In this document: one piece after another, positions 1-64,000 of the stretch
How positions within the stretch are numbered: the first letter of the stretch is position 1
Layout of the letters: the number at the start of each line of letters is the position of its first letter
DNA from: Segatella copri
GTDB taxonomy: Bacteria > Bacteroidota > Bacteroidia > Bacteroidales > Bacteroidaceae
Direction of reading: 5' to 3'
NCBI RefSeq assembly: GCF_019249795.2
Contig: NZ_CP156891.1
Span: 1,506,001-1,570,000, forward strand
Length of the DNA: 64,000 bases
Notes under the pieces: model-generated
The model's input: only the letters and a program-made list of their open reading frames with translations
Databases searched by the model: none
Told to the model about the DNA's origin: nothing
Translations under genes and position numbers: made by a program

Positions 1-424
1 GGGTCTTGGAATCAACGGTAGAAACGGCACCAGTGAGGTTTACCTTCTTCTGAGTACCGAAACCGACAACAACGACCTCATTCAGAGTCTTGTTGTCTTC
101 CTGCATGGTTACATTGATGTCACCACCCTTCCATACCATCTCCACCGGCTCGAAACCAATGTAGCTGATACAAACGGTTGCACCATGCTGAACATCAGAA
201 AGCACGAACTTACCATCCAAATCGGTGATGGTTCCACCCTGCTTTCCCTTAACTGTAACAGTAGCACCAATTACTGGCTCACCTGTAGGGTCAATAATGG
301 TACCAGTGCATTGTCCGTTCTTGGACTGATTAGTTTCCTGGATACGAGTTCCCCCATACGCTTGGGTAGGAGTCATACCAAGAGCCATAATCATAGTACT
401 TACTGTGAATAATTGTCTAATCAT
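1..424 (-). CDS. SusC/RagA-type TonB-dependent outer membrane protein, N-terminus only
   Basis: Only the first 141 codons lie in the window; the gene runs off the left edge. The start at 422-424 gives a signal peptide (MIRQLFTVSTMIMALG, ending near TQAYG). A CarboxypepD_reg-like beta-sandwich follows (roughly residues 37-112, with GEPVIGATVTVKG and ITDLDGKF), then the NEVVVVGFGTQKK segment that precedes the plug domain in SusC/RagA proteins. This family imports glycans or peptides across the outer membrane with TonB energy and usually pairs with a SusD lipoprotein, expected beyond the window. The substrate cannot be told from this fragment. Confidence 0.93.
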   Translation of the reverse strand, partial: MIRQLFTVSTMIMALGMTPTQAYGGTRIQETNQSKNGQCTGTIIDPTGEPVIGATVTVKGKQGGTITDLDGKFVLSDVQHGATVCISYIGFEPVEMVWKGGDINVTMQEDNKTLNEVVVVGFGTQKKVNLTGAVSTVDSKT

Positions 425-532
425 AAGATATAGTTTAAAAAATGTTATTTGGTCCAATAATTTAATTCAGCCGATGTTATTCGGCTTACTTGTTTAAGTT
501 AGCCAATGTTCAATTATTTAAGTTTGACGCTG

Positions 533-540
533 CAAAGATA
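533..540 (-). promoter_or_regulatory. -7 box of the susC-like gene
   Basis: Reads TATCTTTG on the minus strand, matching the Bacteroidota consensus TAnnTTTG, about 110 nt before the start codon. No convincing -33 TTTG is seen. The 425-727 gap otherwise holds only AT-rich leader and the terminator at 625-660. Confidence 0.7.
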
Positions 541-624
541 TACTATTTTTTAATACGAACCGGTTTTTAATGAAAAAAAATCGTTATTTTAATACTTTTT
601 AAGTAAAAAGTAAGAAAACATTCT

Positions 625-660
625 AAAAAAAGGCTCACAAGAGTAATTCTTGCGAGCCTT
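625..660 (-). terminator. Rho-independent terminator of the cysteine desulfidase gene
   Basis: Arms 630-642 and 648-660 form a 13-bp stem with one mismatch (AAGGCTCACAAGA / TCTTGCGAGCCTT). On the minus strand it is followed by a T run (625-630). It lies just after the stop of the gene at 728-2011. Confidence 0.85.
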
Positions 661-727
661 TTTTATCTTCTAGTTATAAATAATGTAAAATCTACACTTC
701 TATTTATTTATGCGTCATGATACCTAA

Positions 728-2011
728 TTATTTATGTGTCATGATATCAAGCACCATATCATCGGTGGTCTTCATCGCATCGGCACCGATAGAGGTGAGG
801 TTGTGGATACACTTATCCACATCATCATCCACGATACCCTCGGCAGAAGTCACGCACTTACCCTCCATGGAAAGAAGAGCAGAAAGCAAGGCGGTACTCA
901 CACCCGATGAGATCTTCAGGGCGCAGCTTGGCTTGGCACCGTCACAGATCATACCGGTAAGGTTTGCCACCATATTCTTGACTGAGTTGCAGATACGGGT
1001 AAAATCACCACCCATCAGATAGGTAATACCGCAACTGCTACCCGTGCTGGCTACCACGCAACCGCAGAGAGCTGAGAGTTTACCCAGACTCTGCTTGATA
1101 TAGATAGCCGTTAAATGACTGAGCATCAGGGCACGAATCAGCTCCTCCTCAGTATTCTCGTTCTCCAAGGCATAAACCACCACAGGATTGGTGGCACAGA
1201 TACCCTGGTTACCACTGCCGCTGTTACTCATCACCGGAATCATGGCACCACCCATACGGGCATCGCAAGCAGAAGCGGTACGGGAGATGATGTGAGAGAA
1301 GATGTTATTACCGAAGATGCCATGACTCAACGGACGGTCCATCGTCTTGCCCAGGCAGTGGCCATAGTTGCCCTTGATAGATTCCTCGGCAGCCTTCATA
1401 TTATATTCCTTGGTCTTGAGGATGAAGCGAATCTCATCGAGCGGAGCGGTGGTTGCGAATTCGTAAACCAAGCGGAGATTCAACTGGATATCGTCATTCT
1501 CCACATCAGCCGCAGCTCCACCACGCTTGTCAAAAATCACCTCACCATTACGCTCTACATATACAAAGTTGGTATGAGAACCGGCAATGATAGCTGTAGC
1601 TCTGCCGTTGCCGGCATAGCAGATTACCTCGATATAGAGTTTATCCACATCACCCTGCTTCAGTTTGATGTTGATATCCGCATCCTTGATATATTGTTTG
1701 CCCTGCTCCAGACTGTCGGGAGTGAGGTCTTTCAACACTTCCAGCTGATATTCAGGCTTTCCGATGAGCGCACCCAGCGATACGGCGATAGGCAAACCGA
1801 TCATACCCGTACCAGGAATGCCGACACCCATCGCATTCTTGAGCATATTAGGACTCAGAAGAACTTCAATACGTTCAGGGCGCTTGCCCAATGTAGTAGC
1901 AGCCTTGGCTGTACATAGTGCCACAGCCATCGGTTCGGTACAGCCGATGGCAGGAACCACCTCTTTATTAACGAGCGCAATGATGCGCTCACGCTTACTT
2001 TTCTCTAACAT
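728..2011 (-). CDS. cyuA: L-cysteine desulfidase, UPF0597 (YhaM/CyuA) family
   Basis: The 427-residue product matches the UPF0597/YhaM family in length and motifs: AIGCTEPMAVAL near the N-terminus, SNSGSGNQG in the middle, and the cysteine-rich SALCGCVVASTGSSCG towards the C-terminus. Family members are iron-sulfur, oxygen-sensitive enzymes that break L-cysteine into pyruvate, ammonia and sulfide; the N-terminal CTEP cysteine and the later cysteines are the likely cluster ligands. It is cytosolic with no signal peptide. The gene is monocistronic, with its own promoter at 2061-2068 and terminator at 625-660. It may also act on D-cysteine or serine-like substrates; the family is also annotated as serine dehydratase-like. 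Confidence 0.85.
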   Translation of the reverse strand: MLEKSKRERIIALVNKEVVPAIGCTEPMAVALCTAKAATTLGKRPERIEVLLSPNMLKNAMGVGIPGTGMIGLPIAVSLGALIGKPEYQLEVLKDLTPDSLEQGKQYIKDADINIKLKQGDVDKLYIEVICYAGNGRATAIIAGSHTNFVYVERNGEVIFDKRGGAAADVENDDIQLNLRLVYEFATTAPLDEIRFILKTKEYNMKAAEESIKGNYGHCLGKTMDRPLSHGIFGNNIFSHIISRTASACDARMGGAMIPVMSNSGSGNQGICATNPVVVYALENENTEEELIRALMLSHLTAIYIKQSLGKLSALCGCVVASTGSSCGITYLMGGDFTRICNSVKNMVANLTGMICDGAKPSCALKISSGVSTALLSALLSMEGKCVTSAEGIVDDDVDKCIHNLTSIGADAMKTTDDMVLDIMTHK

Positions 2012-2060
2012 AATCTATATAACTTTTATATAAATAACGTTCTTACCATTATTTCGGGTA

Positions 2061-2068
2061 CAAAAATA
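2061..2068 (-). promoter_or_regulatory. -7 box of the cysteine desulfidase gene
   Basis: Reads TATTTTTG on the minus strand, about 50 nt before the start codon. It sits just after the terminator of the upstream peptidase gene (2077-2115), so the two genes are transcribed separately. Confidence 0.65.
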
Positions 2069-2076
2069 CAAAAAAT

Positions 2077-2115
2077 AAACCGTATTCTTCTCTTTTCTCG
2101 AGAAAAATACGGTTT
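2077..2115 (-). terminator. Rho-independent terminator of the C1 peptidase gene
   Basis: Arms 2077-2092 and 2100-2115 (AAACCGTATTCTTCTC / GAGAAAAATACGGTTT) pair over 16 bp with one mismatch. On the minus strand the stem is followed by ATTTTTTG. Confidence 0.85.
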
Positions 2116-2136
2116 AAATCTATATTTCTTGATGAA

Positions 2137-3546
2137 TTAGTCTTCCAACTGGAACAGAGGATCATCTGGAGTCAGCATGGTTGGCTTCTGGTCGAATTCC
2201 TTCAAGAGCTGCTCAGAAGCATACTTCTTGTTTACTACCAGGCGGAACATGTACTCGTTGAACCAATCGTTAGTCATGATGAAGCAACCGGCAAAACCAT
2301 TGTCGGCACCCCAACTGTTCTCCACCTTCCATTTTACAGGCTTGCCATTGGCGTCGAGATCTACAGCTGTCAGCGTCATGGCATGAGTAGAACCGCTATC
2401 GAAAGTAGCGATGCGGTCAGCCTTGTTCATTGGAAATGAGGTATTGAAGAGGCTTCCATAGTCGAAGTTGTCGAGTGCCAGATAGCCGCGCTTGCGGTCG
2501 AGCTGCTTGCCCACATCATAGCTTGAATACATCTTATGACCATCCTTTAGAGAGGCGATGGCGAGCTGGGCAATCTCCTCCATAGGCAAGTTCAGATACT
2601 TCCAGTTATGACCATCGTAGGTGTGGCGGTCGTACTCTACCTCGTATGTCTTGTGGTAAGGACGGCGTGGATCGTTCATCACCATCAGGAAGGTACCGTT
2701 GAGATCCTTGCCTACGGTTTCCTCATAGAAACTCTTAGGAGTATACTTCTTTGCCTCGCCAATCTGCTTGCCGTCCTTGTCGCGGAAAGCATAGGTAAAT
2801 TCCTTTACCGGTTCGCCGAGAGTAAGACTCAGCATGTGATAAACCTGACCGAGCATCTCGTTCTTGCGAGCCTGGATAGCTGCCGACTTCTTGCCCTGAG
2901 CCACCATCTTGCGGAGTTCCAGACCATACTCGCGGAGCTTGCTGCTTACGAGACGGCTCATCTTGGAAGTATTGTTGCTTGAGTAAGTCTCAGGCTGGGC
3001 ACTCATAGGTACGAGACCATACTTGCTTGCCAAATCGGCAACACCACAGAAAGTACCGCCATCATTGAGCGGATTCTTGAAGAAGAACTGCACCTGAGGA
3101 TCCTCGATGCTCTTCTTGCCAAGGTCGATAACACCCTGAAGCATCAGGTTAGCCTTCTCCAGCTGATCATAGAAGAAGAGGTAATCCTGAGAATACTCCA
3201 CCACTCTACCCTGCTTGTCATTGACAGCAAAGTTAGAACGGAGCACGTTAAAACCGCTGAACATCCAGCAACGGCCCGAACTCTTCTGGTTGTGAATGCT
3301 CTGCGAAGGAGTCTCGATGCTGAAATGAGTATCAACCGGGGCCTCGTTGGCATGATTCTTCACAAGGTCATCAATGTTGTTGTTGGCAATCGCATTGAAG
3401 AGTGCCTTGTTGGCGATACCTGACTGCTGGCTTTTCTCCATCTGCTGGAGAGCAGACTGACTGATGCCGCCACCCTTGGTCTGCGCCATCAGAGACATGG
3501 AAGCCATCATCATGGCTCCCAAAAGTAATACATTTTTTCTCATCAC
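2137..3546 (-). CDS. Exported C1-family aminopeptidase (PepC/bleomycin-hydrolase type)
   Basis: This 469-residue cysteine peptidase starts with a signal peptide (MMRKNVLLLGAMMMASMSLMAQ), so it acts outside the cytoplasm, unlike classical cytosolic PepC. The papain-like triad of the bleomycin-hydrolase branch is visible: Cys in SSGRCWMFSGFN (about residue 93), His in GSTHAMTLTAVD and Asn in WKVENSWGADNG near the C-terminus. The N-terminal MEKSQQ...AIANNNIDDLVKN segment and the PEDDPLFQLED-like tail fit Bacteroidota aminopeptidase C proteins. It probably trims peptides in the periplasm or at the envelope. It is monocistronic with its own promoter and terminator. Confidence 0.9.
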   Translation of the reverse strand: MMRKNVLLLGAMMMASMSLMAQTKGGGISQSALQQMEKSQQSGIANKALFNAIANNNIDDLVKNHANEAPVDTHFSIETPSQSIHNQKSSGRCWMFSGFNVLRSNFAVNDKQGRVVEYSQDYLFFYDQLEKANLMLQGVIDLGKKSIEDPQVQFFFKNPLNDGGTFCGVADLASKYGLVPMSAQPETYSSNNTSKMSRLVSSKLREYGLELRKMVAQGKKSAAIQARKNEMLGQVYHMLSLTLGEPVKEFTYAFRDKDGKQIGEAKKYTPKSFYEETVGKDLNGTFLMVMNDPRRPYHKTYEVEYDRHTYDGHNWKYLNLPMEEIAQLAIASLKDGHKMYSSYDVGKQLDRKRGYLALDNFDYGSLFNTSFPMNKADRIATFDSGSTHAMTLTAVDLDANGKPVKWKVENSWGADNGFAGCFIMTNDWFNEYMFRLVVNKKYASEQLLKEFDQKPTMLTPDDPLFQLED

Positions 3547-3619
3547 GATAAAGGTATTTATTTGCTTATTGTTATATAACTAATTCCGGATTTCATTCCT
3601 TTTTCAGAAATTTCCTTTG

Positions 3620-3627
3620 CAAAAATA
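3620..3627 (-). promoter_or_regulatory. -7 box of the C1 peptidase gene
   Basis: TATTTTTG on the minus strand, about 75 nt before the start codon. It is back to back with the dxs promoter at 3691-3698. Confidence 0.6.
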
Positions 3628-3690
3628 CAAAGAATAATCGGAAAAAGCGAAAATATTGTCTCAAAAGTGCTTTATATAGGAAAAAAGCAT

Positions 3691-3698
3691 TATCTTTG
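3691..3698 (+). promoter_or_regulatory. -7 box of the dxs-trkA-trkH operon
   Basis: TATCTTTG on the plus strand, 23 nt before the dxs ATG. A weak -33 element (CTTT at 3670-3673) lies about 17 nt further upstream. Confidence 0.7.
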
Positions 3699-3721
3699 CA
3701 CAAGATTTTCACGAAGAAAAC

Positions 3722-5614
3722 ATGGACAAGAACAAGTTTAGTCTATTAAATAGTATAAAATACCCGGAAGATTTGAGACGGCTGAGCATTGACCAGCTGC
3801 CACAAGTCTGCAAAGAGTTAAGAGAAGACATTATCGACGAGGTTGCCGTCAACCCCGGTCATTTTGCCTCCTCTCTTGGCGTGGTGGAAATAACCGTAGC
3901 CCTACATTATATCTACAACACCCCATACGACCGTATTGTATGGGATGTGGGACACCAAGCCTACGGACATAAGATATTAACAGGACGCCGCGAAAACTTC
4001 TGTACCAACCGCAAGTTGCACGGCATCCGTCCATTCCCTACACCTTTAGAAAGCGAATATGATACCTTCGCCTGCGGACATGCGAGCAATTCCATCTCCG
4101 CAGCACTCGGTATGGCCGTTGCCGCACGCGAAAACGGAGATACCGACAGGCACGTGGTAGCCGTCATTGGCGATGGAGCCATGAGCGGCGGACTGGCTTT
4201 CGAGGGACTGAACAACGTATCAAGTACACCTAACGACATGCTCATCATCCTGAACGACAACGATATGAGCATCGACCGGGCTGTGGGCGGTATGGAGAAA
4301 TATCTCCTGAACCTCGATACCAACGAGACCTACAACCGCCTCCGTTTCAAGGCATCGCAGTGGCTGCACTCCAAAGGCTATCTCAACGAAGACCGCAAGA
4401 AGGGCATCCTGCGCCTGAACAATGCACTGAAGTCGGCACTGAGTCATCAGCAGAACATCTTCGAGGGTATGAATATCCGCTACTTCGGACCTTTCGATGG
4501 TCATGACGTGAAGGAAGTGGCGAGAGTGCTCAAACAGCTTAAGAACATGAAGGGTCCTAAGCTGCTGCACCTGCATACCACCAAGGGAAAGGGTTACGAA
4601 CCTGCCGAGAAGAGTGCTACCATCTGGCACGCGCCAGGCAAATTCGATCCGGAAACGGGTGAGAGAATCATTGCCGATACCAGTAACCAGCCTCCTAAAT
4701 ATCAGGATGTTTTCGGTGAGACGCTGCTGGAACTGGCTCTGAAGAACCCGAAGATTGTAGGTGTGACGCCAGCCATGCCTACAGGATGCTCCATGAACAT
4801 CATGATGAAGGCGATGCCAAACCGTACCTTCGATGTAGGTATTGCCGAGGGGCATGCCGTCACCTTCTCAGGAGGTATGGCGAAAGACGGACTCATCCCA
4901 TTCTGCAATATCTATAGTTCGTTTGTACAGCGTGCCTACGATAACATCATCCACGACATGGCACTGCTCAACCTGCCGGTTATCATGTGTCTGGACCGTG
5001 CCGGACTGGTAGGTGAAGACGGACCAACCCATCATGGTGCCTTCGATATGGCGGCTCTCCGTCCGATTCCGCATCTCACCATCGCATCTCCGATGAACGA
5101 GCATGAGTTGCGCAACCTGATGTATTCAGCCCAGTTGCCAGATCATGGCAGCTATGTTATCCGTTATCCTAGAGGCAAGGGGGTGCTCGTAGACTGGCGC
5201 AACCCGATGGAGGAAATCAAGACCGGTACCGGCAGAAAGCTGAAAGACGGCACCGATGTAGCCGTTCTTACCATCGGTCCTATCGGAAACGATGCCGCTC
5301 AGGCTATCGCTGAGGTAGAAACCGAAACCGGAATGAGCATCGCCCACTACGATATGCGATTCCTCAAGCCACTCGATGAAGACATTCTGAAAGAGGTGGG
5401 CGAAAAGTTCAGCCGCATCATCACCATCGAAGACGGCGTTCGTATGGGCGGTATGGGCTCAGCCGTACTGGAATGGATGAACGACCATGACTATCAGCCA
5501 AAGATGACCCGAATGGGATTGCCAGATGAGTTTGTGGAGCACGGAACCGTGGCACAGCTCAGAGAAATCGTGCATCTCGATAAAGAAGCAATCAAAGAAG
5601 CAATTAAGAAATGA
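3722..5614 (+). CDS. dxs: 1-deoxy-D-xylulose-5-phosphate synthase
   Basis: This enzyme condenses pyruvate and glyceraldehyde 3-phosphate with thiamine diphosphate, the first step of the MEP isoprenoid pathway. The 630-residue length is normal. Visible motifs are [15 protein letters not shown] (active-site His region), the ThDP/Mg motif [15 protein letters not shown] with the later NDNDMSID, and the pyrimidine-domain [15 protein letters not shown] followed by [18 protein letters not shown]. The start follows a TATCTTTG promoter. The stop overlaps the trkA start by four bases (ATGA at 5611-5614), so dxs and trkA are translationally coupled. Confidence 0.97.
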
Positions 5615-6954
5615 AAATAATCATAGCTGGCGCATATGCCATAGGTACTCACCTGGCGAGACTCCTGTCACGCAGCAATGAAGAGATTACGCTCATCGAT
5701 GAAAGCGAAGAGCGCCTGGCAAGCATTGGCTCCGACTGCGACCTGCTCACCATGCTGGGCAAGCCTACCAGTCTTCACATCTTACGCGATGCGGGGGTTG
5801 CAGATGCCGACCTCTTCATCGCCGTTACTCCGGTAGAAAGTACCAACATCACAGCTAGCATCCTTGCCAAGAACCTGGGTGCTAAAAGAACGGTGGCCCG
5901 CGTGGATAATCCGGAATATATGGATCAGCAGGCTCAGGAATTCTTCAAAGAATTAGGTATCAGCAAACTGATTTATCCGGAGATGCTCGCAGCCGTAGAT
6001 ATCAATAACGGACTGAAAATGAGTTGGGTACGTCAGCGCTGGGATGTGCACGACGGCGCACTCGTCATGCTCGGCATCAAACTGCGCGAAGGATGCGAGA
6101 TACTGAACGAACCGCTCAAGAACATCAGCGGTCCTAACGACCCTTATCACGTGGTAGCCATCAAGCGAGGCAGTGATACCATCATCCCTGGCGGTAACGA
6201 CGAGCTGAAACTCTACGACCTCGCCTACTTCATGACCACCCGCAACTACATCCCATATATCCGCAAGATTGTAGGCAAGGAGCACTATGTGGATGTGAAG
6301 AACGTGATGATTATGGGTGGCGGACGCACAGCCGTAAGAGCCGTGAAGAAGATGCCGGAATATATGGAATGCAAGATTATCGAGATGAGCGAGGAGCGCT
6401 GCGAATATCTCAACGATATTCTCGATGAGAACAAGACGCTCATCATTCATGGTGACGGACGTGACATTCCGCTGCTCGTAGAAGAAGGTATCCGTAATAC
6501 TCAAGCCTTCGTGGCACTGACCGGTAACGCCGAAACCAATATCCTGGCCTGTCTTACCGCCAAGAGAATGGGGGTGCGCAAGACGGTGGCTGCCGTAGAA
6601 AACGTAGACTACGTGAGCATGGCAGAAAGTCTGGATATCGGTACCATTATCAACAAGAAGATGATTGCCGCCAGCTACATCTACCAGATGATGCTCGATG
6701 CCGACGTGATGAACGTGAGATTCTTGATGAGCGCTAACGCCGATGTGGCTGAGTTTATAGCCAAAGAAGGTTCGAAGGTAACCAAGAAACCGGTGAAGGA
6801 ACTCGGCATGCCTATCGGTGTAACCATCGGTGGACTGGTTCGCGGTGAAGAAGGAATGCTCGTTTCGGGTAATACACAGATAGAACCGGGCGACTCGGTG
6901 ATGGTTTTCTGCCACAACATCAACATGAAGAAAATTGAGAAATACTTCATATAA
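5611..6954 (+). CDS. trkA: Trk potassium uptake regulatory subunit TrkA
   Basis: A cytosolic 447-residue protein with two RCK units. The first Rossmann fold starts at residue 1 ([19 protein letters not shown]) with the acidic NAD-ribose position in LIDESEERL; the second begins near residue 230 ([17 protein letters not shown]). TrkA_C domains follow each. TrkA binds NAD(H) and nucleotides and gates the TrkH channel. The first glycine motif reads GAYAIG instead of the more common GAGEVG, but both flanking glycines are kept. It overlaps dxs by four bases and is followed 30 nt later by trkH, its membrane partner. Confidence 0.95.
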
Positions 6955-6984
6955 GCGCGAAGGAGATAGAGACATACTTCATAT

Positions 6985-8442
6985 ATGATAAACAGAAAAT
7001 TAATATATAAGGTTTTAGGGCAACTACTTTTCATAGAAGCATTCCTGCTCTTCGTCAGTCTGCTGGTAGCTTTCTATTACCAGCAGGATGACATCTTTGC
7101 CTTCATTGTGGCAACACTTACCACCATCGGAGGCGGACTGGTGCTGAAATGGCGAGGACACGGAGCAGATAACTCAATGTCGCGCCGTGATGCCTATCTC
7201 GTGGTAACGCTCTCATGGATTGTATTCAGTTTCTTCGGAACCCTCCCCTTCATGATAAGTGGATACATCAACAACTTTACCGATGCCTACTTTGAAACCA
7301 TGTCGGGATTTACGACAACGGGAGCCACGATATTAGACGATGTAGAATGCTTCCCCCACGGACTGCTTTTCTGGCGTTCGCTCACCCAATGGATAGGCGG
7401 TCTGGGAATCGTGTTCTTCACCATCGCCCTGCTGCCATCGCTTGTAGGAGGACAGACCAAGGTGTTTGCTGCCGAGGCTACAGGACCTATCAAGACAAAA
7501 CTGCATCCCCGGCTTTCCACTTCGGCTAAATGGATATGGAGTATCTATCTGATGCTCACCATTGCCTGCATCGCATCCTACTACGTGGCAGGAATGAATC
7601 TCTTCGACAGTTTCAACTATGCGATGACCACTACGGCTACAGGAGGGTTCTCTACACATAACAGTAGTACCTCGTTTTTCCATTCGCCGGCGCTGGAATA
7701 CATCTGTGCCTTCTTCTGCTTCCTGTCGGGTGTTAATTTCACCCTGCTCTATGCAGCCGTCATCAAATTCAAGATCAAAGATCTGTTCAAGAATTCTGAG
7801 TTTAAGTTCTATATGCTCCTCGTTACAGCCTTCACGGCTTTCATCATGGTAGAGCTGATAGCGATGCGCAACTACGATGTGGAACATGCCTTCCGCAGCG
7901 CCATCTTCCAGGTGGTATCATTCATCACCACCACGGGATTATTTAACGACGATGCTGCTGTGTGGCCTCACGTTACCTGGGTGGTATTGGCAGCCTGCAT
8001 GTTCTTCGGAGCCTGCTCGGGCAGTACGAGTGGAGGTTTGAAATGTATCCGTGGCGTGATGCTGGTAAGAATGGTGAAGAATGAATTCCGCCAGATTCTG
8101 CATCCTAACGCCGTGCTGCCATTGAAGATTGATGGTATGAACGTACCGATGCAGAAGCGTGTTACGCTGCTTGCCTTCCTCACCACTTATCTCATCATCT
8201 GTCTGGTGATATCGTTCACGATGATAGCCATGGGCATCGACAATACCAATGCCATCACCATCACCCTGAGTTGTGTGGGTAATGTGGGACCTACGCTGGG
8301 TACGGAAATCGGACCAACCATGTCGTGGAGCGAACTGCCGGATGTGGCAAAATGGTTCTGCTCGCTGATGATGCTCATCGGTCGTCTGGAAATATTCAGT
8401 GTGCTGGTTATCTTAACGCCAGCATTCTGGAGAGAGAACTAA
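6985..8442 (+). CDS. trkH: Trk-type potassium channel subunit TrkH
   Basis: A 485-residue inner membrane protein with about ten hydrophobic segments and the four P-loop/selectivity-filter-like repeats of the TrkH/KtrB family. Filter-type segments are visible at MSGFTTTGATI, TTTATGGFSTHN, FITTTGLFND and CVGNVGPTLG. It forms the K+ pore gated by TrkA, encoded 30 nt upstream. The start at 6985 (MINRKLIYKVLGQLLF) gives the expected short cytosolic N-terminus before the first membrane helix. No terminator was found before the manA leader. Confidence 0.95.
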   Translation: MINRKLIYKVLGQLLFIEAFLLFVSLLVAFYYQQDDIFAFIVATLTTIGGGLVLKWRGHGADNSMSRRDAYLVVTLSWIVFSFFGTLPFMISGYINNFTDAYFETMSGFTTTGATILDDVECFPHGLLFWRSLTQWIGGLGIVFFTIALLPSLVGGQTKVFAAEATGPIKTKLHPRLSTSAKWIWSIYLMLTIACIASYYVAGMNLFDSFNYAMTTTATGGFSTHNSSTSFFHSPALEYICAFFCFLSGVNFTLLYAAVIKFKIKDLFKNSEFKFYMLLVTAFTAFIMVELIAMRNYDVEHAFRSAIFQVVSFITTTGLFNDDAAVWPHVTWVVLAACMFFGACSGSTSGGLKCIRGVMLVRMVKNEFRQILHPNAVLPLKIDGMNVPMQKRVTLLAFLTTYLIICLVISFTMIAMGIDNTNAITITLSCVGNVGPTLGTEIGPTMSWSELPDVAKWFCSLMMLIGRLEIFSVLVILTPAFWREN

Positions 8443-8536
8443 CATACCCAGAGGGGGAGTTAGAAAATAAAAGAGAAGTTGATATTTGAAGTAAGAAATA
8501 CGCTTACTAGACTAAGTATATTTCGCACAAAAAGCG

Positions 8537-8557
8537 TTATATATAATAAGGTATAGG
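8537..8557 (+). promoter_or_regulatory. TATATAATAAGGTRTARG motif copy 1, in the manA leader
   Basis: One of four copies of an intergenic motif in this window (others at 15577, 20865 and 28450). Here it is about 80 nt before manA and is followed by GTTCAGCAAG, resembling the GCTCAGAAG after the 28450 copy. Its role is unknown. Confidence 0.45.
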
Positions 8558-8629
8558 TTCAGCAAGAGCCTTACCCGAGAGTAAGAAACCGTACTTATGA
8601 GTACATTTATAAACTAAATACAGGTAAAA

Positions 8630-9589
8630 ATGAAACCATTAAAATTTCAACCGCTATTAAAATCCACCATCTGGGGTGGCAGTAAGATTATCACTTTCAA
8701 ACATCTCGACGTAAAGCAAGAGAATGTGGGAGAAAGCTGGGAAATCTCTGGAGTACCAGGAAATGAAAGCATCGTAGCCGATGGCGAGATGCAGGGCAAG
8801 AGCCTCAACGAGGTTGTTGCAGAACGGAAGGGAAGCTTCCTCGGAGAAGAGAACTACAAGCGTTTCGGCAATGAGTTTCCACTGCTCATCAAGTTTATCG
8901 ATGCCAACCGCGACCTCTCTATCCAGGTGCATCCTAATGATGAAATTGCCAAGAAGCAAGGTAAGGAACGCGGCAAGACCGAGATGTGGTATGCGCTGCC
9001 ATGCGAGCCGGATGCCAAGCTCTACAACGGCTTGAAGATGCAGATTACTCCTGAGCAGTACAAGGAGATGGTGGAGAATGATACCATCACTGATGCCCTG
9101 GCTCAGTATAACGTGAAGGAAGGTGACTGTTTCTTTATCCCAGCCGGCAGAATCCACACCATCGGAACAGGCTGTTTCGTTGTCGAGATTCAGCAGACCA
9201 GCGATGTTACCTATCGCATCTACGACTTCAAGCGCAAGGACAAGGATGGCAACTATCGCCAGCTCCACACCAAGGAAGCTGCCGAGTGCATTGACTACAC
9301 CGTATTGCCAGACTATCGCCAGCACTACACTCCTGCCAAGAACCAGGGTGTAAGCATGGTGCAGTGCCCTTACTTCACCACAGCCGTTTATGATCTCGAT
9401 GAGCCAATGACGCTGGATTATTCAGAGTTGGACAGCTTCGTGATTCTGATTGGCTTGAAGGGTGAGGCTAAGATTACCGACAACGAGGGTAACGAGATTA
9501 CGCTCCAGGGCGGCGAGAGCATCGTAGTTCCTGCCAGCACCAAGACATTGAAGATAGAAGGAACCCTAAAGTTCCTGGAGGTTTTTTAA
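8630..9589 (+). CDS. manA: Mannose-6-phosphate isomerase, class I
   Basis: A cytosolic zinc cupin enzyme of 319 residues that interconverts mannose 6-phosphate and fructose 6-phosphate. Metal-site motifs are visible: LSIQVHPNDEIAKKQ (Gln/His), GKTEMWYAL (Glu) and FIPAGRIHTIGTG (His), followed by the catalytic Arg region VTYRIYDFKRKD. The N-terminus KFQPLLKSTIWGGSKI is typical of the short bacterial class. It stands alone behind a leader of about 190 nt that carries the TATATAATAAGG motif. A bidirectional terminator follows. Confidence 0.95.
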   Translation: MKPLKFQPLLKSTIWGGSKIITFKHLDVKQENVGESWEISGVPGNESIVADGEMQGKSLNEVVAERKGSFLGEENYKRFGNEFPLLIKFIDANRDLSIQVHPNDEIAKKQGKERGKTEMWYALPCEPDAKLYNGLKMQITPEQYKEMVENDTITDALAQYNVKEGDCFFIPAGRIHTIGTGCFVVEIQQTSDVTYRIYDFKRKDKDGNYRQLHTKEAAECIDYTVLPDYRQHYTPAKNQGVSMVQCPYFTTAVYDLDEPMTLDYSELDSFVILIGLKGEAKITDNEGNEITLQGGESIVVPASTKTLKIEGTLKFLEVF

Positions 9590-9603
9590 AGGTAAAAAAG
9601 TAA

Positions 9604-9672
9604 AAGGGTAAAAAGGTAAAAAGAGCCTGGCGGGATGTCATCTGCCTGCTTTCTTTTTACCTTTTTACCTTT
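9604..9672. terminator. Bidirectional terminator-like inverted repeat built of TTTTTACC units
   Basis: Arms 9604-9623 and 9653-9672 pair over 20 bp with one mismatch, across a 29-nt loop. They are made of the repeated unit GGTAAAAA / TTTTTACC. It separates convergent manA and the DUF4435 gene. The same unit recurs at 44450-44512. Confidence 0.6.
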
Positions 9673-9683
9673 AAATATCCTTT

Positions 9684-10682
9684 TTACCTTTCCAAATACT
9701 TTTCCACATCCGCCTGTATCTTCTGGAATTCGGGAGAGAACTGGTAGAAGGTGTTCTTCTTCATCATCATCTTCACCTTGCCCAGACTATTCTCATAACA
9801 TGCCATTTCGGTGCGAGCCTGCTCGGAATGGAGGGCACGGTCGCGGATTTCATTCTCCCTATCGTTGCGCAAAGCATCGCAAACGCTCTGGACGATAGGA
9901 CTAACTACCAGGTCGAAGAGATGATGACCCTGTATATATAAATAGGTATTGCTCTCGTTTACACCCAGATTGTTGAGGTAAAGAGCCATTTCATCCAACT
10001 CATCCTTAAACTTCTTAAAGCGGCGCTCCAGCTGGAACAGCTTTGCCCGCACCTTCTTTCCCAAATAATCTATCGCCCATTTAGGATCCTGGATTCGGAC
10101 AGAAGGCAGCATGATGACCTTATCAAACTCTGCCATATCAAAATGCATCGACATCTTGCGATGACGCACATAGAACAGCATGTGCCATAAGAAGAGGGGC
10201 CAGATGGTACGGGAATAGGACTCAAGAAAACGCTCGAAATCGAAGATGCGACGGTCGTTGAGCGTCACCATCACACAGGTTTCGTGCAATCCTCTGGCAT
10301 AACATTGGAAGTTTTCAATGGCATAGGCATAGGTATGGAAGATGTAAGGATTCTCCAACATCTGCTGGGAAGACTCGGTTGAGCCCTGACGCAGATAATC
10401 GTAATCGGCATCTACACAGGCTATCATATCCCTACCTACTCCCTTCAGCATACTGGAGATAGCAGCCTTCTTGCCTCGGTCTAAATGCTGGTTACGGGTA
10501 GGCAGCATGATATCAAAATAGCGTTTTTCATTCTCAAACTTTCCCAGTACAGAACGCCAGAAGAAGACATCATCGTAGCTCTCGACGTAAGCCACAATCT
10601 TGCGCCGAGCCTTCTTCGAGGTCATCCTGTTGGCTGCCTCGAAGAACTGGGAATTGATATTATCGGTTAAACGTTTAGCCAT
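9684..10682 (-). CDS. DUF4435 protein with TOPRIM-type acidic motif (AriB-like)
   Basis: A 332-residue soluble protein. An N-terminal TOPRIM-like fold is suggested by Glu34 in YVESYDD and the acidic triplet D91-D93-D95 in CVDADYDYL. This spacing matches DUF4435 proteins, which include AriB, the nuclease partner of the AriA ATPase in PARIS anti-phage systems. It lies 39 nt downstream of an AAA ATPase gene on the same strand, the same two-gene layout. The function as a toxin-like or tRNA-targeting nuclease is inferred from that family. It could instead be a conserved Bacteroidales chromosomal pair unrelated to defence. Confidence 0.7.
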   Translation of the reverse strand: MAKRLTDNINSQFFEAANRMTSKKARRKIVAYVESYDDVFFWRSVLGKFENEKRYFDIMLPTRNQHLDRGKKAAISSMLKGVGRDMIACVDADYDYLRQGSTESSQQMLENPYIFHTYAYAIENFQCYARGLHETCVMVTLNDRRIFDFERFLESYSRTIWPLFLWHMLFYVRHRKMSMHFDMAEFDKVIMLPSVRIQDPKWAIDYLGKKVRAKLFQLERRFKKFKDELDEMALYLNNLGVNESNTYLYIQGHHLFDLVVSPIVQSVCDALRNDRENEIRDRALHSEQARTEMACYENSLGKVKMMMKKNTFYQFSPEFQKIQADVEKYLER

Positions 10683-10721
10683 AAGCTGAAAAAATCAACA
10701 TTCAACACTTAACATTCAACA

Positions 10722-11540
10722 TTACGAAATCGTAATATCATTCACATCCGTCACCCTATCGGTCCATCCATCCATGACCACAGCAGGACTGTGGGTGGTC
10801 ATGATGATCTGGATATTCGGATTAAGCTGCAGCACCAGACCGATGAGCAGCTTCTGCCATTCGAAGTGAAGACTGATTTCCGGCTCATCCATAAAGAGGA
10901 CGTATGACTGGTTGTCCTCCACCAGCACGGTGAGGAGGATGGCAAGAATCTGCTTCTCACCAGCCGAGAGCTGATAAGGCGAGAGCTGCTCGCCTATCTG
11001 GTTGAAGCGGATTTCGTTGGCAGTACGGATGATGGTCTTGCCGGTATCCTTGAAAAGATTATCTACCATATCCTGGAACATCTTCTTCGGTTCACTCAGT
11101 TTCTGAGCCTTGAAGGCTGCATCCGGTTCGCCACTCTGCAAGACGGCGATGATGCGGTTGCCGATGTTCACCTGGTAATCCAGATACTTGCGCTGCAGCT
11201 GGAAGAGCTGCCAGTCGAGTTCGGTAACCAGGGTAAGGTCTATCTTGTTGATCATCTCGGCATTCATCAATGGTCTATCTACCGAGCGGATTACATCATA
11301 TCTAATCCACTTTGCCTCCTCCGGCTCCACCTTCAGATGCACACCTTTGATCATGTGACTAGGGAATTCACCGCCAGCCGCCAGACCCTTTACCACCTTA
11401 TTTAATATAGTACTCTTGCCCACGCCGTTTACACCACTCAGGATATTGACACGGCGGTCGAGGTTCCAAAGAATATGTTTGGTACCGCTCCAGAGAGATT
11501 CAATCTCTATCTGTTTGATATAATCAGCATATTTCTGCAT
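10722..11540 (-). CDS. ABC/SMC-like AAA ATPase (AriA-like) paired with DUF4435
   Basis: A 272-residue soluble ATPase. Visible are Walker A GVNGVGKST (residues 36-44), the ABC signature LSAGEKQ (about residue 190), Walker B YVLFMDEPEIS and the switch His in TTHSPAVV. This is the AAA_15/RecF-like architecture, but with a short middle region instead of long coiled coils. It is shorter than described AriA proteins, which exceed 400 residues. The DUF4435 gene follows in the same transcript. The natural reading is an ATPase sensor controlling the TOPRIM partner. The start is the only ATG that keeps the N-terminal beta strand before Walker A. Confidence 0.8.
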   Translation of the reverse strand: MQKYADYIKQIEIESLWSGTKHILWNLDRRVNILSGVNGVGKSTILNKVVKGLAAGGEFPSHMIKGVHLKVEPEEAKWIRYDVIRSVDRPLMNAEMINKIDLTLVTELDWQLFQLQRKYLDYQVNIGNRIIAVLQSGEPDAAFKAQKLSEPKKMFQDMVDNLFKDTGKTIIRTANEIRFNQIGEQLSPYQLSAGEKQILAILLTVLVEDNQSYVLFMDEPEISLHFEWQKLLIGLVLQLNPNIQIIMTTHSPAVVMDGWTDRVTDVNDITIS

Positions 11541-11629
11541 AAGAATAATCTCCTATCTTTAATAGTCAAGAACGGAAAAAGACTATTGTCTTAACTTCTT
11601 AACTCCTTTAAGTTTCAAAAAATATACCG

Positions 11630-11637
11630 CAAATATA
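11630..11637 (-). promoter_or_regulatory. -7 box of the ATPase/DUF4435 pair
   Basis: TATATTTG on the minus strand, about 90 nt before the ATPase start. It is divergent from the DMT transporter promoter at 11659. Confidence 0.55.
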
Positions 11638-11658
11638 GCAAAATTCCTCGAATTTTTG

Positions 11659-11666
11659 TACCTTTG
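11659..11666 (+). promoter_or_regulatory. -7 box of the DMT transporter gene
   Basis: TACCTTTG on the plus strand, 50 nt before the start codon. Confidence 0.65.
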
Positions 11667-11716
11667 CACTCGATTTTATTCAAAAATAGGAAGATTTAAA
11701 TAGAAATAAGGAAAAA

Positions 11717-12661
11717 ATGGATAACAAACGACCTCTTATCGCCCACCTGTGCCTCTTCTGTTCCGGCGCATTCTGGGGACTGATGGCTCCCGTAGGCAAG
11801 GATGCCATGCTTCACGGCATCGACGGCATCGACCTGGTGAGCTTCCGTGTATTGGGTGGTGCCCTCCTCTTCTGGATAGCATCATTCTTCACCAAAAGAG
11901 AACATATCCCTACCAAGGACATCATCAAGATGGCAGGTGCCGGCATATTCGGACTGGTATGCAACCAATGCTGCTATACCATCGGTCTGAGTCTCACCTC
12001 GCCAAGCAACTCCAGCATCATGACTACTTCGATGCCTATCTTCGCCATGATTCTCTCGTTCCTGATTCTGAAGGAACCTATCACCTGGAAGAAGGCTATC
12101 GGTGTGCTGATGGGATGCAGCGGAGCCTGTATCATCATCCTGACGAGTGCTACGGCTGGCAATGCTAAGGTAGGAAATATCTGGGGCGACCTGCTCTGCA
12201 TCTCGGCACAGCTTTCGTTCGCTCTCTATCTGGCACTCTTCAAGCCGCTGGTTCAGAAGTATTCGCTCTTCACGGTGAACAAGTGGATGTTTACCTGGGC
12301 AACCCTCTTCATCTGGCCTTTCACGATAGGACACGTATCGGACATTCCTTTCGCCCAGGTTCCGATGAGCACCTGGTGGGAAACGGGCTACGTCATCTTC
12401 TTCGGCACTTTTCTGGGTTACATCTGCATGATGATTGGTCAGAAGACGTTGCGCCCTACCGTGGTGAGTGTATATAATTATGTGCAGCCGCTGGTATCGG
12501 TTACCGTGAGTGTTATCGTGGGTCTCGCCGTATTCAAGGGTATGCAGGCGATTGCGGCCATCCTCATCTTCTCCGGTGTATGGCTCGTGGTAAAGAGCAA
12601 ATCAAAAAATGATATCGACAAGCACGACCACAGTCTGGCTTACGAGAAAAGACATGCTTAA
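11717..12661 (+). CDS. DMT-superfamily transporter with two EamA domains
   Basis: A 314-residue inner membrane protein with about ten hydrophobic helices arranged as two EamA repeats, roughly residues 8-140 and 155-295. Typical signs are CSGAFWGLMAPVGKD in helix 1, SNSSIMTTSMPIF near the end of repeat 1, and the repeat-2 end VVSVYNYVQPLVSV. Family members export or exchange metabolites such as amino acids or nucleosides; the substrate cannot be read from sequence. It is monocistronic between its own promoter and a strong terminator. Confidence 0.88.
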   Translation: MDNKRPLIAHLCLFCSGAFWGLMAPVGKDAMLHGIDGIDLVSFRVLGGALLFWIASFFTKREHIPTKDIIKMAGAGIFGLVCNQCCYTIGLSLTSPSNSSIMTTSMPIFAMILSFLILKEPITWKKAIGVLMGCSGACIIILTSATAGNAKVGNIWGDLLCISAQLSFALYLALFKPLVQKYSLFTVNKWMFTWATLFIWPFTIGHVSDIPFAQVPMSTWWETGYVIFFGTFLGYICMMIGQKTLRPTVVSVYNYVQPLVSVTVSVIVGLAVFKGMQAIAAILIFSGVWLVVKSKSKNDIDKHDHSLAYEKRHA

Positions 12662-12688
12662 AAGATATAATGTCGATTTATAAAACTG

Positions 12689-12730
12689 AAACTGTCCCCA
12701 TCTGAGATAACAGATGAGGACAGTTTTTTA
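12689..12730. terminator. Bidirectional Rho-independent terminator
   Basis: Arms 12689-12704 and 12711-12726 give a 16-bp stem with one mismatch (AAACTGTCCCCATCTG / CAGATGAGGACAGTTT), followed by T residues on the plus strand. It serves the convergent DMT transporter and lactate permease genes. Confidence 0.9.
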
Positions 12731-12745
12731 TATAAGAAAAGAAGA

Positions 12746-14326
12746 TCAGCAACCGAAGTAAACCATCAGTCCGCCCAATACGATATAAAGTAGGGCGTAT
12801 GGGATGGCCGAGCGGAGAATCTCTCCATCCTTTCCCTCCATATCGCAGGCTGCAGTAGCAATGGCGATGCTCTGCGGACTGATCATCTTGCCACCCGTGG
12901 CTCCCGTGGTGTTGGCAGCAACCAGCCAGTTTTCCTGACCACCCTCCATACCAAAGAATGTGCTCTGCCCCGTCATACCCAACTGATTGGCAACATGAGC
13001 CTGGAGCTTGGCAAAGAGGATATTCGAAGAGGTATCAGACCCCGTAACGAAGGTTCCGATGGCACCAATCATCGGCGCAACCAGAGGATAGAAATCTCCC
13101 GTTACTGCCACCAGTCCTGAGGCGATGGCAGTAATCATTCCCGAATAGTTCATCACACTTGCCAGGGCTATCAGCGAACAGATGGTCACCACCGTCTTAC
13201 GAAGATTCACCGTGGTACGGGCAAGAATCACCATCAATCTCTTGAGGCTCAATCCCTGAATCAATCCACCAATCGTAGCACCCAGGAAGAGCATCAGTCC
13301 TGCATTGGAAATCCAGCCAAACTTAAAGGTGCTGTCGAGCACAGGCAGATGAACCGCACTCACCAGATGACTTTTGAGGAAAGCATTGACCGGAGGACAG
13401 AGTGCTCCGGAAACCAGGATAAATATCAATATAAAAAGGTAAACGCTCCATGCCTTCAGGCTTTCGGCAAGCGTAAAGGTTTCCTTATCCTGCACCTTGC
13501 TCTTTCTGGCAAATACCTTGGCGTATGCGATGATGGCGATAATGGCTGCCAGCGAACCGATGATGGCTGGAGTCTCGGAACCGAGATAATAGCCGCAGAC
13601 AAACTGCACTATCACGGAAATCACTCCCACCCAGAGGGCGATGATGAGATTCTTGATAAGATTATGCTTATCGGTAAGCGTCAAGATAATAAAAGGCAGG
13701 AGGATAAAGAGAGGTGACAGCTGGATAATGGCGAATGCCGAAGTCTCGCAAATCTGTGCCGCCGAAGCCGATCCGCTTTCAGCCACCTCATTGCAGAGCG
13801 TAGTAACCGGTACACCCACAGCACCAAATCCCGTAGCCACGGTATTACCAATCAGGGATACCAGAGCCGAGAACATCGGTTTGAATCCGAGTCCGATGAG
13901 GATGGCAGCAGGTATCGCCACCGCCGTTCCGAAGCCCGCCATACCTTCGAGCAGTCCGCCGAATCCCCATACGAGGAGCAGCACGAGCAGTCCCTTATCA
14001 TCGGTAATCGATGTAAACTGCCTCTTGATCACCTCTATCTGCTTGCTTTCCACGAGGATATTATAGCTGTAGATAGCCATCAGGATGATGATGAGAATCG
14101 GGAATACCGCCTTCAGGATGCCTTCCACCACCGCCCATCCCGTCAGGGCGATCACGCTATCCTCCGCATGTTCCGGGGCAATCATGCCCAGCTGCGAAGC
14201 AGCGAAGAGAGCAAGCAGCACGGTAATTACGAGCGTCAGCAAGGCGCTTTTATGACCTGCCATCTTGAAGCCGAGCATCAGGATGAACAGCAACACGATG
14301 GGAATAATAGAAACAATTGATGCCAT
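12746..14326 (-). CDS. lctP: L-lactate permease (LctP/LldP family)
   Basis: A 526-residue polytopic inner membrane protein with twelve or more hydrophobic segments. Family hallmarks are visible: the LLEGMAGFGTAVAIPAAIL segment near residue 125, GFGAVGVPVTTLCNE, and the C-terminal FVTGSDTSSNILF and ANTTGATGGKMISPQSIAIA. The family imports lactate or glycolate with protons. It has its own promoter and shares a terminator with the convergent transporter gene. No lactate dehydrogenase genes are adjacent, so it acts as a stand-alone transporter gene here. Confidence 0.93.
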   Translation of the reverse strand: MASIVSIIPIVLLFILMLGFKMAGHKSALLTLVITVLLALFAASQLGMIAPEHAEDSVIALTGWAVVEGILKAVFPILIIILMAIYSYNILVESKQIEVIKRQFTSITDDKGLLVLLLVWGFGGLLEGMAGFGTAVAIPAAILIGLGFKPMFSALVSLIGNTVATGFGAVGVPVTTLCNEVAESGSASAAQICETSAFAIIQLSPLFILLPFIILTLTDKHNLIKNLIIALWVGVISVIVQFVCGYYLGSETPAIIGSLAAIIAIIAYAKVFARKSKVQDKETFTLAESLKAWSVYLFILIFILVSGALCPPVNAFLKSHLVSAVHLPVLDSTFKFGWISNAGLMLFLGATIGGLIQGLSLKRLMVILARTTVNLRKTVVTICSLIALASVMNYSGMITAIASGLVAVTGDFYPLVAPMIGAIGTFVTGSDTSSNILFAKLQAHVANQLGMTGQSTFFGMEGGQENWLVAANTTGATGGKMISPQSIAIATAACDMEGKDGEILRSAIPYALLYIVLGGLMVYFGC

Positions 14327-14379
14327 AAGCCATTCAGTGTTATAATGTTTTCGATTGCTAAATTTTATGTTTATGACTG

Positions 14380-14387
14380 CAAAAATA
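14380..14387 (-). promoter_or_regulatory. -7 box of the lactate permease gene
   Basis: TATTTTTG on the minus strand, about 55 nt before the start codon. Confidence 0.6.
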
Positions 14388-14481
14388 ACATTTTTCTTTG
14401 AAAAAAGAAAGCATTATTTGAAAAAATTTCTTCTTAGATGTCCGATTTTTCAATTTCATACGTCTATAGAGTGTAAAGGTT

Positions 14482-14982
14482 ATGAGAACAGAAGAATTCA
14501 ACCATATTATCCTACCGATGCGCAGCGACCTGAAAGCGTATGCGCTAAGGTTGACTGAGAGTGACGACAATGCCGAAGACCTCGTGCAGGAAGTCATGCT
14601 CAGGCTGTGGGACATGCGCCATGACATCAAGGCAGAAGATAACCTCAAGGCTCTAGCCATCACTATCATGCGCAACAAGTTTTATGACCAGTGCCGACAT
14701 GAGGAGCGGAACTTCACCACCGACAAGGTAATGGAAGTACCCATAGAAGACCGGCGGGCAGAGCAACGGGACGAGGTAAACCTCATCAGACAGATAGTGG
14801 CACAGCTTCCGCCCTTGCAGCAGCAGATATTCCGCATGAAGGAGATAGAAGGCTATACTGCCGATGAAATCATGCAGATAACGGGATGCACTGCCGATAA
14901 TCTCCGAAAGAATCTCTCCAGAGCCCGACTCAAAATCAGAGAGACCTATATGAATATCGTGAAACAAAACAGAACAAAATAA
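14482..14982 (+). CDS. ECF-type RNA polymerase sigma-70 factor
   Basis: A 166-residue ECF sigma factor. Region 2 covers about residues 8-75 (DNAEDLVQEVMLRLWDMRH, -10 recognition) and region 4 about residues 105-155 (LPPLQQQIFRMKEIEGYT with the helix-turn-helix TADEIMQITGCTADNLRKN). It directs RNA polymerase to a small regulon. No TAnnTTTG box precedes it, in line with autoregulation or a different promoter type. Three envelope-protein genes follow on the same strand, the first 16 nt downstream, so they are probably its anti-sigma and target genes. Confidence 0.93.
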   Translation: MRTEEFNHIILPMRSDLKAYALRLTESDDNAEDLVQEVMLRLWDMRHDIKAEDNLKALAITIMRNKFYDQCRHEERNFTTDKVMEVPIEDRRAEQRDEVNLIRQIVAQLPPLQQQIFRMKEIEGYTADEIMQITGCTADNLRKNLSRARLKIRETYMNIVKQNRTK

Positions 14983-14998
14983 AGAAGGAGGAAAGAAT

Positions 14999-15535
14999 AT
15001 GAACGATAAAATAAAAAGAATCGATGAATTCAAGGATATCGATGAATTCAAGACGATACAGGACTTGCTCGACAAGTATATGGATGGTGCCACATCCAAT
15101 GAGGAAGAGGCAACGCTCAGAAAATATTTCGAAGAGCATGGCAATGATATTCCTGAAGAATGGGAATCCTATCGCGCCCTCTTCAGCTATATAGGATTCG
15201 AACAGATGAATCTTTCTCTAATTCTAAAAGAAGAAGAGAAGGAGGAGGATTTCGAAAAAAAAGATATCGAGAAGGAAGAACTCCCAAAGAAGGAAGCTTC
15301 TCGTAGCAGATGGCTCAAATATTTCGGCACTTCTGTGGCAGCCGCCGCTATCATCGCATTCCTGATTGTGGGCATCCAGAAGATAGCCCAGCCTCAGCCT
15401 GAATGTTATGCGGTTATCGATGGAAAGGTTTATACCGACCAGGAGTTCGTTCATAACGAAGCCCTGGATGCCCTGGAAGATGTTTCGGCAGATTCCGAAG
15501 ATCCATTCAGTGCCCTGGATATGATGAAACAATAA
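14999..15535 (+). CDS. Single-pass membrane protein, candidate anti-sigma factor
   Basis: A 178-residue protein with a charged helical N-terminal cytosolic part (LLDKYMDGATSNEEEATLRK, residues about 22-50), one membrane helix (SVAAAAIIAFLIVGIQKIA, about residues 112-130) and a short outer tail. The N-terminal helical motif with conserved Asp/Glu resembles Bacteroidota anti-sigma-like proteins encoded after ECF sigma genes. It lies 16 nt after the sigma gene. No zinc-binding HxxxCxxC motif is seen. Anti-sigma function is inferred from context and topology. Confidence 0.65.
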   Translation: MNDKIKRIDEFKDIDEFKTIQDLLDKYMDGATSNEEEATLRKYFEEHGNDIPEEWESYRALFSYIGFEQMNLSLILKEEEKEEDFEKKDIEKEELPKKEASRSRWLKYFGTSVAAAAIIAFLIVGIQKIAQPQPECYAVIDGKVYTDQEFVHNEALDALEDVSADSEDPFSALDMMKQ

Positions 15536-15576
15536 ATTCATCTTTTAGATGAAACAATCATTCAAACTATAAAGTA

Positions 15577-15600
15577 TAATATATATAATAAGGTATAGAA
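15577..15600 (+). promoter_or_regulatory. TATATAATAAGGTRTARG motif copy 2, directly before a start codon
   Basis: The motif ends 1 nt before the ATG at 15602, so its AAGG lies 8-9 nt from the start and may act as a ribosome-binding site. It is the only one of the four copies placed this close to a gene. Confidence 0.45.
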
Positions 15601-15601
15601 T

Positions 15602-16048
15602 ATGAAACGATGCAACTTGATAAAACGTTTCTTCATCGGACTGCTTCTTATCGTGGTAGCCTCGATTTCGGCTAATGCCCAGGAGGGGCTGTACGTAAAA
15701 AGCATATTCCAACGCTTCGGACACGCCAAGGGATGCAAGATGGTTACGATGCAGAATGCGCAACTCAAAGGTTACAGGCTCAAGATATACAAGAGCCTGG
15801 TATATAAGAACCATGCCACGGAAATAGCCCACTATCTGAAGTCCGACCGCAAGGCTGCGAAAAAAATCAGAGAGGTGGTGGAGAATGGCAAGATGGTGAG
15901 CGGCTATTACATGATGACACCCTTGAGCAATGGCGACAACCGCTTCATCCTCTTCAGTAACCCGAGTAAAAGCAAGGGAACCGTGATTTATATAGAAGGC
16001 GACCTGTCGCCCGAAGATATCATGCAACTCTGCTATTCCAGAAGATAG
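15602..16048 (+). CDS. Exported DUF6108-like protein
   Basis: A 148-residue protein with a signal peptide (RFFIGLLLIVVASISANAQ, cleavage after AQ) and a compact mature part with no membrane helix. The features GLYVKSIFQRFGHAKGC, VSGYYMMTPLSNGDNRFILF and the tail YIEGDLSPEDIMQLCY recall DUF6108 proteins, which often sit in ECF sigma operons of Bacteroidales; the family name is from memory. It is probably periplasmic. The biochemical function is unknown. Confidence 0.6.
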   Translation: MKRCNLIKRFFIGLLLIVVASISANAQEGLYVKSIFQRFGHAKGCKMVTMQNAQLKGYRLKIYKSLVYKNHATEIAHYLKSDRKAAKKIREVVENGKMVSGYYMMTPLSNGDNRFILFSNPSKSKGTVIYIEGDLSPEDIMQLCYSRR

Positions 16049-16111
16049 AAGCAACATCTTCCTACAGGAATCTTCTCAATAAGAATAAGAAACAACATAA
16101 AATATTGTATT

Positions 16112-17005
16112 ATGAATATCAAAAACGTAATGATGATGGCTGCCATGATGCCAGCCGTCGCCCTTGCTGAAACCAACAGCAACAGTGCACCAGCCTCTGT
16201 AGAGGCTAACGACACCACAATCAGAGTGAACGACCAGAACATCGTCATCAAGCAGGATGGTGAACAGACTTCTGTGAAGATATATAAGATGAACGGCAAC
16301 GAGATGACCAAGATTTCCGAAACCCAATTCGTAGATGGTCAGGAAGTAGAAAAGGTATTTGTCACCTCGCCTTTCATCCCTCAGACCCTGAGCAAGCGCA
16401 AGCGCAGTCTGGAGAGTCATTATCCAACCTTCTTCTTCGGCTGCAGCCAGTTGCCAGGCAGCAGGGGAAGCATGGGAGGCAACAACGAGATGCACAGTCG
16501 CGACTCCAAGTCGTGGGAATGGGGCATCACCCTCACCAGTCTCTGCTTCCGCCTTTCCAACGAAATGGCACTCACCTCCTCTCTCTCCATCGGACAGGTA
16601 CACCACCATTTCAAGGACAATTATGTATTAAGCACCGAAAACGGGGTATCGACAATGACTCCGATAGATGGCGAGACGCTGAAGAAAAGCTATATCAGCT
16701 ACAATGTGCTCCGCCTGCCTATCATGCTGGAGTGGCAGAAGCGCATAGGATGCCATGATGCATTCCTGGCGTTAGGTCCATCGGTAGAATACCGCTGGCA
16801 CGAGCATTCCCGCTACTTCATAGGCAAGCACAAGCATACCGAAACGGGCGATATCAACCTCAACCCTATCGGCCTGAACCTGGAAGCCCGTGCCGGCTAC
16901 TCAGGAGTGATGCTCTACGCCCGTGCCGGAGTAACCCCGCTGCTCAACAAGACCAAGGCTCCCGAGTGCTACCCGATGACCATCGGCTTAGGATTTAGAC
17001 TGTAA
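16112..17005 (+). CDS. Exported protein with likely outer-membrane beta-barrel C-terminus
   Basis: A 297-residue protein with a signal peptide (MMMAAMMPAVALAE). Residues about 25-80 look soluble. From about residue 125 the chain alternates polar and hydrophobic residues in beta-strand style, with aromatic girdles, and ends in GLGFRL, a typical outer membrane protein terminus. It is the fourth gene of the ECF sigma set, a likely envelope target of that regulon. No named family was recognised. Confidence 0.6.
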   Translation: MNIKNVMMMAAMMPAVALAETNSNSAPASVEANDTTIRVNDQNIVIKQDGEQTSVKIYKMNGNEMTKISETQFVDGQEVEKVFVTSPFIPQTLSKRKRSLESHYPTFFFGCSQLPGSRGSMGGNNEMHSRDSKSWEWGITLTSLCFRLSNEMALTSSLSIGQVHHHFKDNYVLSTENGVSTMTPIDGETLKKSYISYNVLRLPIMLEWQKRIGCHDAFLALGPSVEYRWHEHSRYFIGKHKHTETGDINLNPIGLNLEARAGYSGVMLYARAGVTPLLNKTKAPECYPMTIGLGFRL

Positions 17006-17099
17006 TTTCTCTCAAAAAATCGAAAAAAACACCCGAATACCACAAACGTGGTAGCAGGAATACTACTCATATGCTATTTCAGAATCCAAAAAATCGCCG

Positions 17100-17107
17100 T
17101 ACCTTTG
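17100..17107 (+). promoter_or_regulatory. -7 box of metY-cysK
   Basis: TACCTTTG on the plus strand. It leaves an mRNA leader of about 110 nt (17112-17223) before metY, long enough for regulation, but no riboswitch class was recognised there. Confidence 0.65.
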
Positions 17108-17223
17108 CAGCGTCAATCAGAACAAACAGTCTGATGCCAATCATGACTGGATAACTGGGCGACAGATTTATATAAATGAATAAGATTGAATATTAACGTA
17201 AAATTAAAGAAAGGACATAGATT

Positions 17224-18519
17224 ATGAGTACAGAAAAGAAACTTCGCTTTGAGACACTTCAGTTGCATGTAGGTCAGGAAAATCCAGATCCAGCTACCGA
17301 CGCTCGTGCGGTGCCTATCTACCAGACCACAAGTTATGTATTCCGCAACTCTCTGCACGCTGCCGATAGATTCGGACTCCGTGACGCAGGTAACATCTAT
17401 GGTCGCTTGACCAACTCTACTCAGGGTGTATTCGAAGACCGTGTAGCTGCCCTCGAGGGTGGTGTAGCAGGTTTGGCTGTCGCTTCTGGTGCTGCAGCAG
17501 TTACCTACGCTCTGCAGAACATCCTTCAGAACGGCGACCACATCGTAGCTGCCGACAATATCTACGGTGGTACTTATAATCTCATCACTCATACATTATC
17601 CACACAGGGTGTCAGCTACACCATCGTGGATCCTCGCAACTTCGAGCAAGTAGAGACTGCCATTCAGGACAATACCAAGGCACTCTATGCAGAGACCTTC
17701 GGAAATCCGAACTCTGATGTAACCGATATCGATAAGTTGGCAGAGATTGCTCATCGCCACAACATCCCATTGATTATCGACAACACCTTCGGCACCCCAT
17801 ACCTCATCCGTCCTATCGAGCACGGAGCAGATATCGTGGTTCACTCAGCAACCAAGTTCATCGGCGGTCATGGTTCATCTCTCGGTGGTGTCATCGTAGA
17901 TGGCGGTAAGTTCGACTGGAAGGCAAATGCCGACAAGTTCCCTACTCTCGCTAAGCCAGACCCATCTTATCATGGTGCCGTATTCGCAGATGTAGCCGGA
18001 GCAGCAGCCTTCGTAACCCGAATCCGTGCGGTCATCCTTCGTGATACCGGTGCAACCATCTCTCCATTCAATGCCTGGATTCTTCTTCAGGGCTTGGAGA
18101 CATTGAGCCTCCGTGTAGAGCGTCACGTTCAGAATGCATTGAAGGTGGTAGAGTATCTGGAGAACAATCCTAAGGTGGCTAAGGTTAATCACCCAGCCGT
18201 TCCTTCTCATCCAGATCATGAACTTTACAAGAAGCTCTTCCCTAACGGCGGTGGTTCTATCTTCACCTTCGATATCAAGGGCGGCGAGAAAGAGGCATGG
18301 GAGTTCATCGACCACCTGCGCATCTTCTCTTTGCTGGCTAACGTAGCCGACGTGAAGTCACTGGTTATCCACCCAGCAACAACCACCCACTCTCAGTTGA
18401 GCCCAGAGGAGTTGGAGGAGCAGCACATCTATCCTTCTACCGTTCGATTGAGCATCGGTATCGAGAACATCGACGACCTGATTGAGGCACTCGATGAAGC
18501 ATTTACTTACGTAAAGTAA
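17224..18519 (+). CDS. metY: O-acetylhomoserine sulfhydrylase (MetY-type)
   Basis: A cytosolic PLP enzyme of 431 residues in the Cys/Met metabolism family. It forms homocysteine from O-acetylhomoserine and sulfide. The MetY-type N-terminus FETLQLHVGQENPDPATDAR, the Ser/Tyr PLP-phosphate region NIYGRLTNST, and the PLP lysine in VVHSATKFIGGHG (about residue 210) are visible. The length fits MetY rather than the shorter MetB/MetC. It is followed 31 nt later by cysK, so both sulfide-fixing enzymes share a transcript. Confidence 0.93.
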   Translation: MSTEKKLRFETLQLHVGQENPDPATDARAVPIYQTTSYVFRNSLHAADRFGLRDAGNIYGRLTNSTQGVFEDRVAALEGGVAGLAVASGAAAVTYALQNILQNGDHIVAADNIYGGTYNLITHTLSTQGVSYTIVDPRNFEQVETAIQDNTKALYAETFGNPNSDVTDIDKLAEIAHRHNIPLIIDNTFGTPYLIRPIEHGADIVVHSATKFIGGHGSSLGGVIVDGGKFDWKANADKFPTLAKPDPSYHGAVFADVAGAAAFVTRIRAVILRDTGATISPFNAWILLQGLETLSLRVERHVQNALKVVEYLENNPKVAKVNHPAVPSHPDHELYKKLFPNGGGSIFTFDIKGGEKEAWEFIDHLRIFSLLANVADVKSLVIHPATTTHSQLSPEELEEQHIYPSTVRLSIGIENIDDLIEALDEAFTYVK

Positions 18520-18550
18520 AAATATTAATGATTTAAATTAGAGTACAGTT

Positions 18551-19498
18551 ATGGCAAAGATATATAAGCAGATTACTGATTTAATCGGTAAGACCCCATT
18601 GGTAGAATTGGGTAAGTATTCAGCATCCAAGGGTTTGGAGACTCCTGTGATTGCCAAGGTAGAATTCTTCAATCCTGGCGGAAGCGTAAAGGATCGTATC
18701 GCACTTGCGATGATCGAAGACGCCGAGCAGAAGGGTATTCTGAAACCAGGTGCCACCATCATTGAACCAACCAGCGGTAATACGGGTGTAGGTTTGGCTC
18801 TGGTATCAGCCGTAAAGGGCTATCACCTCATCCTCACCATGCCAGAAACCATGAGTGTGGAGCGCAGAAACCTGGTGAAGGCTTACGGCGCAGAAGTGAG
18901 ATTGACCAGCGGTAAGGACGGAATGCCTGGTGCCATCAAGGCTGCCGAGGAGCTCCGCGATTCCATCCCAGGCTCTGTGATTCTGGGACAGTTTACCAAC
19001 CCAGCCAATCCTACCAAGCACTATGCCACAACTGGACCAGAAATCTGGGCAGATACCGATGGCGAGATTGATATCTTCGTAGCCGGTGTAGGAACAGGCG
19101 GAACCATTTCAGGTATCGCCAAGTACCTGAAAGAGCAGAATCCTAACGTGAAGGTGATTGCCGTAGAGCCTGTCACATCGCCTGTATTGAACGGCGGACA
19201 GAGCGGTCCTCACAAGATTCAGGGCATCGGTGCCGGTTTCATTCCAGAGACTTACTCTTCAGAATATATCGATGAGGTATTGGATATTCAGAACGATGAT
19301 GCTATCAAGGCAGGTCGTGACCTGGCTCAGACCGAGGGTCTGCTGGTAGGAATCTCATCAGGTGCCGCCGCCTTTGCAGCCACCGAGATTGCGAAGCGTC
19401 CTGAGAATAAGGGCAAGAAGATTGTAGCCCTCTTGCCAGATACCGGCGAGCGTTATTTGAGCACTGTACTCTACGCTTTCGAGGAGTATCCATTGTAA
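18551..19498 (+). CDS. cysK: Cysteine synthase A (O-acetylserine sulfhydrylase)
   Basis: A PLP fold-type II enzyme of 315 residues making cysteine from O-acetylserine and sulfide. The PLP lysine is in [12 protein letters not shown] (about residue 43), the substrate loop is [13 protein letters not shown], and the phosphate-binding GTGGTISG is near residue 178. The C-terminal [10 protein letters not shown] is standard for CysK. It is the second gene of the metY-cysK operon and is followed by a clear terminator. Confidence 0.96.
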
Positions 19499-19539
19499 TT
19501 CACAATCGGATATTTTCTGATGGAAGCAAAATCTATCAT

Positions 19540-19587
19540 AATTTCCCCAACCAGCTTTCCCATAGCAGGTTGGGGATTTTCATTTTT
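19540..19587 (+). terminator. Rho-independent terminator of metY-cysK
   Basis: Arms CCCCAACC (19545-19552) and GGTTGGGG (19568-19575), extended by an inner GC pair, followed by ATTTTCATTTTT. Confidence 0.88.
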
Positions 19588-19710
19588 CGGAACTTCATAT
19601 ATATTTGCAAATGCGATACCACCCCAATTCCTTCTACAACTTGCGAGAATCGAGTATAAATTCTAGCATTTATCATTTAAAAGATTCTAAAAATCAATAA
19701 ATATCATTAC

Positions 19711-19758
19711 GAGTTCCCATAGTGGGAACTCTCATTTATTTTATTTTTCCTATCTTTG
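19711..19758 (+). promoter_or_regulatory. Palindrome plus -7 box without a gene (orphan operator-promoter)
   Basis: GAGTTCCCA-TAG-TGGGAACTC (19711-19731) is a perfect 9-bp palindrome. It is followed by TATCTTTG at 19751-19758. The spacing, with the palindrome over the -33 position, is that of an autoregulated operon such as a toxin-antitoxin pair, but no matching gene follows. Confidence 0.5.
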
Positions 19759-19940
19759 CAAAAGATTACCACTTTGGAGGCGCCACGACAAAAACAGTAA
19801 TTTGTGGATCTCTACTTCCGAAAGCTAACGGAGGCGGAGACAGGGGGGATTTGTGTCTGAAGCCAAAGAGCGATACCAAACATCTTCTGCTCTGTTCACG
19901 GTGACACGATGACACTAGTTTTTCAACTTTTCGCCTCGCA

Positions 19941-19987
19941 CGCGGGCAGGCAGGAACTTTCGGCTTGATTTTTCCTGCCTGCCCGCG
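19941..19987. repeat. 16-bp perfect GC-rich inverted repeat
   Basis: Arms CGCGGGCAGGCAGGAA (19941-19956) and its exact complement (19972-19987) enclose a 15-nt loop. No T run follows, so a simple terminator role is doubtful. Confidence 0.75.
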
Positions 19988-20058
19988 CGAGAGTAAATCT
20001 TCAGAAATCACTGTCATAAGTGTCACCCTGTCATCCAGAAGCAGGTTACTTCCGAATC

Positions 20059-20124
20059 AAAAGTCAAAGACTTACGGTGCAAAAGTCAGGCACTTACGAC
20101 ACAAAAGTCAGGGACTTACGCCCC
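20059..20124. repeat. Three 22-bp tandem repeats
   Basis: Units at 20059-20080, 20081-20102 and 20103-20124 share AAAAGTCAGG-ACTTACG followed by four variable bases. A degenerate fourth unit (CTTACGAACC) follows near 20137. There are no spacers, so it is not a CRISPR array. Confidence 0.85.
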
Positions 20125-20260
20125 GTAATCCCCTGGCTTACGAACCGCAATCCAATCATAAAGCCCTTAAAAATCAAACAAGCCAGGTATTTAGAAGTGA
20201 TACCAAGCAAGGCATGTAAAAGGGCTTACAAACACCAGAGCAAAGAGAATCTATGAAAAA

Positions 20261-20300
20261 GTATGAGCAACTGTGAGCAAGTATGAGCAACTGTGAGTTG
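20261..20300. repeat. Two 20-bp tandem repeats
   Basis: GTATGAGCAACTGTGAGCAA at 20261-20280 is repeated at 20281-20300, with differences only in the last three bases. Confidence 0.8.
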
Positions 20301-20317
20301 CCTCCTCACCGATTTCG

Positions 20318-20325
20318 TATCTTTG
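20318..20325 (+). promoter_or_regulatory. -7 box-like TATCTTTG
   Basis: The only candidate promoter before the 97-residue frame at 20448. It lies directly after the 20-bp repeats. Confidence 0.4.
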
Positions 20326-20359
20326 CATTGTGATTCAGAGATACTCAGCGGTTCCAATC

Positions 20360-20411
20360 AGCAAGCTATAGTAAGGCGTCCCCATAGCAAGCTATCCCCA
20401 GGCGGTCCCAT
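20360..20411. repeat. Two imperfect 26-bp tandem repeats
   Basis: Units 20360-20385 and 20386-20411 both begin AGCAAGCTAT and end CCCAT, with about five differences in between. Confidence 0.7.
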
Positions 20412-20447
20412 CCCGCACAGCCATGGCAAAGACCGCTTTGATATGAT

Positions 20448-20741
20448 TTGATAGCCAACCTGCCAGGTATCAAACTGAGATACAAGAAGGAAGCATTAGA
20501 GTTTCTGGAAGAAAATCTAAAATTTGATATGGACAGATTCTACCAGCTCAATCACAAGATATTCGAAGATTATGCAAATATAGGAAAAAAGGCAACATCC
20601 ATACGCACAATATTAAAACTCTTACAACATATCAAACAGGTAAAAGCAGATGTGATGCCGTTTATAAAGAATCCAAAAGATATGACTATCTGGTCCAACA
20701 AATACTTTCTGCAATTGGCAAAAATGATAAACATTGAATAG
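20448..20741 (+). CDS. Small helical hypothetical protein, possible remnant
   Basis: The frame begins with TTG at 20448; an in-frame stop lies just upstream and the first in-frame ATG is at about 20529, inside the frame. The 97-residue product is lysine-rich and helical (FLEENLKFDMDRFYQLNHK, IKQVKADVMPFIKNP). No family was recognised. It sits directly before the first island repeat. It may be the 3' end of a longer lost gene. Confidence 0.35.
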   Translation: MIANLPGIKLRYKKEALEFLEENLKFDMDRFYQLNHKIFEDYANIGKKATSIRTILKLLQHIKQVKADVMPFIKNPKDMTIWSNKYFLQLAKMINIE

Positions 20742-20756
20742 CTAAGGTATCTTCCT

Positions 20757-20800
20757 CCCCTATCACATGTGGGCAGTATCAGTTTTAAAAACGAACATTA
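20757..20800 (+). repeat. Island boundary repeat, copy a (divergent)
   Basis: A variant of the CCCCCTATCTCATGGGGG hairpin followed by CAGTATCAGTTTTGAAAACG and GACATTAA; here the core reads CCCCTATCACATGTGGG. Copies a and e continue identically into a G run and TAGG. It lies before module 1. Confidence 0.8.
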
Positions 20801-20864
20801 AGGGGGGGGTAGGATTCCTTATTTTATGAGAGAAAAAAGAGTTCATTTGCAACAACCGTTTCCC

Positions 20865-20886
20865 TTATATAATAAGGTGTAAGCTC
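20865..20886 (+). promoter_or_regulatory. TATATAATAAGGTRTARG motif copy 3
   Basis: It lies about 65 nt after repeat a, the same arrangement as copy 4 after repeat e, and is followed by GCTCGGGAAG. So it belongs to the longer form of the boundary element before modules 1 and 4. Confidence 0.45.
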
Positions 20887-20957
20887 GGGAAGAATGAACT
20901 TAAACCAAATTGAACCAATCGTCAAAGTTTAAAGAATACTAAAACTTTCGTTTCCGC

Positions 20958-20988
20958 TTGAAATTCTCCACAAAAATGACTATATTTG
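20958..20988 (+). promoter_or_regulatory. Promoter of module 1
   Basis: -33 TTG at 20958-20960, 20-nt spacer, -7 TATATTTG at 20981-20988, 55 nt before the start at 21044. Both boxes fit the Bacteroidota consensus. Confidence 0.7.
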
Positions 20989-21043
20989 CAATGCCGTTGA
21001 GATAAACACGACAAACATTAAAAAATCATAATCTAAAAAGTAA

Positions 21044-21987
21044 ATGAGTAAGAATATCACAGAACAATCAGTCTTTGGAGCTTATTCTCAGAAAGAGAAT
21101 CAAGTAACATCGGCACTCCTCAAAATCTTAGAAACAGATTGTGGGGGAGGCAGTTTGTTAGATGAAATTCTTCAGCGAATTGATGAAGGAAATGGACTGC
21201 CAGAAAAAACATTAAAGATTGAAACCCAAAGTCATATTGACGACACAGACATCCATAGTATACCAGATGGTTTAATCTCTTGCAACTATGCTTTCAACAT
21301 TTATATTGAAAGCAAACTGTTTGATGTCATCAATCTAACCCAACTAGAAAATCACAAGAAGTTGATTGTCGAAGACAGAGATGAACGCAATAAACTCATC
21401 TATATCACTACACACGACTAACGACCAGAATTCTTCCCCAAGAGATAATTTGGACGAATTGGACCACCCTGATGAATATCCTCAATGATTATCAGCAAGA
21501 TGTTCCAAATCCGGTCCTCAGCTATCTCATAGAACAGTTTGAGCTTCTTATTACCTCATTAGGTTTATATGATGATCACGAAAACCGCGTCATCATAGTA
21601 GGCGGAAGATGGGGTGAGCCTATTGCTTTGGAATATAATTTCTATGCATGTCAAGGCGGCAGAAGCTTCAAGAATGCCAAATACTTAGCATTCTATTACG
21701 CACAAAAAATCCAATATCTCTTTGAAATTGAAAAAAAGCTAGAAAATGTAGATATCAGAGAGTTAAAAGAATATGTTCCAGAAGAGTACTTTGCTAAAAA
21801 GGAACCTCTATACAAACCGGAGAAACGAACATTCTTCAAGCTCAAGAAAATAGAAGAATTCTCACCTGCCATTCAAAATGATTCTTTCGGAAAGACAGGA
21901 AGACGTATAGCCTTCACACAAGGCCAGACCTACACCACTCTTGAAAGAATCCGAAAGGCAAAAGTGACCTCAGAACTTAGATTTTAA
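21044..21987 (+). pseudogene. PD-(D/E)XK nuclease-like gene split by a frameshift
   Basis: Two open frames, 21044-21421 (125 residues) and 21472-21987 (171 residues), appear to be halves of one protein of about 310 residues. In the second frame, coding sequence continues upstream of its ATG as RILPQEIIWTNWTTL, just after the first frame stops (ITTHD-stop near 21419). The N-terminal half has a PD-(D/E)XK signature: SIPDGLIS followed by FNIYIESKL. The C-terminal half (GGRWGEPIALEYNFYACQ) is not a family I recognise. It is probably inactive unless the shift is a sequencing error or is bypassed. Confidence 0.65.
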
Positions 21988-21999
21988 ATACACTATATT

Positions 22000-22221
22000 A
22001 TGGCAACAACTGTAAAAGAAGGTAATTTTATTTACCGCATTAATCCAGACAAGCCTACCGAGCTTCAAAGAGCCACGATGGGTAGCAATAGTTGGAGTTT
22101 CTGCTGTGGATGCAATGGCGCCGAGATTTTCGACATCATCACCAAGGGGAGCGACATCATCATGAGTACCTCCATGGGTACTTATGTTCGCTCGCATAGC
22201 GGAACCGTAACCAAGAAATAA
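22000..22221 (+). CDS. Small hypothetical protein with a cysteine cluster
   Basis: A 73-residue soluble protein starting 12 nt after the nuclease remnant. It contains SWSFCCGCNGAEIFD and a beta-rich tail (DIIMSTSMGTYVRSHSGTV). The CCGC cluster might bind metal, though there are only three clustered cysteines. No family was recognised. It is probably co-transcribed with the downstream small membrane protein. Confidence 0.5.
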   Translation: MATTVKEGNFIYRINPDKPTELQRATMGSNSWSFCCGCNGAEIFDIITKGSDIIMSTSMGTYVRSHSGTVTKK

Positions 22222-22242
22222 CGATATAACAGCATAAAAGAC

Positions 22243-22437
22243 ATGATGGCTATACTGGGAATCATAGGCATATTGGTTATTGCTTTTGTCATCCTTGGCT
22301 TAATTGGCTGGGGTGTGCAAGCCTTGGGATTTATCGCCTCTTTCCTAGGTGAAGGCATCACAGGGTGCATCGGATGCTTCTGTAAATTCTTTTGGATCAT
22401 CCTTGTTGCATTCGTCTTAATATGTTTAATCTTTTAA
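22243..22437 (+). CDS. Small membrane protein, paralogue of the one opening module 4
   Basis: 64 residues, nearly all hydrophobic, forming two membrane helices around a glycine/cysteine-rich hinge. LGEGITGCIGCF and KFFWIIL are shared with the 63-residue protein at 28771-28962, as is the preceding GWG-Q-LGF motif. The first ATG at 22243 is followed directly by another; either could be used. In module 4 the homologue comes first in the intact system, so this is likely a membrane anchor or sensor of the same kind of system. Function is unknown. Confidence 0.7.
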   Translation: MMAILGIIGILVIAFVILGLIGWGVQALGFIASFLGEGITGCIGCFCKFFWIILVAFVLICLIF

Positions 22438-22448
22438 ACTGAGGTTAT

Positions 22449-22850
22449 ATGAAAATAAATATTTTTAAAACTACCACCATCATAGATAGAGAAAACGCTT
22501 CTAAGTATATTCATAGGGACGAAGCAAAACTTCCCTCAAGTATCATAGACATTCAAGAAAGAGCATTCTTTGGATGCTTCGATTTGAAAAATGTCAATCT
22601 TTCAGAATGTAACAGACTGTCAGTAATTGGCAACAATGCATTTGGAGTTTGCACTTCACTGAAAGAATTAAAATTCCCAAAAGGGATTACAAAAATAGAG
22701 GGAAATGCTTTCAAGTCTTGTATAAATTTAGAGAAAATAGCATCGGACAACTCTGGAATGAAATTTGGGAGAAATATCATGTTTCGCTCAACTGGGCTTT
22801 CAGCCATTATTTCAACTATCTCTCCATCTTCACGGTGGAAGACATCATGA
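22449..22850 (+). pseudogene. Truncated BspA-type leucine-rich-repeat gene
   Basis: 133 residues with three LRR_5 (BspA-like) units: IIDIQERAFFGCFDLKNVNL, LSVIGNNAFGVCTSLKELKF and ITKIEGNAFKSCINLEKI. The frame then degenerates into serine-rich sequence. From about 22780 a different frame looks coding (FTVEDIMKIKPENFEMSIEI, ending at 22897), so a deletion joined two unrelated coding pieces. The full-length counterpart in module 4 is the 444-residue LRR protein at 35983. Confidence 0.6.
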
Positions 22851-22919
22851 AAATCAAGCCCGAAAACTTCGAGATGAGTATTGAAATATCACTTTAACAA
22901 ACAAAGGAAAGGGAATAAT

Positions 22920-23417
22920 ATGGCAGCAAAAATGTCTTTATGCACTATCAGTTATAACTACGAGCATTACGCAGGTATCGATGTGGAAAAACTGTCCAAC
23001 ATTATCAATGAGTATGTCAAAAAGGAGTTTGCAGATTTCAATCCGCAGGTCTCTGAGCCTGGCTCTGACATGGAAATGCCAGACCATGTGGATATGCTGC
23101 TCTGCAAGAAGGATGGCAGCATCTTCTATGAAAGCGACATTCTGCGCCGTGCCGTCAACATTCCGCATGATTGTCAAATGGGTGGATTAGTATTGGAAAT
23201 CTTTATCCAGAACTGCGATGGCACGAGATACAAAAAAAGACATGCATATCCCAAGCCTTGGTGTAACCATAAAGCTAACGGCAAGTCGGACATGAGAAAA
23301 CTGAAAATTCATAAAACTATCAGCAAAAGGAATCTTAACAATCAAGAAGGCAAAGACTCTGAAGGCATCAGAATACCTGAACTTAGACCCAAGATTGACC
23401 TTCACTTCTTAAGATAA
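22920..23417 (+). CDS. Hypothetical protein, module 1 copy of the 39623 gene
   Basis: The start at 22920 (MAAKMSLCTISY) is chosen over an upstream ATG because it aligns with the paralogue start (MTNKMSLCIIKY). The 165-residue soluble protein has an N-terminal part that differs from the paralogue, while everything from LCKKDGSIFYESDILRRAV onward is nearly identical. The C-terminus is shorter (IDLHFLR versus IDFHDFLRQLSHDIRKI). It is followed 7 nt later by the 342-residue gene. No family or function was recognised. Confidence 0.65.
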   Translation: MAAKMSLCTISYNYEHYAGIDVEKLSNIINEYVKKEFADFNPQVSEPGSDMEMPDHVDMLLCKKDGSIFYESDILRRAVNIPHDCQMGGLVLEIFIQNCDGTRYKKRHAYPKPWCNHKANGKSDMRKLKIHKTISKRNLNNQEGKDSEGIRIPELRPKIDLHFLR

Positions 23418-24511
23418 CCATCCCATGACATACGAAGAATTCAAGCAATTGGCTGAACATCCACAGCATCGGGATGTTCCTGCCATCTTCAAGCTCGAAG
23501 TATTAGAAACAGAAGAGCTGGAGGAGAAAAAGCGTTCACATTATCCGAAATATAAGGTGAACACCTATTGTCCGCAAGCCTTCACCACAACTTTGGAGGA
23601 GGCAGAGAGACTGATGCACCAGGATGTCCTTTACCGCAAGAAGATGAAGGAGGAAGACGACTATCCGCTGGATACCTTCTGCTATTATATCTCGGAGATT
23701 CCAATGGGACTGTTGCACTACGACCGCGAATGTCTTTCGGAAAGGATGTATGATGGGGAAGGAAAACTGATCGACCAGTCTTACTGCTGTTCGCGTTTCA
23801 GCATTTACTATCCCGGAGTCTGCGATTTGCCTGCATACAACCGTCATCCTGACGAGACCTTCCGAGGCAGAAACGCAGAACAGATTAGATTCCAGAAAGG
23901 TGACATCGTGGAAGTATATCGTGGCGATGAGGTGAAACTTGCCATCGTTGTCGGAACTCCGCTTACCACCGAATGGATCTGGGAGAGAAACCAGGCTGCC
24001 AAGGATAAAAGGGGATTGGATGAACTGCCATACGATGAAACGGATGACAGCTATACCGTGATAGATGGTCCCGGCTACGAATACCACGACCACGTTCCGT
24101 CGCTGTATGTCTTCGCCCCTCACTATCATGTGCCGCTCTATCTTCAGAGACGATTCAAGGGGTATTTGGAAAAGGCTGAGAAAAAGCAGAAAGAAGAGGA
24201 GGAGAAAGACAGGATCTTCCGCCAGGCTCACGATTGCAGCTTCAGCAACAAGGAACAGATAGAGAAGTCAGAAAAGTGCGGCTGTTTCTTCTGCGGCGAA
24301 ATCTTCTCGCCATCCGAAATCACGGATTACCTTCCTGATGAGCCGCCTACAGCCGAATGTCCCTTCTGCCATACCGACTCCGTAATAGGTGATGCCTCCG
24401 GCTTCCCTATCACCAAGAATTTCTTAAAGAAAATGAAGAAGAGATGGTTCTAGGCGATTTTTCAACGTTTTTCACCGACCTGCCCCCTATCTCATGGGGG
24501 CAGTATCAGTT
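23098..24511 (+). repeat. 1.4-kb direct repeat, left copy
   Basis: Nearly identical to 39801-41217. It covers the 3' two thirds of the 165-residue gene, the whole 342-residue gene and part of boundary repeat b. Identity begins sharply at TGCTCTGCAAGAAGGATGG and ends inside the repeat at CAGTATCAGTT. Confidence 0.9.
23425..24453 (+). CDS. Hypothetical protein with C-terminal zinc-binding domain (module 1 copy)
   Basis: A 342-residue soluble protein nearly identical to the one at 40131. Residues 1-255 are an acidic, tyrosine-rich region of unknown fold. A charged helix (EKAEKKQKEEEEKDRIF) leads to a C-terminal domain with CGCFFCGEIFSPSEI and ECPFCHTDSVIGDASGFPIT, four or more cysteines suited to zinc. 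This tail is a recognisable domain of many bacterial cytosolic proteins of unknown role. It is the last gene of module 1 and is followed by repeat b. Confidence 0.75.
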   Translation: MTYEEFKQLAEHPQHRDVPAIFKLEVLETEELEEKKRSHYPKYKVNTYCPQAFTTTLEEAERLMHQDVLYRKKMKEEDDYPLDTFCYYISEIPMGLLHYDRECLSERMYDGEGKLIDQSYCCSRFSIYYPGVCDLPAYNRHPDETFRGRNAEQIRFQKGDIVEVYRGDEVKLAIVVGTPLTTEWIWERNQAAKDKRGLDELPYDETDDSYTVIDGPGYEYHDHVPSLYVFAPHYHVPLYLQRRFKGYLEKAEKKQKEEEEKDRIFRQAHDCSFSNKEQIEKSEKCGCFFCGEIFSPSEITDYLPDEPPTAECPFCHTDSVIGDASGFPITKNFLKKMKKRWF

Positions 24512-24527
24512 TTGAAAACGGACATTA
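24454..24527 (+). repeat. Island boundary repeat, copy b, with 27-nt prefix
   Basis: The prefix at 24454-24480 (ending TTTTTCACCGACC) precedes the core at 24483-24527. It lies between the convergent ends of module 1 and the AAA ATPase gene. Copy f after module 4 has the same prefix. Confidence 0.9.
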
Positions 24528-24536
24528 AAATACCAT

Positions 24537-25985
24537 TTATCCAAAGAGATCATTCATCCTTACCTCACTATTCACCAATCCACTATGCATATTCTGCTTC
24601 ACCCCATAAGTCGTGATGAAAGTATGCAGCAATGCCTTCTTCGTCTTGGTCGCCACAGAGAAGGAAGACATCCTGTCACGCAGCCGCTGCTCATAGCTGG
24701 CATCTATCACAAACTCATCCTTGGCATATTTCATCTCACAGATATTGATAGCTCCATCAGCACGGTCTATCAGCATATCAATCTGACCTCCTCGCCATTC
24801 TGCACCAGTAGAATCTACAAAAGGACGGCAGGACCAGGAATAAACATTCGCCAAAACACCAGAAATACCCAATGCCTTCTTGATCTGTGGGATATGATGT
24901 AGGCATACCTGTTCGAAAGCATAACCGCTCCAGGCTGTTCTATTTCCCGAATTGCGCATGTTACTCCAGAAGTTCTTATCCTGCCCACTGTTATTTGCCA
25001 CAAAACGGGTATAGAACAATGAGTATAAGTCAGTTAACTGATATAGGGCATCCCTTTCACTCTTTCCTATGGTAGCATATTTCCTGATAAAATCGCATTT
25101 CTTCAGATTCTCCAGGATTTCTGATAACTGTCCACCGCCTTTCAGTTTCAACTCATCCATCAATTCCTTACGGGTCATCCCCTTCATTTTTTCAGAAAGC
25201 ACCTCTACTATCTTGCGATAATGCTTGGAGTCATTAAAGAGGGAACGGAAGAGGAAATCGAATTCTCCACGTAATGGCGAATCCTGCGAGAAAAACAGTC
25301 TGTCGATGCACACATCTAACGGCACACCACGCTCCAGCATATCAAGATAATAAGGAATACCACCCAATATCATATACACATCCAATACCTGCTGGCGGGT
25401 AAGAGCAAGGCCTTTCAATTCGTTTAAGAACAGCTCTGTCTCGCCCAGAGAGAATGGAGCCAGATAGATCTGCCGGGTAACGCGACCATACAATCCGCCC
25501 TTATCGCCTATAAACTTAGCCAACATCCACGTGGTGGAAGAACCACAGACGATAAGTTTCAGTTGAGGGACCATAGAAGCCCATGAATTCCAGAAATAAC
25601 TGAAAGCTGCGATAAAATTGCTTTTGGGCGTATCCATCCAAGGCAACTCATCAAAGAACAGAACAATCGGTTCCTGCAGAGATAAGCCCGACAGATATTC
25701 ACGCAAAGCAGCAAAAGCCTCAAACCAGGTTTTCAGCTTGGGCACGGTCTGCTTAGCATACTGCGCCAACGCCATCCGAAACTGCTCCAGCTGTACCGCA
25801 CGGCTCACTTCATACATACCAATAAAGGAAAAGGCAAACTGGTCGTTGAATATTTTTCGAACCAGAAAAGTCTTTCCTACGCGCCTACGACCATAGATAG
25901 CTATCAGTTCTGCCTTGTTGCTTTTACAACGTTCCAGAATGAGTTTCTGCTCATATTCACGTCCTATTATTCCGTTTGCATCCAT
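24537..25985 (-). CDS. Archaeal-type AAA ATPase with C-terminal nuclease-like domain
   Basis: A 482-residue soluble protein of the archaeal ATPase/DUF234 type (COG1672). Walker A is YGRRRVGKTFLVRK (about residues 30-43); Walker B is IVLFFDELPWMD (about residue 115). A winged-helix region follows the ATPase core (MTRKELMDELKLKGGGQLSE). The C-terminal DUF234-like domain carries a PD-(D/E)XK-style pattern, QIDMLIDRAD...INICEMKYA. Such proteins are common, often mobile or strain-variable, and of unclear role. Its promoter at 26028 is preceded by two palindromes. Confidence 0.85.
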   Translation of the reverse strand: MDANGIIGREYEQKLILERCKSNKAELIAIYGRRRVGKTFLVRKIFNDQFAFSFIGMYEVSRAVQLEQFRMALAQYAKQTVPKLKTWFEAFAALREYLSGLSLQEPIVLFFDELPWMDTPKSNFIAAFSYFWNSWASMVPQLKLIVCGSSTTWMLAKFIGDKGGLYGRVTRQIYLAPFSLGETELFLNELKGLALTRQQVLDVYMILGGIPYYLDMLERGVPLDVCIDRLFFSQDSPLRGEFDFLFRSLFNDSKHYRKIVEVLSEKMKGMTRKELMDELKLKGGGQLSEILENLKKCDFIRKYATIGKSERDALYQLTDLYSLFYTRFVANNSGQDKNFWSNMRNSGNRTAWSGYAFEQVCLHHIPQIKKALGISGVLANVYSWSCRPFVDSTGAEWRGGQIDMLIDRADGAINICEMKYAKDEFVIDASYEQRLRDRMSSFSVATKTKKALLHTFITTYGVKQNMHSGLVNSEVRMNDLFG

Positions 25986-26027
25986 AACTTTCTGATTTTA
26001 TTTCATTTATACTAAATTTTATCGGTG

Positions 26028-26035
26028 CAAAGATA
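26028..26035 (-). promoter_or_regulatory. -7 box of the archaeal-type ATPase gene
   Basis: TATCTTTG on the minus strand, about 43 nt before the start codon. The upstream palindromes begin at 26068, just beyond the expected -33 position. Confidence 0.65.
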
Positions 26036-26067
26036 AACAAAAAAAATGAAATCTGCAAGGATAGTAC

Positions 26068-26156
26068 CGCCCTAACTATCTTTTTTAACATAGTTAGGGC
26101 GAACCTATAAACGATAACACCGCCCTAACTACCTATTTTTATATAGTTAGGGCGGT
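26068..26156. promoter_or_regulatory. Two tandem palindromes upstream of the archaeal-type ATPase
   Basis: Palindrome 1: CGCCCTAACTA (26068-26078) and TAGTTAGGGCG (26091-26101). Palindrome 2: ACCGCCCTAACTA (26119-26131) and TAGTTAGGGCGGT (26144-26156). Loops are 12 nt. They sit upstream of the minus-strand promoter. A third, longer copy lies far away at 41242-41291. Confidence 0.8.
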
Positions 26157-26178
26157 ACTATCGCAAATACATCCCCTC

Positions 26179-26223
26179 CCCCCTATCTCATGGGGACAGT
26201 ATCAGTTTTGAAAACGGACATTA
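26179..26223 (+). repeat. Island boundary repeat, copy c
   Basis: Core only, with GGGGAC in place of GGGGGC. It lies between the upstream region of one ATPase gene and the 3' end of the next. Confidence 0.88.
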
Positions 26224-26237
26224 AAGGGGGAGCATTA

Positions 26238-27368
26238 TCACTCTATAACCCAATCTATCCAATTTTCAGGCGTAACGATGCACTTATCTTTCACCTGATA
26301 AGCAGAAAGGAAAGAGGCCGGGAACTTTGTATTGGCACGCTTAGGATTCCACTTCATTTCAAACAGGGAAAACTGACCATCACACTCCTCCAGATAATCA
26401 ATCTCCTGCTGCTGACTGGTACGCCAAAAATAGCTGTTTACATATCGTCCAGCATTTTGATTGACCTTCATTCGCTCACTAATGAAGAAGTTTTCCCACA
26501 AAGCCCCCACATCCTGCCGGAGAGCAAGAGGTGCAAAGTTTTGCAAAATAGCATTACGTATTCCATTATCATAAAAGTAGAATTTCTTAGCACGTTTCAA
26601 CTCCGTACGTAAGTTGCGACTAAAGCCATTCAACTTGAATATGATATAACACTTTTCGAGCAAATCAATGTACTTCTCTACCGTTTTATTATCTGTTCCT
26701 ACGGTTTGCGCCAACTCATTATATGAAACTTCACTTGTAACCTGCAGTGCCAAGGCAGTAAGCAGCTTGGACAACAGGGCTGGGCGCCGAACACTTTCTA
26801 AATTCAACAAGTCCTTATACAGATAACTGTTAGACAAATTATACAGCAACTCCTTTGCATCCGTCTCATGATTCATGATATCTGGATAAGAACCATAAAT
26901 AAGCCGATTCTCTAATGTTTGTTTTACACTAAGCAGTCCATGAGCCTTCATCAGTTCTCCTGTAGAAAAAGGGAAAAGATGGTACTCAAACTTGCGTCCT
27001 GTCAAAGGTTCGTTGAGCTTATTCTGCAATTCAAAAGAGGAGAAACCTGTCACCAAGAGTTGTACATCTGGGAAATTATCCGTGATTCGTTTCAAAACCA
27101 TCCCGATATTCTCTACCCGTTGAGCCTCGTCTATCACAACAATAAGATTGTTGCCTATAAGCAGACGCAACTCAGAAGAATTTGCCTTTGCCAGCAACTC
27201 TCTTACTTCTGGTTCATCGCAATTCAACATAAGAGTAGGTTCATCACGATTCTCGAGCACCATTTTAAACAGCGTGCTCTTACCCACTTGTCTGGCTCCA
27301 ATCACGATGATAGCCTTCCCGGAAAATATCCGGGCTTCAATTGTATCTTGTATTTGACGACGTATCAT
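26238..27368 (-). CDS. AAA ATPase with DUF4143 C-terminal domain
   Basis: 376 residues from the ATG at 27366-27368 (MIRRQIQDTIEAR). A longer frame reaches 27476, but its extra codons lie upstream of the -7 box at 27414, so the short start is preferred. Walker A is IVIGARQVGKSTLF; Walker B is NLIVVIDEAQRVENI (AAA_14 type). The C-terminal DUF4143 domain is a restriction-endonuclease-like fold with EIDYLEECDGQFSLFEMKWN. Its paralogue is at 51664. The role is unknown; such ATPases are frequent in Bacteroidota accessory DNA. Confidence 0.85.
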   Translation of the reverse strand: MIRRQIQDTIEARIFSGKAIIVIGARQVGKSTLFKMVLENRDEPTLMLNCDEPEVRELLAKANSSELRLLIGNNLIVVIDEAQRVENIGMVLKRITDNFPDVQLLVTGFSSFELQNKLNEPLTGRKFEYHLFPFSTGELMKAHGLLSVKQTLENRLIYGSYPDIMNHETDAKELLYNLSNSYLYKDLLNLESVRRPALLSKLLTALALQVTSEVSYNELAQTVGTDNKTVEKYIDLLEKCYIIFKLNGFSRNLRTELKRAKKFYFYDNGIRNAILQNFAPLALRQDVGALWENFFISERMKVNQNAGRYVNSYFWRTSQQQEIDYLEECDGQFSLFEMKWNPKRANTKFPASFLSAYQVKDKCIVTPENWIDWVIE

Positions 27369-27413
27369 AAATATCCTTTCTTTTAAGTTATGAATCCTTC
27401 TTTCTTTCGGATG

Positions 27414-27421
27414 CAAAGATA
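27414..27421 (-). promoter_or_regulatory. -7 box of the DUF4143 ATPase gene
   Basis: TATCTTTG on the minus strand, 46 nt before the chosen start. It shows that the longer open frame is not translated from this promoter. Confidence 0.7.
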
Positions 27422-27434
27422 AGGAAAAATAATC

Positions 27435-27501
27435 GTAATCCCAAAATTTATACCTATTTTTGGGATTACAATCCAAAAAAACATAGTAAATTTTGGGATT
27501 A
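27435..27501. promoter_or_regulatory. Two palindromes upstream of the DUF4143 ATPase
   Basis: Perfect palindrome: GTAATCCCAAAA (27435-27446) and TTTTGGGATTAC (27458-27469), covering the expected -33 position. Imperfect second one: AATCCAAAAA (27471-27480) with TTTTGGGATTA (27491-27501). The sequence is unrelated to the palindromes of the other two ATPase genes. Confidence 0.75.
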
Positions 27502-27503
27502 GA

Positions 27504-27578
27504 GCGTTATTTCAACGTTTTTCACCGACCTTCTCCCCCTATCTCATGGGGGCAATATCAGTTTTGAAAACGGACATT
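27504..27578 (+). repeat. Island boundary repeat, copy d, with 27-nt prefix
   Basis: The prefix at 27504-27530 (TTTCAACGTTTTTCACCGACC) and the core at 27535-27578 match copies b and f closely. It lies upstream of the DUF4143 ATPase promoter. Confidence 0.88.
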
Positions 27579-27672
27579 CTATCCATCATATCTCCAAGAG
27601 ACTGTAAATCCATGAAGTTAGCACATAAAAACGGGTACTCTATACCAAAATAAAAAAAATCTTTTAATTTAC

Positions 27673-27703
27673 TTGGTAGTTTAGAGAAAAAAACGTATTT
27701 TTG
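27673..27703 (+). promoter_or_regulatory. Promoter of the toxin-antitoxin pair
   Basis: -33 TTG (27673-27675), 20-nt spacer, -7 TATTTTTG (27696-27703), 39 nt before the antitoxin start. Confidence 0.7.
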
Positions 27704-27742
27704 CTGCTGTAAATTGATGAATGTTTTTAAAAAGGAGTAAGT

Positions 27743-27970
27743 ATGAATACATTAGCAATAAACGAGCCTCAATTGTTGGTAACAGTATCAGATCCAGCAA
27801 TGCTGACAAAATTGAAGAACGCTATCAAAATGCTGAATGGCGTTAGTTCTATTTCTGTCATGAAACCAAAGAAAACAGATCTTGAACTTGCCGAAGAAGA
27901 CAAGGAGAAAGGCAGAGTTACCCATTGGAATTCTGTTGATGAAATGTTTGATACTATTTTAGGAGAATAA
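27743..27970 (+). CDS. Type II antitoxin partner of a YafQ-family toxin
   Basis: A 75-residue acidic protein encoded directly before a YafQ-type toxin, with its stop overlapping the toxin start by one base (TAATG). The N-terminal half (LLVTVSDPAMLTKLKNAIKML) could form a small beta-alpha DNA-binding fold. The C-terminal half (DLELAEEDKEKGRVTHWNS) is the sort of flexible segment that wraps a RelE-fold toxin. The family is not a clear RelB/DinJ match; the role rests on gene order. Confidence 0.75.
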   Translation: MNTLAINEPQLLVTVSDPAMLTKLKNAIKMLNGVSSISVMKPKKTDLELAEEDKEKGRVTHWNSVDEMFDTILGE

Positions 27971-28257
27971 TGTATAAACTTGATACTACTAAGAGATTTG
28001 ACAAAGCTTTAAAGCTTTGCAAAAAGCGCGGCTATCCCATAGAAGACCTACGAAAAGCCATAGCCATTCTGGCAGAAAAAGGATGCCTGCCAAAAGAATA
28101 CAAGCCACATATTCTTCACGGAAACCACGAAGGCGAATGGGAGGCTCATATAAATCCAGACTGGCTGCTGGTATGGGAACAGAATGATGAGGAGTTAACA
28201 CTCCTCATGCTTACTACAGACACACATTCCGACGTTTTTAGTAAAACAAGAAGATAA
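27970..28257 (+). CDS. YafQ-family mRNA interferase toxin
   Basis: A 95-residue RelE-fold toxin. YafQ-type features are LDTTKRFDKALKLCKKRGY, LPKEYKPHILHGNHEGEWEAHI and the terminal LMLTTDTHSDVF, with the catalytic-type histidines of YafQ (H in HILHGNH, H in TDTHSD) visible. In known members the toxin cuts mRNA on the ribosome. It overlaps the antitoxin gene by one base and is followed by a 14-bp terminator. It lies between repeats d and e and may stabilise the island. Confidence 0.9.
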   Translation: MYKLDTTKRFDKALKLCKKRGYPIEDLRKAIAILAEKGCLPKEYKPHILHGNHEGEWEAHINPDWLLVWEQNDEELTLLMLTTDTHSDVFSKTRR

Positions 28258-28261
28258 TATA

Positions 28262-28311
28262 AAACATAAATCCCCAACCTGTTGAAGTTTGCAGATAGGG
28301 GATTTATGTTT
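28262..28311 (+). terminator. Terminator-like hairpin after the toxin gene
   Basis: Arms AAACATAAATCCCC (28262-28275) and its complement (28298-28311) pair perfectly over 14 bp. The T run is short. Confidence 0.7.
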
Positions 28312-28340
28312 CCTGAAACTCCATTTAGGACTAGACAAGT

Positions 28341-28384
28341 CTCCTATCTCATGGGGGCAGTATCAGTTATGAAAACGGACATTA
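28341..28384 (+). repeat. Island boundary repeat, copy e
   Basis: Core reads TCCTATCTCATGGGGGCAG and continues into the same G run plus TAGG as copy a. It lies between the toxin-antitoxin pair and module 4. Confidence 0.88.
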
Positions 28385-28679
28385 AGGGGGGGGTAGGCTT
28401 CCACATTCCATAAGAGAAAAGGGAGGGGAATTGCGGCAAGCATTCCCCTATATATAATAAGGTGTAAGCTCAGAAGTACAATCGGGAAAGGAAGAGGTAA
28501 ACAGGCTTCAGCGGGAGAAAGACACACCTCTTCAACTACGTCTCCCAAAAGTTTAAGAAATGCTAAAAAGTCCCTTTTGGGGGCATTTTTCACTAAAAAA
28601 ATACATTTTTTTGGCCAATTGATCCAAATCAAGGCAAATTTGAACCAATTTGAACCAATTCAGTTTCATTTATTTTATA
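28385..28679. other. Leader region of module 4 without genes
   Basis: After repeat e it holds an eight-base G run, motif copy 4 (28450-28472), a purine-rich stretch and a short tandem repeat AATTTGAACC (28638-28657). No credible gene is seen. The -7 box at 28680 closes it. Confidence 0.55.
28450..28472 (+). promoter_or_regulatory. TATATAATAAGGTRTARG motif copy 4
   Basis: It lies about 65 nt after repeat e, the same relation as copy 3 has to repeat a, followed by GCTCAGAAG. Confidence 0.45.
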
Positions 28680-28687
28680 TATCTTTG
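28680..28687 (+). promoter_or_regulatory. -7 box of module 4
   Basis: TATCTTTG on the plus strand, 83 nt before the small membrane protein start. It is the likely single promoter for the genes 28771-38566. Confidence 0.65.
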
Positions 28688-28770
28688 CACCCAAATATGA
28701 GTTAGTTATCAACGTAAATTGATATTCTTAACGATTGCATAAAGTAAATGAAATTATTCTTATAGGGGAT

Positions 28771-28962
28771 ATGACTATACTACTTATCATATTAATAGGA
28801 ATCGGAATATTTGTACTTCTCGGCATTCTAGGCTGGGGAATACAGCTTTTGGGATTTCTCGGAGGACTCTTAGGTGAAGGCATCACTGGATGCATAGGAT
28901 GCTTCATCAAGTTCTTTTGGGTGATTCTGCTAATAGCTATATTTATTGCGCTGATACAATAA
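28771..28962 (+). CDS. Small membrane protein opening the SPFH-caspase module
   Basis: 63 residues from ATG 28771, chosen over an upstream ATG because it aligns with the paralogue at 22243. There are two hydrophobic helices, with GWGIQLLGFLGGLLGEGITG and CIGCF between them and a KFFWVIL continuation. The conserved glycine/cysteine hinge suggests a hairpin in the membrane. It comes first in the operon, 32 nt before the zinc-ribbon/SPFH gene. No named family was recognised; it may anchor the SPFH proteins. Confidence 0.75.
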   Translation: MTILLIILIGIGIFVLLGILGWGIQLLGFLGGLLGEGITGCIGCFIKFFWVILLIAIFIALIQ

Positions 28963-28994
28963 CCAGTCATTTAATCTTAAAAACAATAACCATT

Positions 28995-31787
28995 ATGACA
29001 TATTGCAAGAAATGCGGCGCAATGCTGCAACCGGTAATGAAATTCTGTACGAAGTGTGGACAACCTATTGACTTGCAACCACAGGCTCCAACCCAGCCAC
29101 AAGGAGTTAGCAAGCCTCAACGTCCTCAACCACTGAAAGCTATGGCTCCTCAACAGCCTATGAAGCCTCAACCTATGAGACCTCAAGCACCAGGTATGCC
29201 CCCAAAACCGATGCAGACTCAGCGCCCAGTAATGCCTCAGGCTCTACAGACTCCACAAGCCAGCAAGGGTATGTTCACCAATGCCGTTCGCTCTGTAGCA
29301 AACGCCATGATTGGTGGTGCACTCAATCGCCAGATTGCAGAAGAACAGAGAAGAGCCGTTAACCAGCAAGCTACTGAAAGCCAGTCGGAAATCCGTGATG
29401 CCAGAAATGCACAGCAGCAGGCTGAACAGGCACAGATTGCAGCCGAAAGAGAAGCTGAACGTAGCCGCGACCGCCGCAGTATGGAAGCTGTGGATGGTGT
29501 TGACGTGGTAAGAGGCAGAACCATCTGGAATATCCAACCAGGAGAAATCGCCCGCAAGATTAGCGAACGGGAACTCGACGAAATAGAAAAACTGAAAGGT
29601 ATCATCGTTCAGGAAGGTTGCACCGCCATCATTTTTGCCAATGGTGAGCTGGTTTCAACCCTCTCAGCAGGTGCATACCTCTTTTATAAGTCTGTAGAAG
29701 AAGAGCAGGCTGCTATCAAGAATGCGGTAGAAAAGGCTGAGAAAGATATGGCTGAAGCCGAAAAGCGTGAACGAGACCGCAAGCGCCAGGCTGAGCCTAC
29801 CTTCCGCCAGCTCGGTATCGTAGGAGAAGTAGGCCGTGGCTTCAACTGGCTCGGTCGCATCATCTTCGGCGAAAAGAAAGGTGAACAGAAAGAAAAAGCC
29901 AAGAAGCGCCAACTGGATTATGCCCGCATCTTAGCCCGCATCACCCAGGCTCCTATCCTGTCGGTCTATATCGTCAGCAACCGTTTCATCACCCTCACCT
30001 TTGGTGGAGCAATGAACGAGAATGGCGAACTTGCCTTTCAGCCATACACCATTCCGATGGGCATCCATGATGTGCAGATTGGAGTATCTCTCCAGATGAG
30101 CATCAGCGATATTCATACCTTCGCCACCAATTATCTTACCGACCGCAACAGCGTAACAACTAGAGAATTACAGCAGTTGCTCAATGGTACCATAGAAACC
30201 CTGTTGCGCCAGGAACTCCGCAACCAGAACTACGAGTCTGCCGGACTGACTGCAGAAACAGTAAATGTACTGAAAGAGAAAATCCGCCAGACGATCAACC
30301 AACAGGTATTCGGCATAGAATGCACTCAGGTTCTGAATATCACCGACAGCAACCAGGACTTTGAGCGTTTCCGTCAGGTAGAACGCCAGCTCTATAACAC
30401 AGAGAAGGAACTCGACTTCATGCACCGCACCGGAGAGTTCCGAAACCGAATGGAAGTTGAGGCCAACTCCCAGCAGATTTCTTCTGCACAAAACGCCGAG
30501 GATTTGCGCCATGCCCTCCAGGGCATCAACAAAGACCAGTTGCTCCACGATGATGAGTTGGAGGAATTCGTCCAGATGCTCGAAAGTCAGAAGCGCATCC
30601 GCCAGGCTAAGACCCAGGAAGAGGAGTTCGAAGCCCTGGAAGACCTCCGCAAGAACCGTCTGGTCAAGCAGGAGGAAATGGAAGTGCTCGAAGATGAACT
30701 TGCACACAAGAAGATTCCTCGTGAGGAAATCACGGAAATCATGCGCATCCAGAGCCAGCAGAACATCGACACAGCCCGTCTCAAGGCAGAATGGGCACTC
30801 GATGATTCCCGTACCGACCACGACTGGGAACGTGAAGATCTGGAACGCCGCCGCAACTGGGGCATCGAAGATGAAGAGCGTGAACGCCAGTGGATGCTGG
30901 AAGAAAAGGAATACAACCGCGACTTCAACCGCAAGGCGAAGGAGGATGATTACGACTTCCAGCAGATGATGCGTCAACGCGAACTGGATAAGGAAGACCA
31001 CCTCCTGGCACGCAACGAGAAACTGGAAGACGACCGCCTTGCCTATGAGCGCAACCGCCAGGAAAAAATGGACGATGACCAGTTGGAAGCCAACCGCCAC
31101 CAGCGTCAGATGGACAAGCTGCAGCAGATGGCTCAGATGCAGGCACAGCTCGACCAGCAGAAATATCAGCACGAAGAGAACGTAGCCACCATTCAGAGCA
31201 ATGAGCAGATGAATCGTGACAACCATTTCGCCAATATGACCGCCGAACAGATTCGTGCCGCACAACTCTCCCACCTCACCGGAGATGCACAGGTAGCTAT
31301 GGCAAACGCCTATAACGGCGAGAAGGAAGCCGAAAACCTGCGACAGACTGCAGCAGAAAAGGAAGCAATGATGCAGCAGATGCTACAGATGCAACATGAG
31401 AACAGCAATGCCCAGATGGAAGCCATGATGAAGATGGCCGGCATGATAAAAGATACAGCCACCGGCATCAGCGGCGCCCAGCAAAGCCAGCAGCAACAGC
31501 GCATCAACCAGCTGGAAGAGGAAAACCGACGCCAACAGGAGCGAGTAGATCATACCCAGGATGTGGCTATGAACAACATCTCGCAAGTAAGCACTGCTGC
31601 CGCCAACAATCTGAACGCCTTCAATGGCGGACTCGGTGGAAATACAGCAGGAAGCCAAGCAGCTCCACAACAGGCAGCTCCTCAGCAGGAATTGATAGAA
31701 TGCCAGTGCTACAACTGTGGACACACCATCCACATTGCACCAGGCACTCCAAACTGTCCAGACTGTGGCGCACCTTTCCAATGGTAA
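28995..31787 (+). CDS. Zinc-ribbon, SPFH-like, long coiled-coil scaffold protein
   Basis: 930 residues from ATG 28995; the frame extends 35 codons upstream, but only this start gives an intact N-terminal zinc ribbon (CKKCGAML...FCTKCGQ). Order: zinc ribbon (about 3-25), a Pro/Gln-rich linker (to about 95), charged helices, an SPFH/band-7-like region (about 315-470, with SVYIVSNRFITLTFGGAMNE and ISDIHTFATNYL), a long charged coiled coil (about 470-850), and a C-terminal zinc ribbon (CQCYNCGH...CPDCGAPFQW). There is no membrane helix. SPFH proteins assemble on membranes, so this is probably the scaffold of the module. Confidence 0.75.
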   Translation: MTYCKKCGAMLQPVMKFCTKCGQPIDLQPQAPTQPQGVSKPQRPQPLKAMAPQQPMKPQPMRPQAPGMPPKPMQTQRPVMPQALQTPQASKGMFTNAVRSVANAMIGGALNRQIAEEQRRAVNQQATESQSEIRDARNAQQQAEQAQIAAEREAERSRDRRSMEAVDGVDVVRGRTIWNIQPGEIARKISERELDEIEKLKGIIVQEGCTAIIFANGELVSTLSAGAYLFYKSVEEEQAAIKNAVEKAEKDMAEAEKRERDRKRQAEPTFRQLGIVGEVGRGFNWLGRIIFGEKKGEQKEKAKKRQLDYARILARITQAPILSVYIVSNRFITLTFGGAMNENGELAFQPYTIPMGIHDVQIGVSLQMSISDIHTFATNYLTDRNSVTTRELQQLLNGTIETLLRQELRNQNYESAGLTAETVNVLKEKIRQTINQQVFGIECTQVLNITDSNQDFERFRQVERQLYNTEKELDFMHRTGEFRNRMEVEANSQQISSAQNAEDLRHALQGINKDQLLHDDELEEFVQMLESQKRIRQAKTQEEEFEALEDLRKNRLVKQEEMEVLEDELAHKKIPREEITEIMRIQSQQNIDTARLKAEWALDDSRTDHDWEREDLERRRNWGIEDEERERQWMLEEKEYNRDFNRKAKEDDYDFQQMMRQRELDKEDHLLARNEKLEDDRLAYERNRQEKMDDDQLEANRHQRQMDKLQQMAQMQAQLDQQKYQHEENVATIQSNEQMNRDNHFANMTAEQIRAAQLSHLTGDAQVAMANAYNGEKEAENLRQTAAEKEAMMQQMLQMQHENSNAQMEAMMKMAGMIKDTATGISGAQQSQQQQRINQLEEENRRQQERVDHTQDVAMNNISQVSTAAANNLNAFNGGLGGNTAGSQAAPQQAAPQQELIECQCYNCGHTIHIAPGTPNCPDCGAPFQW

Positions 31788-31839
31788 GCCCTCTCCAGAA
31801 AATGCAACAAGAAGTCTAAACATATAAAGTAATCAGACT

Positions 31840-34659
31840 ATGAGCGATATTAAACTTGATGGTGATGCGGCTGTGGTAGGCGGAATCCATTCCGACTCCC
31901 ACAATACGCAAAACAACTATAACACCTCAACAACAACCCATACCACCAACAACAGTACGGTTAACAACCAGACTGTATATGAGGCACAGAAGACTCAGAC
32001 TGAGATCTATCAGCAGAATGAGACTCTCTTTCTGCAGGCTGTGCAGGAACGACTGGAGGATGGCAAGTTGGATAATCAGAAGTTGGCAGAACTCAACCAG
32101 TTGAGCATCCAATGGCATATTGCTCCCCTAAGAGCCAACCAGATCATAGATCAGGTACGTCAGAACATCCATATCCTGCAAGGCAGCAAGGGTAACGAAT
32201 TCCTGGCAGAGCAGATTCTGACCGAGGTCTTCAATGCCATCCAGACCAACCATACCGACATTCTGAAACGCAAGTTCAACAGTCTGGAGCAGTTGTCACG
32301 TGTGATGACGAATGATAACAACATCCAGTTCTACTATCATCTGTTGCTTGCCTCGATGTACCCCGACAAGTGCGCCCTTGCCTTCTTCGGTTCCCGTACC
32401 GATAACTACTGGCAACTCTTCTGGACTCATGTAGCGTTCATCAAGACCGGCAATATCGACAATGCCACCGTGCTTCTGCCAAGAATGGGCGGTTTCGGTT
32501 GTCCGCAAGGCGACATCGCCCTACTGATGGCTCTTGATAATCTTGCCGACTACCACAAGAATGGAAAGCAGGATTACTACATGCAGCAGACCATCCAGTA
32601 TCTCGACCAGGCCGTGCAAAACGGAATGAGTGAACCGCTAAGTGCCCTATGGTATGCCGTAAAGGAGATGTTGGAGGATAAGCCTCAGCCAGAAGAATGG
32701 TATCAGTTCTATTGCGACACAACCCTTTCGGAATTCATCCCGAAGGAGAAGAGCAAGATGGCTGTACCACCACAGATGCCTACACCTCCTCCGATGCCAA
32801 AGTTTAATGCCCAGAACGTGAAGCTCAATCAGATGAGAGGCTTCAATCCTCTGCAGGCAGCCAACAATATGGGACTGGGAAGCGTCAATGCGATCAGTCA
32901 GCAGCCTCAAATGGCAAGTATGCCGGGCAGTACAACTCCTCCCCCTATGCCGGGAGCCTCATCGGTTCCTCCTATGCCGGGACAAAGCAAGGCGGCTCCA
33001 CAGCCGGAAGCCGTGCAGATGGCATCAGAAGCAAGAACAGCCGATGAACCAATCGACCAGCCCGACCCCTTGGAAGACCACTACGGCATCATCCTGACAG
33101 ATGGCAATGCACTGGCTAGAAAATACGGTTGCTCCATCCAGGAAGTATATGATGTCTTCAACGACTTCATACAGAATGCCTACGACCAGCAGATGTACTG
33201 GACATTTCTCGACATCTCGCAATATGGACTGGATTCCACCCACGAAACTCCATCCTGGATAGAATGCAATGAAGCAGTATCCCGCTGCATCGCAGACAAC
33301 AACCTGACAGCTGGTCCCGACCTACACCTATTTATAATAGGAGGTGACGATGTGATTCCTATCCCTCGCGTCGAAGACCCATGGCCGTATGGCGGCGAGC
33401 GAATCCCTACAGATACCTGCTATGCCTTCGAAGGCACCTATATCGTAGATTTGCTGGATAGTCGCGATTCAGACTTCACCGTAGGTTGCGCCCGCAACAA
33501 TGTGGCTCGTCTGCCTTTGGAAGACGGTCAGCTCGATACGGATATCCGAAGCGACATCGGTGCCTACTTCAACATCAGTGGAATGTATGGCGGCGGTATT
33601 CCTGTTGGCAATGTTCTGATGATCAGCAACCGCGACTGGATTCCAGCCAGCTGCACGATGACCCAGCACCTGCCGCTTCTTTACAATACCGACGATCCTG
33701 AGCTGATCCGCAACGGAATGTATATCAGTCCGAAGCTGCTGACCGAAGATTCGGAAAGCCTCAGCATCTATTGCAAGTCTCTGGACAAGGCAGATATGCT
33801 GATGTTCAATCTTCATGGTGCCGATGCAGAGGGTATGTGCGGATTCTATAGTGAGGATGAAGCATTCAATCCTTCGCTCCTCAACCAAGGCAGGGCAAGA
33901 GTCTTCAATACCGTGGCTTGTTTCGGAGCCCGATATGCCGGTTACAAACGAAACGACTCCATGTTGCTCAGCGCCCTCTACGGAGGTGGCGTATTGCTCT
34001 ATACCGGTTCGCTCATTCCTGTTCCGATGTTCTCTAATGAGGAAACGGATGAAGCCCGCCAACTTCTGTTGAATCCGGGCACAGGCAGCGAGGTGCTGAT
34101 GCGCCTCTATCCGCTCTATCAGTTCAAGGGTATGACGGGCGGAAAGGCGATGCTCCAGGCTAAGTGCGATTACTTCAACATGTGCCGACATGTAGAGGAT
34201 GACTGTTTCTCTATGAGCACCGCCCTGATGTTCTGTCTCTACGGCAACCCGATGCTCCATGTCCGTCGCAGAGAATATGTGGTAGAATCTGCACTGCAGA
34301 ATGATGCGATGCCACCAGCTCCAATCAAGGCCGACGGCTCTCCGCTCAAGAAGACCATGCGACAGCGCCTGCTGCAGAAGGATAAGAGCAACCAGTCTCT
34401 CATCGACCAGATTCGTGGTTATGTGGATGAGAATCTCAATGCTATCCGAAACATGGTAGAGCAGCATCTGTACCAGCAGCTGGGCTTGAAACCGGAAATG
34501 CTGGATAGCATCGACCAGGTAAGCCGACCTACCATCGACGGCAATTACGAAACGGGATATTCATTCAACTATCACGACGCAAACCGCCAATATGGAGCAG
34601 ACACCTTCGTAGAAGTAGATGCCCAGGGCAAGACGAAGCGAATCTATACAACAAAATAA
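31840..34659 (+). CDS. Caspase-fold (C25/CHAT-like) protease
   Basis: A 939-residue soluble protein. The N-terminus is Thr/Asn-rich (HSDSHNTQNNYNTSTTTHTT), then a helical module (LEDGKLDNQKLAELNQLSIQ) of the type repeated in two other operon proteins, helical repeats to about residue 305, a proline-rich linker (TPPPMPGASSVPPMPGQ), and a C-terminal caspase-like domain from about residue 415. The dyad is visible: His659 in MFNLHGADAEG and Cys694 in NTVACFGARYAGY, each after a hydrophobic strand, followed by LYGGGVLLYTGS as in gingipain-like C25 and CHAT proteases. It is probably the effector or processing enzyme of the module. The trigger and target are unknown. Confidence 0.78.
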   Translation: MSDIKLDGDAAVVGGIHSDSHNTQNNYNTSTTTHTTNNSTVNNQTVYEAQKTQTEIYQQNETLFLQAVQERLEDGKLDNQKLAELNQLSIQWHIAPLRANQIIDQVRQNIHILQGSKGNEFLAEQILTEVFNAIQTNHTDILKRKFNSLEQLSRVMTNDNNIQFYYHLLLASMYPDKCALAFFGSRTDNYWQLFWTHVAFIKTGNIDNATVLLPRMGGFGCPQGDIALLMALDNLADYHKNGKQDYYMQQTIQYLDQAVQNGMSEPLSALWYAVKEMLEDKPQPEEWYQFYCDTTLSEFIPKEKSKMAVPPQMPTPPPMPKFNAQNVKLNQMRGFNPLQAANNMGLGSVNAISQQPQMASMPGSTTPPPMPGASSVPPMPGQSKAAPQPEAVQMASEARTADEPIDQPDPLEDHYGIILTDGNALARKYGCSIQEVYDVFNDFIQNAYDQQMYWTFLDISQYGLDSTHETPSWIECNEAVSRCIADNNLTAGPDLHLFIIGGDDVIPIPRVEDPWPYGGERIPTDTCYAFEGTYIVDLLDSRDSDFTVGCARNNVARLPLEDGQLDTDIRSDIGAYFNISGMYGGGIPVGNVLMISNRDWIPASCTMTQHLPLLYNTDDPELIRNGMYISPKLLTEDSESLSIYCKSLDKADMLMFNLHGADAEGMCGFYSEDEAFNPSLLNQGRARVFNTVACFGARYAGYKRNDSMLLSALYGGGVLLYTGSLIPVPMFSNEETDEARQLLLNPGTGSEVLMRLYPLYQFKGMTGGKAMLQAKCDYFNMCRHVEDDCFSMSTALMFCLYGNPMLHVRRREYVVESALQNDAMPPAPIKADGSPLKKTMRQRLLQKDKSNQSLIDQIRGYVDENLNAIRNMVEQHLYQQLGLKPEMLDSIDQVSRPTIDGNYETGYSFNYHDANRQYGADTFVEVDAQGKTKRIYTTK

Positions 34660-34726
34660 TCTGTCCCCTACAAAGGGATTCTATAGTAAATAACAAAAAT
34701 AATAACAATCATAAAAACTGAAACAT

Positions 34727-35929
34727 ATGGGATTTTTTGGTTTTAAATCTTCTAAGGAAGTAGAAGAAGAGAAAAGACAGGCTGCCGAGGAAGCAGCGAG
34801 AAGAGTGGAACAGAACAACCTGACCAACCTCAGCAACCTGAGCAAGGGAAGTCAGCTGAATTTCGCCATCCCTTATTTTGATGTCTTCGACCCACGTCTG
34901 CAAGATTATGGCGTACCAGTATCTGTACATGGTGCCGTAGTATATGCTATCGAGGACATGGATCTCTTCCATAGTGTGAACCGCAATGAGGGTTACAGCG
35001 ACGAGACTTTCAAGAACAAGCTTCGTGGCCAGCTCACCAAGTTCATCAAGAGTGTAGTTAGCAATGCCCCTTCTGACGCTCAGATTCCTGCAGTTCAGAT
35101 TGAGCGCAAGATTTTTGAGATTAGCGAACTCATCCAGCAGCGTGTTACTCCACAGGTGGAAAAGCTTTTCGGCATCACCATCCGCAGTCTCGACATCACA
35201 GGCATCAACGTAGATAAGGAGAGCCGTGGTTACCGTGAACTCAAAGCCCTCACTGCCGACCTGGAGAAGGAGCGTATGATGGCTCAGCATAATGCCCAGA
35301 TTTCCAACTTCAACCTCAACAACGACCTTCAGCAGGATATGCTCAAGAAGCAGTCTGAGCTGAATCTCGATGCCATGGGCAGAAAGCAGGAACTCGACCT
35401 TGGCGGTCAGGAGGAGTTACAGCGCATGAACTTGGAGAACCAACGTGAAACCATGCGTATTCAGCGTGAGGAGATGCAGCGTGCTTCTCGTCTCCAGACA
35501 GAGCAGACCTTTATGGGTGCTCATCAGGCAAACCTCAATGCTGGTGTTCTCAACAATGCCACAGATAATGGCATCAATGCCTTCCGCCAGCAGACTATGG
35601 GTGGTATGAACAACATGGGTCAGATGGGCGGAGCTCCTCAGATGCCAGGTCAGAAAGGCATGGGTGGTGCACCTCAGATGCCGGGAATGGGTGCTGCTAT
35701 TCCTCAGGTACAGTATTATATTGGCATCAATGGCCAGCAGTATGGTCCATGCGATTGGAACAAGCTCCAGCAGCTCGTTCAGCAGGGTCAGCTCACCCAG
35801 CAGTCATACGTTTGGAAGAATGGCATGGCGCAGTGGGAGTTTGCCGGCAATGTAGCAGAACTCGCTCCATTGTTCCAAGGCACCGCCCCACAGATGCCGG
35901 GAATGCCTCCTACTATGCCGGGGATGTAA
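34727..35929 (+). CDS. SPFH (YdjI-like) protein with C-terminal GYF_2 domain
   Basis: 400 residues. Residues about 35-200 form an SPFH domain of the YdjI / virion-core-like kind (FDVFDPRLQDYGVPVSVHGA, RVTPQVEKLFGITIRSLDI). Helical coiled coil covers about 200-270, a Gly/Met/Pro linker with repeated APQMPG follows, and a GYF_2 domain (about 325-385: YYIGINGQQYGPCDWNKLQQ, YVWKNGMAQWEFA) precedes a second PQMPG tail. GYF domains bind proline-rich peptides, and such stretches occur here and in the protease and scaffold proteins. It is probably a membrane-surface scaffold. Confidence 0.82.
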   Translation: MGFFGFKSSKEVEEEKRQAAEEAARRVEQNNLTNLSNLSKGSQLNFAIPYFDVFDPRLQDYGVPVSVHGAVVYAIEDMDLFHSVNRNEGYSDETFKNKLRGQLTKFIKSVVSNAPSDAQIPAVQIERKIFEISELIQQRVTPQVEKLFGITIRSLDITGINVDKESRGYRELKALTADLEKERMMAQHNAQISNFNLNNDLQQDMLKKQSELNLDAMGRKQELDLGGQEELQRMNLENQRETMRIQREEMQRASRLQTEQTFMGAHQANLNAGVLNNATDNGINAFRQQTMGGMNNMGQMGGAPQMPGQKGMGGAPQMPGMGAAIPQVQYYIGINGQQYGPCDWNKLQQLVQQGQLTQQSYVWKNGMAQWEFAGNVAELAPLFQGTAPQMPGMPPTMPGM

Positions 35930-35982
35930 TTTCCCGGCAGCTATAATACAAACAAAAGTAAGAACATTAAATTTTTGATAAT

Positions 35983-37317
35983 ATGGGATTATTCAAAAAA
36001 TTAGTCGGTGATATCGCAAAGACAGTAGGTGAAAGCCTGGAAGAAGTTTCAAACGAAGCCAAAAAGAGTTTCCAAGAGGCTCGCGAAGAGGTAAGAAAGA
36101 ACATCCAGGAAGCAAAGCTGAATCAATCCAACTATGATGATGACGATGATGATGACAATTGGGATTATCCATTAACAAAGTTATCAGATGATGACGATGA
36201 TATACGAATCCAGTTAGGCACTTTTAAAAATGGCGTTTTAACCATCAACGAGGGACATACAACTCTCGGCGAAGATGCCTTGGAGGGTTATAAGAAAATT
36301 AGAAAAGTTGTCTTCCCTTCAACCCTTAGAGAAATTGATGGATGTTTTTTCAGTGAGCATGGACATGAGGACTATCTTGAAGAGGTAGATTTCTCAAAGG
36401 TTAAATTATTGAAGGAAATTCCAGACTGTCTGTTTGAAAATTGTAAGAGACTTCAAGAAATAAACTTTCCTGAAGGAGTAAAAATAATAGATAGTGAAGT
36501 GTTCGATAGATGCACCAACCTCCGCAAGATAACATTTCCAAGTACCCTAAAGTCGCTCCAAAGCACAACATATAAATGTAAGAATATCGAAGAATTGGAT
36601 TTGTCCAAGGTTCATCTGTTGGAAGAAATTCCAGATAATTTCATTGGTGAAAATTGCAAGATTGAGACACTTGTCATTCCTGTAGGAGTAAAAATTGTGG
36701 GTGATGAATTTGCCTCAAGCAAGAGCATTAGAGAGGTATATGTACCTTACACTGTTGAAGAAATCGGCACTCTCAATGATGACGAATACGCACCTGATGT
36801 GTATATCTACACCAATAAACTGACGGATATAGAAAGTCTATGTGCCAATATTAAGACTCTGTATGTACCAGAAGAGTTATATGTCTACTACGCCGAGCTT
36901 CTAAAAGATGTTGACGATACAGAAGTTCGTCTTCGTAAGATGCCTGCAGACAAGTTGGATTTCTATGGGACACCTGTTCCATCACTTACCGAAGTGGACG
37001 AAGAAGACAATTCTGCTCCTCAGATGCCAGAACAGGATCAAGACATAGAGACACCTATTGTAGAGGAAGAAACTGAGGAGTTAGAGGACGAAACCAAGGA
37101 TATCCAGGACGAAACCGAAGAGATTCCAACAATACAGAAGTCTCCTGGCAACCTATTCTCTGATGGTCTTGAGGAGCTCATCAATTCTGTAGCAGAAAGC
37201 GATGAGCTGACAGACAAAAAGAAGGAGATTGTCTTACGCCGTGCTGTCAAGGAGGGAGAAGATCCTGATGAGGTAGAAATGGTGCTTGAGGCAAGATTCT
37301 ACGAGAAGCATAATTAA
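35983..37317 (+). CDS. BspA-type leucine-rich-repeat protein with C-terminal helical module
   Basis: 444 residues. The N-terminal amphipathic helix (MGLFKKLVGDIAKTVGESL) could lie on a membrane. A run of Asp encoded by GAT/GAC repeats follows (about residues 52-75). Residues about 90-310 hold LRR_5 units (YKKIRKVVFPSTLREIDG, CKRLQEINFPEGVKIID, CTNLRKITFPSTLKSL), a recognition fold. After an acidic linker, the C-terminus (about 390-444) has the helical module SDELTDKKKEIVLRRAVKEG, as in the next gene. There is no signal peptide, so it is intracellular, unlike surface BspA proteins. It may be the sensor of the module. Confidence 0.8.
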   Translation: MGLFKKLVGDIAKTVGESLEEVSNEAKKSFQEAREEVRKNIQEAKLNQSNYDDDDDDDNWDYPLTKLSDDDDDIRIQLGTFKNGVLTINEGHTTLGEDALEGYKKIRKVVFPSTLREIDGCFFSEHGHEDYLEEVDFSKVKLLKEIPDCLFENCKRLQEINFPEGVKIIDSEVFDRCTNLRKITFPSTLKSLQSTTYKCKNIEELDLSKVHLLEEIPDNFIGENCKIETLVIPVGVKIVGDEFASSKSIREVYVPYTVEEIGTLNDDEYAPDVYIYTNKLTDIESLCANIKTLYVPEELYVYYAELLKDVDDTEVRLRKMPADKLDFYGTPVPSLTEVDEEDNSAPQMPEQDQDIETPIVEEETEELEDETKDIQDETEEIPTIQKSPGNLFSDGLEELINSVAESDELTDKKKEIVLRRAVKEGEDPDEVEMVLEARFYEKHN

Positions 37318-37357
37318 TACATATAACTGAAAATAATAACAAATAGAATTTCCTACG

Positions 37358-38566
37358 ATGTATAACGAACAAATTGAATCACTTATCACTGCAGCTTTGG
37401 CAGATGGTGTATTGACTGACAAAGAGAAGAATCTTCTCTTCAAGAAGGCCGAGGCTATGGGCATCGACCGCGACGAGTTTGAACTGGTACTTGAGGGTCG
37501 TCTTGCTAAACGCAAGAAAGAAATGGAAGCACAGGCTCCTCAGGCAGCTAAGCCTGCTAAGAAGAAAGGTGCAATTCCACAGGAGCTTGATGACCTCATC
37601 AAAGAGTACCTTACCGACGGCATCATCTCTGCCAAGGAGCGTCAGGTGCTTTTGAATAAAGCACAGGCTCTGGGTTTGAATGTTGACGAGGTTGATCTGT
37701 ACATTGATGCACAGCAGCAAAAGGCAGATCAGGCTGTAGCAGCTGCTGTGAACAAGCGTCGTGGCAAGACCTGCCCTTACTGCGGTAGCTCTATTCCAGA
37801 ACTGACCGACAAGTGTCCTAACTGTGGTGGCAACATCACCCCTGAGGCAAGTAAGGAGTTGGAGGAGATTATCGAGCATCTTGAGTCTGCTTTGGTAAAC
37901 TTCAAGTCTGGAGAAGATGTTGATAAGAGCAAGGCTGAGGTGGAGCGCTATGCTCGCAAAGCAAGAATGCACTATGGTAACAATTCTAAGATACAGCGCT
38001 TGCTTGATGAGGTTGAGGCTGAATCAGAAGCAGCAGAGACAGAAGCCAAAAAGAATGCGAAAAAGAAATTTTGGCTAAATATTATCGAAAAAAATAAAAA
38101 GTTTGTTTTAATTGCCATTGCTGCCATTCCACTATTTGGATTTATATGGTATGAAGCTACCGCTGATGCAAGAAGAGAACAAGCTGAGCAAGAAGAAAGA
38201 CAAGAAGAAAGACAAGCTTATCAAGAAGAAAAAGCAGCAAAAAATGCTAAAGATCTCTCATATGTTCAAAATACAGCTAAAGAGGTTAATGACTTTCTTG
38301 ATAAAGGGCAAGTTGACAAGGCTGCCAACGCACTTACGATGTGTGAGGCTTCAGGTTTAGGCAACCCTCTACAGGATAATGATCAAGCAACTTCTTTGTA
38401 TAAATCATTGGTTGCAAATGTTGTAGATGCATATCTTGATAAAGGGAAAAAGAAAAAAGCGCAAAATTTAGTTATTTCTTGTAGCTCAAAGTTCGATTTC
38501 GGTAAAAGTGGACTAGCTGAATTATTCGAAAAATTGGGATGTGATGGTAATTATGAGTTTAAGTAA
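37358..38566 (+). CDS. Zinc-ribbon membrane protein with two helical TerB-like modules
   Basis: 402 residues. Two copies of a helical module open the protein (LADGVLTDKEKNLLFKKAEA at about 15-34 and YLTDGIISAKERQVLLNKAQ at about 85-104). A zinc ribbon (CPYCGSS...CPNCGG, about 140-160), a charged helical linker, one membrane helix (FVLIAIAAIPLFGFIWY, about 248-264), an Arg/Glu-rich coiled coil and a helical C-terminal domain follow. The module and zinc ribbon would be cytosolic. It closes the contiguous core of the operon and is followed by a strong hairpin. Confidence 0.75.
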   Translation: MYNEQIESLITAALADGVLTDKEKNLLFKKAEAMGIDRDEFELVLEGRLAKRKKEMEAQAPQAAKPAKKKGAIPQELDDLIKEYLTDGIISAKERQVLLNKAQALGLNVDEVDLYIDAQQQKADQAVAAAVNKRRGKTCPYCGSSIPELTDKCPNCGGNITPEASKELEEIIEHLESALVNFKSGEDVDKSKAEVERYARKARMHYGNNSKIQRLLDEVEAESEAAETEAKKNAKKKFWLNIIEKNKKFVLIAIAAIPLFGFIWYEATADARREQAEQEERQEERQAYQEEKAAKNAKDLSYVQNTAKEVNDFLDKGQVDKAANALTMCEASGLGNPLQDNDQATSLYKSLVANVVDAYLDKGKKKKAQNLVISCSSKFDFGKSGLAELFEKLGCDGNYEFK

Positions 38567-38587
38567 ATTGAAAACATAGTATATATA

Positions 38588-38628
38588 TTAGACGAATTTA
38601 CACATATGTTATGTGTAAATTCGTCTAA
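38588..38628 (+). terminator. 18-bp perfect hairpin after the core of module 4
   Basis: Arms TTAGACGAATTTACACAT (38588-38605) and its exact complement (38611-38628) with a 5-nt loop. No long T run follows, so it could be a terminator, a processing site or a partial attenuator before the GIY-YIG gene. Confidence 0.6.
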
Positions 38629-38668
38629 AGATAATTAATTGTTACAAAATAATATTACATCATAGATT

Positions 38669-39487
38669 ATGATACTACTTAATGATATTCTCAGACTTCC
38701 GGATATTAAAAACGTTAAAGTTAGATTTAATTTGAACTTCGGAACCAAAAGACCAGCTATTGATTATTTTACAGACCAAACGGAAGAAAGCAAGCAACAT
38801 ATGCTTGACGGTCAATACTGGAACTATGCAAGAAAAAGCAATTTCTCTAATGGAAACATTACCTTAGGTTTTGTCCCTATCCCTCAAAAACAAGACTGTT
38901 GGTTACTATTCCATATAGGAAAGATTGTTCAAGATCTTGGTATTCAAAATGGAGTTGGATATGAATATGAAGAGTTGGATGAATACAAAGAATACATCGG
39001 CAGAATTGTTATCCGCTTCAAAAATCATAGTCAAAATCTAATCAGAATAGGAGAAAATGTATTGCCAGAGTGCATAGTTGAAGAGATTCTGCCCAATGTT
39101 TACAACAACGACTATTTTCCTGGATATTCCAACGTGAATGTTTCATGGCTATCTCTTAAGAATCTCATCACAAAAGATAGTTGGCGTTCTGCTCTTGAAA
39201 ATCAAAAAGGAGTGTATCTGTTGGTAGATTCAAATACAGGAAAACAATATGTTGGTTCAGCGTATGGTGAAGATATGATTCTCGGTAGATGGGAAACATA
39301 CATTCGTACATGCCATGGAGGAAATAAACTTCTAAAGGAATTAGGTACAGACTATATCAAGAATAATTTCTATTTCACAATTCTCGAAACATTCAATAAG
39401 GATACTGATGACCAAATCATCATTGATAGGGAATCACATTGGAAAGATGTATTGTTTACAAGAAAATTCGGATATAACAAGAACTAA
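38669..39487 (+). CDS. GIY-YIG family nuclease
   Basis: A 272-residue soluble protein. The C-terminal GIY-YIG domain starts near residue 183: GVYLLVDSNTGKQYVGSAYG carries the two signature motifs as GVY and YVG, followed by the arginine in ILGRWETYI, the His in CHGGNKLL and the metal-ligand Glu in IIDRESHWKD. The N-terminal 175 residues are a domain that I do not recognise but which is typical of stand-alone bacterial GIY-YIG proteins. It could cut DNA as an effector, or be a separate gene carried after the core. A hairpin separates it from the core. Confidence 0.85.
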   Translation: MILLNDILRLPDIKNVKVRFNLNFGTKRPAIDYFTDQTEESKQHMLDGQYWNYARKSNFSNGNITLGFVPIPQKQDCWLLFHIGKIVQDLGIQNGVGYEYEELDEYKEYIGRIVIRFKNHSQNLIRIGENVLPECIVEEILPNVYNNDYFPGYSNVNVSWLSLKNLITKDSWRSALENQKGVYLLVDSNTGKQYVGSAYGEDMILGRWETYIRTCHGGNKLLKELGTDYIKNNFYFTILETFNKDTDDQIIIDRESHWKDVLFTRKFGYNKN

Positions 39488-39622
39488 AAGGTACGATATT
39501 TTTACAACAGCATCATTCAATAATCAAGCTCCAATACTTTTTTCAAAATATTGGCGTTTTTTTTTGAAATTTTCCCTTCATATTACTATATTATAAAGGT
39601 ATAACCAAAAAGCAAGAATAAG

Positions 39623-40150
39623 ATGACAAATAAAATGTCTTTATGTATTATCAAATACACCTATACTCGATATGTAGGGGTGGATATCGAAAAATATACT
39701 CGGGGACTATTCGAGTATGTGAAGGAAGAGTTTGGGGAGTTTCAACCACAAATGTCAGAGCCTGGAACTATACCTGATATGCCAGACTATCTGGACATCG
39801 TGCTCTGCAAGAAGGATGGCAGCATCTTCTACGAAAGCGACATTCTGCGCCGTGCCGTCAACATTCCGCATGATTGTCAAATGGATGGATTAGTATTGGA
39901 AATCTTTATCCAGAACTGCGATGGCACGAGATACAAAAAAAGACATGCATATCCCAAGCCTTGGGAGAACCATAAAGCTAACGGCAAGTCGGGCATGAGA
40001 AAACTGAAAATTCATAAAACTATCAGCAAAAGGAATCTTAACAATCAAGAAGGCAAAGACTCTGAAGGCATCAGAATACCTGAACTTAGACCACAGATTG
40101 ACTTTCACGATTTTTTAAGACAATTATCCCATGACATACGAAAAATTTAA
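39623..40150 (+). CDS. Hypothetical protein, module 4 copy
   Basis: A 175-residue soluble protein, paralogue of the one at 22920. Its N-terminal 60 residues diverge (VGVDIEKYTRGLFEYVKEEF), while the remainder from LCKKDGSIFYESDILRRAV is nearly identical. A short Lys/Asn-rich stretch (IHKTISKRNLNNQEGKD) looks disordered. Its end overlaps the 342-residue gene by 20 bases, indicating translational coupling. No family was recognised. Confidence 0.7.
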   Translation: MTNKMSLCIIKYTYTRYVGVDIEKYTRGLFEYVKEEFGEFQPQMSEPGTIPDMPDYLDIVLCKKDGSIFYESDILRRAVNIPHDCQMDGLVLEIFIQNCDGTRYKKRHAYPKPWENHKANGKSGMRKLKIHKTISKRNLNNQEGKDSEGIRIPELRPQIDFHDFLRQLSHDIRKI

Positions 40151-41217
40151 GCAATTGGCTGAACATCCACAGCATCGGGATGTTCCTGCCATCTTCAAGC
40201 TCGAAGTTTTAGAAACGGAAGAGCTGGAGGAGAAGAAACGTTCACATTATCCGAAATATAAGGTGAACACCTATTGTCCGCAAGCCTTCACCACAACTTT
40301 GGAGGAGGCAGAGAGACTGATGCACCAGGATGTCCTTTACCGCAAGAAGATGAAGGAGGAAGACGACTATCCGCTAGATACCTTCTGCTATTATATCTCG
40401 GAGATTCCAATGGGACTGTTGCACTACGACCGCGAATGTCTTTCTGAAAGAGTGTATGACGGTGAGGGAAAACTGATCGACCGGTCTTACTGCTGTTCGC
40501 GTTTCAGCATTTACTATCCCGGAGTCTGCGATTTGCCTGCATACGACCGTCATCCTGACGAGACCTTCCGAGGCAGAAACGCAGAACAGATTAGATTCCA
40601 GAAAGGTGACATCGTGGAAGTATATCGTGGCAATGAGGTGAAACTTGCCATCGTTGTCGGTACTCCGCTTACCACCGAATGGATCTGGGAGAGAAACCAG
40701 GCTGCCAAGGATAAAAGGGGATTGGATGAACTGCCATACGATGAAACTGACGACAGCTATACCGTGATAGATGGTCCTGGTTACGAGTACCACGACCATG
40801 TTCCGTCGCTGTATGTCTTCGACCCTCACTATCATGTGCCGCTCTATCTTCAGAGACGATTCAAGGGGTATCTGGAAAAGGCTGAGAAAAAGCAGAAAGA
40901 AGAGGAGGAGAAAGACAGGATCTTCCGCCAGGCTCACGATTGCTGCTTCAGCAACAAGGAACAAATAGAGAAGTCTGAAAAGTGCGGCTGTTTCTTCTGC
41001 GGCGAAATCTTCTCGCCATCCGAAATCACGGATTACCTCCCTGATGAGCCGCCTACAGCCGAATGTCCCTTCTGTTATACCGACTCCGTAATAGGTGATG
41101 CCTCCGGCTTCCCTATCACCAAGGATTTCTTGAAGAAAATGAGGAAGAGATATTTCTAGGCGATTTTTCAACGTTTTTCACCGACCTGCCCCCTATCTCA
41201 TGGGGGCAGTATCAGTT
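39801..41217 (+). repeat. 1.4-kb direct repeat, right copy
   Basis: Same orientation as 23098-24511, about 16.7 kb away. The copies differ by a few substitutions and a 3-nt indel at the gene junction. Identity ends within boundary repeat f. Confidence 0.9.
40131..41159 (+). CDS. Hypothetical protein with C-terminal zinc-binding domain (module 4 copy)
   Basis: 342 residues, almost identical to the product of 23425-24453. The body is acidic and aromatic-rich (CYYISEIPMGLLHYDRECL, QIRFQKGDIVEVYRGNEVKL) and gives no family match. A charged helix leads to the C-terminal CGCFFCGEIFSPSEI...ECPFCYTDSVIGD domain, probably zinc-binding. It is last in module 4 and directly followed by repeat f, just as its twin ends module 1 before repeat b. 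Confidence 0.75.
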   Translation: MTYEKFKQLAEHPQHRDVPAIFKLEVLETEELEEKKRSHYPKYKVNTYCPQAFTTTLEEAERLMHQDVLYRKKMKEEDDYPLDTFCYYISEIPMGLLHYDRECLSERVYDGEGKLIDRSYCCSRFSIYYPGVCDLPAYDRHPDETFRGRNAEQIRFQKGDIVEVYRGNEVKLAIVVGTPLTTEWIWERNQAAKDKRGLDELPYDETDDSYTVIDGPGYEYHDHVPSLYVFDPHYHVPLYLQRRFKGYLEKAEKKQKEEEEKDRIFRQAHDCCFSNKEQIEKSEKCGCFFCGEIFSPSEITDYLPDEPPTAECPFCYTDSVIGDASGFPITKDFLKKMRKRYF

Positions 41218-41233
41218 CCCAAAAAGAACATTA
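41160..41233 (+). repeat. Island boundary repeat, copy f, with 27-nt prefix
   Basis: The prefix at 41160-41186 and core at 41189-41233 match copy b exactly through CAGTATCAGTT, then diverge (CCCAAAAAGAACATT). It closes the island. Confidence 0.9.
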
Positions 41234-41241
41234 AAAAGTGC

Positions 41242-41291
41242 GATAGCACCGCCCTAACTACCTATTTTTATATAGTTAGGGCGGTGCTATC
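41242..41291. repeat. Solo 19-bp palindrome of the archaeal-type ATPase family
   Basis: GATAGCACCGCCCTAACTA (41242-41260) and its exact complement (41273-41291), loop CCTATTTTTATA. The same core and loop occur in palindrome 2 upstream of the ATPase at 24537, 15 kb away, but no ATPase gene is nearby here. Confidence 0.85.
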
Positions 41292-41293
41292 AG

Positions 41294-41330
41294 AAAAAAG
41301 AAGCAGGATGGAAGACTGGTCCACCCTGCT
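41294..41330 (-). terminator. Rho-independent terminator of the haem operon
   Basis: Arms AGCAGGATGG (41302-41311) and CCACCCTGCT (41321-41330), one mismatch. On the minus strand it is followed by TTCTTTTTT. It lies 7 nt after the receptor stop codon. Confidence 0.88.
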
Positions 41331-41337
41331 ATTTTTA

Positions 41338-43512
41338 TTAGAATACCTTTACGAAACGGTCGATATCGATAGAAAGACCTACCGTGAAGGTGCGGCCGGT
41401 GGTCATCGCCGAACTCCAATAATAGTTCTTTGGCGTATAACCGAAAAGATTATCTACCGTAAAATTCAGATTGATGGCATCCAGGAATCGCTGCTGAAGA
41501 GTGAACTTCCACAACTGATATGCCTGGTCATGCTTCTTGATGTTCGTATCAGGAGCAGACAGGTATCTGCCTGACAGAGCGGCATTGATGCGATAGAACG
41601 AACAGAGCTGGCGATCGTAGTCGAGACGCCAGGTAGCTGAATGCGGACGAGGCTGGGAGAACTGGGAATCTACGCTTCTGCCACCCACATGGAGATAACT
41701 GTAGTCGAGTTTCACACCGAGTCCCATATCCGAACGGTACTGGGCACTGAAGTCGATGCCGCTCACCTCTACTCCATCCTCGTTGCAATAACGCGAAGCC
41801 ACATCCGGCTGACCGGTTCCCGGGGTATAATCGGCATAATCCTCGGTAGTGATGCGCTTATCATACTTATTATAATAGCCCATCAGGGTAAGACTATACT
41901 GACCGGTAAAGAAGCCAGCATTCTTCACCCTTCCGGTATGCTCCAGCGCCAGGTTGTAGTTGTTGCTCTTCTCCGGCTTCAGATCCGGATTACCGTAAAT
42001 CATCTGCATACCTGCCATATCAAAGTTCATATACATCTCCTTGAGCGTTGGGGCACGGAATCCGCCGGCATAGTTGGCACGGATGGAGAAACCCTTCCAC
42101 TTGGTCATCAGAGCCAGACGACTGGTAGTAGCATGCTGGCTGGATGCAGAGAAGTAATCATGACGAAGACTTGCCACGATGTTCAACCACTGCAAAGGAT
42201 TGTAATCGAACTGGGCGAAGGCATCACATGAATTCTGATTCTTTGATTCATTATCCTCAAACTGATAGGTGGTAAGATAATCGTTCAGGAAATCTGCACC
42301 TACCGTCAATGTATTCTTGCCGAAGATATGGGAATAGAGGGCACGGACGGTGTTCTGACGGTTGGTATAATCGTGGTCGTGAGTACGCTCATCATTCACA
42401 TATCGAGCCTTGTCATACTGGTCGAAGCCGTAAGAAATCTCCAGATTATCATTCTCCGAAAGATTCATCACGGTCTTCAGTCCGGCAGAATAATCCATGT
42501 AATGATCATCATAGTTGCTGCGCTTGCTGATACGATTGAAATAACCGCCACGACCTATCAGTTTTACCTTATCAGAGAACTTGTAGGTAAGACGCTCCTT
42601 CACATTGAAGGTCTCTCCACCATAGATATGGAGGATGTTGGATTCTGTATCGAAAGGACTGGTGAGCTGAACCTCATCCGATGTGGTGCGCTGGATGCTG
42701 GTCTGCGAATTCCATTTTCCGGCATTGAAGCTGAAGCTTCCACCGTGGCGCCACTCCTTGTTGAAGTCGTTGTAGCGGGTATTGACATTGGCAGTCCAAG
42801 GCTCGCTGTTTTCACGGGAGATGATGTTGATGACTCCGGCTACGGCATTGGCGCCATAGAGCGCCGAAGCAGCACCCTTTACTATCTCGATACGTCCTAC
42901 ATTATCCAAGTTCAGACGACTATAATCTACATTATCCATGGTTTCACCAGCCAATCGCTCGCCATCTACGAGGAAGAGCACGGCGTTTCCACCGAAACCA
43001 TTCATATTGAGAGAAGTCTCCTGATTCATGGCATAGCCGAATTCCAGACCCGGCATCTGCTCGGTGAGGAGGTCCTGGATATTGGTAGCATCAGCTATCT
43101 TGATATCATTGGCGGTAATCAGACGGGTTACCACAGGAGCATCCTTCAAAGCCTTCGGAGTTCGGGTTGCGGTAACTACCACCTGATCGAGGGCTGTAGC
43201 ATCCGGTTGAAGGCGAAGCACATGCTGCTCACCTTTTCTCTCATCCGCTTTCAGTACGAAAGTCTGAGTCTGATAGCCCACAAAGCTCACCTTCACTCTC
43301 ACCGCTCCATTCTTGCTGTAAGGAATGCGGAAATATCCGTCTTCATCAGTTGTTACCCCATCCTTTGCATGCAAAATCTGGACGGTAGCACCCGCTAGAG
43401 GTGCGCCCGAATCATCGAGCACCCTACCCACGACATCGCCCTGGGTTTCGGCTTTCAGATTCAGGCACAATCCGCAAAGGATCAGGAATAGTGCGAATAT
43501 CTTTTGTTTCAT
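41338..43512 (-). CDS. TonB-dependent outer membrane receptor of the Hmu-like operon
   Basis: 724 residues with a signal peptide (MKQKIFALFLILCGLCLNLKAE), a CarboxypepD_reg-like domain (about 26-105), the TonB box region LDQVVVTATRTPK (about 108-120), a plug domain (VFLVDGERLAGE-like segment and GRIEIVKGAASALYGANAVAG), and a beta barrel ending in VGLSIDIDRFVKVF. The GAASALYGANA motif and operon context fit haem/porphyrin receptors like HmuR, but no diagnostic haem-binding His pair was verified. It is last of six minus-strand genes and is followed by a terminator. Confidence 0.85.
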   Translation of the reverse strand: MKQKIFALFLILCGLCLNLKAETQGDVVGRVLDDSGAPLAGATVQILHAKDGVTTDEDGYFRIPYSKNGAVRVKVSFVGYQTQTFVLKADERKGEQHVLRLQPDATALDQVVVTATRTPKALKDAPVVTRLITANDIKIADATNIQDLLTEQMPGLEFGYAMNQETSLNMNGFGGNAVLFLVDGERLAGETMDNVDYSRLNLDNVGRIEIVKGAASALYGANAVAGVINIISRENSEPWTANVNTRYNDFNKEWRHGGSFSFNAGKWNSQTSIQRTTSDEVQLTSPFDTESNILHIYGGETFNVKERLTYKFSDKVKLIGRGGYFNRISKRSNYDDHYMDYSAGLKTVMNLSENDNLEISYGFDQYDKARYVNDERTHDHDYTNRQNTVRALYSHIFGKNTLTVGADFLNDYLTTYQFEDNESKNQNSCDAFAQFDYNPLQWLNIVASLRHDYFSASSQHATTSRLALMTKWKGFSIRANYAGGFRAPTLKEMYMNFDMAGMQMIYGNPDLKPEKSNNYNLALEHTGRVKNAGFFTGQYSLTLMGYYNKYDKRITTEDYADYTPGTGQPDVASRYCNEDGVEVSGIDFSAQYRSDMGLGVKLDYSYLHVGGRSVDSQFSQPRPHSATWRLDYDRQLCSFYRINAALSGRYLSAPDTNIKKHDQAYQLWKFTLQQRFLDAINLNFTVDNLFGYTPKNYYWSSAMTTGRTFTVGLSIDIDRFVKVF

Positions 43513-43547
43513 CGAGTTATATCAAAGTTTATCCAGAAACTATTCTC

Positions 43548-44030
43548 TTATTTTGTACAAACAAACTTACCAATCATTGGCATAGGCATTTTGCCATACT
43601 GCACAGAATAGTTGACGGTCAGGGTTTTGTCCTTCAATGTACCATGCAAAGTAACTGTGTACTTCTTCTCTGCACCATTCACGGTAATAGTACCTGCATA
43701 GTTCTCCTGAGAGAAAGCATAAGCACCGTTAGAACCGGAAGCCTTCACAGCAGGTACCTCCAGAGCAGGAAGAGCCATCATACCCTCGCCACAAGCTGGC
43801 AATGTAACCTTGACTGTAGCATCATCTACAGCCTCAATCTTCATGGTAAGGTTATCGTATGTAGAAGCCGTGCCCATTACAGTCATATCCAAACTTCCGG
43901 TATAGGTACCCGCAATTTCCTTTGCCGCAGCTACTGCTACAGGATCATCATCGCTGCTGCAAGAGCTGAATGCTACACACATAGAAACCAAAGCCAACAT
44001 CATGGCCATCATTGTCTTAAACTTTTTCAT
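43548..44030 (-). CDS. Calycin-like beta-barrel lipoprotein
   Basis: 160 residues with a lipoprotein signal (ALVSMCVAFSSCSSDDD; lipid on the Cys of SSCSS) and a mature domain of alternating beta strands (IAGTYTGSLDMTVMG, LTMKIEAVDDATVKVTLP, YAGTITVNGAEKKYTVTLHG), matching the calycin-like domain of Bacteroidales lipoproteins. It is probably on the outer membrane. It lies 35 nt before the receptor gene, the position HmuY would fill in Porphyromonas, so it may be a haem-capture protein of a different fold. That role is inferred. Confidence 0.8.
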   Translation of the reverse strand: MKKFKTMMAMMLALVSMCVAFSSCSSDDDPVAVAAAKEIAGTYTGSLDMTVMGTASTYDNLTMKIEAVDDATVKVTLPACGEGMMALPALEVPAVKASGSNGAYAFSQENYAGTITVNGAEKKYTVTLHGTLKDKTLTVNYSVQYGKMPMPMIGKFVCTK

Positions 44031-44093
44031 TTTTCTTTATTTTTCTTTTAGTTACAATAATATTTTCTGTTTGAGGGGATTTGTAATCCCCGA

Positions 44094-44438
44094 TTATTTA
44101 TCTTCCGGAACATAGATGATTTCGCCATTCTCCAGCTGGTAAGCAATGCCTACCTTCTTTCCCTTGTTGCCCGACTTCTGGCTCTGGTCTTCAGAAGGGG
44201 TATAGCGATTTATCTTCTGTCCATCCTTGGTAATGATTTCCATATTCTCCTTGCCAGGGTTCTTCACCATCGTGAAGTCATCCTTGCTGAACATTTCCGT
44301 CATATTATAGCGCGAAACGAGGGCTACCATCAGGGCGAGGGCAAATACCATCGCCACATCGAAGAGGTTGCTCACTACGCTCATCGGATCATCATCCTCG
44401 CCATCATGCGCAAGCCTATTTCTGCGTCTCTGTCTCAT
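44094..44438 (-). CDS. DUF2149 membrane protein (HmuV-like)
   Basis: 114 residues with one membrane helix near the N-terminus (SNLFDVAMVFALALMVALV) after an Asp-rich DDDPMSVV stretch, then a polar domain. DUF2149 proteins accompany TolQ-like and CobN-like genes, and the topology recalls ExbD/TolR. It probably works with the TolQ-like protein to energise or support the outer membrane receptor or chelatase. The gap to the TolQ-like gene (44439-44501) contains repeated TTTTTACC-type units. Confidence 0.85.
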   Translation of the reverse strand: MRQRRRNRLAHDGEDDDPMSVVSNLFDVAMVFALALMVALVSRYNMTEMFSKDDFTMVKNPGKENMEIITKDGQKINRYTPSEDQSQKSGNKGKKVGIAYQLENGEIIYVPEDK

Positions 44439-44445
44439 AAATTAT

Positions 44446-44514
44446 ATATCTTTACTTTTTTACCTTTAAAAGCCTTTTTTACTTTTTTACCTTTTTACTT
44501 TTTACCTTTCCTCC
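44446..44514. repeat. TTTTTACC-type low-complexity repeat inside the haem operon
   Basis: About four units of CTTTTTTACCTTT lie between two operon genes. The same unit builds the arms of the inverted repeat at 9604-9672. Confidence 0.6.
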
Positions 44515-45092
44515 AAAAGGTCTGCCATAAACTCAAGGTTGCTCATATCCTCGGTGTACCAGCGGTTCTTGGTCTGCTTGGTTACGAAACCGATGGCAGC
44601 AGAGAACAATCCCACTACGGTAGTAGCGAAAGCCACCTGCATATTGTAAGCCATCGAAGCAATATCGCCGGTAGAAAGACCTACCAGAGCAGGACCCATC
44701 GGAATCAAGGTACCCATCAAACCGAGCATCGGACCCATCTTCAGAAGTGTAGAAGGAAGAGAAAGATCCTTCTCAACAAACTGGGCATACTGGTCGAGGA
44801 TGCGGTTCACCTGCGCCTTGCTCTGACGGTTGTCCACGAGTTTCTTCATATAGGAAACGATGACAGCCTGCTTGTTCTTTGGCAAGCGATCGCCCAGGGT
44901 ATCGATGTTATCGAGCGTCAGGGTGTTCATCTGTTCACGAATCTCCGCACCCGACTTGCGCTTTACAAGATACTGTCCGAAGAAACCTCCAAGGAGCAGC
45001 AAGGCTCTGAGGAAGAAGAAAATCAACAAAATAATCACAGGAACCAGCATGCCTGTGGAAATCCAAAACAATACGTCTGATATGTAATTCAT
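44502..45092 (-). CDS. MotA/TolQ/ExbB-family proton-channel protein (HmuU-like)
   Basis: 196 residues, three membrane helices (about 12-34, 118-140 and 150-172) with a cytosolic loop between the first two. The conserved TolQ/ExbB segment LLKMGPMLGLMGTLIPMGPAL and the later FATTVVGLFSAAIGFV are visible. It likely forms a proton channel with the DUF2149 protein. Its start overlaps the stop of the previous gene by one base (TAATG on the minus strand), so it is translationally coupled. Confidence 0.9.
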   Translation of the reverse strand: MNYISDVLFWISTGMLVPVIILLIFFFLRALLLLGGFFGQYLVKRKSGAEIREQMNTLTLDNIDTLGDRLPKNKQAVIVSYMKKLVDNRQSKAQVNRILDQYAQFVEKDLSLPSTLLKMGPMLGLMGTLIPMGPALVGLSTGDIASMAYNMQVAFATTVVGLFSAAIGFVTKQTKNRWYTEDMSNLEFMADLLEER

Positions 45093-45781
45093 TATACTCT
45101 ATATTTTTTAATTTGATAATTGTAAATTGCCCATCCTATCGCCATTCCTACGATGACGATGGCGATAACGCCGAGAAGCGAGAGGGCATCGAAACTGTTG
45201 AATCCTGCCACCGCAGTCCTGCCATTCACCGTACCGATGATGCCCATCAATCCGAGCAGCACCTCTACCAGAAAAAGCAGTTCCAAGCGGATTGGTCGCT
45301 CCGGCAAGAGCCATCTCAAACCGTAGGTGAATACCGGCGTCAAGACCAGCAGCACTACGGCAAGCACCCATGCCACTACCTGGAACGATACGCCGGGAAG
45401 CAGGAAGATGGTCATCACCAGAACACTGAAAAGCACTGGGAAAACCAGCAAACCCGGGAAGTACTTCAGGAAGATGAAGAACACCCATTTGCGGCGACTC
45501 ACATGTTCCGAAGTCTTCAGATCTACGTGGTGCACACAGAAAAGCATCGTGAGTGCCACATCGATACTCAGCAGCACCGCCATATCGAGCATCAGCTTCT
45601 GGTCGGCTATCCAAGCCGCAATCTGCGTCTTCGACTGTTCGATGGCAAGTGGCCAGGTCATTCCCACGAAGAAGGCTACGAGCACCGAGATGATCATAAT
45701 CTCCTTCACTCCGTGGAAGGTCTGCTTCAGCACAAAACTGAAGCAAACCAATATCATCATTACTAAAACTAATGTCTCCAT
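45092..45781 (-). CDS. Polytopic membrane protein of the Hmu-like operon (HmuT position)
   Basis: 229 residues with six or seven hydrophobic segments (VMMILVCFSFVL, IISVLVAFFVGMTWPLA, VLLSIDVALTMLFCVHH, YFPGLLVFPVLFSVLVM, VVAWVLAVVLLVL, LLFLVEVLLGLMGIIG, LLGVIAIVIVGMAIGW). No enzymatic motif was recognised. It sits 2 nt after the CobN-like gene and overlaps the TolQ-like gene by one base, the place of the uncharacterised hmuT in hmu operons. It may move haem, porphyrin or metal across the inner membrane. Confidence 0.75.
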   Translation of the reverse strand: METLVLVMMILVCFSFVLKQTFHGVKEIMIISVLVAFFVGMTWPLAIEQSKTQIAAWIADQKLMLDMAVLLSIDVALTMLFCVHHVDLKTSEHVSRRKWVFFIFLKYFPGLLVFPVLFSVLVMTIFLLPGVSFQVVAWVLAVVLLVLTPVFTYGLRWLLPERPIRLELLFLVEVLLGLMGIIGTVNGRTAVAGFNSFDALSLLGVIAIVIVGMAIGWAIYNYQIKKYRV

Positions 45782-45783
45782 TT

Positions 45784-48700
45784 CTATTCAACCATATTCT
45801 TTCTTCTTCTGCGAATCAGAATCGCCAACATCACGAATGCTACGATGACGATGACACCTACTACGATGCCGCTCACCACAGTGGTGGTCTTTTGAGCTTC
45901 CTCATTCAGCGTCTCCTTCTTCATCACCATACCCTTGTCGCTGCTGTTCTTCGCAGCCTCAGCGTCGCGGATCTGCTCTACATTCTGCTGATATTCCTTG
46001 GCAGAAGCAGCATCGGTCTTGCTGGCGATATAGTTGCGCAGCTTGGCATTGTCGCAGACGAAACCGGAGCATGAAGGCTTATACTTGTTCACGGTCTCGG
46101 TATGAAGCTTGGCGATATCCTTGAGCTGCTGAGGAGTAGCCTTCCACATTCCCTTGCGGGCACTCTCCATCATCACGGCGGTCATCTCCATCAGCGCAGC
46201 CGGATTCTGCTTGTCAAAAAACTCCTTGGTTCCGAGATGGTACTTGTCCTTGACATATACATTATAGATCTCGTCCCACATCTCCTTGTCGATTGCCTTT
46301 GGCTTCATCACATTCCAGCCGTAGGTATTGGTTACGATTTCGGCGAATGTGCTGGCACTGCTGGCTCCACCCTTCATCTTCTCCTTGATATAGGCTGGAT
46401 TGAAGATGGTGGTTCTGCCCTCGATGCCGATAGCCTCCTTCACCTCCTGCATTCTCATATTGCTATGGTTGCGATAGTCGGCGAGATAAGCATCTGGATC
46501 CTTACCGGTTACGTTGCGCACTGCAAGGTTCATACCTCCCATAAACTCATATACGTGGTCGAGACTCAAAGCGCCCCAAGTGTTGCTCTGTCGTGGCTGA
46601 ACTACCACATCAGTACGAGTCAGCGCTGCCTCGAAAGCAGCCTTGCGAACGGTCTCCCAGTTCTTCTCATCACCGTAGTAGGCACCCATATTGTTCAGAT
46701 AGACCTCGGCAATCTGACTCTCCTTATCCCAGCGGTCGCCTGCGGTTACCATCTCCTGAATACCGGTGCCATAGTTGCCGTTTACGCCACCAAACACTCG
46801 ATACATACTTACCTCGCGGGCCTCCTTTGGCGACATACCCTTCTCTACAAGCACTCTTTCGGATTCGGTAACACCGGCTTTCACCAGGTTGTCATACTTA
46901 TCACCCTTGGCATTTGCCGCCATCTCAATCGCCTTGTTGATGAGGAAGAGACGGGATGCTGCCAGGTCGCGGAGCTGACCGGAAGTCTGAACCACGACAT
47001 CGATGCGAGGACGGCCCAACTGCTTGGATGGAATGAGACGCAGATCGGTAACACGGCCGAAGGCATCTCTTACCGGTTCTACACCGAGCATATAGAGAAT
47101 CTGGGCGATGGTAGCACCCTCTGTTTCGATAAACTCGCTACTCCAGAGCGTATAGCTTACCTTACGAGGATATTCACCCTTATGTCGCTCGCAATACATC
47201 TTGATGGTATTGTCGCAAAGTTCCTTTGCCTTCTCCCAGGCATCCTCCGAAGGTGTATTCTCCACATTGATGGAGAAGAGGTTTCTACCGGTAGGCAGAG
47301 TGTTCGGATTCACTATCAAATCACCACCAGGAGATGGAGCGGTAAAGCCGCCATTCAGGGCATTCATCAGAGAAGACATCTCGTTGAGCGGACTCTGACG
47401 GAGCGCCTCCGAATACTTGCCCACATTCTGCAAGACATGCTCTACGGTAGTGATAGCCTGAGCCAGATGAATCTGCTGACGGGTATATTTAGGTGCTTTC
47501 GACATCATCATACCCTTATCTTTAGAAGATTTCTGAGATGCTTTGCCCTTGCCGGCTTTCGCCATCTTCGCCTTCTTCAAATCCTCCAGATACCATTTCT
47601 GGCCCTTCTTGATGGCTTCCATCATCTTGTCAGGGAAGCGACCGGTCTGCTCCATCTTCTCAAAAGCCTCACGACTCATCTGCGGAATCTTCTTCTTATG
47701 AGAAACCTTGGCAGCACGGAGCTCGCTTACCGTACGGTGGTCCACCCTCTTCGGCTTCGCCTCCTTCGCTCCACCCATCTGGTCTGCCATCTGCATCATC
47801 ATCTGGATAGGATCCGGAGCTGCCTGCATCGCCTCTACCTTACGGGCCATCTGGAGTTCGGCAGGAGTGATTCCTACATAACGGCAGATGTATTCATCAG
47901 AAACCGAGGCAGAACCCAGAAGCTGGGTCACGGTATTGCGTGCCTTGCTCAGATAGAGACGGTCGAAAAGCTGCTTGTGCTTCTCCACACCCTCCTGAGC
48001 ACGACCTTTCAGTTTATCTACTGCCAGCATTCCGTAGGCAATAGGATCTGTAGCCATCGCATAGACACTGGTGCGGACATCATCATTATCGTATGGCACA
48101 CCCAGAGTATAGAGCTTGCCGGTAATCTTCTCGTTTGCCAACTCTTCCGCAAAATTCTCTACTCTCGCGATTTCATCTGCAGAATAAGGCTTGTTCATCT
48201 GCTTGGCATCGAGTCCCAGTTCACGGGCGATTCCCATCTTCACGGTCAGCGCCTTCACTTTCAGCGACTGTTCGGCAGATGCCTTCTTTTCGTAAGACTG
48301 GATGGCATCGCTCAACTGCTTATAGGTCTGTCGCAATTCGCTCTCCTTGAAAGGAGGAGTGAGATAGCTCTGGGTCTGGGCATAGGTACGGCGCTTGGCA
48401 ATCATCGCCTCGCCCACATTGCCGATGGTATATATATAAAGATGTGGAACCACACCAATCAATCGGTCACTCCAGTCGTTGCTGTCGAGTGCCACCTGCT
48501 TTCTCGGGGTATATTCCAGCGAACCGTGGGTTCCGAAATGGATAAGTGCATCGGCACTGAAACCATAACGAGCCCAGAGATAAGAGGCAACATAGGTGTA
48601 AGGAGGTGCCTGGTCGGTGCCATGCACAATCTTGAAGGAGTCGCCTCCCACGCCTGCCATCACCTGTGGAAGCAGAGCCACATTACCAAACTGCAGTCTT

Positions 48701-50172
48701 GCCACCGCCAACTTACCGTCATCGGTAGCCATATATTTGCCAGGGAAGGAACCATAGAGCTGATTCAGCTCCTTGATCATCTTCTTAGACAAAGCCTTCT
48801 GTGTCCATCCGGCAAACTGCTGGGCGGTAACCAGGGCTGGATGTCCCGACTGGAGGAATTGGGTATAGGCTCCCTCTGCATAGGTTCCGAAGACGGCACC
48901 CTGAGCCTGGATCATCTTTGCCAGTTCCTGAGGATTGGCAGGCAACTTGCCTACATTATATCCCTCATTCTTCAAGCGAACCAGGAGATTGTAGAGCGAT
49001 GGAACCACTTCCATTCCCGAAGCAGTAAGTGCATTCTGACCCGGACCCTTGAAGTAGAAGATGGCGATGCGCTTGCTGCTGTTCTTCTTGTTCTTCAGAT
49101 TCACATAGCCCTGCACGCTCTCCACAAAACTCTCCATTCTGTCTGGGATGCCGTAAACCTCCTGCAAGCCCTCCTTGTTGATGCGCTGACCGAAAACCAC
49201 GTATGGACGGATGGCACCATCAATCTCCGGAGTCACGATGCTCTGCGACATGAAACCGCCATTCATTCCCTGCTTGTCGTTCTCCCAATCGGTGGTCAAA
49301 CGGTTGATATTAAGAGGTGAGAACAGAGGAATATTCTTCTGCTTCAGAAACTCTACGAAGTAATCGCCCAACCTGCCGTGCGCCATATTCACTACGGCAT
49401 TCACCTGGATACTGTCGGCATGATGACCGGCGATAAAGCTCTGCAGCTGGTTGATGCGATACACCATGAATCCCTTCTTCTCGAAAGCCTTCTCCATATC
49501 AGGAGCCGCACCCATAAAACCGGTGAGCAAGATGGTAGGAGCACCTTTCTTATATAATCCGTTCTTCGCCAGGAAGGCATTGTACTCACGGATGCTGTTG
49601 AAACCCAGTTCATCACCCTTTTCATCCTTCGGGTCGAAATGAGTCAGGAGATAGTTTGGTCGCTCATCCACACGTTCCGGTTCTGGAGCCATGAACTTCT
49701 TTCCGTCGATAAACTTGCGGATGTAAGCGAGCATACTGTGATAATTCTTCTTGCTGCCGTTCTCGATGTACTGCATCAGATAATCGGCATCGAAATTATC
49801 TACTGATACGATATTGTTGGCTGGGTTGGTAGCAGCATGAGTCAGGGTCGGCACCTTATAGGAAGCCTCTTCCAACTGCTTGCGCTGGTTCTCGTCGATT
49901 CGGAGTCCCATACCATTCACGATAATCATATCGTAATCATCCAGATGATCGAAATCATCGGTCGTGATCTCACTCAGTTTAATCATCGCATTGTCGTTGG
50001 CATGCGAAATCTGTCCCAGCGCAATAGCCTGATAGTTGAGGAAAGCGATGCGGGTAGTACCCACCCAGGCAGAGTAAGCCTTCGCCAAACCTCCCAGAAC
50101 AATCACGGCCAACAAGGCCAGGAAGATGTGTTTCTTTTTAATCTTTCTGATTTTTCCTAATCCTTTTTTCAT
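45784..50172 (-). CDS. hmuS: CobN-type chelatase, HmuS-like
   Basis: 1462 residues. An N-terminal membrane/signal helix (HIFLALLAVIVLGGLA, about 15-30) and a C-terminal helix (VVSGIVVGVIVIVAFVMLAIL) followed by RRRRKN place the enzyme outside the inner membrane, anchored at both ends. The CobN/BchH core is visible: LIHFGTHGSLEYTPRKQVAL, IYTIGNVGEAMIAKRRTYAQ, and later GGMNLAVRNVTGKDPDAYLA. A Lys/Ser-rich insertion lies near residues 880-905. In Hmu systems the CobN-like protein is thought to act on haem, removing iron rather than inserting cobalt. No cobalamin genes are nearby. It is first in the operon. Confidence 0.9.
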   Translation of the reverse strand: MKKGLGKIRKIKKKHIFLALLAVIVLGGLAKAYSAWVGTTRIAFLNYQAIALGQISHANDNAMIKLSEITTDDFDHLDDYDMIIVNGMGLRIDENQRKQLEEASYKVPTLTHAATNPANNIVSVDNFDADYLMQYIENGSKKNYHSMLAYIRKFIDGKKFMAPEPERVDERPNYLLTHFDPKDEKGDELGFNSIREYNAFLAKNGLYKKGAPTILLTGFMGAAPDMEKAFEKKGFMVYRINQLQSFIAGHHADSIQVNAVVNMAHGRLGDYFVEFLKQKNIPLFSPLNINRLTTDWENDKQGMNGGFMSQSIVTPEIDGAIRPYVVFGQRINKEGLQEVYGIPDRMESFVESVQGYVNLKNKKNSSKRIAIFYFKGPGQNALTASGMEVVPSLYNLLVRLKNEGYNVGKLPANPQELAKMIQAQGAVFGTYAEGAYTQFLQSGHPALVTAQQFAGWTQKALSKKMIKELNQLYGSFPGKYMATDDGKLAVARLQFGNVALLPQVMAGVGGDSFKIVHGTDQAPPYTYVASYLWARYGFSADALIHFGTHGSLEYTPRKQVALDSNDWSDRLIGVVPHLYIYTIGNVGEAMIAKRRTYAQTQSYLTPPFKESELRQTYKQLSDAIQSYEKKASAEQSLKVKALTVKMGIARELGLDAKQMNKPYSADEIARVENFAEELANEKITGKLYTLGVPYDNDDVRTSVYAMATDPIAYGMLAVDKLKGRAQEGVEKHKQLFDRLYLSKARNTVTQLLGSASVSDEYICRYVGITPAELQMARKVEAMQAAPDPIQMMMQMADQMGGAKEAKPKRVDHRTVSELRAAKVSHKKKIPQMSREAFEKMEQTGRFPDKMMEAIKKGQKWYLEDLKKAKMAKAGKGKASQKSSKDKGMMMSKAPKYTRQQIHLAQAITTVEHVLQNVGKYSEALRQSPLNEMSSLMNALNGGFTAPSPGGDLIVNPNTLPTGRNLFSINVENTPSEDAWEKAKELCDNTIKMYCERHKGEYPRKVSYTLWSSEFIETEGATIAQILYMLGVEPVRDAFGRVTDLRLIPSKQLGRPRIDVVVQTSGQLRDLAASRLFLINKAIEMAANAKGDKYDNLVKAGVTESERVLVEKGMSPKEAREVSMYRVFGGVNGNYGTGIQEMVTAGDRWDKESQIAEVYLNNMGAYYGDEKNWETVRKAAFEAALTRTDVVVQPRQSNTWGALSLDHVYEFMGGMNLAVRNVTGKDPDAYLADYRNHSNMRMQEVKEAIGIEGRTTIFNPAYIKEKMKGGASSASTFAEIVTNTYGWNVMKPKAIDKEMWDEIYNVYVKDKYHLGTKEFFDKQNPAALMEMTAVMMESARKGMWKATPQQLKDIAKLHTETVNKYKPSCSGFVCDNAKLRNYIASKTDAASAKEYQQNVEQIRDAEAAKNSSDKGMVMKKETLNEEAQKTTTVVSGIVVGVIVIVAFVMLAILIRRRRKNMVE

Positions 50173-50194
50173 ATCTATTCCTTTTTTCAGGCTG

Positions 50195-50225
50195 CAAAGG
50201 TAAGACTTATTTAGAAATTGTACAA
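50195..50225 (-). promoter_or_regulatory. Promoter of the Hmu-like operon
   Basis: -7 TACCTTTG (50195-50202), 20-nt spacer, -33 TTG (50223-50225) on the minus strand. Two GAAATTGT copies (50213-50220 and 50232-50239) flank the -33 and could be regulator half-sites. Confidence 0.65.
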
Positions 50226-50377
50226 TACCGAGAAATTGTGATTTTCACATTTTTTATACTTAGAATTAGGTATCAGGTTAAACGCATAGATATAGTCTGT
50301 ACTAATAAATAAGTAGTGTTTTCAGGACTTTTTCTTTCATTTCAGCCCTCAAAAAGAGGAATTATTCCGAAATATGC

Positions 50378-50418
50378 AGAAAGAGCGTGATCACCATTAC
50401 GGCAATCACGCTCTTTCT
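50378..50418. terminator. 14-bp perfect hairpin after the flavodoxin-DUF2023 genes
   Basis: Arms AGAAAGAGCGTGAT (50378-50391) and its complement (50405-50418). It lies about 40 nt after the DUF2023 stop, between it and the divergent-side haem promoter. The T run is weak. Confidence 0.65.
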
Positions 50419-50457
50419 ACTTATAAACATAAAACATTACGAAGATGAAAGAAAAGC

Positions 50458-50811
50458 TTAGCAAACCTTCTTCTTCCGCTCACAATAGCGTTCGCATTGG
50501 GCACAGATGTCATATCCCAGCATGGCACCCAAGATGAAATCCTCCTCCGGCGTAAGCTGGCACAACGGTTTGGTGATTATCATGCGGATAGCATCCAGAC
50601 ATTCTTTCTTACCAAAGAAGAGATTCAGACGGTCGTTGCCAACCGGCTGGATGATATAATCAATGTTCTGACGCTCTAATCTAGTTATGGCAAAAGACTC
50701 ATATTTCTTGTTGAAGGTGTAGAGCACCAGGCGGCGCACGCCCTTCTTATATTCATATATATGATTCATCAGAACCTTCAAATCTACTGGTGTTGCGATT
50801 TCCTGCTGCAT
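50458..50811 (-). CDS. DUF2023 family protein
   Basis: A 117-residue soluble protein (LMNHIYEYKKGVRRLVLYT, FGKKECLDAIRMIITKPL, LTPEEDFILGAMLGYDICAQ) ending in a Cys/Lys-rich tail with CAQCERYCERKKKVC, which may bind metal. DUF2023 genes occur next to flavodoxin genes in Bacteroidales, as here (82 nt downstream of fldA on the same strand). The function is unknown; a link to flavodoxin or iron status is inferred from context. Confidence 0.8.
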   Translation of the reverse strand: MQQEIATPVDLKVLMNHIYEYKKGVRRLVLYTFNKKYESFAITRLERQNIDYIIQPVGNDRLNLFFGKKECLDAIRMIITKPLCQLTPEEDFILGAMLGYDICAQCERYCERKKKVC

Positions 50812-50892
50812 ACTATCCGAATTTATCTGTTTTTAAACCAAGAATCAGAGAATTCCATCATTCTCCAATTCTTGAAAAATATTTTTGTAAAA

Positions 50893-51387
50893 TTATAACG
50901 CTGGCTTGATGTCCTCGAGCCAGGCTTCGATACGCTCCTCTGTCTTGTCGTCCTCGTTCACCTCGTCGAGTGCGAGTCCCAGGAACTTATCGCCATCAAT
51001 CGCCTCACTGTCATCATAGGTGTATCCATCTGTAGAAACACCAGGCAATACGGTAGCGCCAGCCTCAACGGCAGCATCATAGAGTTCCTTCATGCCGCCA
51101 CAGAATGTATCAGGGTAAGACTCGCTGTCGCCACAACCAAACAGGGCCACAGTCTTGCCAGCCAAGCCGGCACTCTTCAATGTCTTCACACCATCATACC
51201 AATCATCCTGCATCTCGCCGGCACCCCATGTAGAAGTACCGAGAAGAAGATTCTCATGACTTGCGATAGTAGCGTCATCGATGTTAGCTACATCTACAGC
51301 TTCCACGCCCAACTTAGAGGCGATGGTTTCGGCAATCGACTGGCATGAGCCAGTAGAAGAGCCATAAATTACGATTGTTGTTTTCAT
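50893..51387 (-). CDS. fldA: Flavodoxin
   Basis: 164 residues, a long-chain flavodoxin. The FMN phosphate loop YGSSTGSCQSIAE is at residues 8-20; the isoalloxazine loops are GTSTWGAGEMQDDWYDG and FGCGDSESYPDTFCGG. It carries electrons in the cytosol, often replacing ferredoxin when iron is scarce, which fits its place beside the haem operon. Its own promoter is at 51426. DUF2023 follows in the same transcript. Confidence 0.96.
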   Translation of the reverse strand: MKTTIVIYGSSTGSCQSIAETIASKLGVEAVDVANIDDATIASHENLLLGTSTWGAGEMQDDWYDGVKTLKSAGLAGKTVALFGCGDSESYPDTFCGGMKELYDAAVEAGATVLPGVSTDGYTYDDSEAIDGDKFLGLALDEVNEDDKTEERIEAWLEDIKPAL

Positions 51388-51425
51388 TTGTCTATCTTAC
51401 TTTTAGTTACATTTATTTTCGGGTG

Positions 51426-51433
51426 CAAAGATA
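51426..51433 (-). promoter_or_regulatory. -7 box of fldA
   Basis: TATCTTTG on the minus strand, 39 nt before the start codon. Confidence 0.7.
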
Positions 51434-51507
51434 CGCCCTTTTCCCGTAATCTGCAATACCTAAAAATGATGGTTTCGCAGAAATACCTAAATATGGGGAT
51501 AGATAAA

Positions 51508-51615
51508 AAGTTTTAGGACGATTCATCCTAAAACTTCTCTAATTTCAAAAGTTTTAGGACGATTCATCCTAAAACTTTCTTAAATATTCTACTTTTAGGA
51601 TGATTTATCCTAAAA
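51508..51615. promoter_or_regulatory. Three palindromes upstream of the third AAA ATPase
   Basis: Arms AAGTTTTAGGA/TCCTAAAACTT (51508-51518/51526-51536), AAAGTTTTAGGA/TCCTAAAACTTT (51548-51559/51567-51578) and TTTTAGGA/TCCTAAAA (51593-51600/51608-51615). All loops are 7 nt (CGATTCA, CGATTCA, TGATTTA). The third covers the -33 position of the promoter at 51622. Confidence 0.85.
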
Positions 51616-51621
51616 AAATAG

Positions 51622-51629
51622 TATCTTCG
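51622..51629 (+). promoter_or_regulatory. -7 box of the third AAA ATPase gene
   Basis: TATCTTCG, one mismatch to TAnnTTTG, 34 nt before the start at 51664. Confidence 0.55.
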
Positions 51630-51663
51630 CAGCAAATATATAATGAAAGAGCAATGAAATGAT

Positions 51664-52869
51664 ATGAAACGAATAGAAAGAACGGAATATCTCAATAAAC
51701 TGATCGCTTTCAAAGACAAGTCTCTTATCAAAGTGATAACCGGCATTCGCCGTTGCGGTAAATCCACCATTATGGAGATTTATCGTGACTGGCTTAAGAG
51801 GCAAGGTGTCAGTGCCGACCAAATCATCTATCTCAATTTCGAGGATTACGACTTCTATGAACTTCGTAATCCACATAACTTATACGCTTATATCAAGCCA
51901 TTAATTCATCAAGACAAGATGACTTATATCTTCTTTGATGAGATACAACATGTGGAAGATTTCCCAGACATCATCAACAGCCTCAACCTGAAGCCAACAG
52001 TAGATCTCTATATTACGGGGTCGAATGCCTATATGCTGTCAAGCGAAATCGCCACGTTACTATCCGGAAGATATGTGGAAATCGCAATGCTTCCCCTTTC
52101 ATTCAGAGAGTATGTTGAAGGTATCGGAGGAACCGACAATCTTCCCAAAGCCTATACAGACTACATCACAAGGAGCAGTTTTCCATATACCCTTGAACTG
52201 GATACTCCCGCAGAAATCAGCGACTACCTGAATGGCGTATATAACACCATTGTAGTAAAGGATATCATGAGCAGGAAGAAGTTACCCGATGTCATGATGC
52301 TGGAAAGCGTTATCCGTTTCACAGCCGACAATATCGGCAACATCCTATCCACCAAGCGCATAGCCGACATCATGACTGCCGATGGAAGGAAAATAGACCA
52401 GAAAACCGTAGAACGATATCTGACCGCACTCTGCGAAACCTTCTTCGTATATGAAACCAAAAGATACAACATCAAGGGTAAGCAGCTGCTCAAGACATTG
52501 GGTAAATATTATCTAGTAGATATCGGTTTGAGAAGAATGCTCCTAGGTTCCCGCTCATTCGATGCCGGCCGCATCCTGGAGAACATCGTTTATCTGGAAC
52601 TACTCCATCGCCAGCAGAAAGTATATATAGGAAAGATGGATAATCTGGAAGTAGATTTTGTAGCGATTGATGAAAACAATATCACGTATTATCAGGTAGC
52701 TGCTACCGTTAGAGATGAGACTACCTTAAAACGTGAATTGGCATCTCTGCAGCAGATCAATGACCAATATCCTAAGTATATCCTTACACTTGATGAAGAC
52801 CCTACTGCCGATTACAACGGTATCAAGAGAATCAATGCCCTAAGATGGCTGATGGGAGAAATAGGATAG
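51664..52869 (+). CDS. AAA ATPase with DUF4143 C-terminal domain
   Basis: A 401-residue soluble protein of the AAA_14/DUF4143 type. Walker A is VITGIRRCGKSTIMEIY (about residues 24-40) and Walker B is MTYIFFDEIQHVEDF (about 95-109), with a sensor Asn in LYITGSNAYML. A winged-helix segment (ADGRKIDQKTVERYLTAL) leads to the DUF4143 domain with DNLEVDFVAIDENNITYYQV, where the usual nuclease Lys is not obvious. Same family as the gene at 26238. The role is unknown. It is monocistronic behind three palindromes. Confidence 0.88.
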   Translation: MKRIERTEYLNKLIAFKDKSLIKVITGIRRCGKSTIMEIYRDWLKRQGVSADQIIYLNFEDYDFYELRNPHNLYAYIKPLIHQDKMTYIFFDEIQHVEDFPDIINSLNLKPTVDLYITGSNAYMLSSEIATLLSGRYVEIAMLPLSFREYVEGIGGTDNLPKAYTDYITRSSFPYTLELDTPAEISDYLNGVYNTIVVKDIMSRKKLPDVMMLESVIRFTADNIGNILSTKRIADIMTADGRKIDQKTVERYLTALCETFFVYETKRYNIKGKQLLKTLGKYYLVDIGLRRMLLGSRSFDAGRILENIVYLELLHRQQKVYIGKMDNLEVDFVAIDENNITYYQVAATVRDETTLKRELASLQQINDQYPKYILTLDEDPTADYNGIKRINALRWLMGEIG

Positions 52870-52924
52870 CCTATATTTCCTCAGAGTAACACCATAATAT
52901 ATAAGGCACAAAAATGATAATTCT

Positions 52925-53103
52925 ATGAAAGATTTTGCAGCGATAGATTTCGAAACGGCCAACCAGCAGCGTACAAGTGTCTGCTCGGTGGGCATTGTGA
53001 TAGTGAGGGATGGCGAGATTGCAGACAGCTACTACAGCCTCATCAAACCCGAACCGGAATAGATGCTGAAGCCTGTGCCTGGATAGCAAGAGAGCTGTTA
53101 TAG
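52925..53103 (+). pseudogene. DnaQ-like exonuclease gene with an internal deletion
   Basis: The frame starts MKDFAAIDFETANQQRTSVC and continues SVGIVIVRDGEIADSYYSL to IKPEPE-stop at 53059-53061: the first beta strand and DxE motif of a 3'-5' exonuclease (DEDD family). Immediately after, in another frame, DAEACAWIARELL-stop (to 53103) matches the usual C-terminal end of such proteins. The middle, with the remaining catalytic Asp residues, is missing, so the gene is dead. Confidence 0.8.
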
Positions 53104-53121
53104 TAAGTACCAGAACTGCAT

Positions 53122-53153
53122 GAGGGTGTGTCATAAAGCCATGACACACCCTC
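53122..53153. terminator. Bidirectional terminator hairpin
   Basis: GAGGGTGTGTCAT (53122-53134) and its exact complement (53141-53153), 6-nt loop, followed by TTCTGTTATTTG. It lies between the exonuclease remnant and the convergent lipoprotein gene. Confidence 0.8.
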
Positions 53154-53158
53154 TTCTG

Positions 53159-53611
53159 TTATTTGTCAATTTCAGCACGTATGAATATACCGTTATTGCT
53201 GTAATAGAGATCGTAGCCAGGAATATCAATTTCATATCCGCCAACCTCTTTTTCAATTTTGTAAGGCTTCAAATCAGGATATTTCTTTGCAATATCCTCA
53301 GCTATGACAGTAGGAATAATGCCTACAGGGATCTCAGAGTATTTGCACTCAACACTCGTCCACTCTCCCTTCTCATTAAACTCCACTTTAGAGCCATCAC
53401 TGAGCAATACTTCATATTCCCAAAAGCCATTATCTTTCTCCTTTTCCACACGGCTGTATGATGCATCAGCAAAATATTGCTTTACAAACAGCTGTGCCGA
53501 CATCGGCAATGCTGCATAATCAAACTCTTTATCTTCACTGCTGCATGAAACTGTAAAAAGGACCAGTAACATCGCAAATAATGTGGTAATAAATGGTCGT
53601 TTCATATTCAT
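53159..53611 (-). CDS. PepSY-like lipoprotein
   Basis: 150 residues (the ATG two codons downstream is an equal start). The lipoprotein signal is FAMLLVLFTVSCSSEDKEF with the lipid Cys in SCSS. The mature part shows a PepSY_like fold of the putative beta-lactamase-inhibitor-like family: LFVKQYFADASYSRVEKEKD, EYEVLLSDGSKVEFNEKGEW, and a second half with VIAEDIAKKYPDLKPYKIEK. Such proteins are periplasmic or surface exposed. The function is unknown. It is monocistronic. Confidence 0.82.
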   Translation of the reverse strand: MNMKRPFITTLFAMLLVLFTVSCSSEDKEFDYAALPMSAQLFVKQYFADASYSRVEKEKDNGFWEYEVLLSDGSKVEFNEKGEWTSVECKYSEIPVGIIPTVIAEDIAKKYPDLKPYKIEKEVGGYEIDIPGYDLYYSNNGIFIRAEIDK

Positions 53612-53694
53612 AATGTTATTGTTTAAAATTACTATAATATATTCTATAATCTCTTGAATCTAGGTTTGTTATGCAGATTCGTATCTATCGGTTA

Positions 53695-53702
53695 CAAATA
53701 TA
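53695..53702 (-). promoter_or_regulatory. -7 box-like element of the PepSY lipoprotein gene
   Basis: TATATTTG on the minus strand, about 85 nt before the start codon. The 53612-53925 gap otherwise shows only AT-rich sequence and the hairpin at 53880. Confidence 0.5.
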
Positions 53703-53879
53703 ATAGTTTTATTTTAGATAAGAATGATTTCAAACTCAAATTAACTATAATTCAATATTTTTTTATTTTTCCATTTGTTCTACTGCCATAGTTCTTAGTT
53801 GTTAGACTTATTCAGGTTACAATAGATATTGCATAGATAGAAATTACAAGGTAGACTTTTAGGTTCGGTTTTTGAAAGT

Positions 53880-53911
53880 GAATCCTGCTGGCAGTGATGC
53901 CGGCAGGATTC
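53880..53911. terminator. Hairpin after the truncated toxin
   Basis: GAATCCTGCTGGCA (53880-53893) pairs with TGCCGGCAGGATTC (53898-53911), one mismatch, 4-nt loop. It probably ends the minus-strand ADP-ribosylglycohydrolase and antitoxin transcript. Confidence 0.65.
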
Positions 53912-53925
53912 TGCGTTATTATGCA

Positions 53926-54000
53926 CTAATGCAGACTGCGCTTACTTAAATTCTTCAATCTACGGGCAAACTCAGGTGCAACCTCTATCCTATAACTCAT
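53926..54000 (-). pseudogene. Truncated RelE/ParE-type toxin gene
   Basis: A 24-codon frame reading MSYRIEVAPEFARRLKNL then SKRSLH-stop. This is the N-terminal strand and helix typical of RelE/ParE toxins, cut off by a premature stop where related proteins continue; the downstream catalytic part is absent. Its ATG overlaps the antitoxin stop codon, the usual toxin-antitoxin arrangement. Confidence 0.65.
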
Positions 54001-54166
54001 TAAGCAAATCCTCCGCAGGAATAAAATCCATTTTTCCTTCGCAATGAAGCTTCAATTCCGTAAAGGCCTGATTGATACTAGCAAGGGCTTCTTCCAAATA
54101 GCTCTCGTCATTAGAAAGTACGCCCAAGCTATGATAAATATCAGTATTCAATTGCATCACATTCAT
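53990..54166 (-). CDS. Antitoxin-like small protein, orphaned
   Basis: 58 residues from the ATG at 54164-54166 (MNVMQLNTDIYHSLGVLSND). The longer open frame extends into the preceding gene and is rejected. The acidic helical sequence (DESYLEEALASINQAF and DFIPAEDLLNEL) and the overlap with a RelE-like start suggest an antitoxin. With the toxin truncated it may be a relic or an anti-addiction element. Confidence 0.6.
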   Translation of the reverse strand: MNVMQLNTDIYHSLGVLSNDESYLEEALASINQAFTELKLHCEGKMDFIPAEDLLNEL

Positions 54167-54182
54167 TATCGAATCCTTTCTT

Positions 54183-55118
54183 TTAGCGATACATTGCGTA
54201 GAAATTCTGCACCTTGTTATGGAGCATAGAAGCATGGAGAAGACCATTCTTCCATTCTTCAGGAATTTGGTTTATTCCAAATTTAGCGCCCAGGATAGCC
54301 CCTGCTACTGCAGCATTGGTATCTGCATCTCCGCCTGATAAAACAATCTTCAAGATAGCCTCCTTATACGAGGTTGCATGCCAATAAGCCCATAGGGCAG
54401 CCCCTAAAGTTCTGAGCGTATATCCCATACTCTTTTCATCATCCAGGCACAAAGAATCCAGACCTTCATAATATGCCAAGTCAACAAATGGAACGATTCG
54501 TTCATCATATTGTTTGGCAATGCCAATCACCTCTTCATAATCCAATATCCTGTTTTCAAAGACAAGAGCATGTATGATAGAAGAAACGATAACGCAAGAG
54601 CCCACACAGCGAGAATCATAATGAGTTAGCTTACAGATATTCTCTGCATTATAAGCCACATTGTCCTTCATAAGTCCTACCACCGAAGTTCTCATAACAG
54701 CCCCATTAGCTGCAGCTTTTTTCTTTCCCATCTTCCAGATAATCTCTGCAGCCTTCTGTGGATTCGAAGTATAGTCACCAAGAGCCATTACATTATATGT
54801 ATGCCGACCAATTCCCATGCCTCCATTCATCATCCATTCCTTAAATCTTCTGGCTATATCAAGAATATCTACCTTTTGACAAGCCACAAAAGAATCTAAG
54901 ATGCATAGCATCATGTCGGTATCATCAGTCCAATCGCCTCTTTGCCAACGACGACGATGATCATCCTGCACGATTTGAGAATAATCCTCTATCCCATTAG
55001 GATAAAAACGATCCACCTCTTGCTTGGACATAAACTCCGTGCTCAGCCCCAAAGCATCTCCTACAGCTTGCCCGAAGATGGTACCGAGGAATCTTTCTTT
55101 TAAAGTTTCATTTTCCAT
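54183..55118 (-). CDS. ADP-ribosylglycohydrolase family protein 1
   Basis: 311 residues from the ATG at 55116-55118 (MENETLKERFLGTIFGQAVG); the longer frame adds 13 unlikely residues. The DraG/ARH all-alpha fold is shown by GTIFGQAVGDALGLSTEFMS, the metal motif WTDDTDMMLCILD (about residues 60-72) and the C-terminal LSGGDADTNAAVAGAILGA. These residues bind two Mg ions in enzymes that remove ADP-ribose from proteins or nucleic acids. It follows a second, distinct homologue by 96 nt on the same strand. The antitoxin-like gene begins 16 nt downstream. Confidence 0.9.
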   Translation of the reverse strand: MENETLKERFLGTIFGQAVGDALGLSTEFMSKQEVDRFYPNGIEDYSQIVQDDHRRRWQRGDWTDDTDMMLCILDSFVACQKVDILDIARRFKEWMMNGGMGIGRHTYNVMALGDYTSNPQKAAEIIWKMGKKKAAANGAVMRTSVVGLMKDNVAYNAENICKLTHYDSRCVGSCVIVSSIIHALVFENRILDYEEVIGIAKQYDERIVPFVDLAYYEGLDSLCLDDEKSMGYTLRTLGAALWAYWHATSYKEAILKIVLSGGDADTNAAVAGAILGAKFGINQIPEEWKNGLLHASMLHNKVQNFYAMYR

Positions 55119-55214
55119 ATTTTTTCTATTCATACAACCAACCAATCGTAAAGTCATCCCTATCTGGCAATAGTGCTGTACCGATTACACAACTTCACTT
55201 TTTAACGACATCAC

Positions 55215-56120
55215 TTATTCCCTTTTATACTCCTTCAGATACAAATTAAACTCATTAAGAATCTGACGAAGATTATCATCAAGCACATTATTATATACAC
55301 AACGAGCCAGATCTTCCGGCATTCCCATCCCTTTGGTTGCAACAGCTATTCCTCCAGCCATGCACGCCATGGTATCTGCATCACCACCAAGAGAGATGGC
55401 ATTACGGATAACAGAAGTATAACTATCTGCTTCGAGATATGAGATGATAGATTCAGGAACACTCGACTGACAACTAACCCTAAATCCATAATCGGGACGT
55501 ATTTCTGCAAGAGTACGGTGAAGATTGTAGCCTTCAAAATGAGCCTCAACATAATCACATATTTGCTTCTTGTCTTTTCCTTGACGAGCCAGGAAGATAC
55601 AAGCAGCTATAGCCTGCGCCCCCTTGATCCCTTCAGGATGGTTATGAGTCACCTCTGCAGAAATCTTAGCAAGCAGTAAAGCCTCATCCAATGTCTTGGC
55701 ATAAAAGCTACATGGACTTACTCGCATGGCAGAACCGTTGCCATAGCTGTTATACGGTTCCGTTTTTCTACTAATAATCCACCGCAAGAACTTCTTCCCA
55801 TAGCCAACAAACATATACTTCCGTCCCAATTCTTTCATACACTCCACGAGCTTCTCATGAGTATGTTCAGGATCTATCGTCAGCCATTTTGCAACAGCCA
55901 AGGTCATAACCGTATCATCCGTAAAACGAGGCTCTTTATATATATCGAAGTCCCCATGCTTCACTGGATGAAATTCATACGCAGCCCCGAAGCAATCGCC
56001 AGCGATTGCTCCAATGATACCAGTTGTAGGAAAGGGCGACTCTGCCCTTTTAGTCTTGTGCTTTCCCATTTTACGTAAAAGCGCACTGCATGAATCCGAT
56101 AATTTTCCTAGTAATACCAT
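55215..56120 (-). CDS. ADP-ribosylglycohydrolase family protein 2
   Basis: 301 residues. After a basic N-terminus (RKMGKHKTKRAESPFPT), the ARH core starts GIIGAIAGDCFGAAYEF, with the metal motif PRFTDDTVMTLAVAKWL (about residue 67) and LGGDADTMACMAGGIAVAT near the C-terminus. NSYGNGSAMRVSP is the typical substrate-loop motif. It is clearly diverged from its neighbour, so the pair is not a recent duplication. The true start may be the internal Met of MGKHKTKRAE. It lies 143 nt downstream of the helicase operon and may belong to it. Confidence 0.9.
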   Translation of the reverse strand: MVLLGKLSDSCSALLRKMGKHKTKRAESPFPTTGIIGAIAGDCFGAAYEFHPVKHGDFDIYKEPRFTDDTVMTLAVAKWLTIDPEHTHEKLVECMKELGRKYMFVGYGKKFLRWIISRKTEPYNSYGNGSAMRVSPCSFYAKTLDEALLLAKISAEVTHNHPEGIKGAQAIAACIFLARQGKDKKQICDYVEAHFEGYNLHRTLAEIRPDYGFRVSCQSSVPESIISYLEADSYTSVIRNAISLGGDADTMACMAGGIAVATKGMGMPEDLARCVYNNVLDDNLRQILNEFNLYLKEYKRE

Positions 56121-56211
56121 AATTGTAATTTCTTATCTATAAAGCCGTTTATAAGGAGTTGCTTGTAAGCCATCGGCTACCCCATCTTGTATCTTTTCAG
56201 AAATTATGGTT

Positions 56212-56247
56212 CAGGAGAGGTTGTGTATCCATGGACAATCTCTCCTG
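56212..56247 (-). terminator. Hairpin between the helicase operon and the glycohydrolase genes
   Basis: CAGGAGAGGTTGT (56212-56224) and ACAATCTCTCCTG (56235-56247) pair with one wobble. There is no T run, so termination may be partial. Confidence 0.5.
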
Positions 56248-56263
56248 TCCCCAAAAATATCTA

Positions 56264-58453
56264 TCATTTTAAGAACTCTTTCAGCGTAATAGTTGTTATG
56301 CCTAATCCCTTTGCTCTTGCAGCTAACATGTTGTCAGATGTTAGGAGTATAGGGTTCTCCTCAGAATGTTTAAGAGCCACAGATAAAATTTTACAATCAG
56401 GATTTCTTCGGTCAAACCCATTTGGAAGAAGAGAAATATTAGCATCTTCCATACAAGAATACTTTTGAGTAAACGCTACAGAAATGTTTTTTGCAGCTTT
56501 GCTAAGTATTGTCTTGTCAACACCTTCTTTAATTTTGAGCTTATCTAATTCTTCAAGAACTGTAGATGGTATTATTATTTTATACTTCTTACCAATCTTA
56601 TTAATGATATCAGGACAATTTACAAAAACATTTGTATCTATAATGTAAATGTTTTCTTTTCCTTCAACTAACTCTGTTCTTTTTCTTTCAAATTTAGATA
56701 GGTCAATTTTATCCTTTATCGTTAAAGTAATAGAGCCAGACGAAATAGTTTTGGCCAACGACACATAAGAATCGTTAGAAGCTTTTAACAGATACTTACG
56801 TACATCTTCGTTCATATTTTCTTTTAAAAGCAATTTGTCCGCTACAATAATGGTACAATAACGAGCACGAGACGTTGCTACATTAAACAATTCACTTTGT
56901 AGGGAATATCTTGTAGATACATTTGGTATAATAAAAAAGCAGTAATCTACAGTAAGACCTTGCACACGATCAACAGTCTCAATCTTTATGTTATCCGGAA
57001 GATTTTTTACTGACAAACCTAACACAAACGCTTTCTGCAATGAACGAATTGAATCTTTAAATTTACACAATACTGCAATACTAGCCTTTGACGAAACCTC
57101 AAGAATACTTTTTACTTTGGAAAGTATAAAACTGATTGCTATCTCTGGAGATTTCTCGCCAAGAGGAAGTGACAGATATTCTATAACAGGACCACCATCA
57201 CTTTTCAGCCAACTTATGTTCACGGGAATGGTTTGGTATTCGGACACAGAATTAAGCAAGTTATCATAAAACACACCTGTACATTCTGCCCCTCTTTTTG
57301 TCAAACGGAATGTATCCTTCAAAAGAAACGATTTATAATCAGTGCTGTTACAAAGTGTATTGAAACCATTGACAATGTCATTCCAATTATTCCCATTAAT
57401 TATATCTTCATTCGTTAGTACAATAGGTGAAAGTTGCTTTTGATCACCAACCCATATCACCTTTTTACCCAGTTTAAATGAAACAGCAATCATTGGGTAT
57501 AAAGCCTGGCTTGCTTCATCCATTATTACATAGTCAAAAACCGATTCTTCAGATGTCCAACCGCTCGACACATAAAAAGATGCAAGAGTCAATTCTCCTT
57601 TTATGGGGTTACACTTGTTCTCTTTGACTTTTTTTAGATTAAGTTGTCGAGTCTCATCAATAGTTAAACTCGTTTTAGAAACACATCCTCTTTTTATATA
57701 ATCATCAAGAGTTTCCTTTGCTGCAAGTTCCATCAATGCTTGATTAGTCAGAGCGGTCACAAGCACACTTTTGTTCTTATCTAAAAGATGTCTGGCAAGA
57801 TTAGCCATACGATATGTCTTGCCAGTTCCTGGAGGTCCTTGTATAATGAGATGACTAGAATTGTCCAAATACTCTAATAGTAAATTGTTAGAATCCTCGT
57901 TGGCCTCAATAGGAGTTGGAGTCCACATATGGGTACCCAACTCAGCATCCAAAACAGGGTCCGTAGATACTGTTTCTGTGTATGTTAGCAAATTTTGCAG
58001 ATATTGAAGAGGAGGATCATTTGGTCCAAAAGCAACGATGACATTTGGGGTTAATAATTCGGCAAATTCGATGGCTATATTTTTAAAACCTACTAAACAA
58101 AAGTCATCGTCGTCGGATTTTGAAAGCCAACAACAATAAGCATCAGAAAAATCTTTCTGATATTTCTCTCGAAGTTCCAACCATGAAAAATCTCCCCAAT
58201 GCCTAAACTTAGACATAGGGTCAATGTAATAAACTGCCGTCCAAAAAGAATTCTTACGAGGCATCTTATCAGACTGGCGGACTTTAAATATCGCAATTCC
58301 TTGATCGTTAATCTTTATGAACATTCCCACAAAAACATCCCCACGGTTCTTTAAAACCAAAGCTTTAGTGTTTACGATTTGCTCGTAACCTCTAACTTGG
58401 GTTTCTATTTCTGTAGAAAGAAAGTCTTGATATTGTTTTCTATTATATTTCAT
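56264..58453 (-). CDS. UPF1-like SF1 helicase fused to a PIN nuclease domain
   Basis: 729 residues. After about 195 N-terminal residues comes the SF1 helicase core: Walker A IIQGPPGTGKTYRMANL (about 205), motif II YVIMDEASQALYP, motif III VWVGDQKQLSPIV, motif V DRVQGLTVDYCFF and motif VI NVATSRARYCTII. From about residue 605 a PIN domain follows (IYIIDTNVFVNCPDI, STVLEELDKLK, LTSDNMLAARAKGLGI), with acidic residues in the expected places. It could unwind nucleic acid and cut RNA. The gene begins 12 nt after the HATPase gene, so the two work together. Confidence 0.88.
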   Translation of the reverse strand: MKYNRKQYQDFLSTEIETQVRGYEQIVNTKALVLKNRGDVFVGMFIKINDQGIAIFKVRQSDKMPRKNSFWTAVYYIDPMSKFRHWGDFSWLELREKYQKDFSDAYCCWLSKSDDDDFCLVGFKNIAIEFAELLTPNVIVAFGPNDPPLQYLQNLLTYTETVSTDPVLDAELGTHMWTPTPIEANEDSNNLLLEYLDNSSHLIIQGPPGTGKTYRMANLARHLLDKNKSVLVTALTNQALMELAAKETLDDYIKRGCVSKTSLTIDETRQLNLKKVKENKCNPIKGELTLASFYVSSGWTSEESVFDYVIMDEASQALYPMIAVSFKLGKKVIWVGDQKQLSPIVLTNEDIINGNNWNDIVNGFNTLCNSTDYKSFLLKDTFRLTKRGAECTGVFYDNLLNSVSEYQTIPVNISWLKSDGGPVIEYLSLPLGEKSPEIAISFILSKVKSILEVSSKASIAVLCKFKDSIRSLQKAFVLGLSVKNLPDNIKIETVDRVQGLTVDYCFFIIPNVSTRYSLQSELFNVATSRARYCTIIVADKLLLKENMNEDVRKYLLKASNDSYVSLAKTISSGSITLTIKDKIDLSKFERKRTELVEGKENIYIIDTNVFVNCPDIINKIGKKYKIIIPSTVLEELDKLKIKEGVDKTILSKAAKNISVAFTQKYSCMEDANISLLPNGFDRRNPDCKILSVALKHSEENPILLTSDNMLAARAKGLGITTITLKEFLK

Positions 58454-58465
58454 ATCCTTATTTAT

Positions 58466-61400
58466 TTAAATGTCTTTCTCACTGCCAACAGGCTGTGTTC
58501 CTTGTTTTTTATTAGTAATTCCAGAAATTGACTTTGCACGGTTTGGAACATTAAAACTTTCAAAATCAAAATGAATCTGTTTAAAGTAATGAAGAATGTC
58601 TGAGAATTGGGATATTCTGTCTTCAATATCCAAGTTCTCTGTACTGAACCGAAGAGTTATACAATTTTGATTTCTAATCAAGTCTTCCTTTCCTAATTCT
58701 TCATGATACCCATTTCCTCTATAAATCACTAATTTAGCATTAGAATCAGTGAGATAATCCCATTCTTCGGGATTGATAGAAAAAGGTGCTTTGTCTTTTT
58801 TAAAACTCTTCAAAACAATAGCTTTATTTTTCCCTTCTTCATCTGTAATCTCGAAAGTTGAGAAACAATAAGGTTTTCCTTCTTCGTCAACTTCTGCAAA
58901 ATTTTCCGGGAATTTCCACATTGGTTTAATAGAGAGAAGATATTTTTGTGCCTCAAGTTGGGCTTCTATTTGTTCTTGTTGTGATAAGATGTTAGTATCT
59001 GCTTTAGCAAGATGAACAGTCTTATCAGATTTTTTATCATTTGGTATTGCTAATATTTCTGTATTTGATACTTTTATAGTGTTTTTTTTTGCGATGCTAA
59101 GTTCTCCGAATCTATCACGATACTTTTTCAATAATTCATCTTTCTCTTGATTTTCTTTCTGTAAATCCAAAATTTGTTTATTCTTTTCATCAATTTCTCT
59201 CTTTGACACAGAAACTCTTCCACTCATAAAAAGAGTCTTGTAGTCATCAAGACTTACCCCAAATCGGCCTTTACTTGCAATATCAAAGAATTTGATATTA
59301 AGCTCTACATCCTTACTGATATATAACTTAGAACTATCATATATAAAATCATTTTCAGAGAATCGCAATAGAACAGTATTTTCATACAACAATTCCATTG
59401 GAATTTTGCCATCAATAAGAAATATTTGAACCCTGCGTTCTTCCTTCCATTTATTATAAATATCAGAGTTCCATTCCTCTGATTTTGAATTTAACTCAGC
59501 GAAATTACATCTAGACACAAGATAACGTACCCCTTTATTGCGAATATTTAGTAATAAGTCTTTTTGATTTTCACCAATAAAAGGCTTCTTGTATCCATCT
59601 GTAGTAGCAATATATTCAATACTTTTGCGTAATTCTATATCAGATAGTTTTATGGACTCTATATATTTATCTTCCAAAAAAGAACTACGGAACAAAACAT
59701 AATGACATGAGCCATCTAATACCCCATTTTGAATAAGATATTGTCTCTTTTCGATACTATCAGCCCACTTTTGGATGGAAGGAATAAGTTTTTCTTCATT
59801 GAAAAGATAGGCATCAGATAGATTTTTACCTCTAAAGTAGTGTCTTATGCGATAGGTAAAAGGAGATTCCTTTATCGAAATATCATTATTAAAAAGAAAA
59901 TTCATCATTTCGTTGATAAAAAACTCTGTTTCGTTTTCCAATTTGATACTTATGACCCAACTACTAGTATACCCTTTTATTCCATAATAATAATATACAT
60001 AAAACAAGTATTGGTATGCATTGCCATTTTTATCGTATACCCATTCACCTGGTGATAATCCCAAAGAATCTTTATCTTCTAAAGCTTTTACTATCCGATA
60101 CAATGGCATAGGTTCCGCATTAAAGAATTTATTGAGATCTTTTTTTATTTCAAATAGTTCTTTAAATTTATTGATGGAGTCGGATTTATTTTTATATTGT
60201 GGCAATAATTTTGCTAAAGACATTCTTACCTTCTTTTTTACCCCATTTTGAGTATACTCACATATGACATCATCAATAATAGAAAATTCTTTAATACACT
60301 GATCGTTTAGAAACACTTTAGAAGAAAATACCGAAGGATTACTCAATACAGACAAAGCCAATTGAAGAGTGCGAGACTCGAAAGATATTTTTTTGTATAT
60401 GGATGTAGAGAACAGATCCAACTTCTTAATACTATTTAAAAAGTACTTTTTAGTTTCAGTATCAGACTCTTCAACTATAGTTAGAAGTTCGTCATTAATG
60501 GTGCGATTATCAATAAGATGACGTATAAAAGGTCCTGTACATTGTGGCTTATAAGTTTCGTATAATTCAGAAATCGACACATCTAAATCATCATAATGCT
60601 TTCTGATTATCTCATCAAACTCGTCATCTTGACTTATGAGGTATTCTGATAAACATGAATGATTATCAATGTTATTTAACACATATGCAGACAACCATAG
60701 AGGATAATTCTTACGATAAGCGACCATTTCTTTTAATGGGGTGAAATCTCCATTCATATTTTTGAATAGAGGTATCTCTTTAAGTTTTGCCACCCCAATT
60801 CCGTTGAAATCTTTTAGAGCACAGAATAACGTAAATCTTTCTACAGCATCAAGATTAGAAAAATCACATACTTTAATTGATTGGAACAATTCCTCCTCAT
60901 CTTGCCCACCAATAAAATCAAATAATGGAAAGTTTTTATCAATTAAATTATCCGAGCATTTGAATCCAAGTTTTGATAATATTTCTTTAATAGGAATGAT
61001 ATGCTCTGTAGTGAAGATATAATTAAAAGAATCTATTTCTTCGTATGATTTGTATTCATCTGCAAATTGGAATAATGGAAGATGTAAAACAAAACGTTTT
61101 AATTTGTCTTCATGCGTTTTACAACGTTTGTCCGCAATCCATTTATATAGTACTTGTTTGTCTTCTTCTGAAGCTTCTATATACCATTTGTTGAAATTGG
61201 AACTATCCGTGACAGAATCTATAACAATATTAAACTCCAACGCCTCAATCCTTTCAAATATACTTTCTTTTAAAATTTTACTATCAATAATATTAGAAGG
61301 TAATTTTTTAGAGGTATTAAGTATTTGACAAAATAGATCTTCACCGATAATTTCGGACAAACCTGTTTTATCGATTATAATTTCTTCTTGAAGTACCATA

Positions 61401-63643
61401 TCCCCTTTATGGTTAAGGATAAACGCTTCTGATTCAAGAGCATTTCTATAAGTAGAATTAAAGTGTTCAGCAAGTCGCTTTGTGTCAGTTGTATCTTCTT
61501 CAAAATATTTAGGAACAAGAATGTTTAAAGCATTTCTATCTCGTCTTTCGCTCAATGAAGCACTCCAAGAAACCAATCTCTTTGCAATTTCTTGCATTAG
61601 GTAGAAATTCCATGGATTGTCACCTAAGATTCTTTGACGTGGTGGATCAAGAATAAAATTAGCATTGATAAAAAAAGGGAATTTAAAATCTTTCACCAAT
61701 GTTGGCAAAAAAGCAAACATTGATATTTCGTTGCAGCCTGTATTTGGATTTATAGAACCATCCTCTTGGATTGAAATTGCAAATGAAATTGTCGTAGAAT
61801 TATTAATAGCTATTTTCTTAGGAATGTTTTCTAATTCTTGACCATATAAGTCAACGAATTTTGCTTCGATAATTTTGCCAGTTTTTTTATCTTCCTCTTC
61901 AATTTTTATACGAATATCAATATCCGATTTTTCAAAAGAAGCATTGCTTACCAGTACTTCAAAATCTTTTCTTTTAAAATATTCTATTCGAGTTGAAGCG
62001 AATGAGTTTTTGAGGATAATTGTATCACCTTCTATTTCTTTACTAACAGACTTGTTGTTGAAATCTATTCTATTTGTTTTGCGCAAAAACAACATAAATT
62101 TAGGGTTATTGATAATTTCGTCAATCGCTAGACGATAGCCATCGTAACCTTCAATGTTATTCTTACCTAACAAAAGTGCTATAGCTACATTTGCTGACAT
62201 GAAAGCATCTCCTAATTCTGCGGGATATGTATCTATCCAAATAGGTTCTAATTGCCATGGAATATCTGAAACACCTCGAAATCTACTACGTTCGCTATTA
62301 TATTTTTGTAAGAATAAAGACTTCTGCTCATCGGTTGTCAATCTGTTGACTGAAAAATAAAAAGCATCAAAATCAGTAAATCTTTTATCACTTTTGTCAA
62401 ATTTGAATTGATAACCACCAGTCTTTATAAAGACCTTACTAGAGTCTGTAAAAACAGATTTAAAGCCAATTCCCTTATATCCTGTTTTATTTTCATTTGC
62501 TTTTTTTGTTCCATTAGCTGCGGATGTTATTGCATCAAAATCATCTTTATCAAAACTATAGCCATTATGAGAAACTATTAAATAATCACCATTTGTCTTG
62601 ACTTTGATGCAAACGCCTTTTTGGGACGCTGCGTCATCTGCATTTTGCACTAATTCAAAAAACATTCTATCCTTTGAAGAGTACATGTTTTTTCCTACTT
62701 CTTCCAACAAATGTGCCGTAGCAACATTACCAGCCGGAGAAGTAAATTTTTCAAAAGTCAAATTGACTCCTTCTTTATATGGATTTGGAGTTTCTTCAAA
62801 TTCAGTCGCAAAGAATTGAAATAATTGATTCCGTTCTATTCGCTTAATTTGAGGAGTTAAACTTAGCGCAATTTTATAGAAATGTCCTTCTTCTATATTA
62901 AAGTTTGCATTTGGTACTATAGCACGAAGATTATACCCATATATAGGATCTATCAAAAGCTTTCCTCTTTGATTTTCACTGCATGAGTATAAATTTACTA
63001 TGAACGTATATTTCCCATATTGCTTCGCTTCACCAATAAAGGTATTAGTATCATGTCCTGCGAACTTTAGAAGTTCATTCAAAGAAAGTTTGTAAAGAGA
63101 TTCTTCGTAAGGCTTTTCATTTAACAGCTTAGTACTGAAGAATAACTGATGATTTTCGTGTTTTATAAATACAGCTTTAAGCACTTCCCCTTCAAAAACA
63201 GAATCTTCTAATCTATCAATTTCATTCCAATTAGTATCCTCTTTGTTGATAATTCCTTTCAGCTCACCAAGTCTTATAATTACTTTATTCTTTTTCACTT
63301 GGATTACTTCTACTTCAAAGAAGGTGCCTGCTTCAAATTTATGCACAAAATCATCAATTAGAGCATCTTGGTATTCTTTTTCTTTAATCTTTTCTTGTTC
63401 TTTTTCAAACGTAAGAATGTCTGACAAAATAATCCCACGAGCTGTAATTTTACTAATTATAACTTCTATATCATCTCCAACATTAATAGTAATGTTTCCA
63501 TTTTCATCAAAGCAACTTGGCATTAAATAGTTGGGCATAAAACCAAATTGTTTTTGCCACAATGGGAAAAATGAGCAGAAACAACCATTGTCTTGAATCT
63601 TATTGATTCGTGTTTTTATTTTTTCTCCAACAGAATATTGCAT
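58466..63643 (-). CDS. Giant S1-domain, sacsin-type HATPase protein
   Basis: 1725 residues. Two S1/OB-like domains open the protein (about 1-80, VGEKIKTRINKIQDNGCFCS; about 105-175, FFEVEVIQVKKNKVIIRLGE). A GHKL/HSP90-type ATPase of the sacsin kind follows (about 310-560), with N-box FFELVQNADDAAS (about 332) and G box TGYKGIGFKSVF (about 389). A long helical region without known motifs extends to about 1400, then a coiled coil (EIDEKNKQILDLQKENQEKD) and a C-terminal domain resembling DUF3883 (about 1590-1700). It lies 12 nt upstream of the helicase-PIN gene. It is probably the sensor or chaperone-like core of an accessory, possibly anti-phage, system. Confidence 0.8.
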   Translation of the reverse strand: MQYSVGEKIKTRINKIQDNGCFCSFFPLWQKQFGFMPNYLMPSCFDENGNITINVGDDIEVIISKITARGIILSDILTFEKEQEKIKEKEYQDALIDDFVHKFEAGTFFEVEVIQVKKNKVIIRLGELKGIINKEDTNWNEIDRLEDSVFEGEVLKAVFIKHENHQLFFSTKLLNEKPYEESLYKLSLNELLKFAGHDTNTFIGEAKQYGKYTFIVNLYSCSENQRGKLLIDPIYGYNLRAIVPNANFNIEEGHFYKIALSLTPQIKRIERNQLFQFFATEFEETPNPYKEGVNLTFEKFTSPAGNVATAHLLEEVGKNMYSSKDRMFFELVQNADDAASQKGVCIKVKTNGDYLIVSHNGYSFDKDDFDAITSAANGTKKANENKTGYKGIGFKSVFTDSSKVFIKTGGYQFKFDKSDKRFTDFDAFYFSVNRLTTDEQKSLFLQKYNSERSRFRGVSDIPWQLEPIWIDTYPAELGDAFMSANVAIALLLGKNNIEGYDGYRLAIDEIINNPKFMLFLRKTNRIDFNNKSVSKEIEGDTIILKNSFASTRIEYFKRKDFEVLVSNASFEKSDIDIRIKIEEEDKKTGKIIEAKFVDLYGQELENIPKKIAINNSTTISFAISIQEDGSINPNTGCNEISMFAFLPTLVKDFKFPFFINANFILDPPRQRILGDNPWNFYLMQEIAKRLVSWSASLSERRDRNALNILVPKYFEEDTTDTKRLAEHFNSTYRNALESEAFILNHKGDMVLQEEIIIDKTGLSEIIGEDLFCQILNTSKKLPSNIIDSKILKESIFERIEALEFNIVIDSVTDSSNFNKWYIEASEEDKQVLYKWIADKRCKTHEDKLKRFVLHLPLFQFADEYKSYEEIDSFNYIFTTEHIIPIKEILSKLGFKCSDNLIDKNFPLFDFIGGQDEEELFQSIKVCDFSNLDAVERFTLFCALKDFNGIGVAKLKEIPLFKNMNGDFTPLKEMVAYRKNYPLWLSAYVLNNIDNHSCLSEYLISQDDEFDEIIRKHYDDLDVSISELYETYKPQCTGPFIRHLIDNRTINDELLTIVEESDTETKKYFLNSIKKLDLFSTSIYKKISFESRTLQLALSVLSNPSVFSSKVFLNDQCIKEFSIIDDVICEYTQNGVKKKVRMSLAKLLPQYKNKSDSINKFKELFEIKKDLNKFFNAEPMPLYRIVKALEDKDSLGLSPGEWVYDKNGNAYQYLFYVYYYYGIKGYTSSWVISIKLENETEFFINEMMNFLFNNDISIKESPFTYRIRHYFRGKNLSDAYLFNEEKLIPSIQKWADSIEKRQYLIQNGVLDGSCHYVLFRSSFLEDKYIESIKLSDIELRKSIEYIATTDGYKKPFIGENQKDLLLNIRNKGVRYLVSRCNFAELNSKSEEWNSDIYNKWKEERRVQIFLIDGKIPMELLYENTVLLRFSENDFIYDSSKLYISKDVELNIKFFDIASKGRFGVSLDDYKTLFMSGRVSVSKREIDEKNKQILDLQKENQEKDELLKKYRDRFGELSIAKKNTIKVSNTEILAIPNDKKSDKTVHLAKADTNILSQQEQIEAQLEAQKYLLSIKPMWKFPENFAEVDEEGKPYCFSTFEITDEEGKNKAIVLKSFKKDKAPFSINPEEWDYLTDSNAKLVIYRGNGYHEELGKEDLIRNQNCITLRFSTENLDIEDRISQFSDILHYFKQIHFDFESFNVPNRAKSISGITNKKQGTQPVGSEKDI

Positions 63644-63653
63644 AATGAATATT

Positions 63654-64000
63654 TTAAATTGAATAATTTTCTAAATACATTCTTGTCTCCCTAAACGTAA
63701 TCACAGGCGTTACCTTCTTCAAAGTCTCAGGATTGACAATTTCTTCTATATGCAAGCCAGCCAATAGGTTAGGCTTCACCCACTCGTTGTTCCAGAGTTC
63801 CACGTTTTTATCCCCTGCAACGACACGGCACAATCTCATCTTATATGGTGATGTGCCATTTTCCTTGTCTTGCTGATATGTTATATTCTGAAGCCAAAGC
63901 TGGTTATAGTCGGAATTGGGTTGATTGCAGAGCTTGGAATAAACGAGATTGATGATAGTACTTTTCTCCTTTTCATCTTTTAAGGAATCTACCATTCTAC
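63654..64000 (-). CDS. Partial gene upstream of the HATPase gene
   Basis: At least 113 C-terminal codons, open to the window edge, so the true start lies beyond. The visible part (STIINLVYSKLCNQPNSDYN, WLQNITYQQDKENGT, MRLCRVVAGDKNVELWNNEW) is not a family I recognise. It ends 10 nt before the HATPase start and so is the preceding gene of the same operon. Confidence 0.7.
   Translation of the reverse strand, partial: RMVDSLKDEKEKSTIINLVYSKLCNQPNSDYNQLWLQNITYQQDKENGTSPYKMRLCRVVAGDKNVELWNNEWVKPNLLAGLHIEEIVNPETLKKVTPVITFRETRMYLENYSI

Follow-up and report, generated by a model that had tools for sequence, protein, structure and literature searches.

Gingipain-type proteases are secreted enzymes of oral bacteria, and in HflK/C-FtsH and prohibitin-protease assemblies an SPFH assembly is associated with a protease. 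According to the abstract of PMC8581546, the B. subtilis SPFH protein YdjI connects PspA with the membrane. Here we describe a six-gene cluster (g1-g6) from Segatella copri that we judge to have an even chance of encoding a C25 protease system that is scaffolded at the membrane and triggered by sensors; in class II, one of the two operon classes described below, its role would probably be defence. The window, that is the whole 64,000-nt stretch analysed, covers 1,506,001-1,570,000 of the forward strand of NZ_CP156891.1 (GCF_019249795.2), and all positions below refer to it.

Gene layout and the variable locus

The six genes lie on the + strand, closely packed, with intergenic gaps of 32 to 67 bp in the ORF listing, where the same-strand ORFs reported in an earlier sequence-only reading are all present. 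The first gene, g1 (28771..28962, +), encodes a small membrane protein, as that reading had described, with two hydrophobic stretches by hydropathy. Its ORF begins with TTG at 28735, and by eye the ATG at 28771 is the likely start. A g1 relative in Leyella stercorea (locus L001) matches at 65% over 48 aa, and another g1-like ORF lies at 22243-22437 of the window. The single promoter proposed for the cluster was not recovered, a sigma-70 scan, which does not cover Bacteroidota promoters, giving no + strand site from 28200 to g1.

A unit of nine genes, extending through g7-g9, had been suggested. We rejected it because g7 has no relative in L001 or in L002 (Prevotella sp.), and g8-g9 are duplicated elsewhere. 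The product of g7 (38669..39487, +) is a GIY-YIG nuclease, as first read (22.2 bits, Pfam cut-off 22.6), and its residues 38-272 of 272 match the PADLOC model UzuA at 1.2e-54. The gene starts 102 bp past g6 in DNA richer in A+T, and is a neighbour of the module, not a core member. The hypothetical proteins g8 (39623..40150, +) and g9 (40131..41159, +; weak SH3-like match) are likewise separable: a second g8-g9 copy spans 22881-24453 of the window, with g8 matched at 78% (22920-23441) and g9 at 97% (23425-24450), and two g8-g9-like pairs occur at the corresponding locus of G001, a genome that lacks C25.

G001 is the nearest genome, with flanks about 95-98% identical to those of the window. It replaces window positions 20480-41241 with genes for a protein kinase, a Sel1 protein, a PvuRts1I/SRA nuclease, a GYF protein and an ion channel, together with a TerB-zinc-ribbon protein (33% to g6), an SPFH-GYF protein (40% identity to g4) and the same AAA genes as in the window. 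A boundary repeat of about 43 bp lies just before the module (28343..28389, +) and a 26-bp partial copy just after g9 (41192..41217, +). The window has six copies of it, one of them partial, in a single orientation and marking borders, and the whole of G001 has six, all within the corresponding locus; it is absent, at up to 3 mismatches, from 19 other genomes of the genus. The G001 swap and the repeats show that the module's place is a variable one, which a related SPFH-GYF module can take instead, and the content of G001 shows that genes of the g4 and g6 types can occur apart from C25.

The same repeat-bounded locus holds a YafQ-type toxin gene. This would suit a suicide or toxin module, in which C25 kills the cell unless the scaffold restrains it, and selection at the exchange locus keeps it as an addiction-like cassette. 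We regard this as improbable, given that no antitoxin family is among the Pfam/NCBIfam matches of g1-g9, that C25 and g2 stay together across deep divergence, and that no copy of the module was found in the viral contigs, plasmids and phages searched.

Protease, scaffold and sensor-like proteins

The third gene, g3 (31840..34659, +), encodes 939 residues comprising a helical N-terminal region, putatively TPR-like, a Pro-rich linker and a C25 protease. Its best structural matches are gingipains, and Pfam PF01364 is above cut-off in the g3 homologues of loci L028 and L021. The predicted catalytic residues His659 (codon 33814..33816, +; motif FNLHG) and Cys694 (codon 33919..33921, +; motif TVACFGA) are both invariant in 27/27 aligned sequences, of which 26 are distinct and one is that of the window. 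The fold of g3 is that of gingipain-type (C25) cysteine proteases, its His/Cys dyad is intact, and the product is a predicted protease. Its length, the caspase-like dyad and the caspase fold anticipated from the sequence were all borne out, the caspase-clan fold being of gingipain type.

The structural matches to gingipains are also what would be expected of a secreted gingipain-like protease used for nutrition or virulence, with neighbours unrelated to it. We think this very unlikely: the N-terminus of g3 is polar and N/T-rich, and no transmembrane-like stretch is present, as judged from the ORF translation and hydropathy alone. Many g3 relatives start with zinc ribbons, and g2 is commonly adjacent.

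The second gene, g2 (28995..31787, +), encodes 930 residues with zinc ribbons at both ends, a probable SPFH domain and a long charged region that by eye looks like coiled coil. The length and the zinc ribbons previously assigned to it stand, with a Zn_ribbon_3 match of 29 bits in Pfam; across 17 sequences the N-terminal Cys quartet is invariant and the C-terminal quartet at least 90% conserved. The SPFH assignment proved weaker than claimed. The Pfam Band_7_1 match is sub-threshold (E 0.012; 15.7 bits against a cut-off of 24), and Band_7_1 is found at E <= 0.1 in 1 of the 17 family members. Comparisons with hhalign were mixed: g2 scored 4% against a 5-row SPFH profile, and trimming the alignments gave 0.6% and 3.2%, with controls at 0.8% and 0.1%; against a richer 21-row SPFH alignment the whole alignment scored 84% and its middle part 53% (controls 0.2% and 8%). 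A profile of the same 21 rows found one of the 17 members by hmmsearch. On these scores g2 probably carries an SPFH domain.

The next three products match their earlier descriptions as an SPFH-GYF protein, a cytosolic LRR protein and a zinc-ribbon membrane protein. In g4 (34727..35929, +; 400 aa) the SPFH domain (Band_7_1, PF13421) is above the Pfam cut-off, with 24.6 bits against 24, and the C-terminal GYF domain matches GYF_2 at 62.6 bits; the G001 homologue reaches 92 bits for Band_7_1. The product of g5 (35983..37317, +; 444 aa) combines BspA-type LRR repeats (LRR_5, 87.4 bits) with a TerB-like C-terminal tail, and has no transmembrane-like stretch. That of g6 (37358..38566, +; 402 aa) has two TerB-like helical repeats, a zinc ribbon (a sub-threshold match) and one transmembrane-like stretch. 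The TerB-like hairpin, present once in the g5 tail and twice in g6, was also found in tagged proteins of relatives with an iterated profile whose E-values are optimistic, as it was seeded from g5 and g6. g3 is not among the matches of this profile and was placed through its alignment to tagged proteins that carry the TerB-like motif.

These tagged, sensor-like proteins are separate genes in relatives. Residues 1-300 of g3 align, at 20-41% identity, with the starts of such genes in loci L021/L079, L022, L023, L087 and L104, and the all-helical residues 53-295 (31996..32724, +) lie within a separate gene in several relatives. Because these parts are fused in the window and separate elsewhere, we argue that they act together. 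In the tagged proteins the g3-like region comes after a Cys motif resembling a zinc ribbon and a stretch rich in N and T, and by eye the ends vary between coiled coil, Sel1 repeats, extra zinc ribbons and a transmembrane stretch. Genome G1000 has five of them in tandem between g2 and C25, and L104 has four in tandem. A protein of L083 has the zinc-ribbon/N-T-rich start followed, by eye, by Sel1-like and LRR-like repeats, with 35% identity to g5 over a short stretch.

Comparison of the window with L001 gave dN/dS values of 0.043 for g2, 0.060 for g3 and 0.034 for g4, and pN values of 0.24 for g5 and 0.23 for g6. The g5 tail is nearly unchanged, and g5 of L001 is shorter by about 70 residues in the repeat region. 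In this one genome pair, g2-g4 are under strong purifying selection, and g6 and g5 outside its TerB-like tail change much faster. The g5 pattern would suit a sensor that changes while its plug stays fixed, relaxed constraint being an alternative for this single pair.

The C25-g2 pair and its two operon classes

C25 is patchy in the window's family, occurring in 7 of 30 sampled genera and 11 of 301 genomes. A full-length g2 relative is present in 10 of the 301, all within those 11; the g2 search gave 20 hits, the other 10 covering the zinc ribbons only. In G094, the C25 genome without g2, just 42 bp of contig follow C25, and in G135 the two genes are on separate contigs. The hypergeometric probability of this co-occurrence is 7.6e-18, uncorrected for kinship. 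Among 26 fetched C25 loci (window excluded), a g2 relative lies on the same strand within 5.3 kb in 19 and within 200 bp in 16. Extending L087 upstream revealed a g2 relative about 11.6 kb before C25, heading the same gene run. Four of the remaining six loci (L019, L020, L027, L084) break off on one side at a contig end no more than 680 bp away, and the fetched L081 and L088 loci have no g2 relative. Pairwise distances of C25 and g2 (19 pairs) correlate at 0.944, a value to which genome kinship contributes and which 0/9999 permutations equalled. The two trees have an identical deep split with 99-100% support; the tree program flags long branches for L023 and L105, whose placements are less sure. 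Judged from sequence, the C25 gene forms an evolutionary pair with g2. Other genomes also have the core gene set, whose lack of conservation would have counted against the first reading; the membership of g1 and g4-g6 rests on fewer loci than that of g2-g3.

Beyond the family, an order-wide search with a profile that included the zinc ribbons matched 51 of 295 genomes. Among the matches listed, all but that of G371 fell within profile positions 1-81, the zinc-ribbon part, and were discounted, which leaves C25 once in another family of the same order. A phylum-wide search with profile A2, rebuilt without the zinc-ribbon part, matched 1 of 392 genomes (G841, E 1.1e-14), and there no g2-like gene was found in the 19.9 kb fetched. 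Two borderline genomes (G129 and G247, E about 9e-4) were not recovered by the profile.

That g7-g9 are indeed separable raises the prospect that the cluster is a chance neighbourhood of unrelated genes. For g2-g3 this is disfavoured by the co-occurrence (with the kinship caveat above), the agreeing trees and the shared TerB-like and zinc-ribbon parts, and we consider it highly improbable.

The pair occurs in two operon classes. The class I set comprises an MltC-like transglycosylase, a zinc-ribbon C25, a g2 relative, a small protein, a zinc-ribbon/Sel1 protein with a transmembrane-like stretch, an LpoB-like protein (weak match), DUF6175 and two LPP20 proteins, as defined by Pfam on L028; other loci were matched to L028 by BLAST, several only partly. 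G371 belongs to this class. The class I operon of G135 (L103) lacks C25, and one G1000 copy (L081) lacks g2. Class II consists of 12 loci (the window, L001, L002, L019-L023, L079, L083, L084 and L087+L132), seven placed by both trees and the rest by higher identity to g3; L023, L020 and L084 are on short contigs. Several class II loci have g4-like, g6-like and LRR genes in varying order.

Six of the 12 class II loci (L002, L020, L021, L079, L084, L087) have a defence-type helicase gene (DUF4011, SF1) at a distance from C25 of between 81 bp and 7.4 kb. The L021 and L079 copies are identical, with REase_MTES_1575 at the end and a PADLOC PDC-S37 match at 1.6e-304; for L002 the fetched DNA stops before that end is reached. 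No helicase was found in the window or in the stretches obtained for L001, L019 and L022, and the L023 and L083 loci are cut short. Helicase matches at E <= 1e-50 occur in 7 of 44 genomes of one genus, and the five copies among these 44 with at least 65% identity are all in such C25 loci. In relatives, the DUF4011 helicase is a more regular nucleic-acid partner than g7.

The class I context gives the main rival its force. It holds that both classes serve envelope-stress or peptidoglycan quality control, the scaffold sensing damage and C25 cleaving envelope-related or regulatory proteins, as a phage-independent counterpart of phage-shock/YdjI modules. The joining of C25 and g2 with MltC-like, weakly LpoB-like, DUF6175 and LPP20 proteins favours it, as does the SPFH-PspA link reported for YdjI in the abstract cited above. 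Against it, the class I envelope genes have no matches in class II loci, where helicase, PD-(D/E)XK or GIY-YIG genes are the neighbours; class II has the fast-changing LRR protein and arrays of sensor-like proteins; and g1-g9 contain no PspA domain. We hold this account to be a serious rival, if one with appreciably less than an even chance. For the class I form, envelope surveillance is probably the role, and for class II the most likely purpose would be defence against phages or mobile elements.

Proposed mechanism and relation to known systems

The sensor-triggered protease reading has as its computed basis the fold, the dyad, the pairing, the shared parts, the substitution pattern and the helicase linkage. 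For membrane assembly, activation, substrate and outcome we infer the following. At the inner face of the inner membrane, g2 and g4 would assemble into an SPFH structure that g1 and g6 keep in place, and the zinc ribbons, TerB-like hairpins and GYF domains would serve as docking sites for protease and sensors. One of the sensors (g5 in the window, tagged proteins in relatives) would detect phage- or damage-derived material or membrane perturbation. Sensing would release or activate C25, which would cleave a module partner or a host protein, and cleavage would halt growth or turn on an effector nuclease. The combination of membrane scaffold, LRR sensor and protease put forward initially fits the anatomy of the cluster and is partly supported.

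Several observations count against this reading: the helicase missing from the window and the three loci named above, g4- and g6-like genes without C25 in G001, the incomplete pairs of L103 and L081, the placing of the two genes on different contigs in G135, the lack of a copy in the viral contigs, plasmids and phages searched, the probable rather than firm SPFH domain of g2, the putative TPR-like match of g3, and a class I context that suggests the envelope, not phage defence.

A more specific and more tentative version, which we would not bet on, is an inflammasome-like hub. Here a membrane SPFH scaffold would use a tag shared by its clients (zinc ribbon, N/T-rich stretch, TerB-like hairpin and TPR-like region) to recruit exchangeable LRR/Sel1 sensors and one gingipain-fold protease. 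Upon sensing, the protease would cut partners that bear the tag and so free or switch on effectors acting on nucleic acids (the helicase-REase in relatives), the protease-scaffold pair being shared with an envelope-surveillance operon. A C25 branch with no visible secretion signal, tied to a probable SPFH scaffold and present in two operon types, would be a new setting for caspase-clan proteases, and it would connect envelope surveillance with immunity in a way open to testing. The compact gene set, with its predicted catalytic residues known, makes the system tractable.

The module may represent a bacterial system of a new type, for immunity or for envelope stress. Its parts come from known superfamilies; the novelty is the system. 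As first proposed, no named system with this set was matched in PADLOC, NCBIfam or the open literature (titles and abstract starts of the papers listed, with most subscription papers outside the scope), where no description of the module was found. The exception is g7, the only gene to match the UzuA model of Uzume, and it lies outside the core g1-g6. In PADLOC, g1-g5 matched no family up to E 0.1, and g6 gave weak matches to PDC-S48 (1.1e-8) and LmuB (7.6e-5), the best through its TerB-like part.

In its working the module would come closest to TPR-CHAT (Csx29 of the type III-E CRISPR system, Craspase), which pairs a protease with a helical-repeat part, and to SPFH-protease assemblies. The module's protease is instead of C25, not CHAT, type, and SPFH proteins replace the RNA-guided effector; no Cas family, including Cas7-11/gRAMP of type III-E, was among the matches of the 29 window proteins scanned. 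By analogy with Csx30 in Craspase, the tagged proteins may be substrates. The module resembles YdjI/Psp modules in having an SPFH protein with membrane partners, as the abstract presents them (PMC8581546), but it also has protease, LRR and GYF parts, none of which appears in that abstract, and no PspA/IM30 family matched g1-g9 in Pfam up to E 0.1. Within peptidase family C25 (clan CD), the module differs from the gingipains in that g3 shows no secretion-type N-terminus, and its C25 has zinc-ribbon or TPR-like N-terminal parts and usually stands beside a g2-type gene. Compared with HflK/C-FtsH and prohibitin-protease assemblies, its protease is a caspase-clan cysteine type rather than an AAA metalloprotease, and sensor-like proteins are part of the cluster.

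Repeats and gene cassettes around the module

A repeat of about 43 bp lies on the + strand at gene-cassette borders of the window (20759, 24486, 26182, 27538, 28343 and 41192), in the same orientation at every copy. The entire genome of the nearest relative, G001, holds 6 copies, all of them inside 33 kb at the matching locus. The repeat set looks like a dedicated array for cassette exchange. Two of the window copies flank a YafQ-type toxin gene and a small ORF (27743-28257), which are probably a toxin-antitoxin pair.

The region at 22243-24453 carries a further ORF like g1, the first gene of the module, with an LRR fragment and copies of the hypothetical genes g8 and g9, the latter 97% identical to g9. 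This is a partial relative of the module or its remnant, without g2-g4. In G001, the chromosomal place of the window module is occupied by an alternative module (L118:1586-14578) encoding a protein kinase, Sel1, PvuRts1I/SRA nuclease, TerB-zinc-ribbon, SPFH-GYF and GYF proteins and an ion channel.

Class I operons in relatives

The class I operon of G371, from another family of the order (L061:6983-18609), encodes LPP20-like, MltC-like and zinc-ribbon C25 proteins, a g2 relative and a small protein, followed by a zinc-ribbon/Sel1-type membrane protein and LpoB-like, DUF6175-like and LPP20-like proteins. Even apart from the window module, this is an envelope operon that has no name. A class I operon in G135 (L103:6721-16042) lacks the C25 gene; the sole C25 found in that genome is of class II, the window type, and lies on a different contig.

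A helicase and sacsin cluster

On the - strand, at 56264-63643, an SF1 helicase with a PIN domain adjoins a 1725-aa sacsin-domain protein, and two ADP-ribosylglycohydrolases (54183-56120) adjoin this pair. Together these genes are possibly another conflict system.
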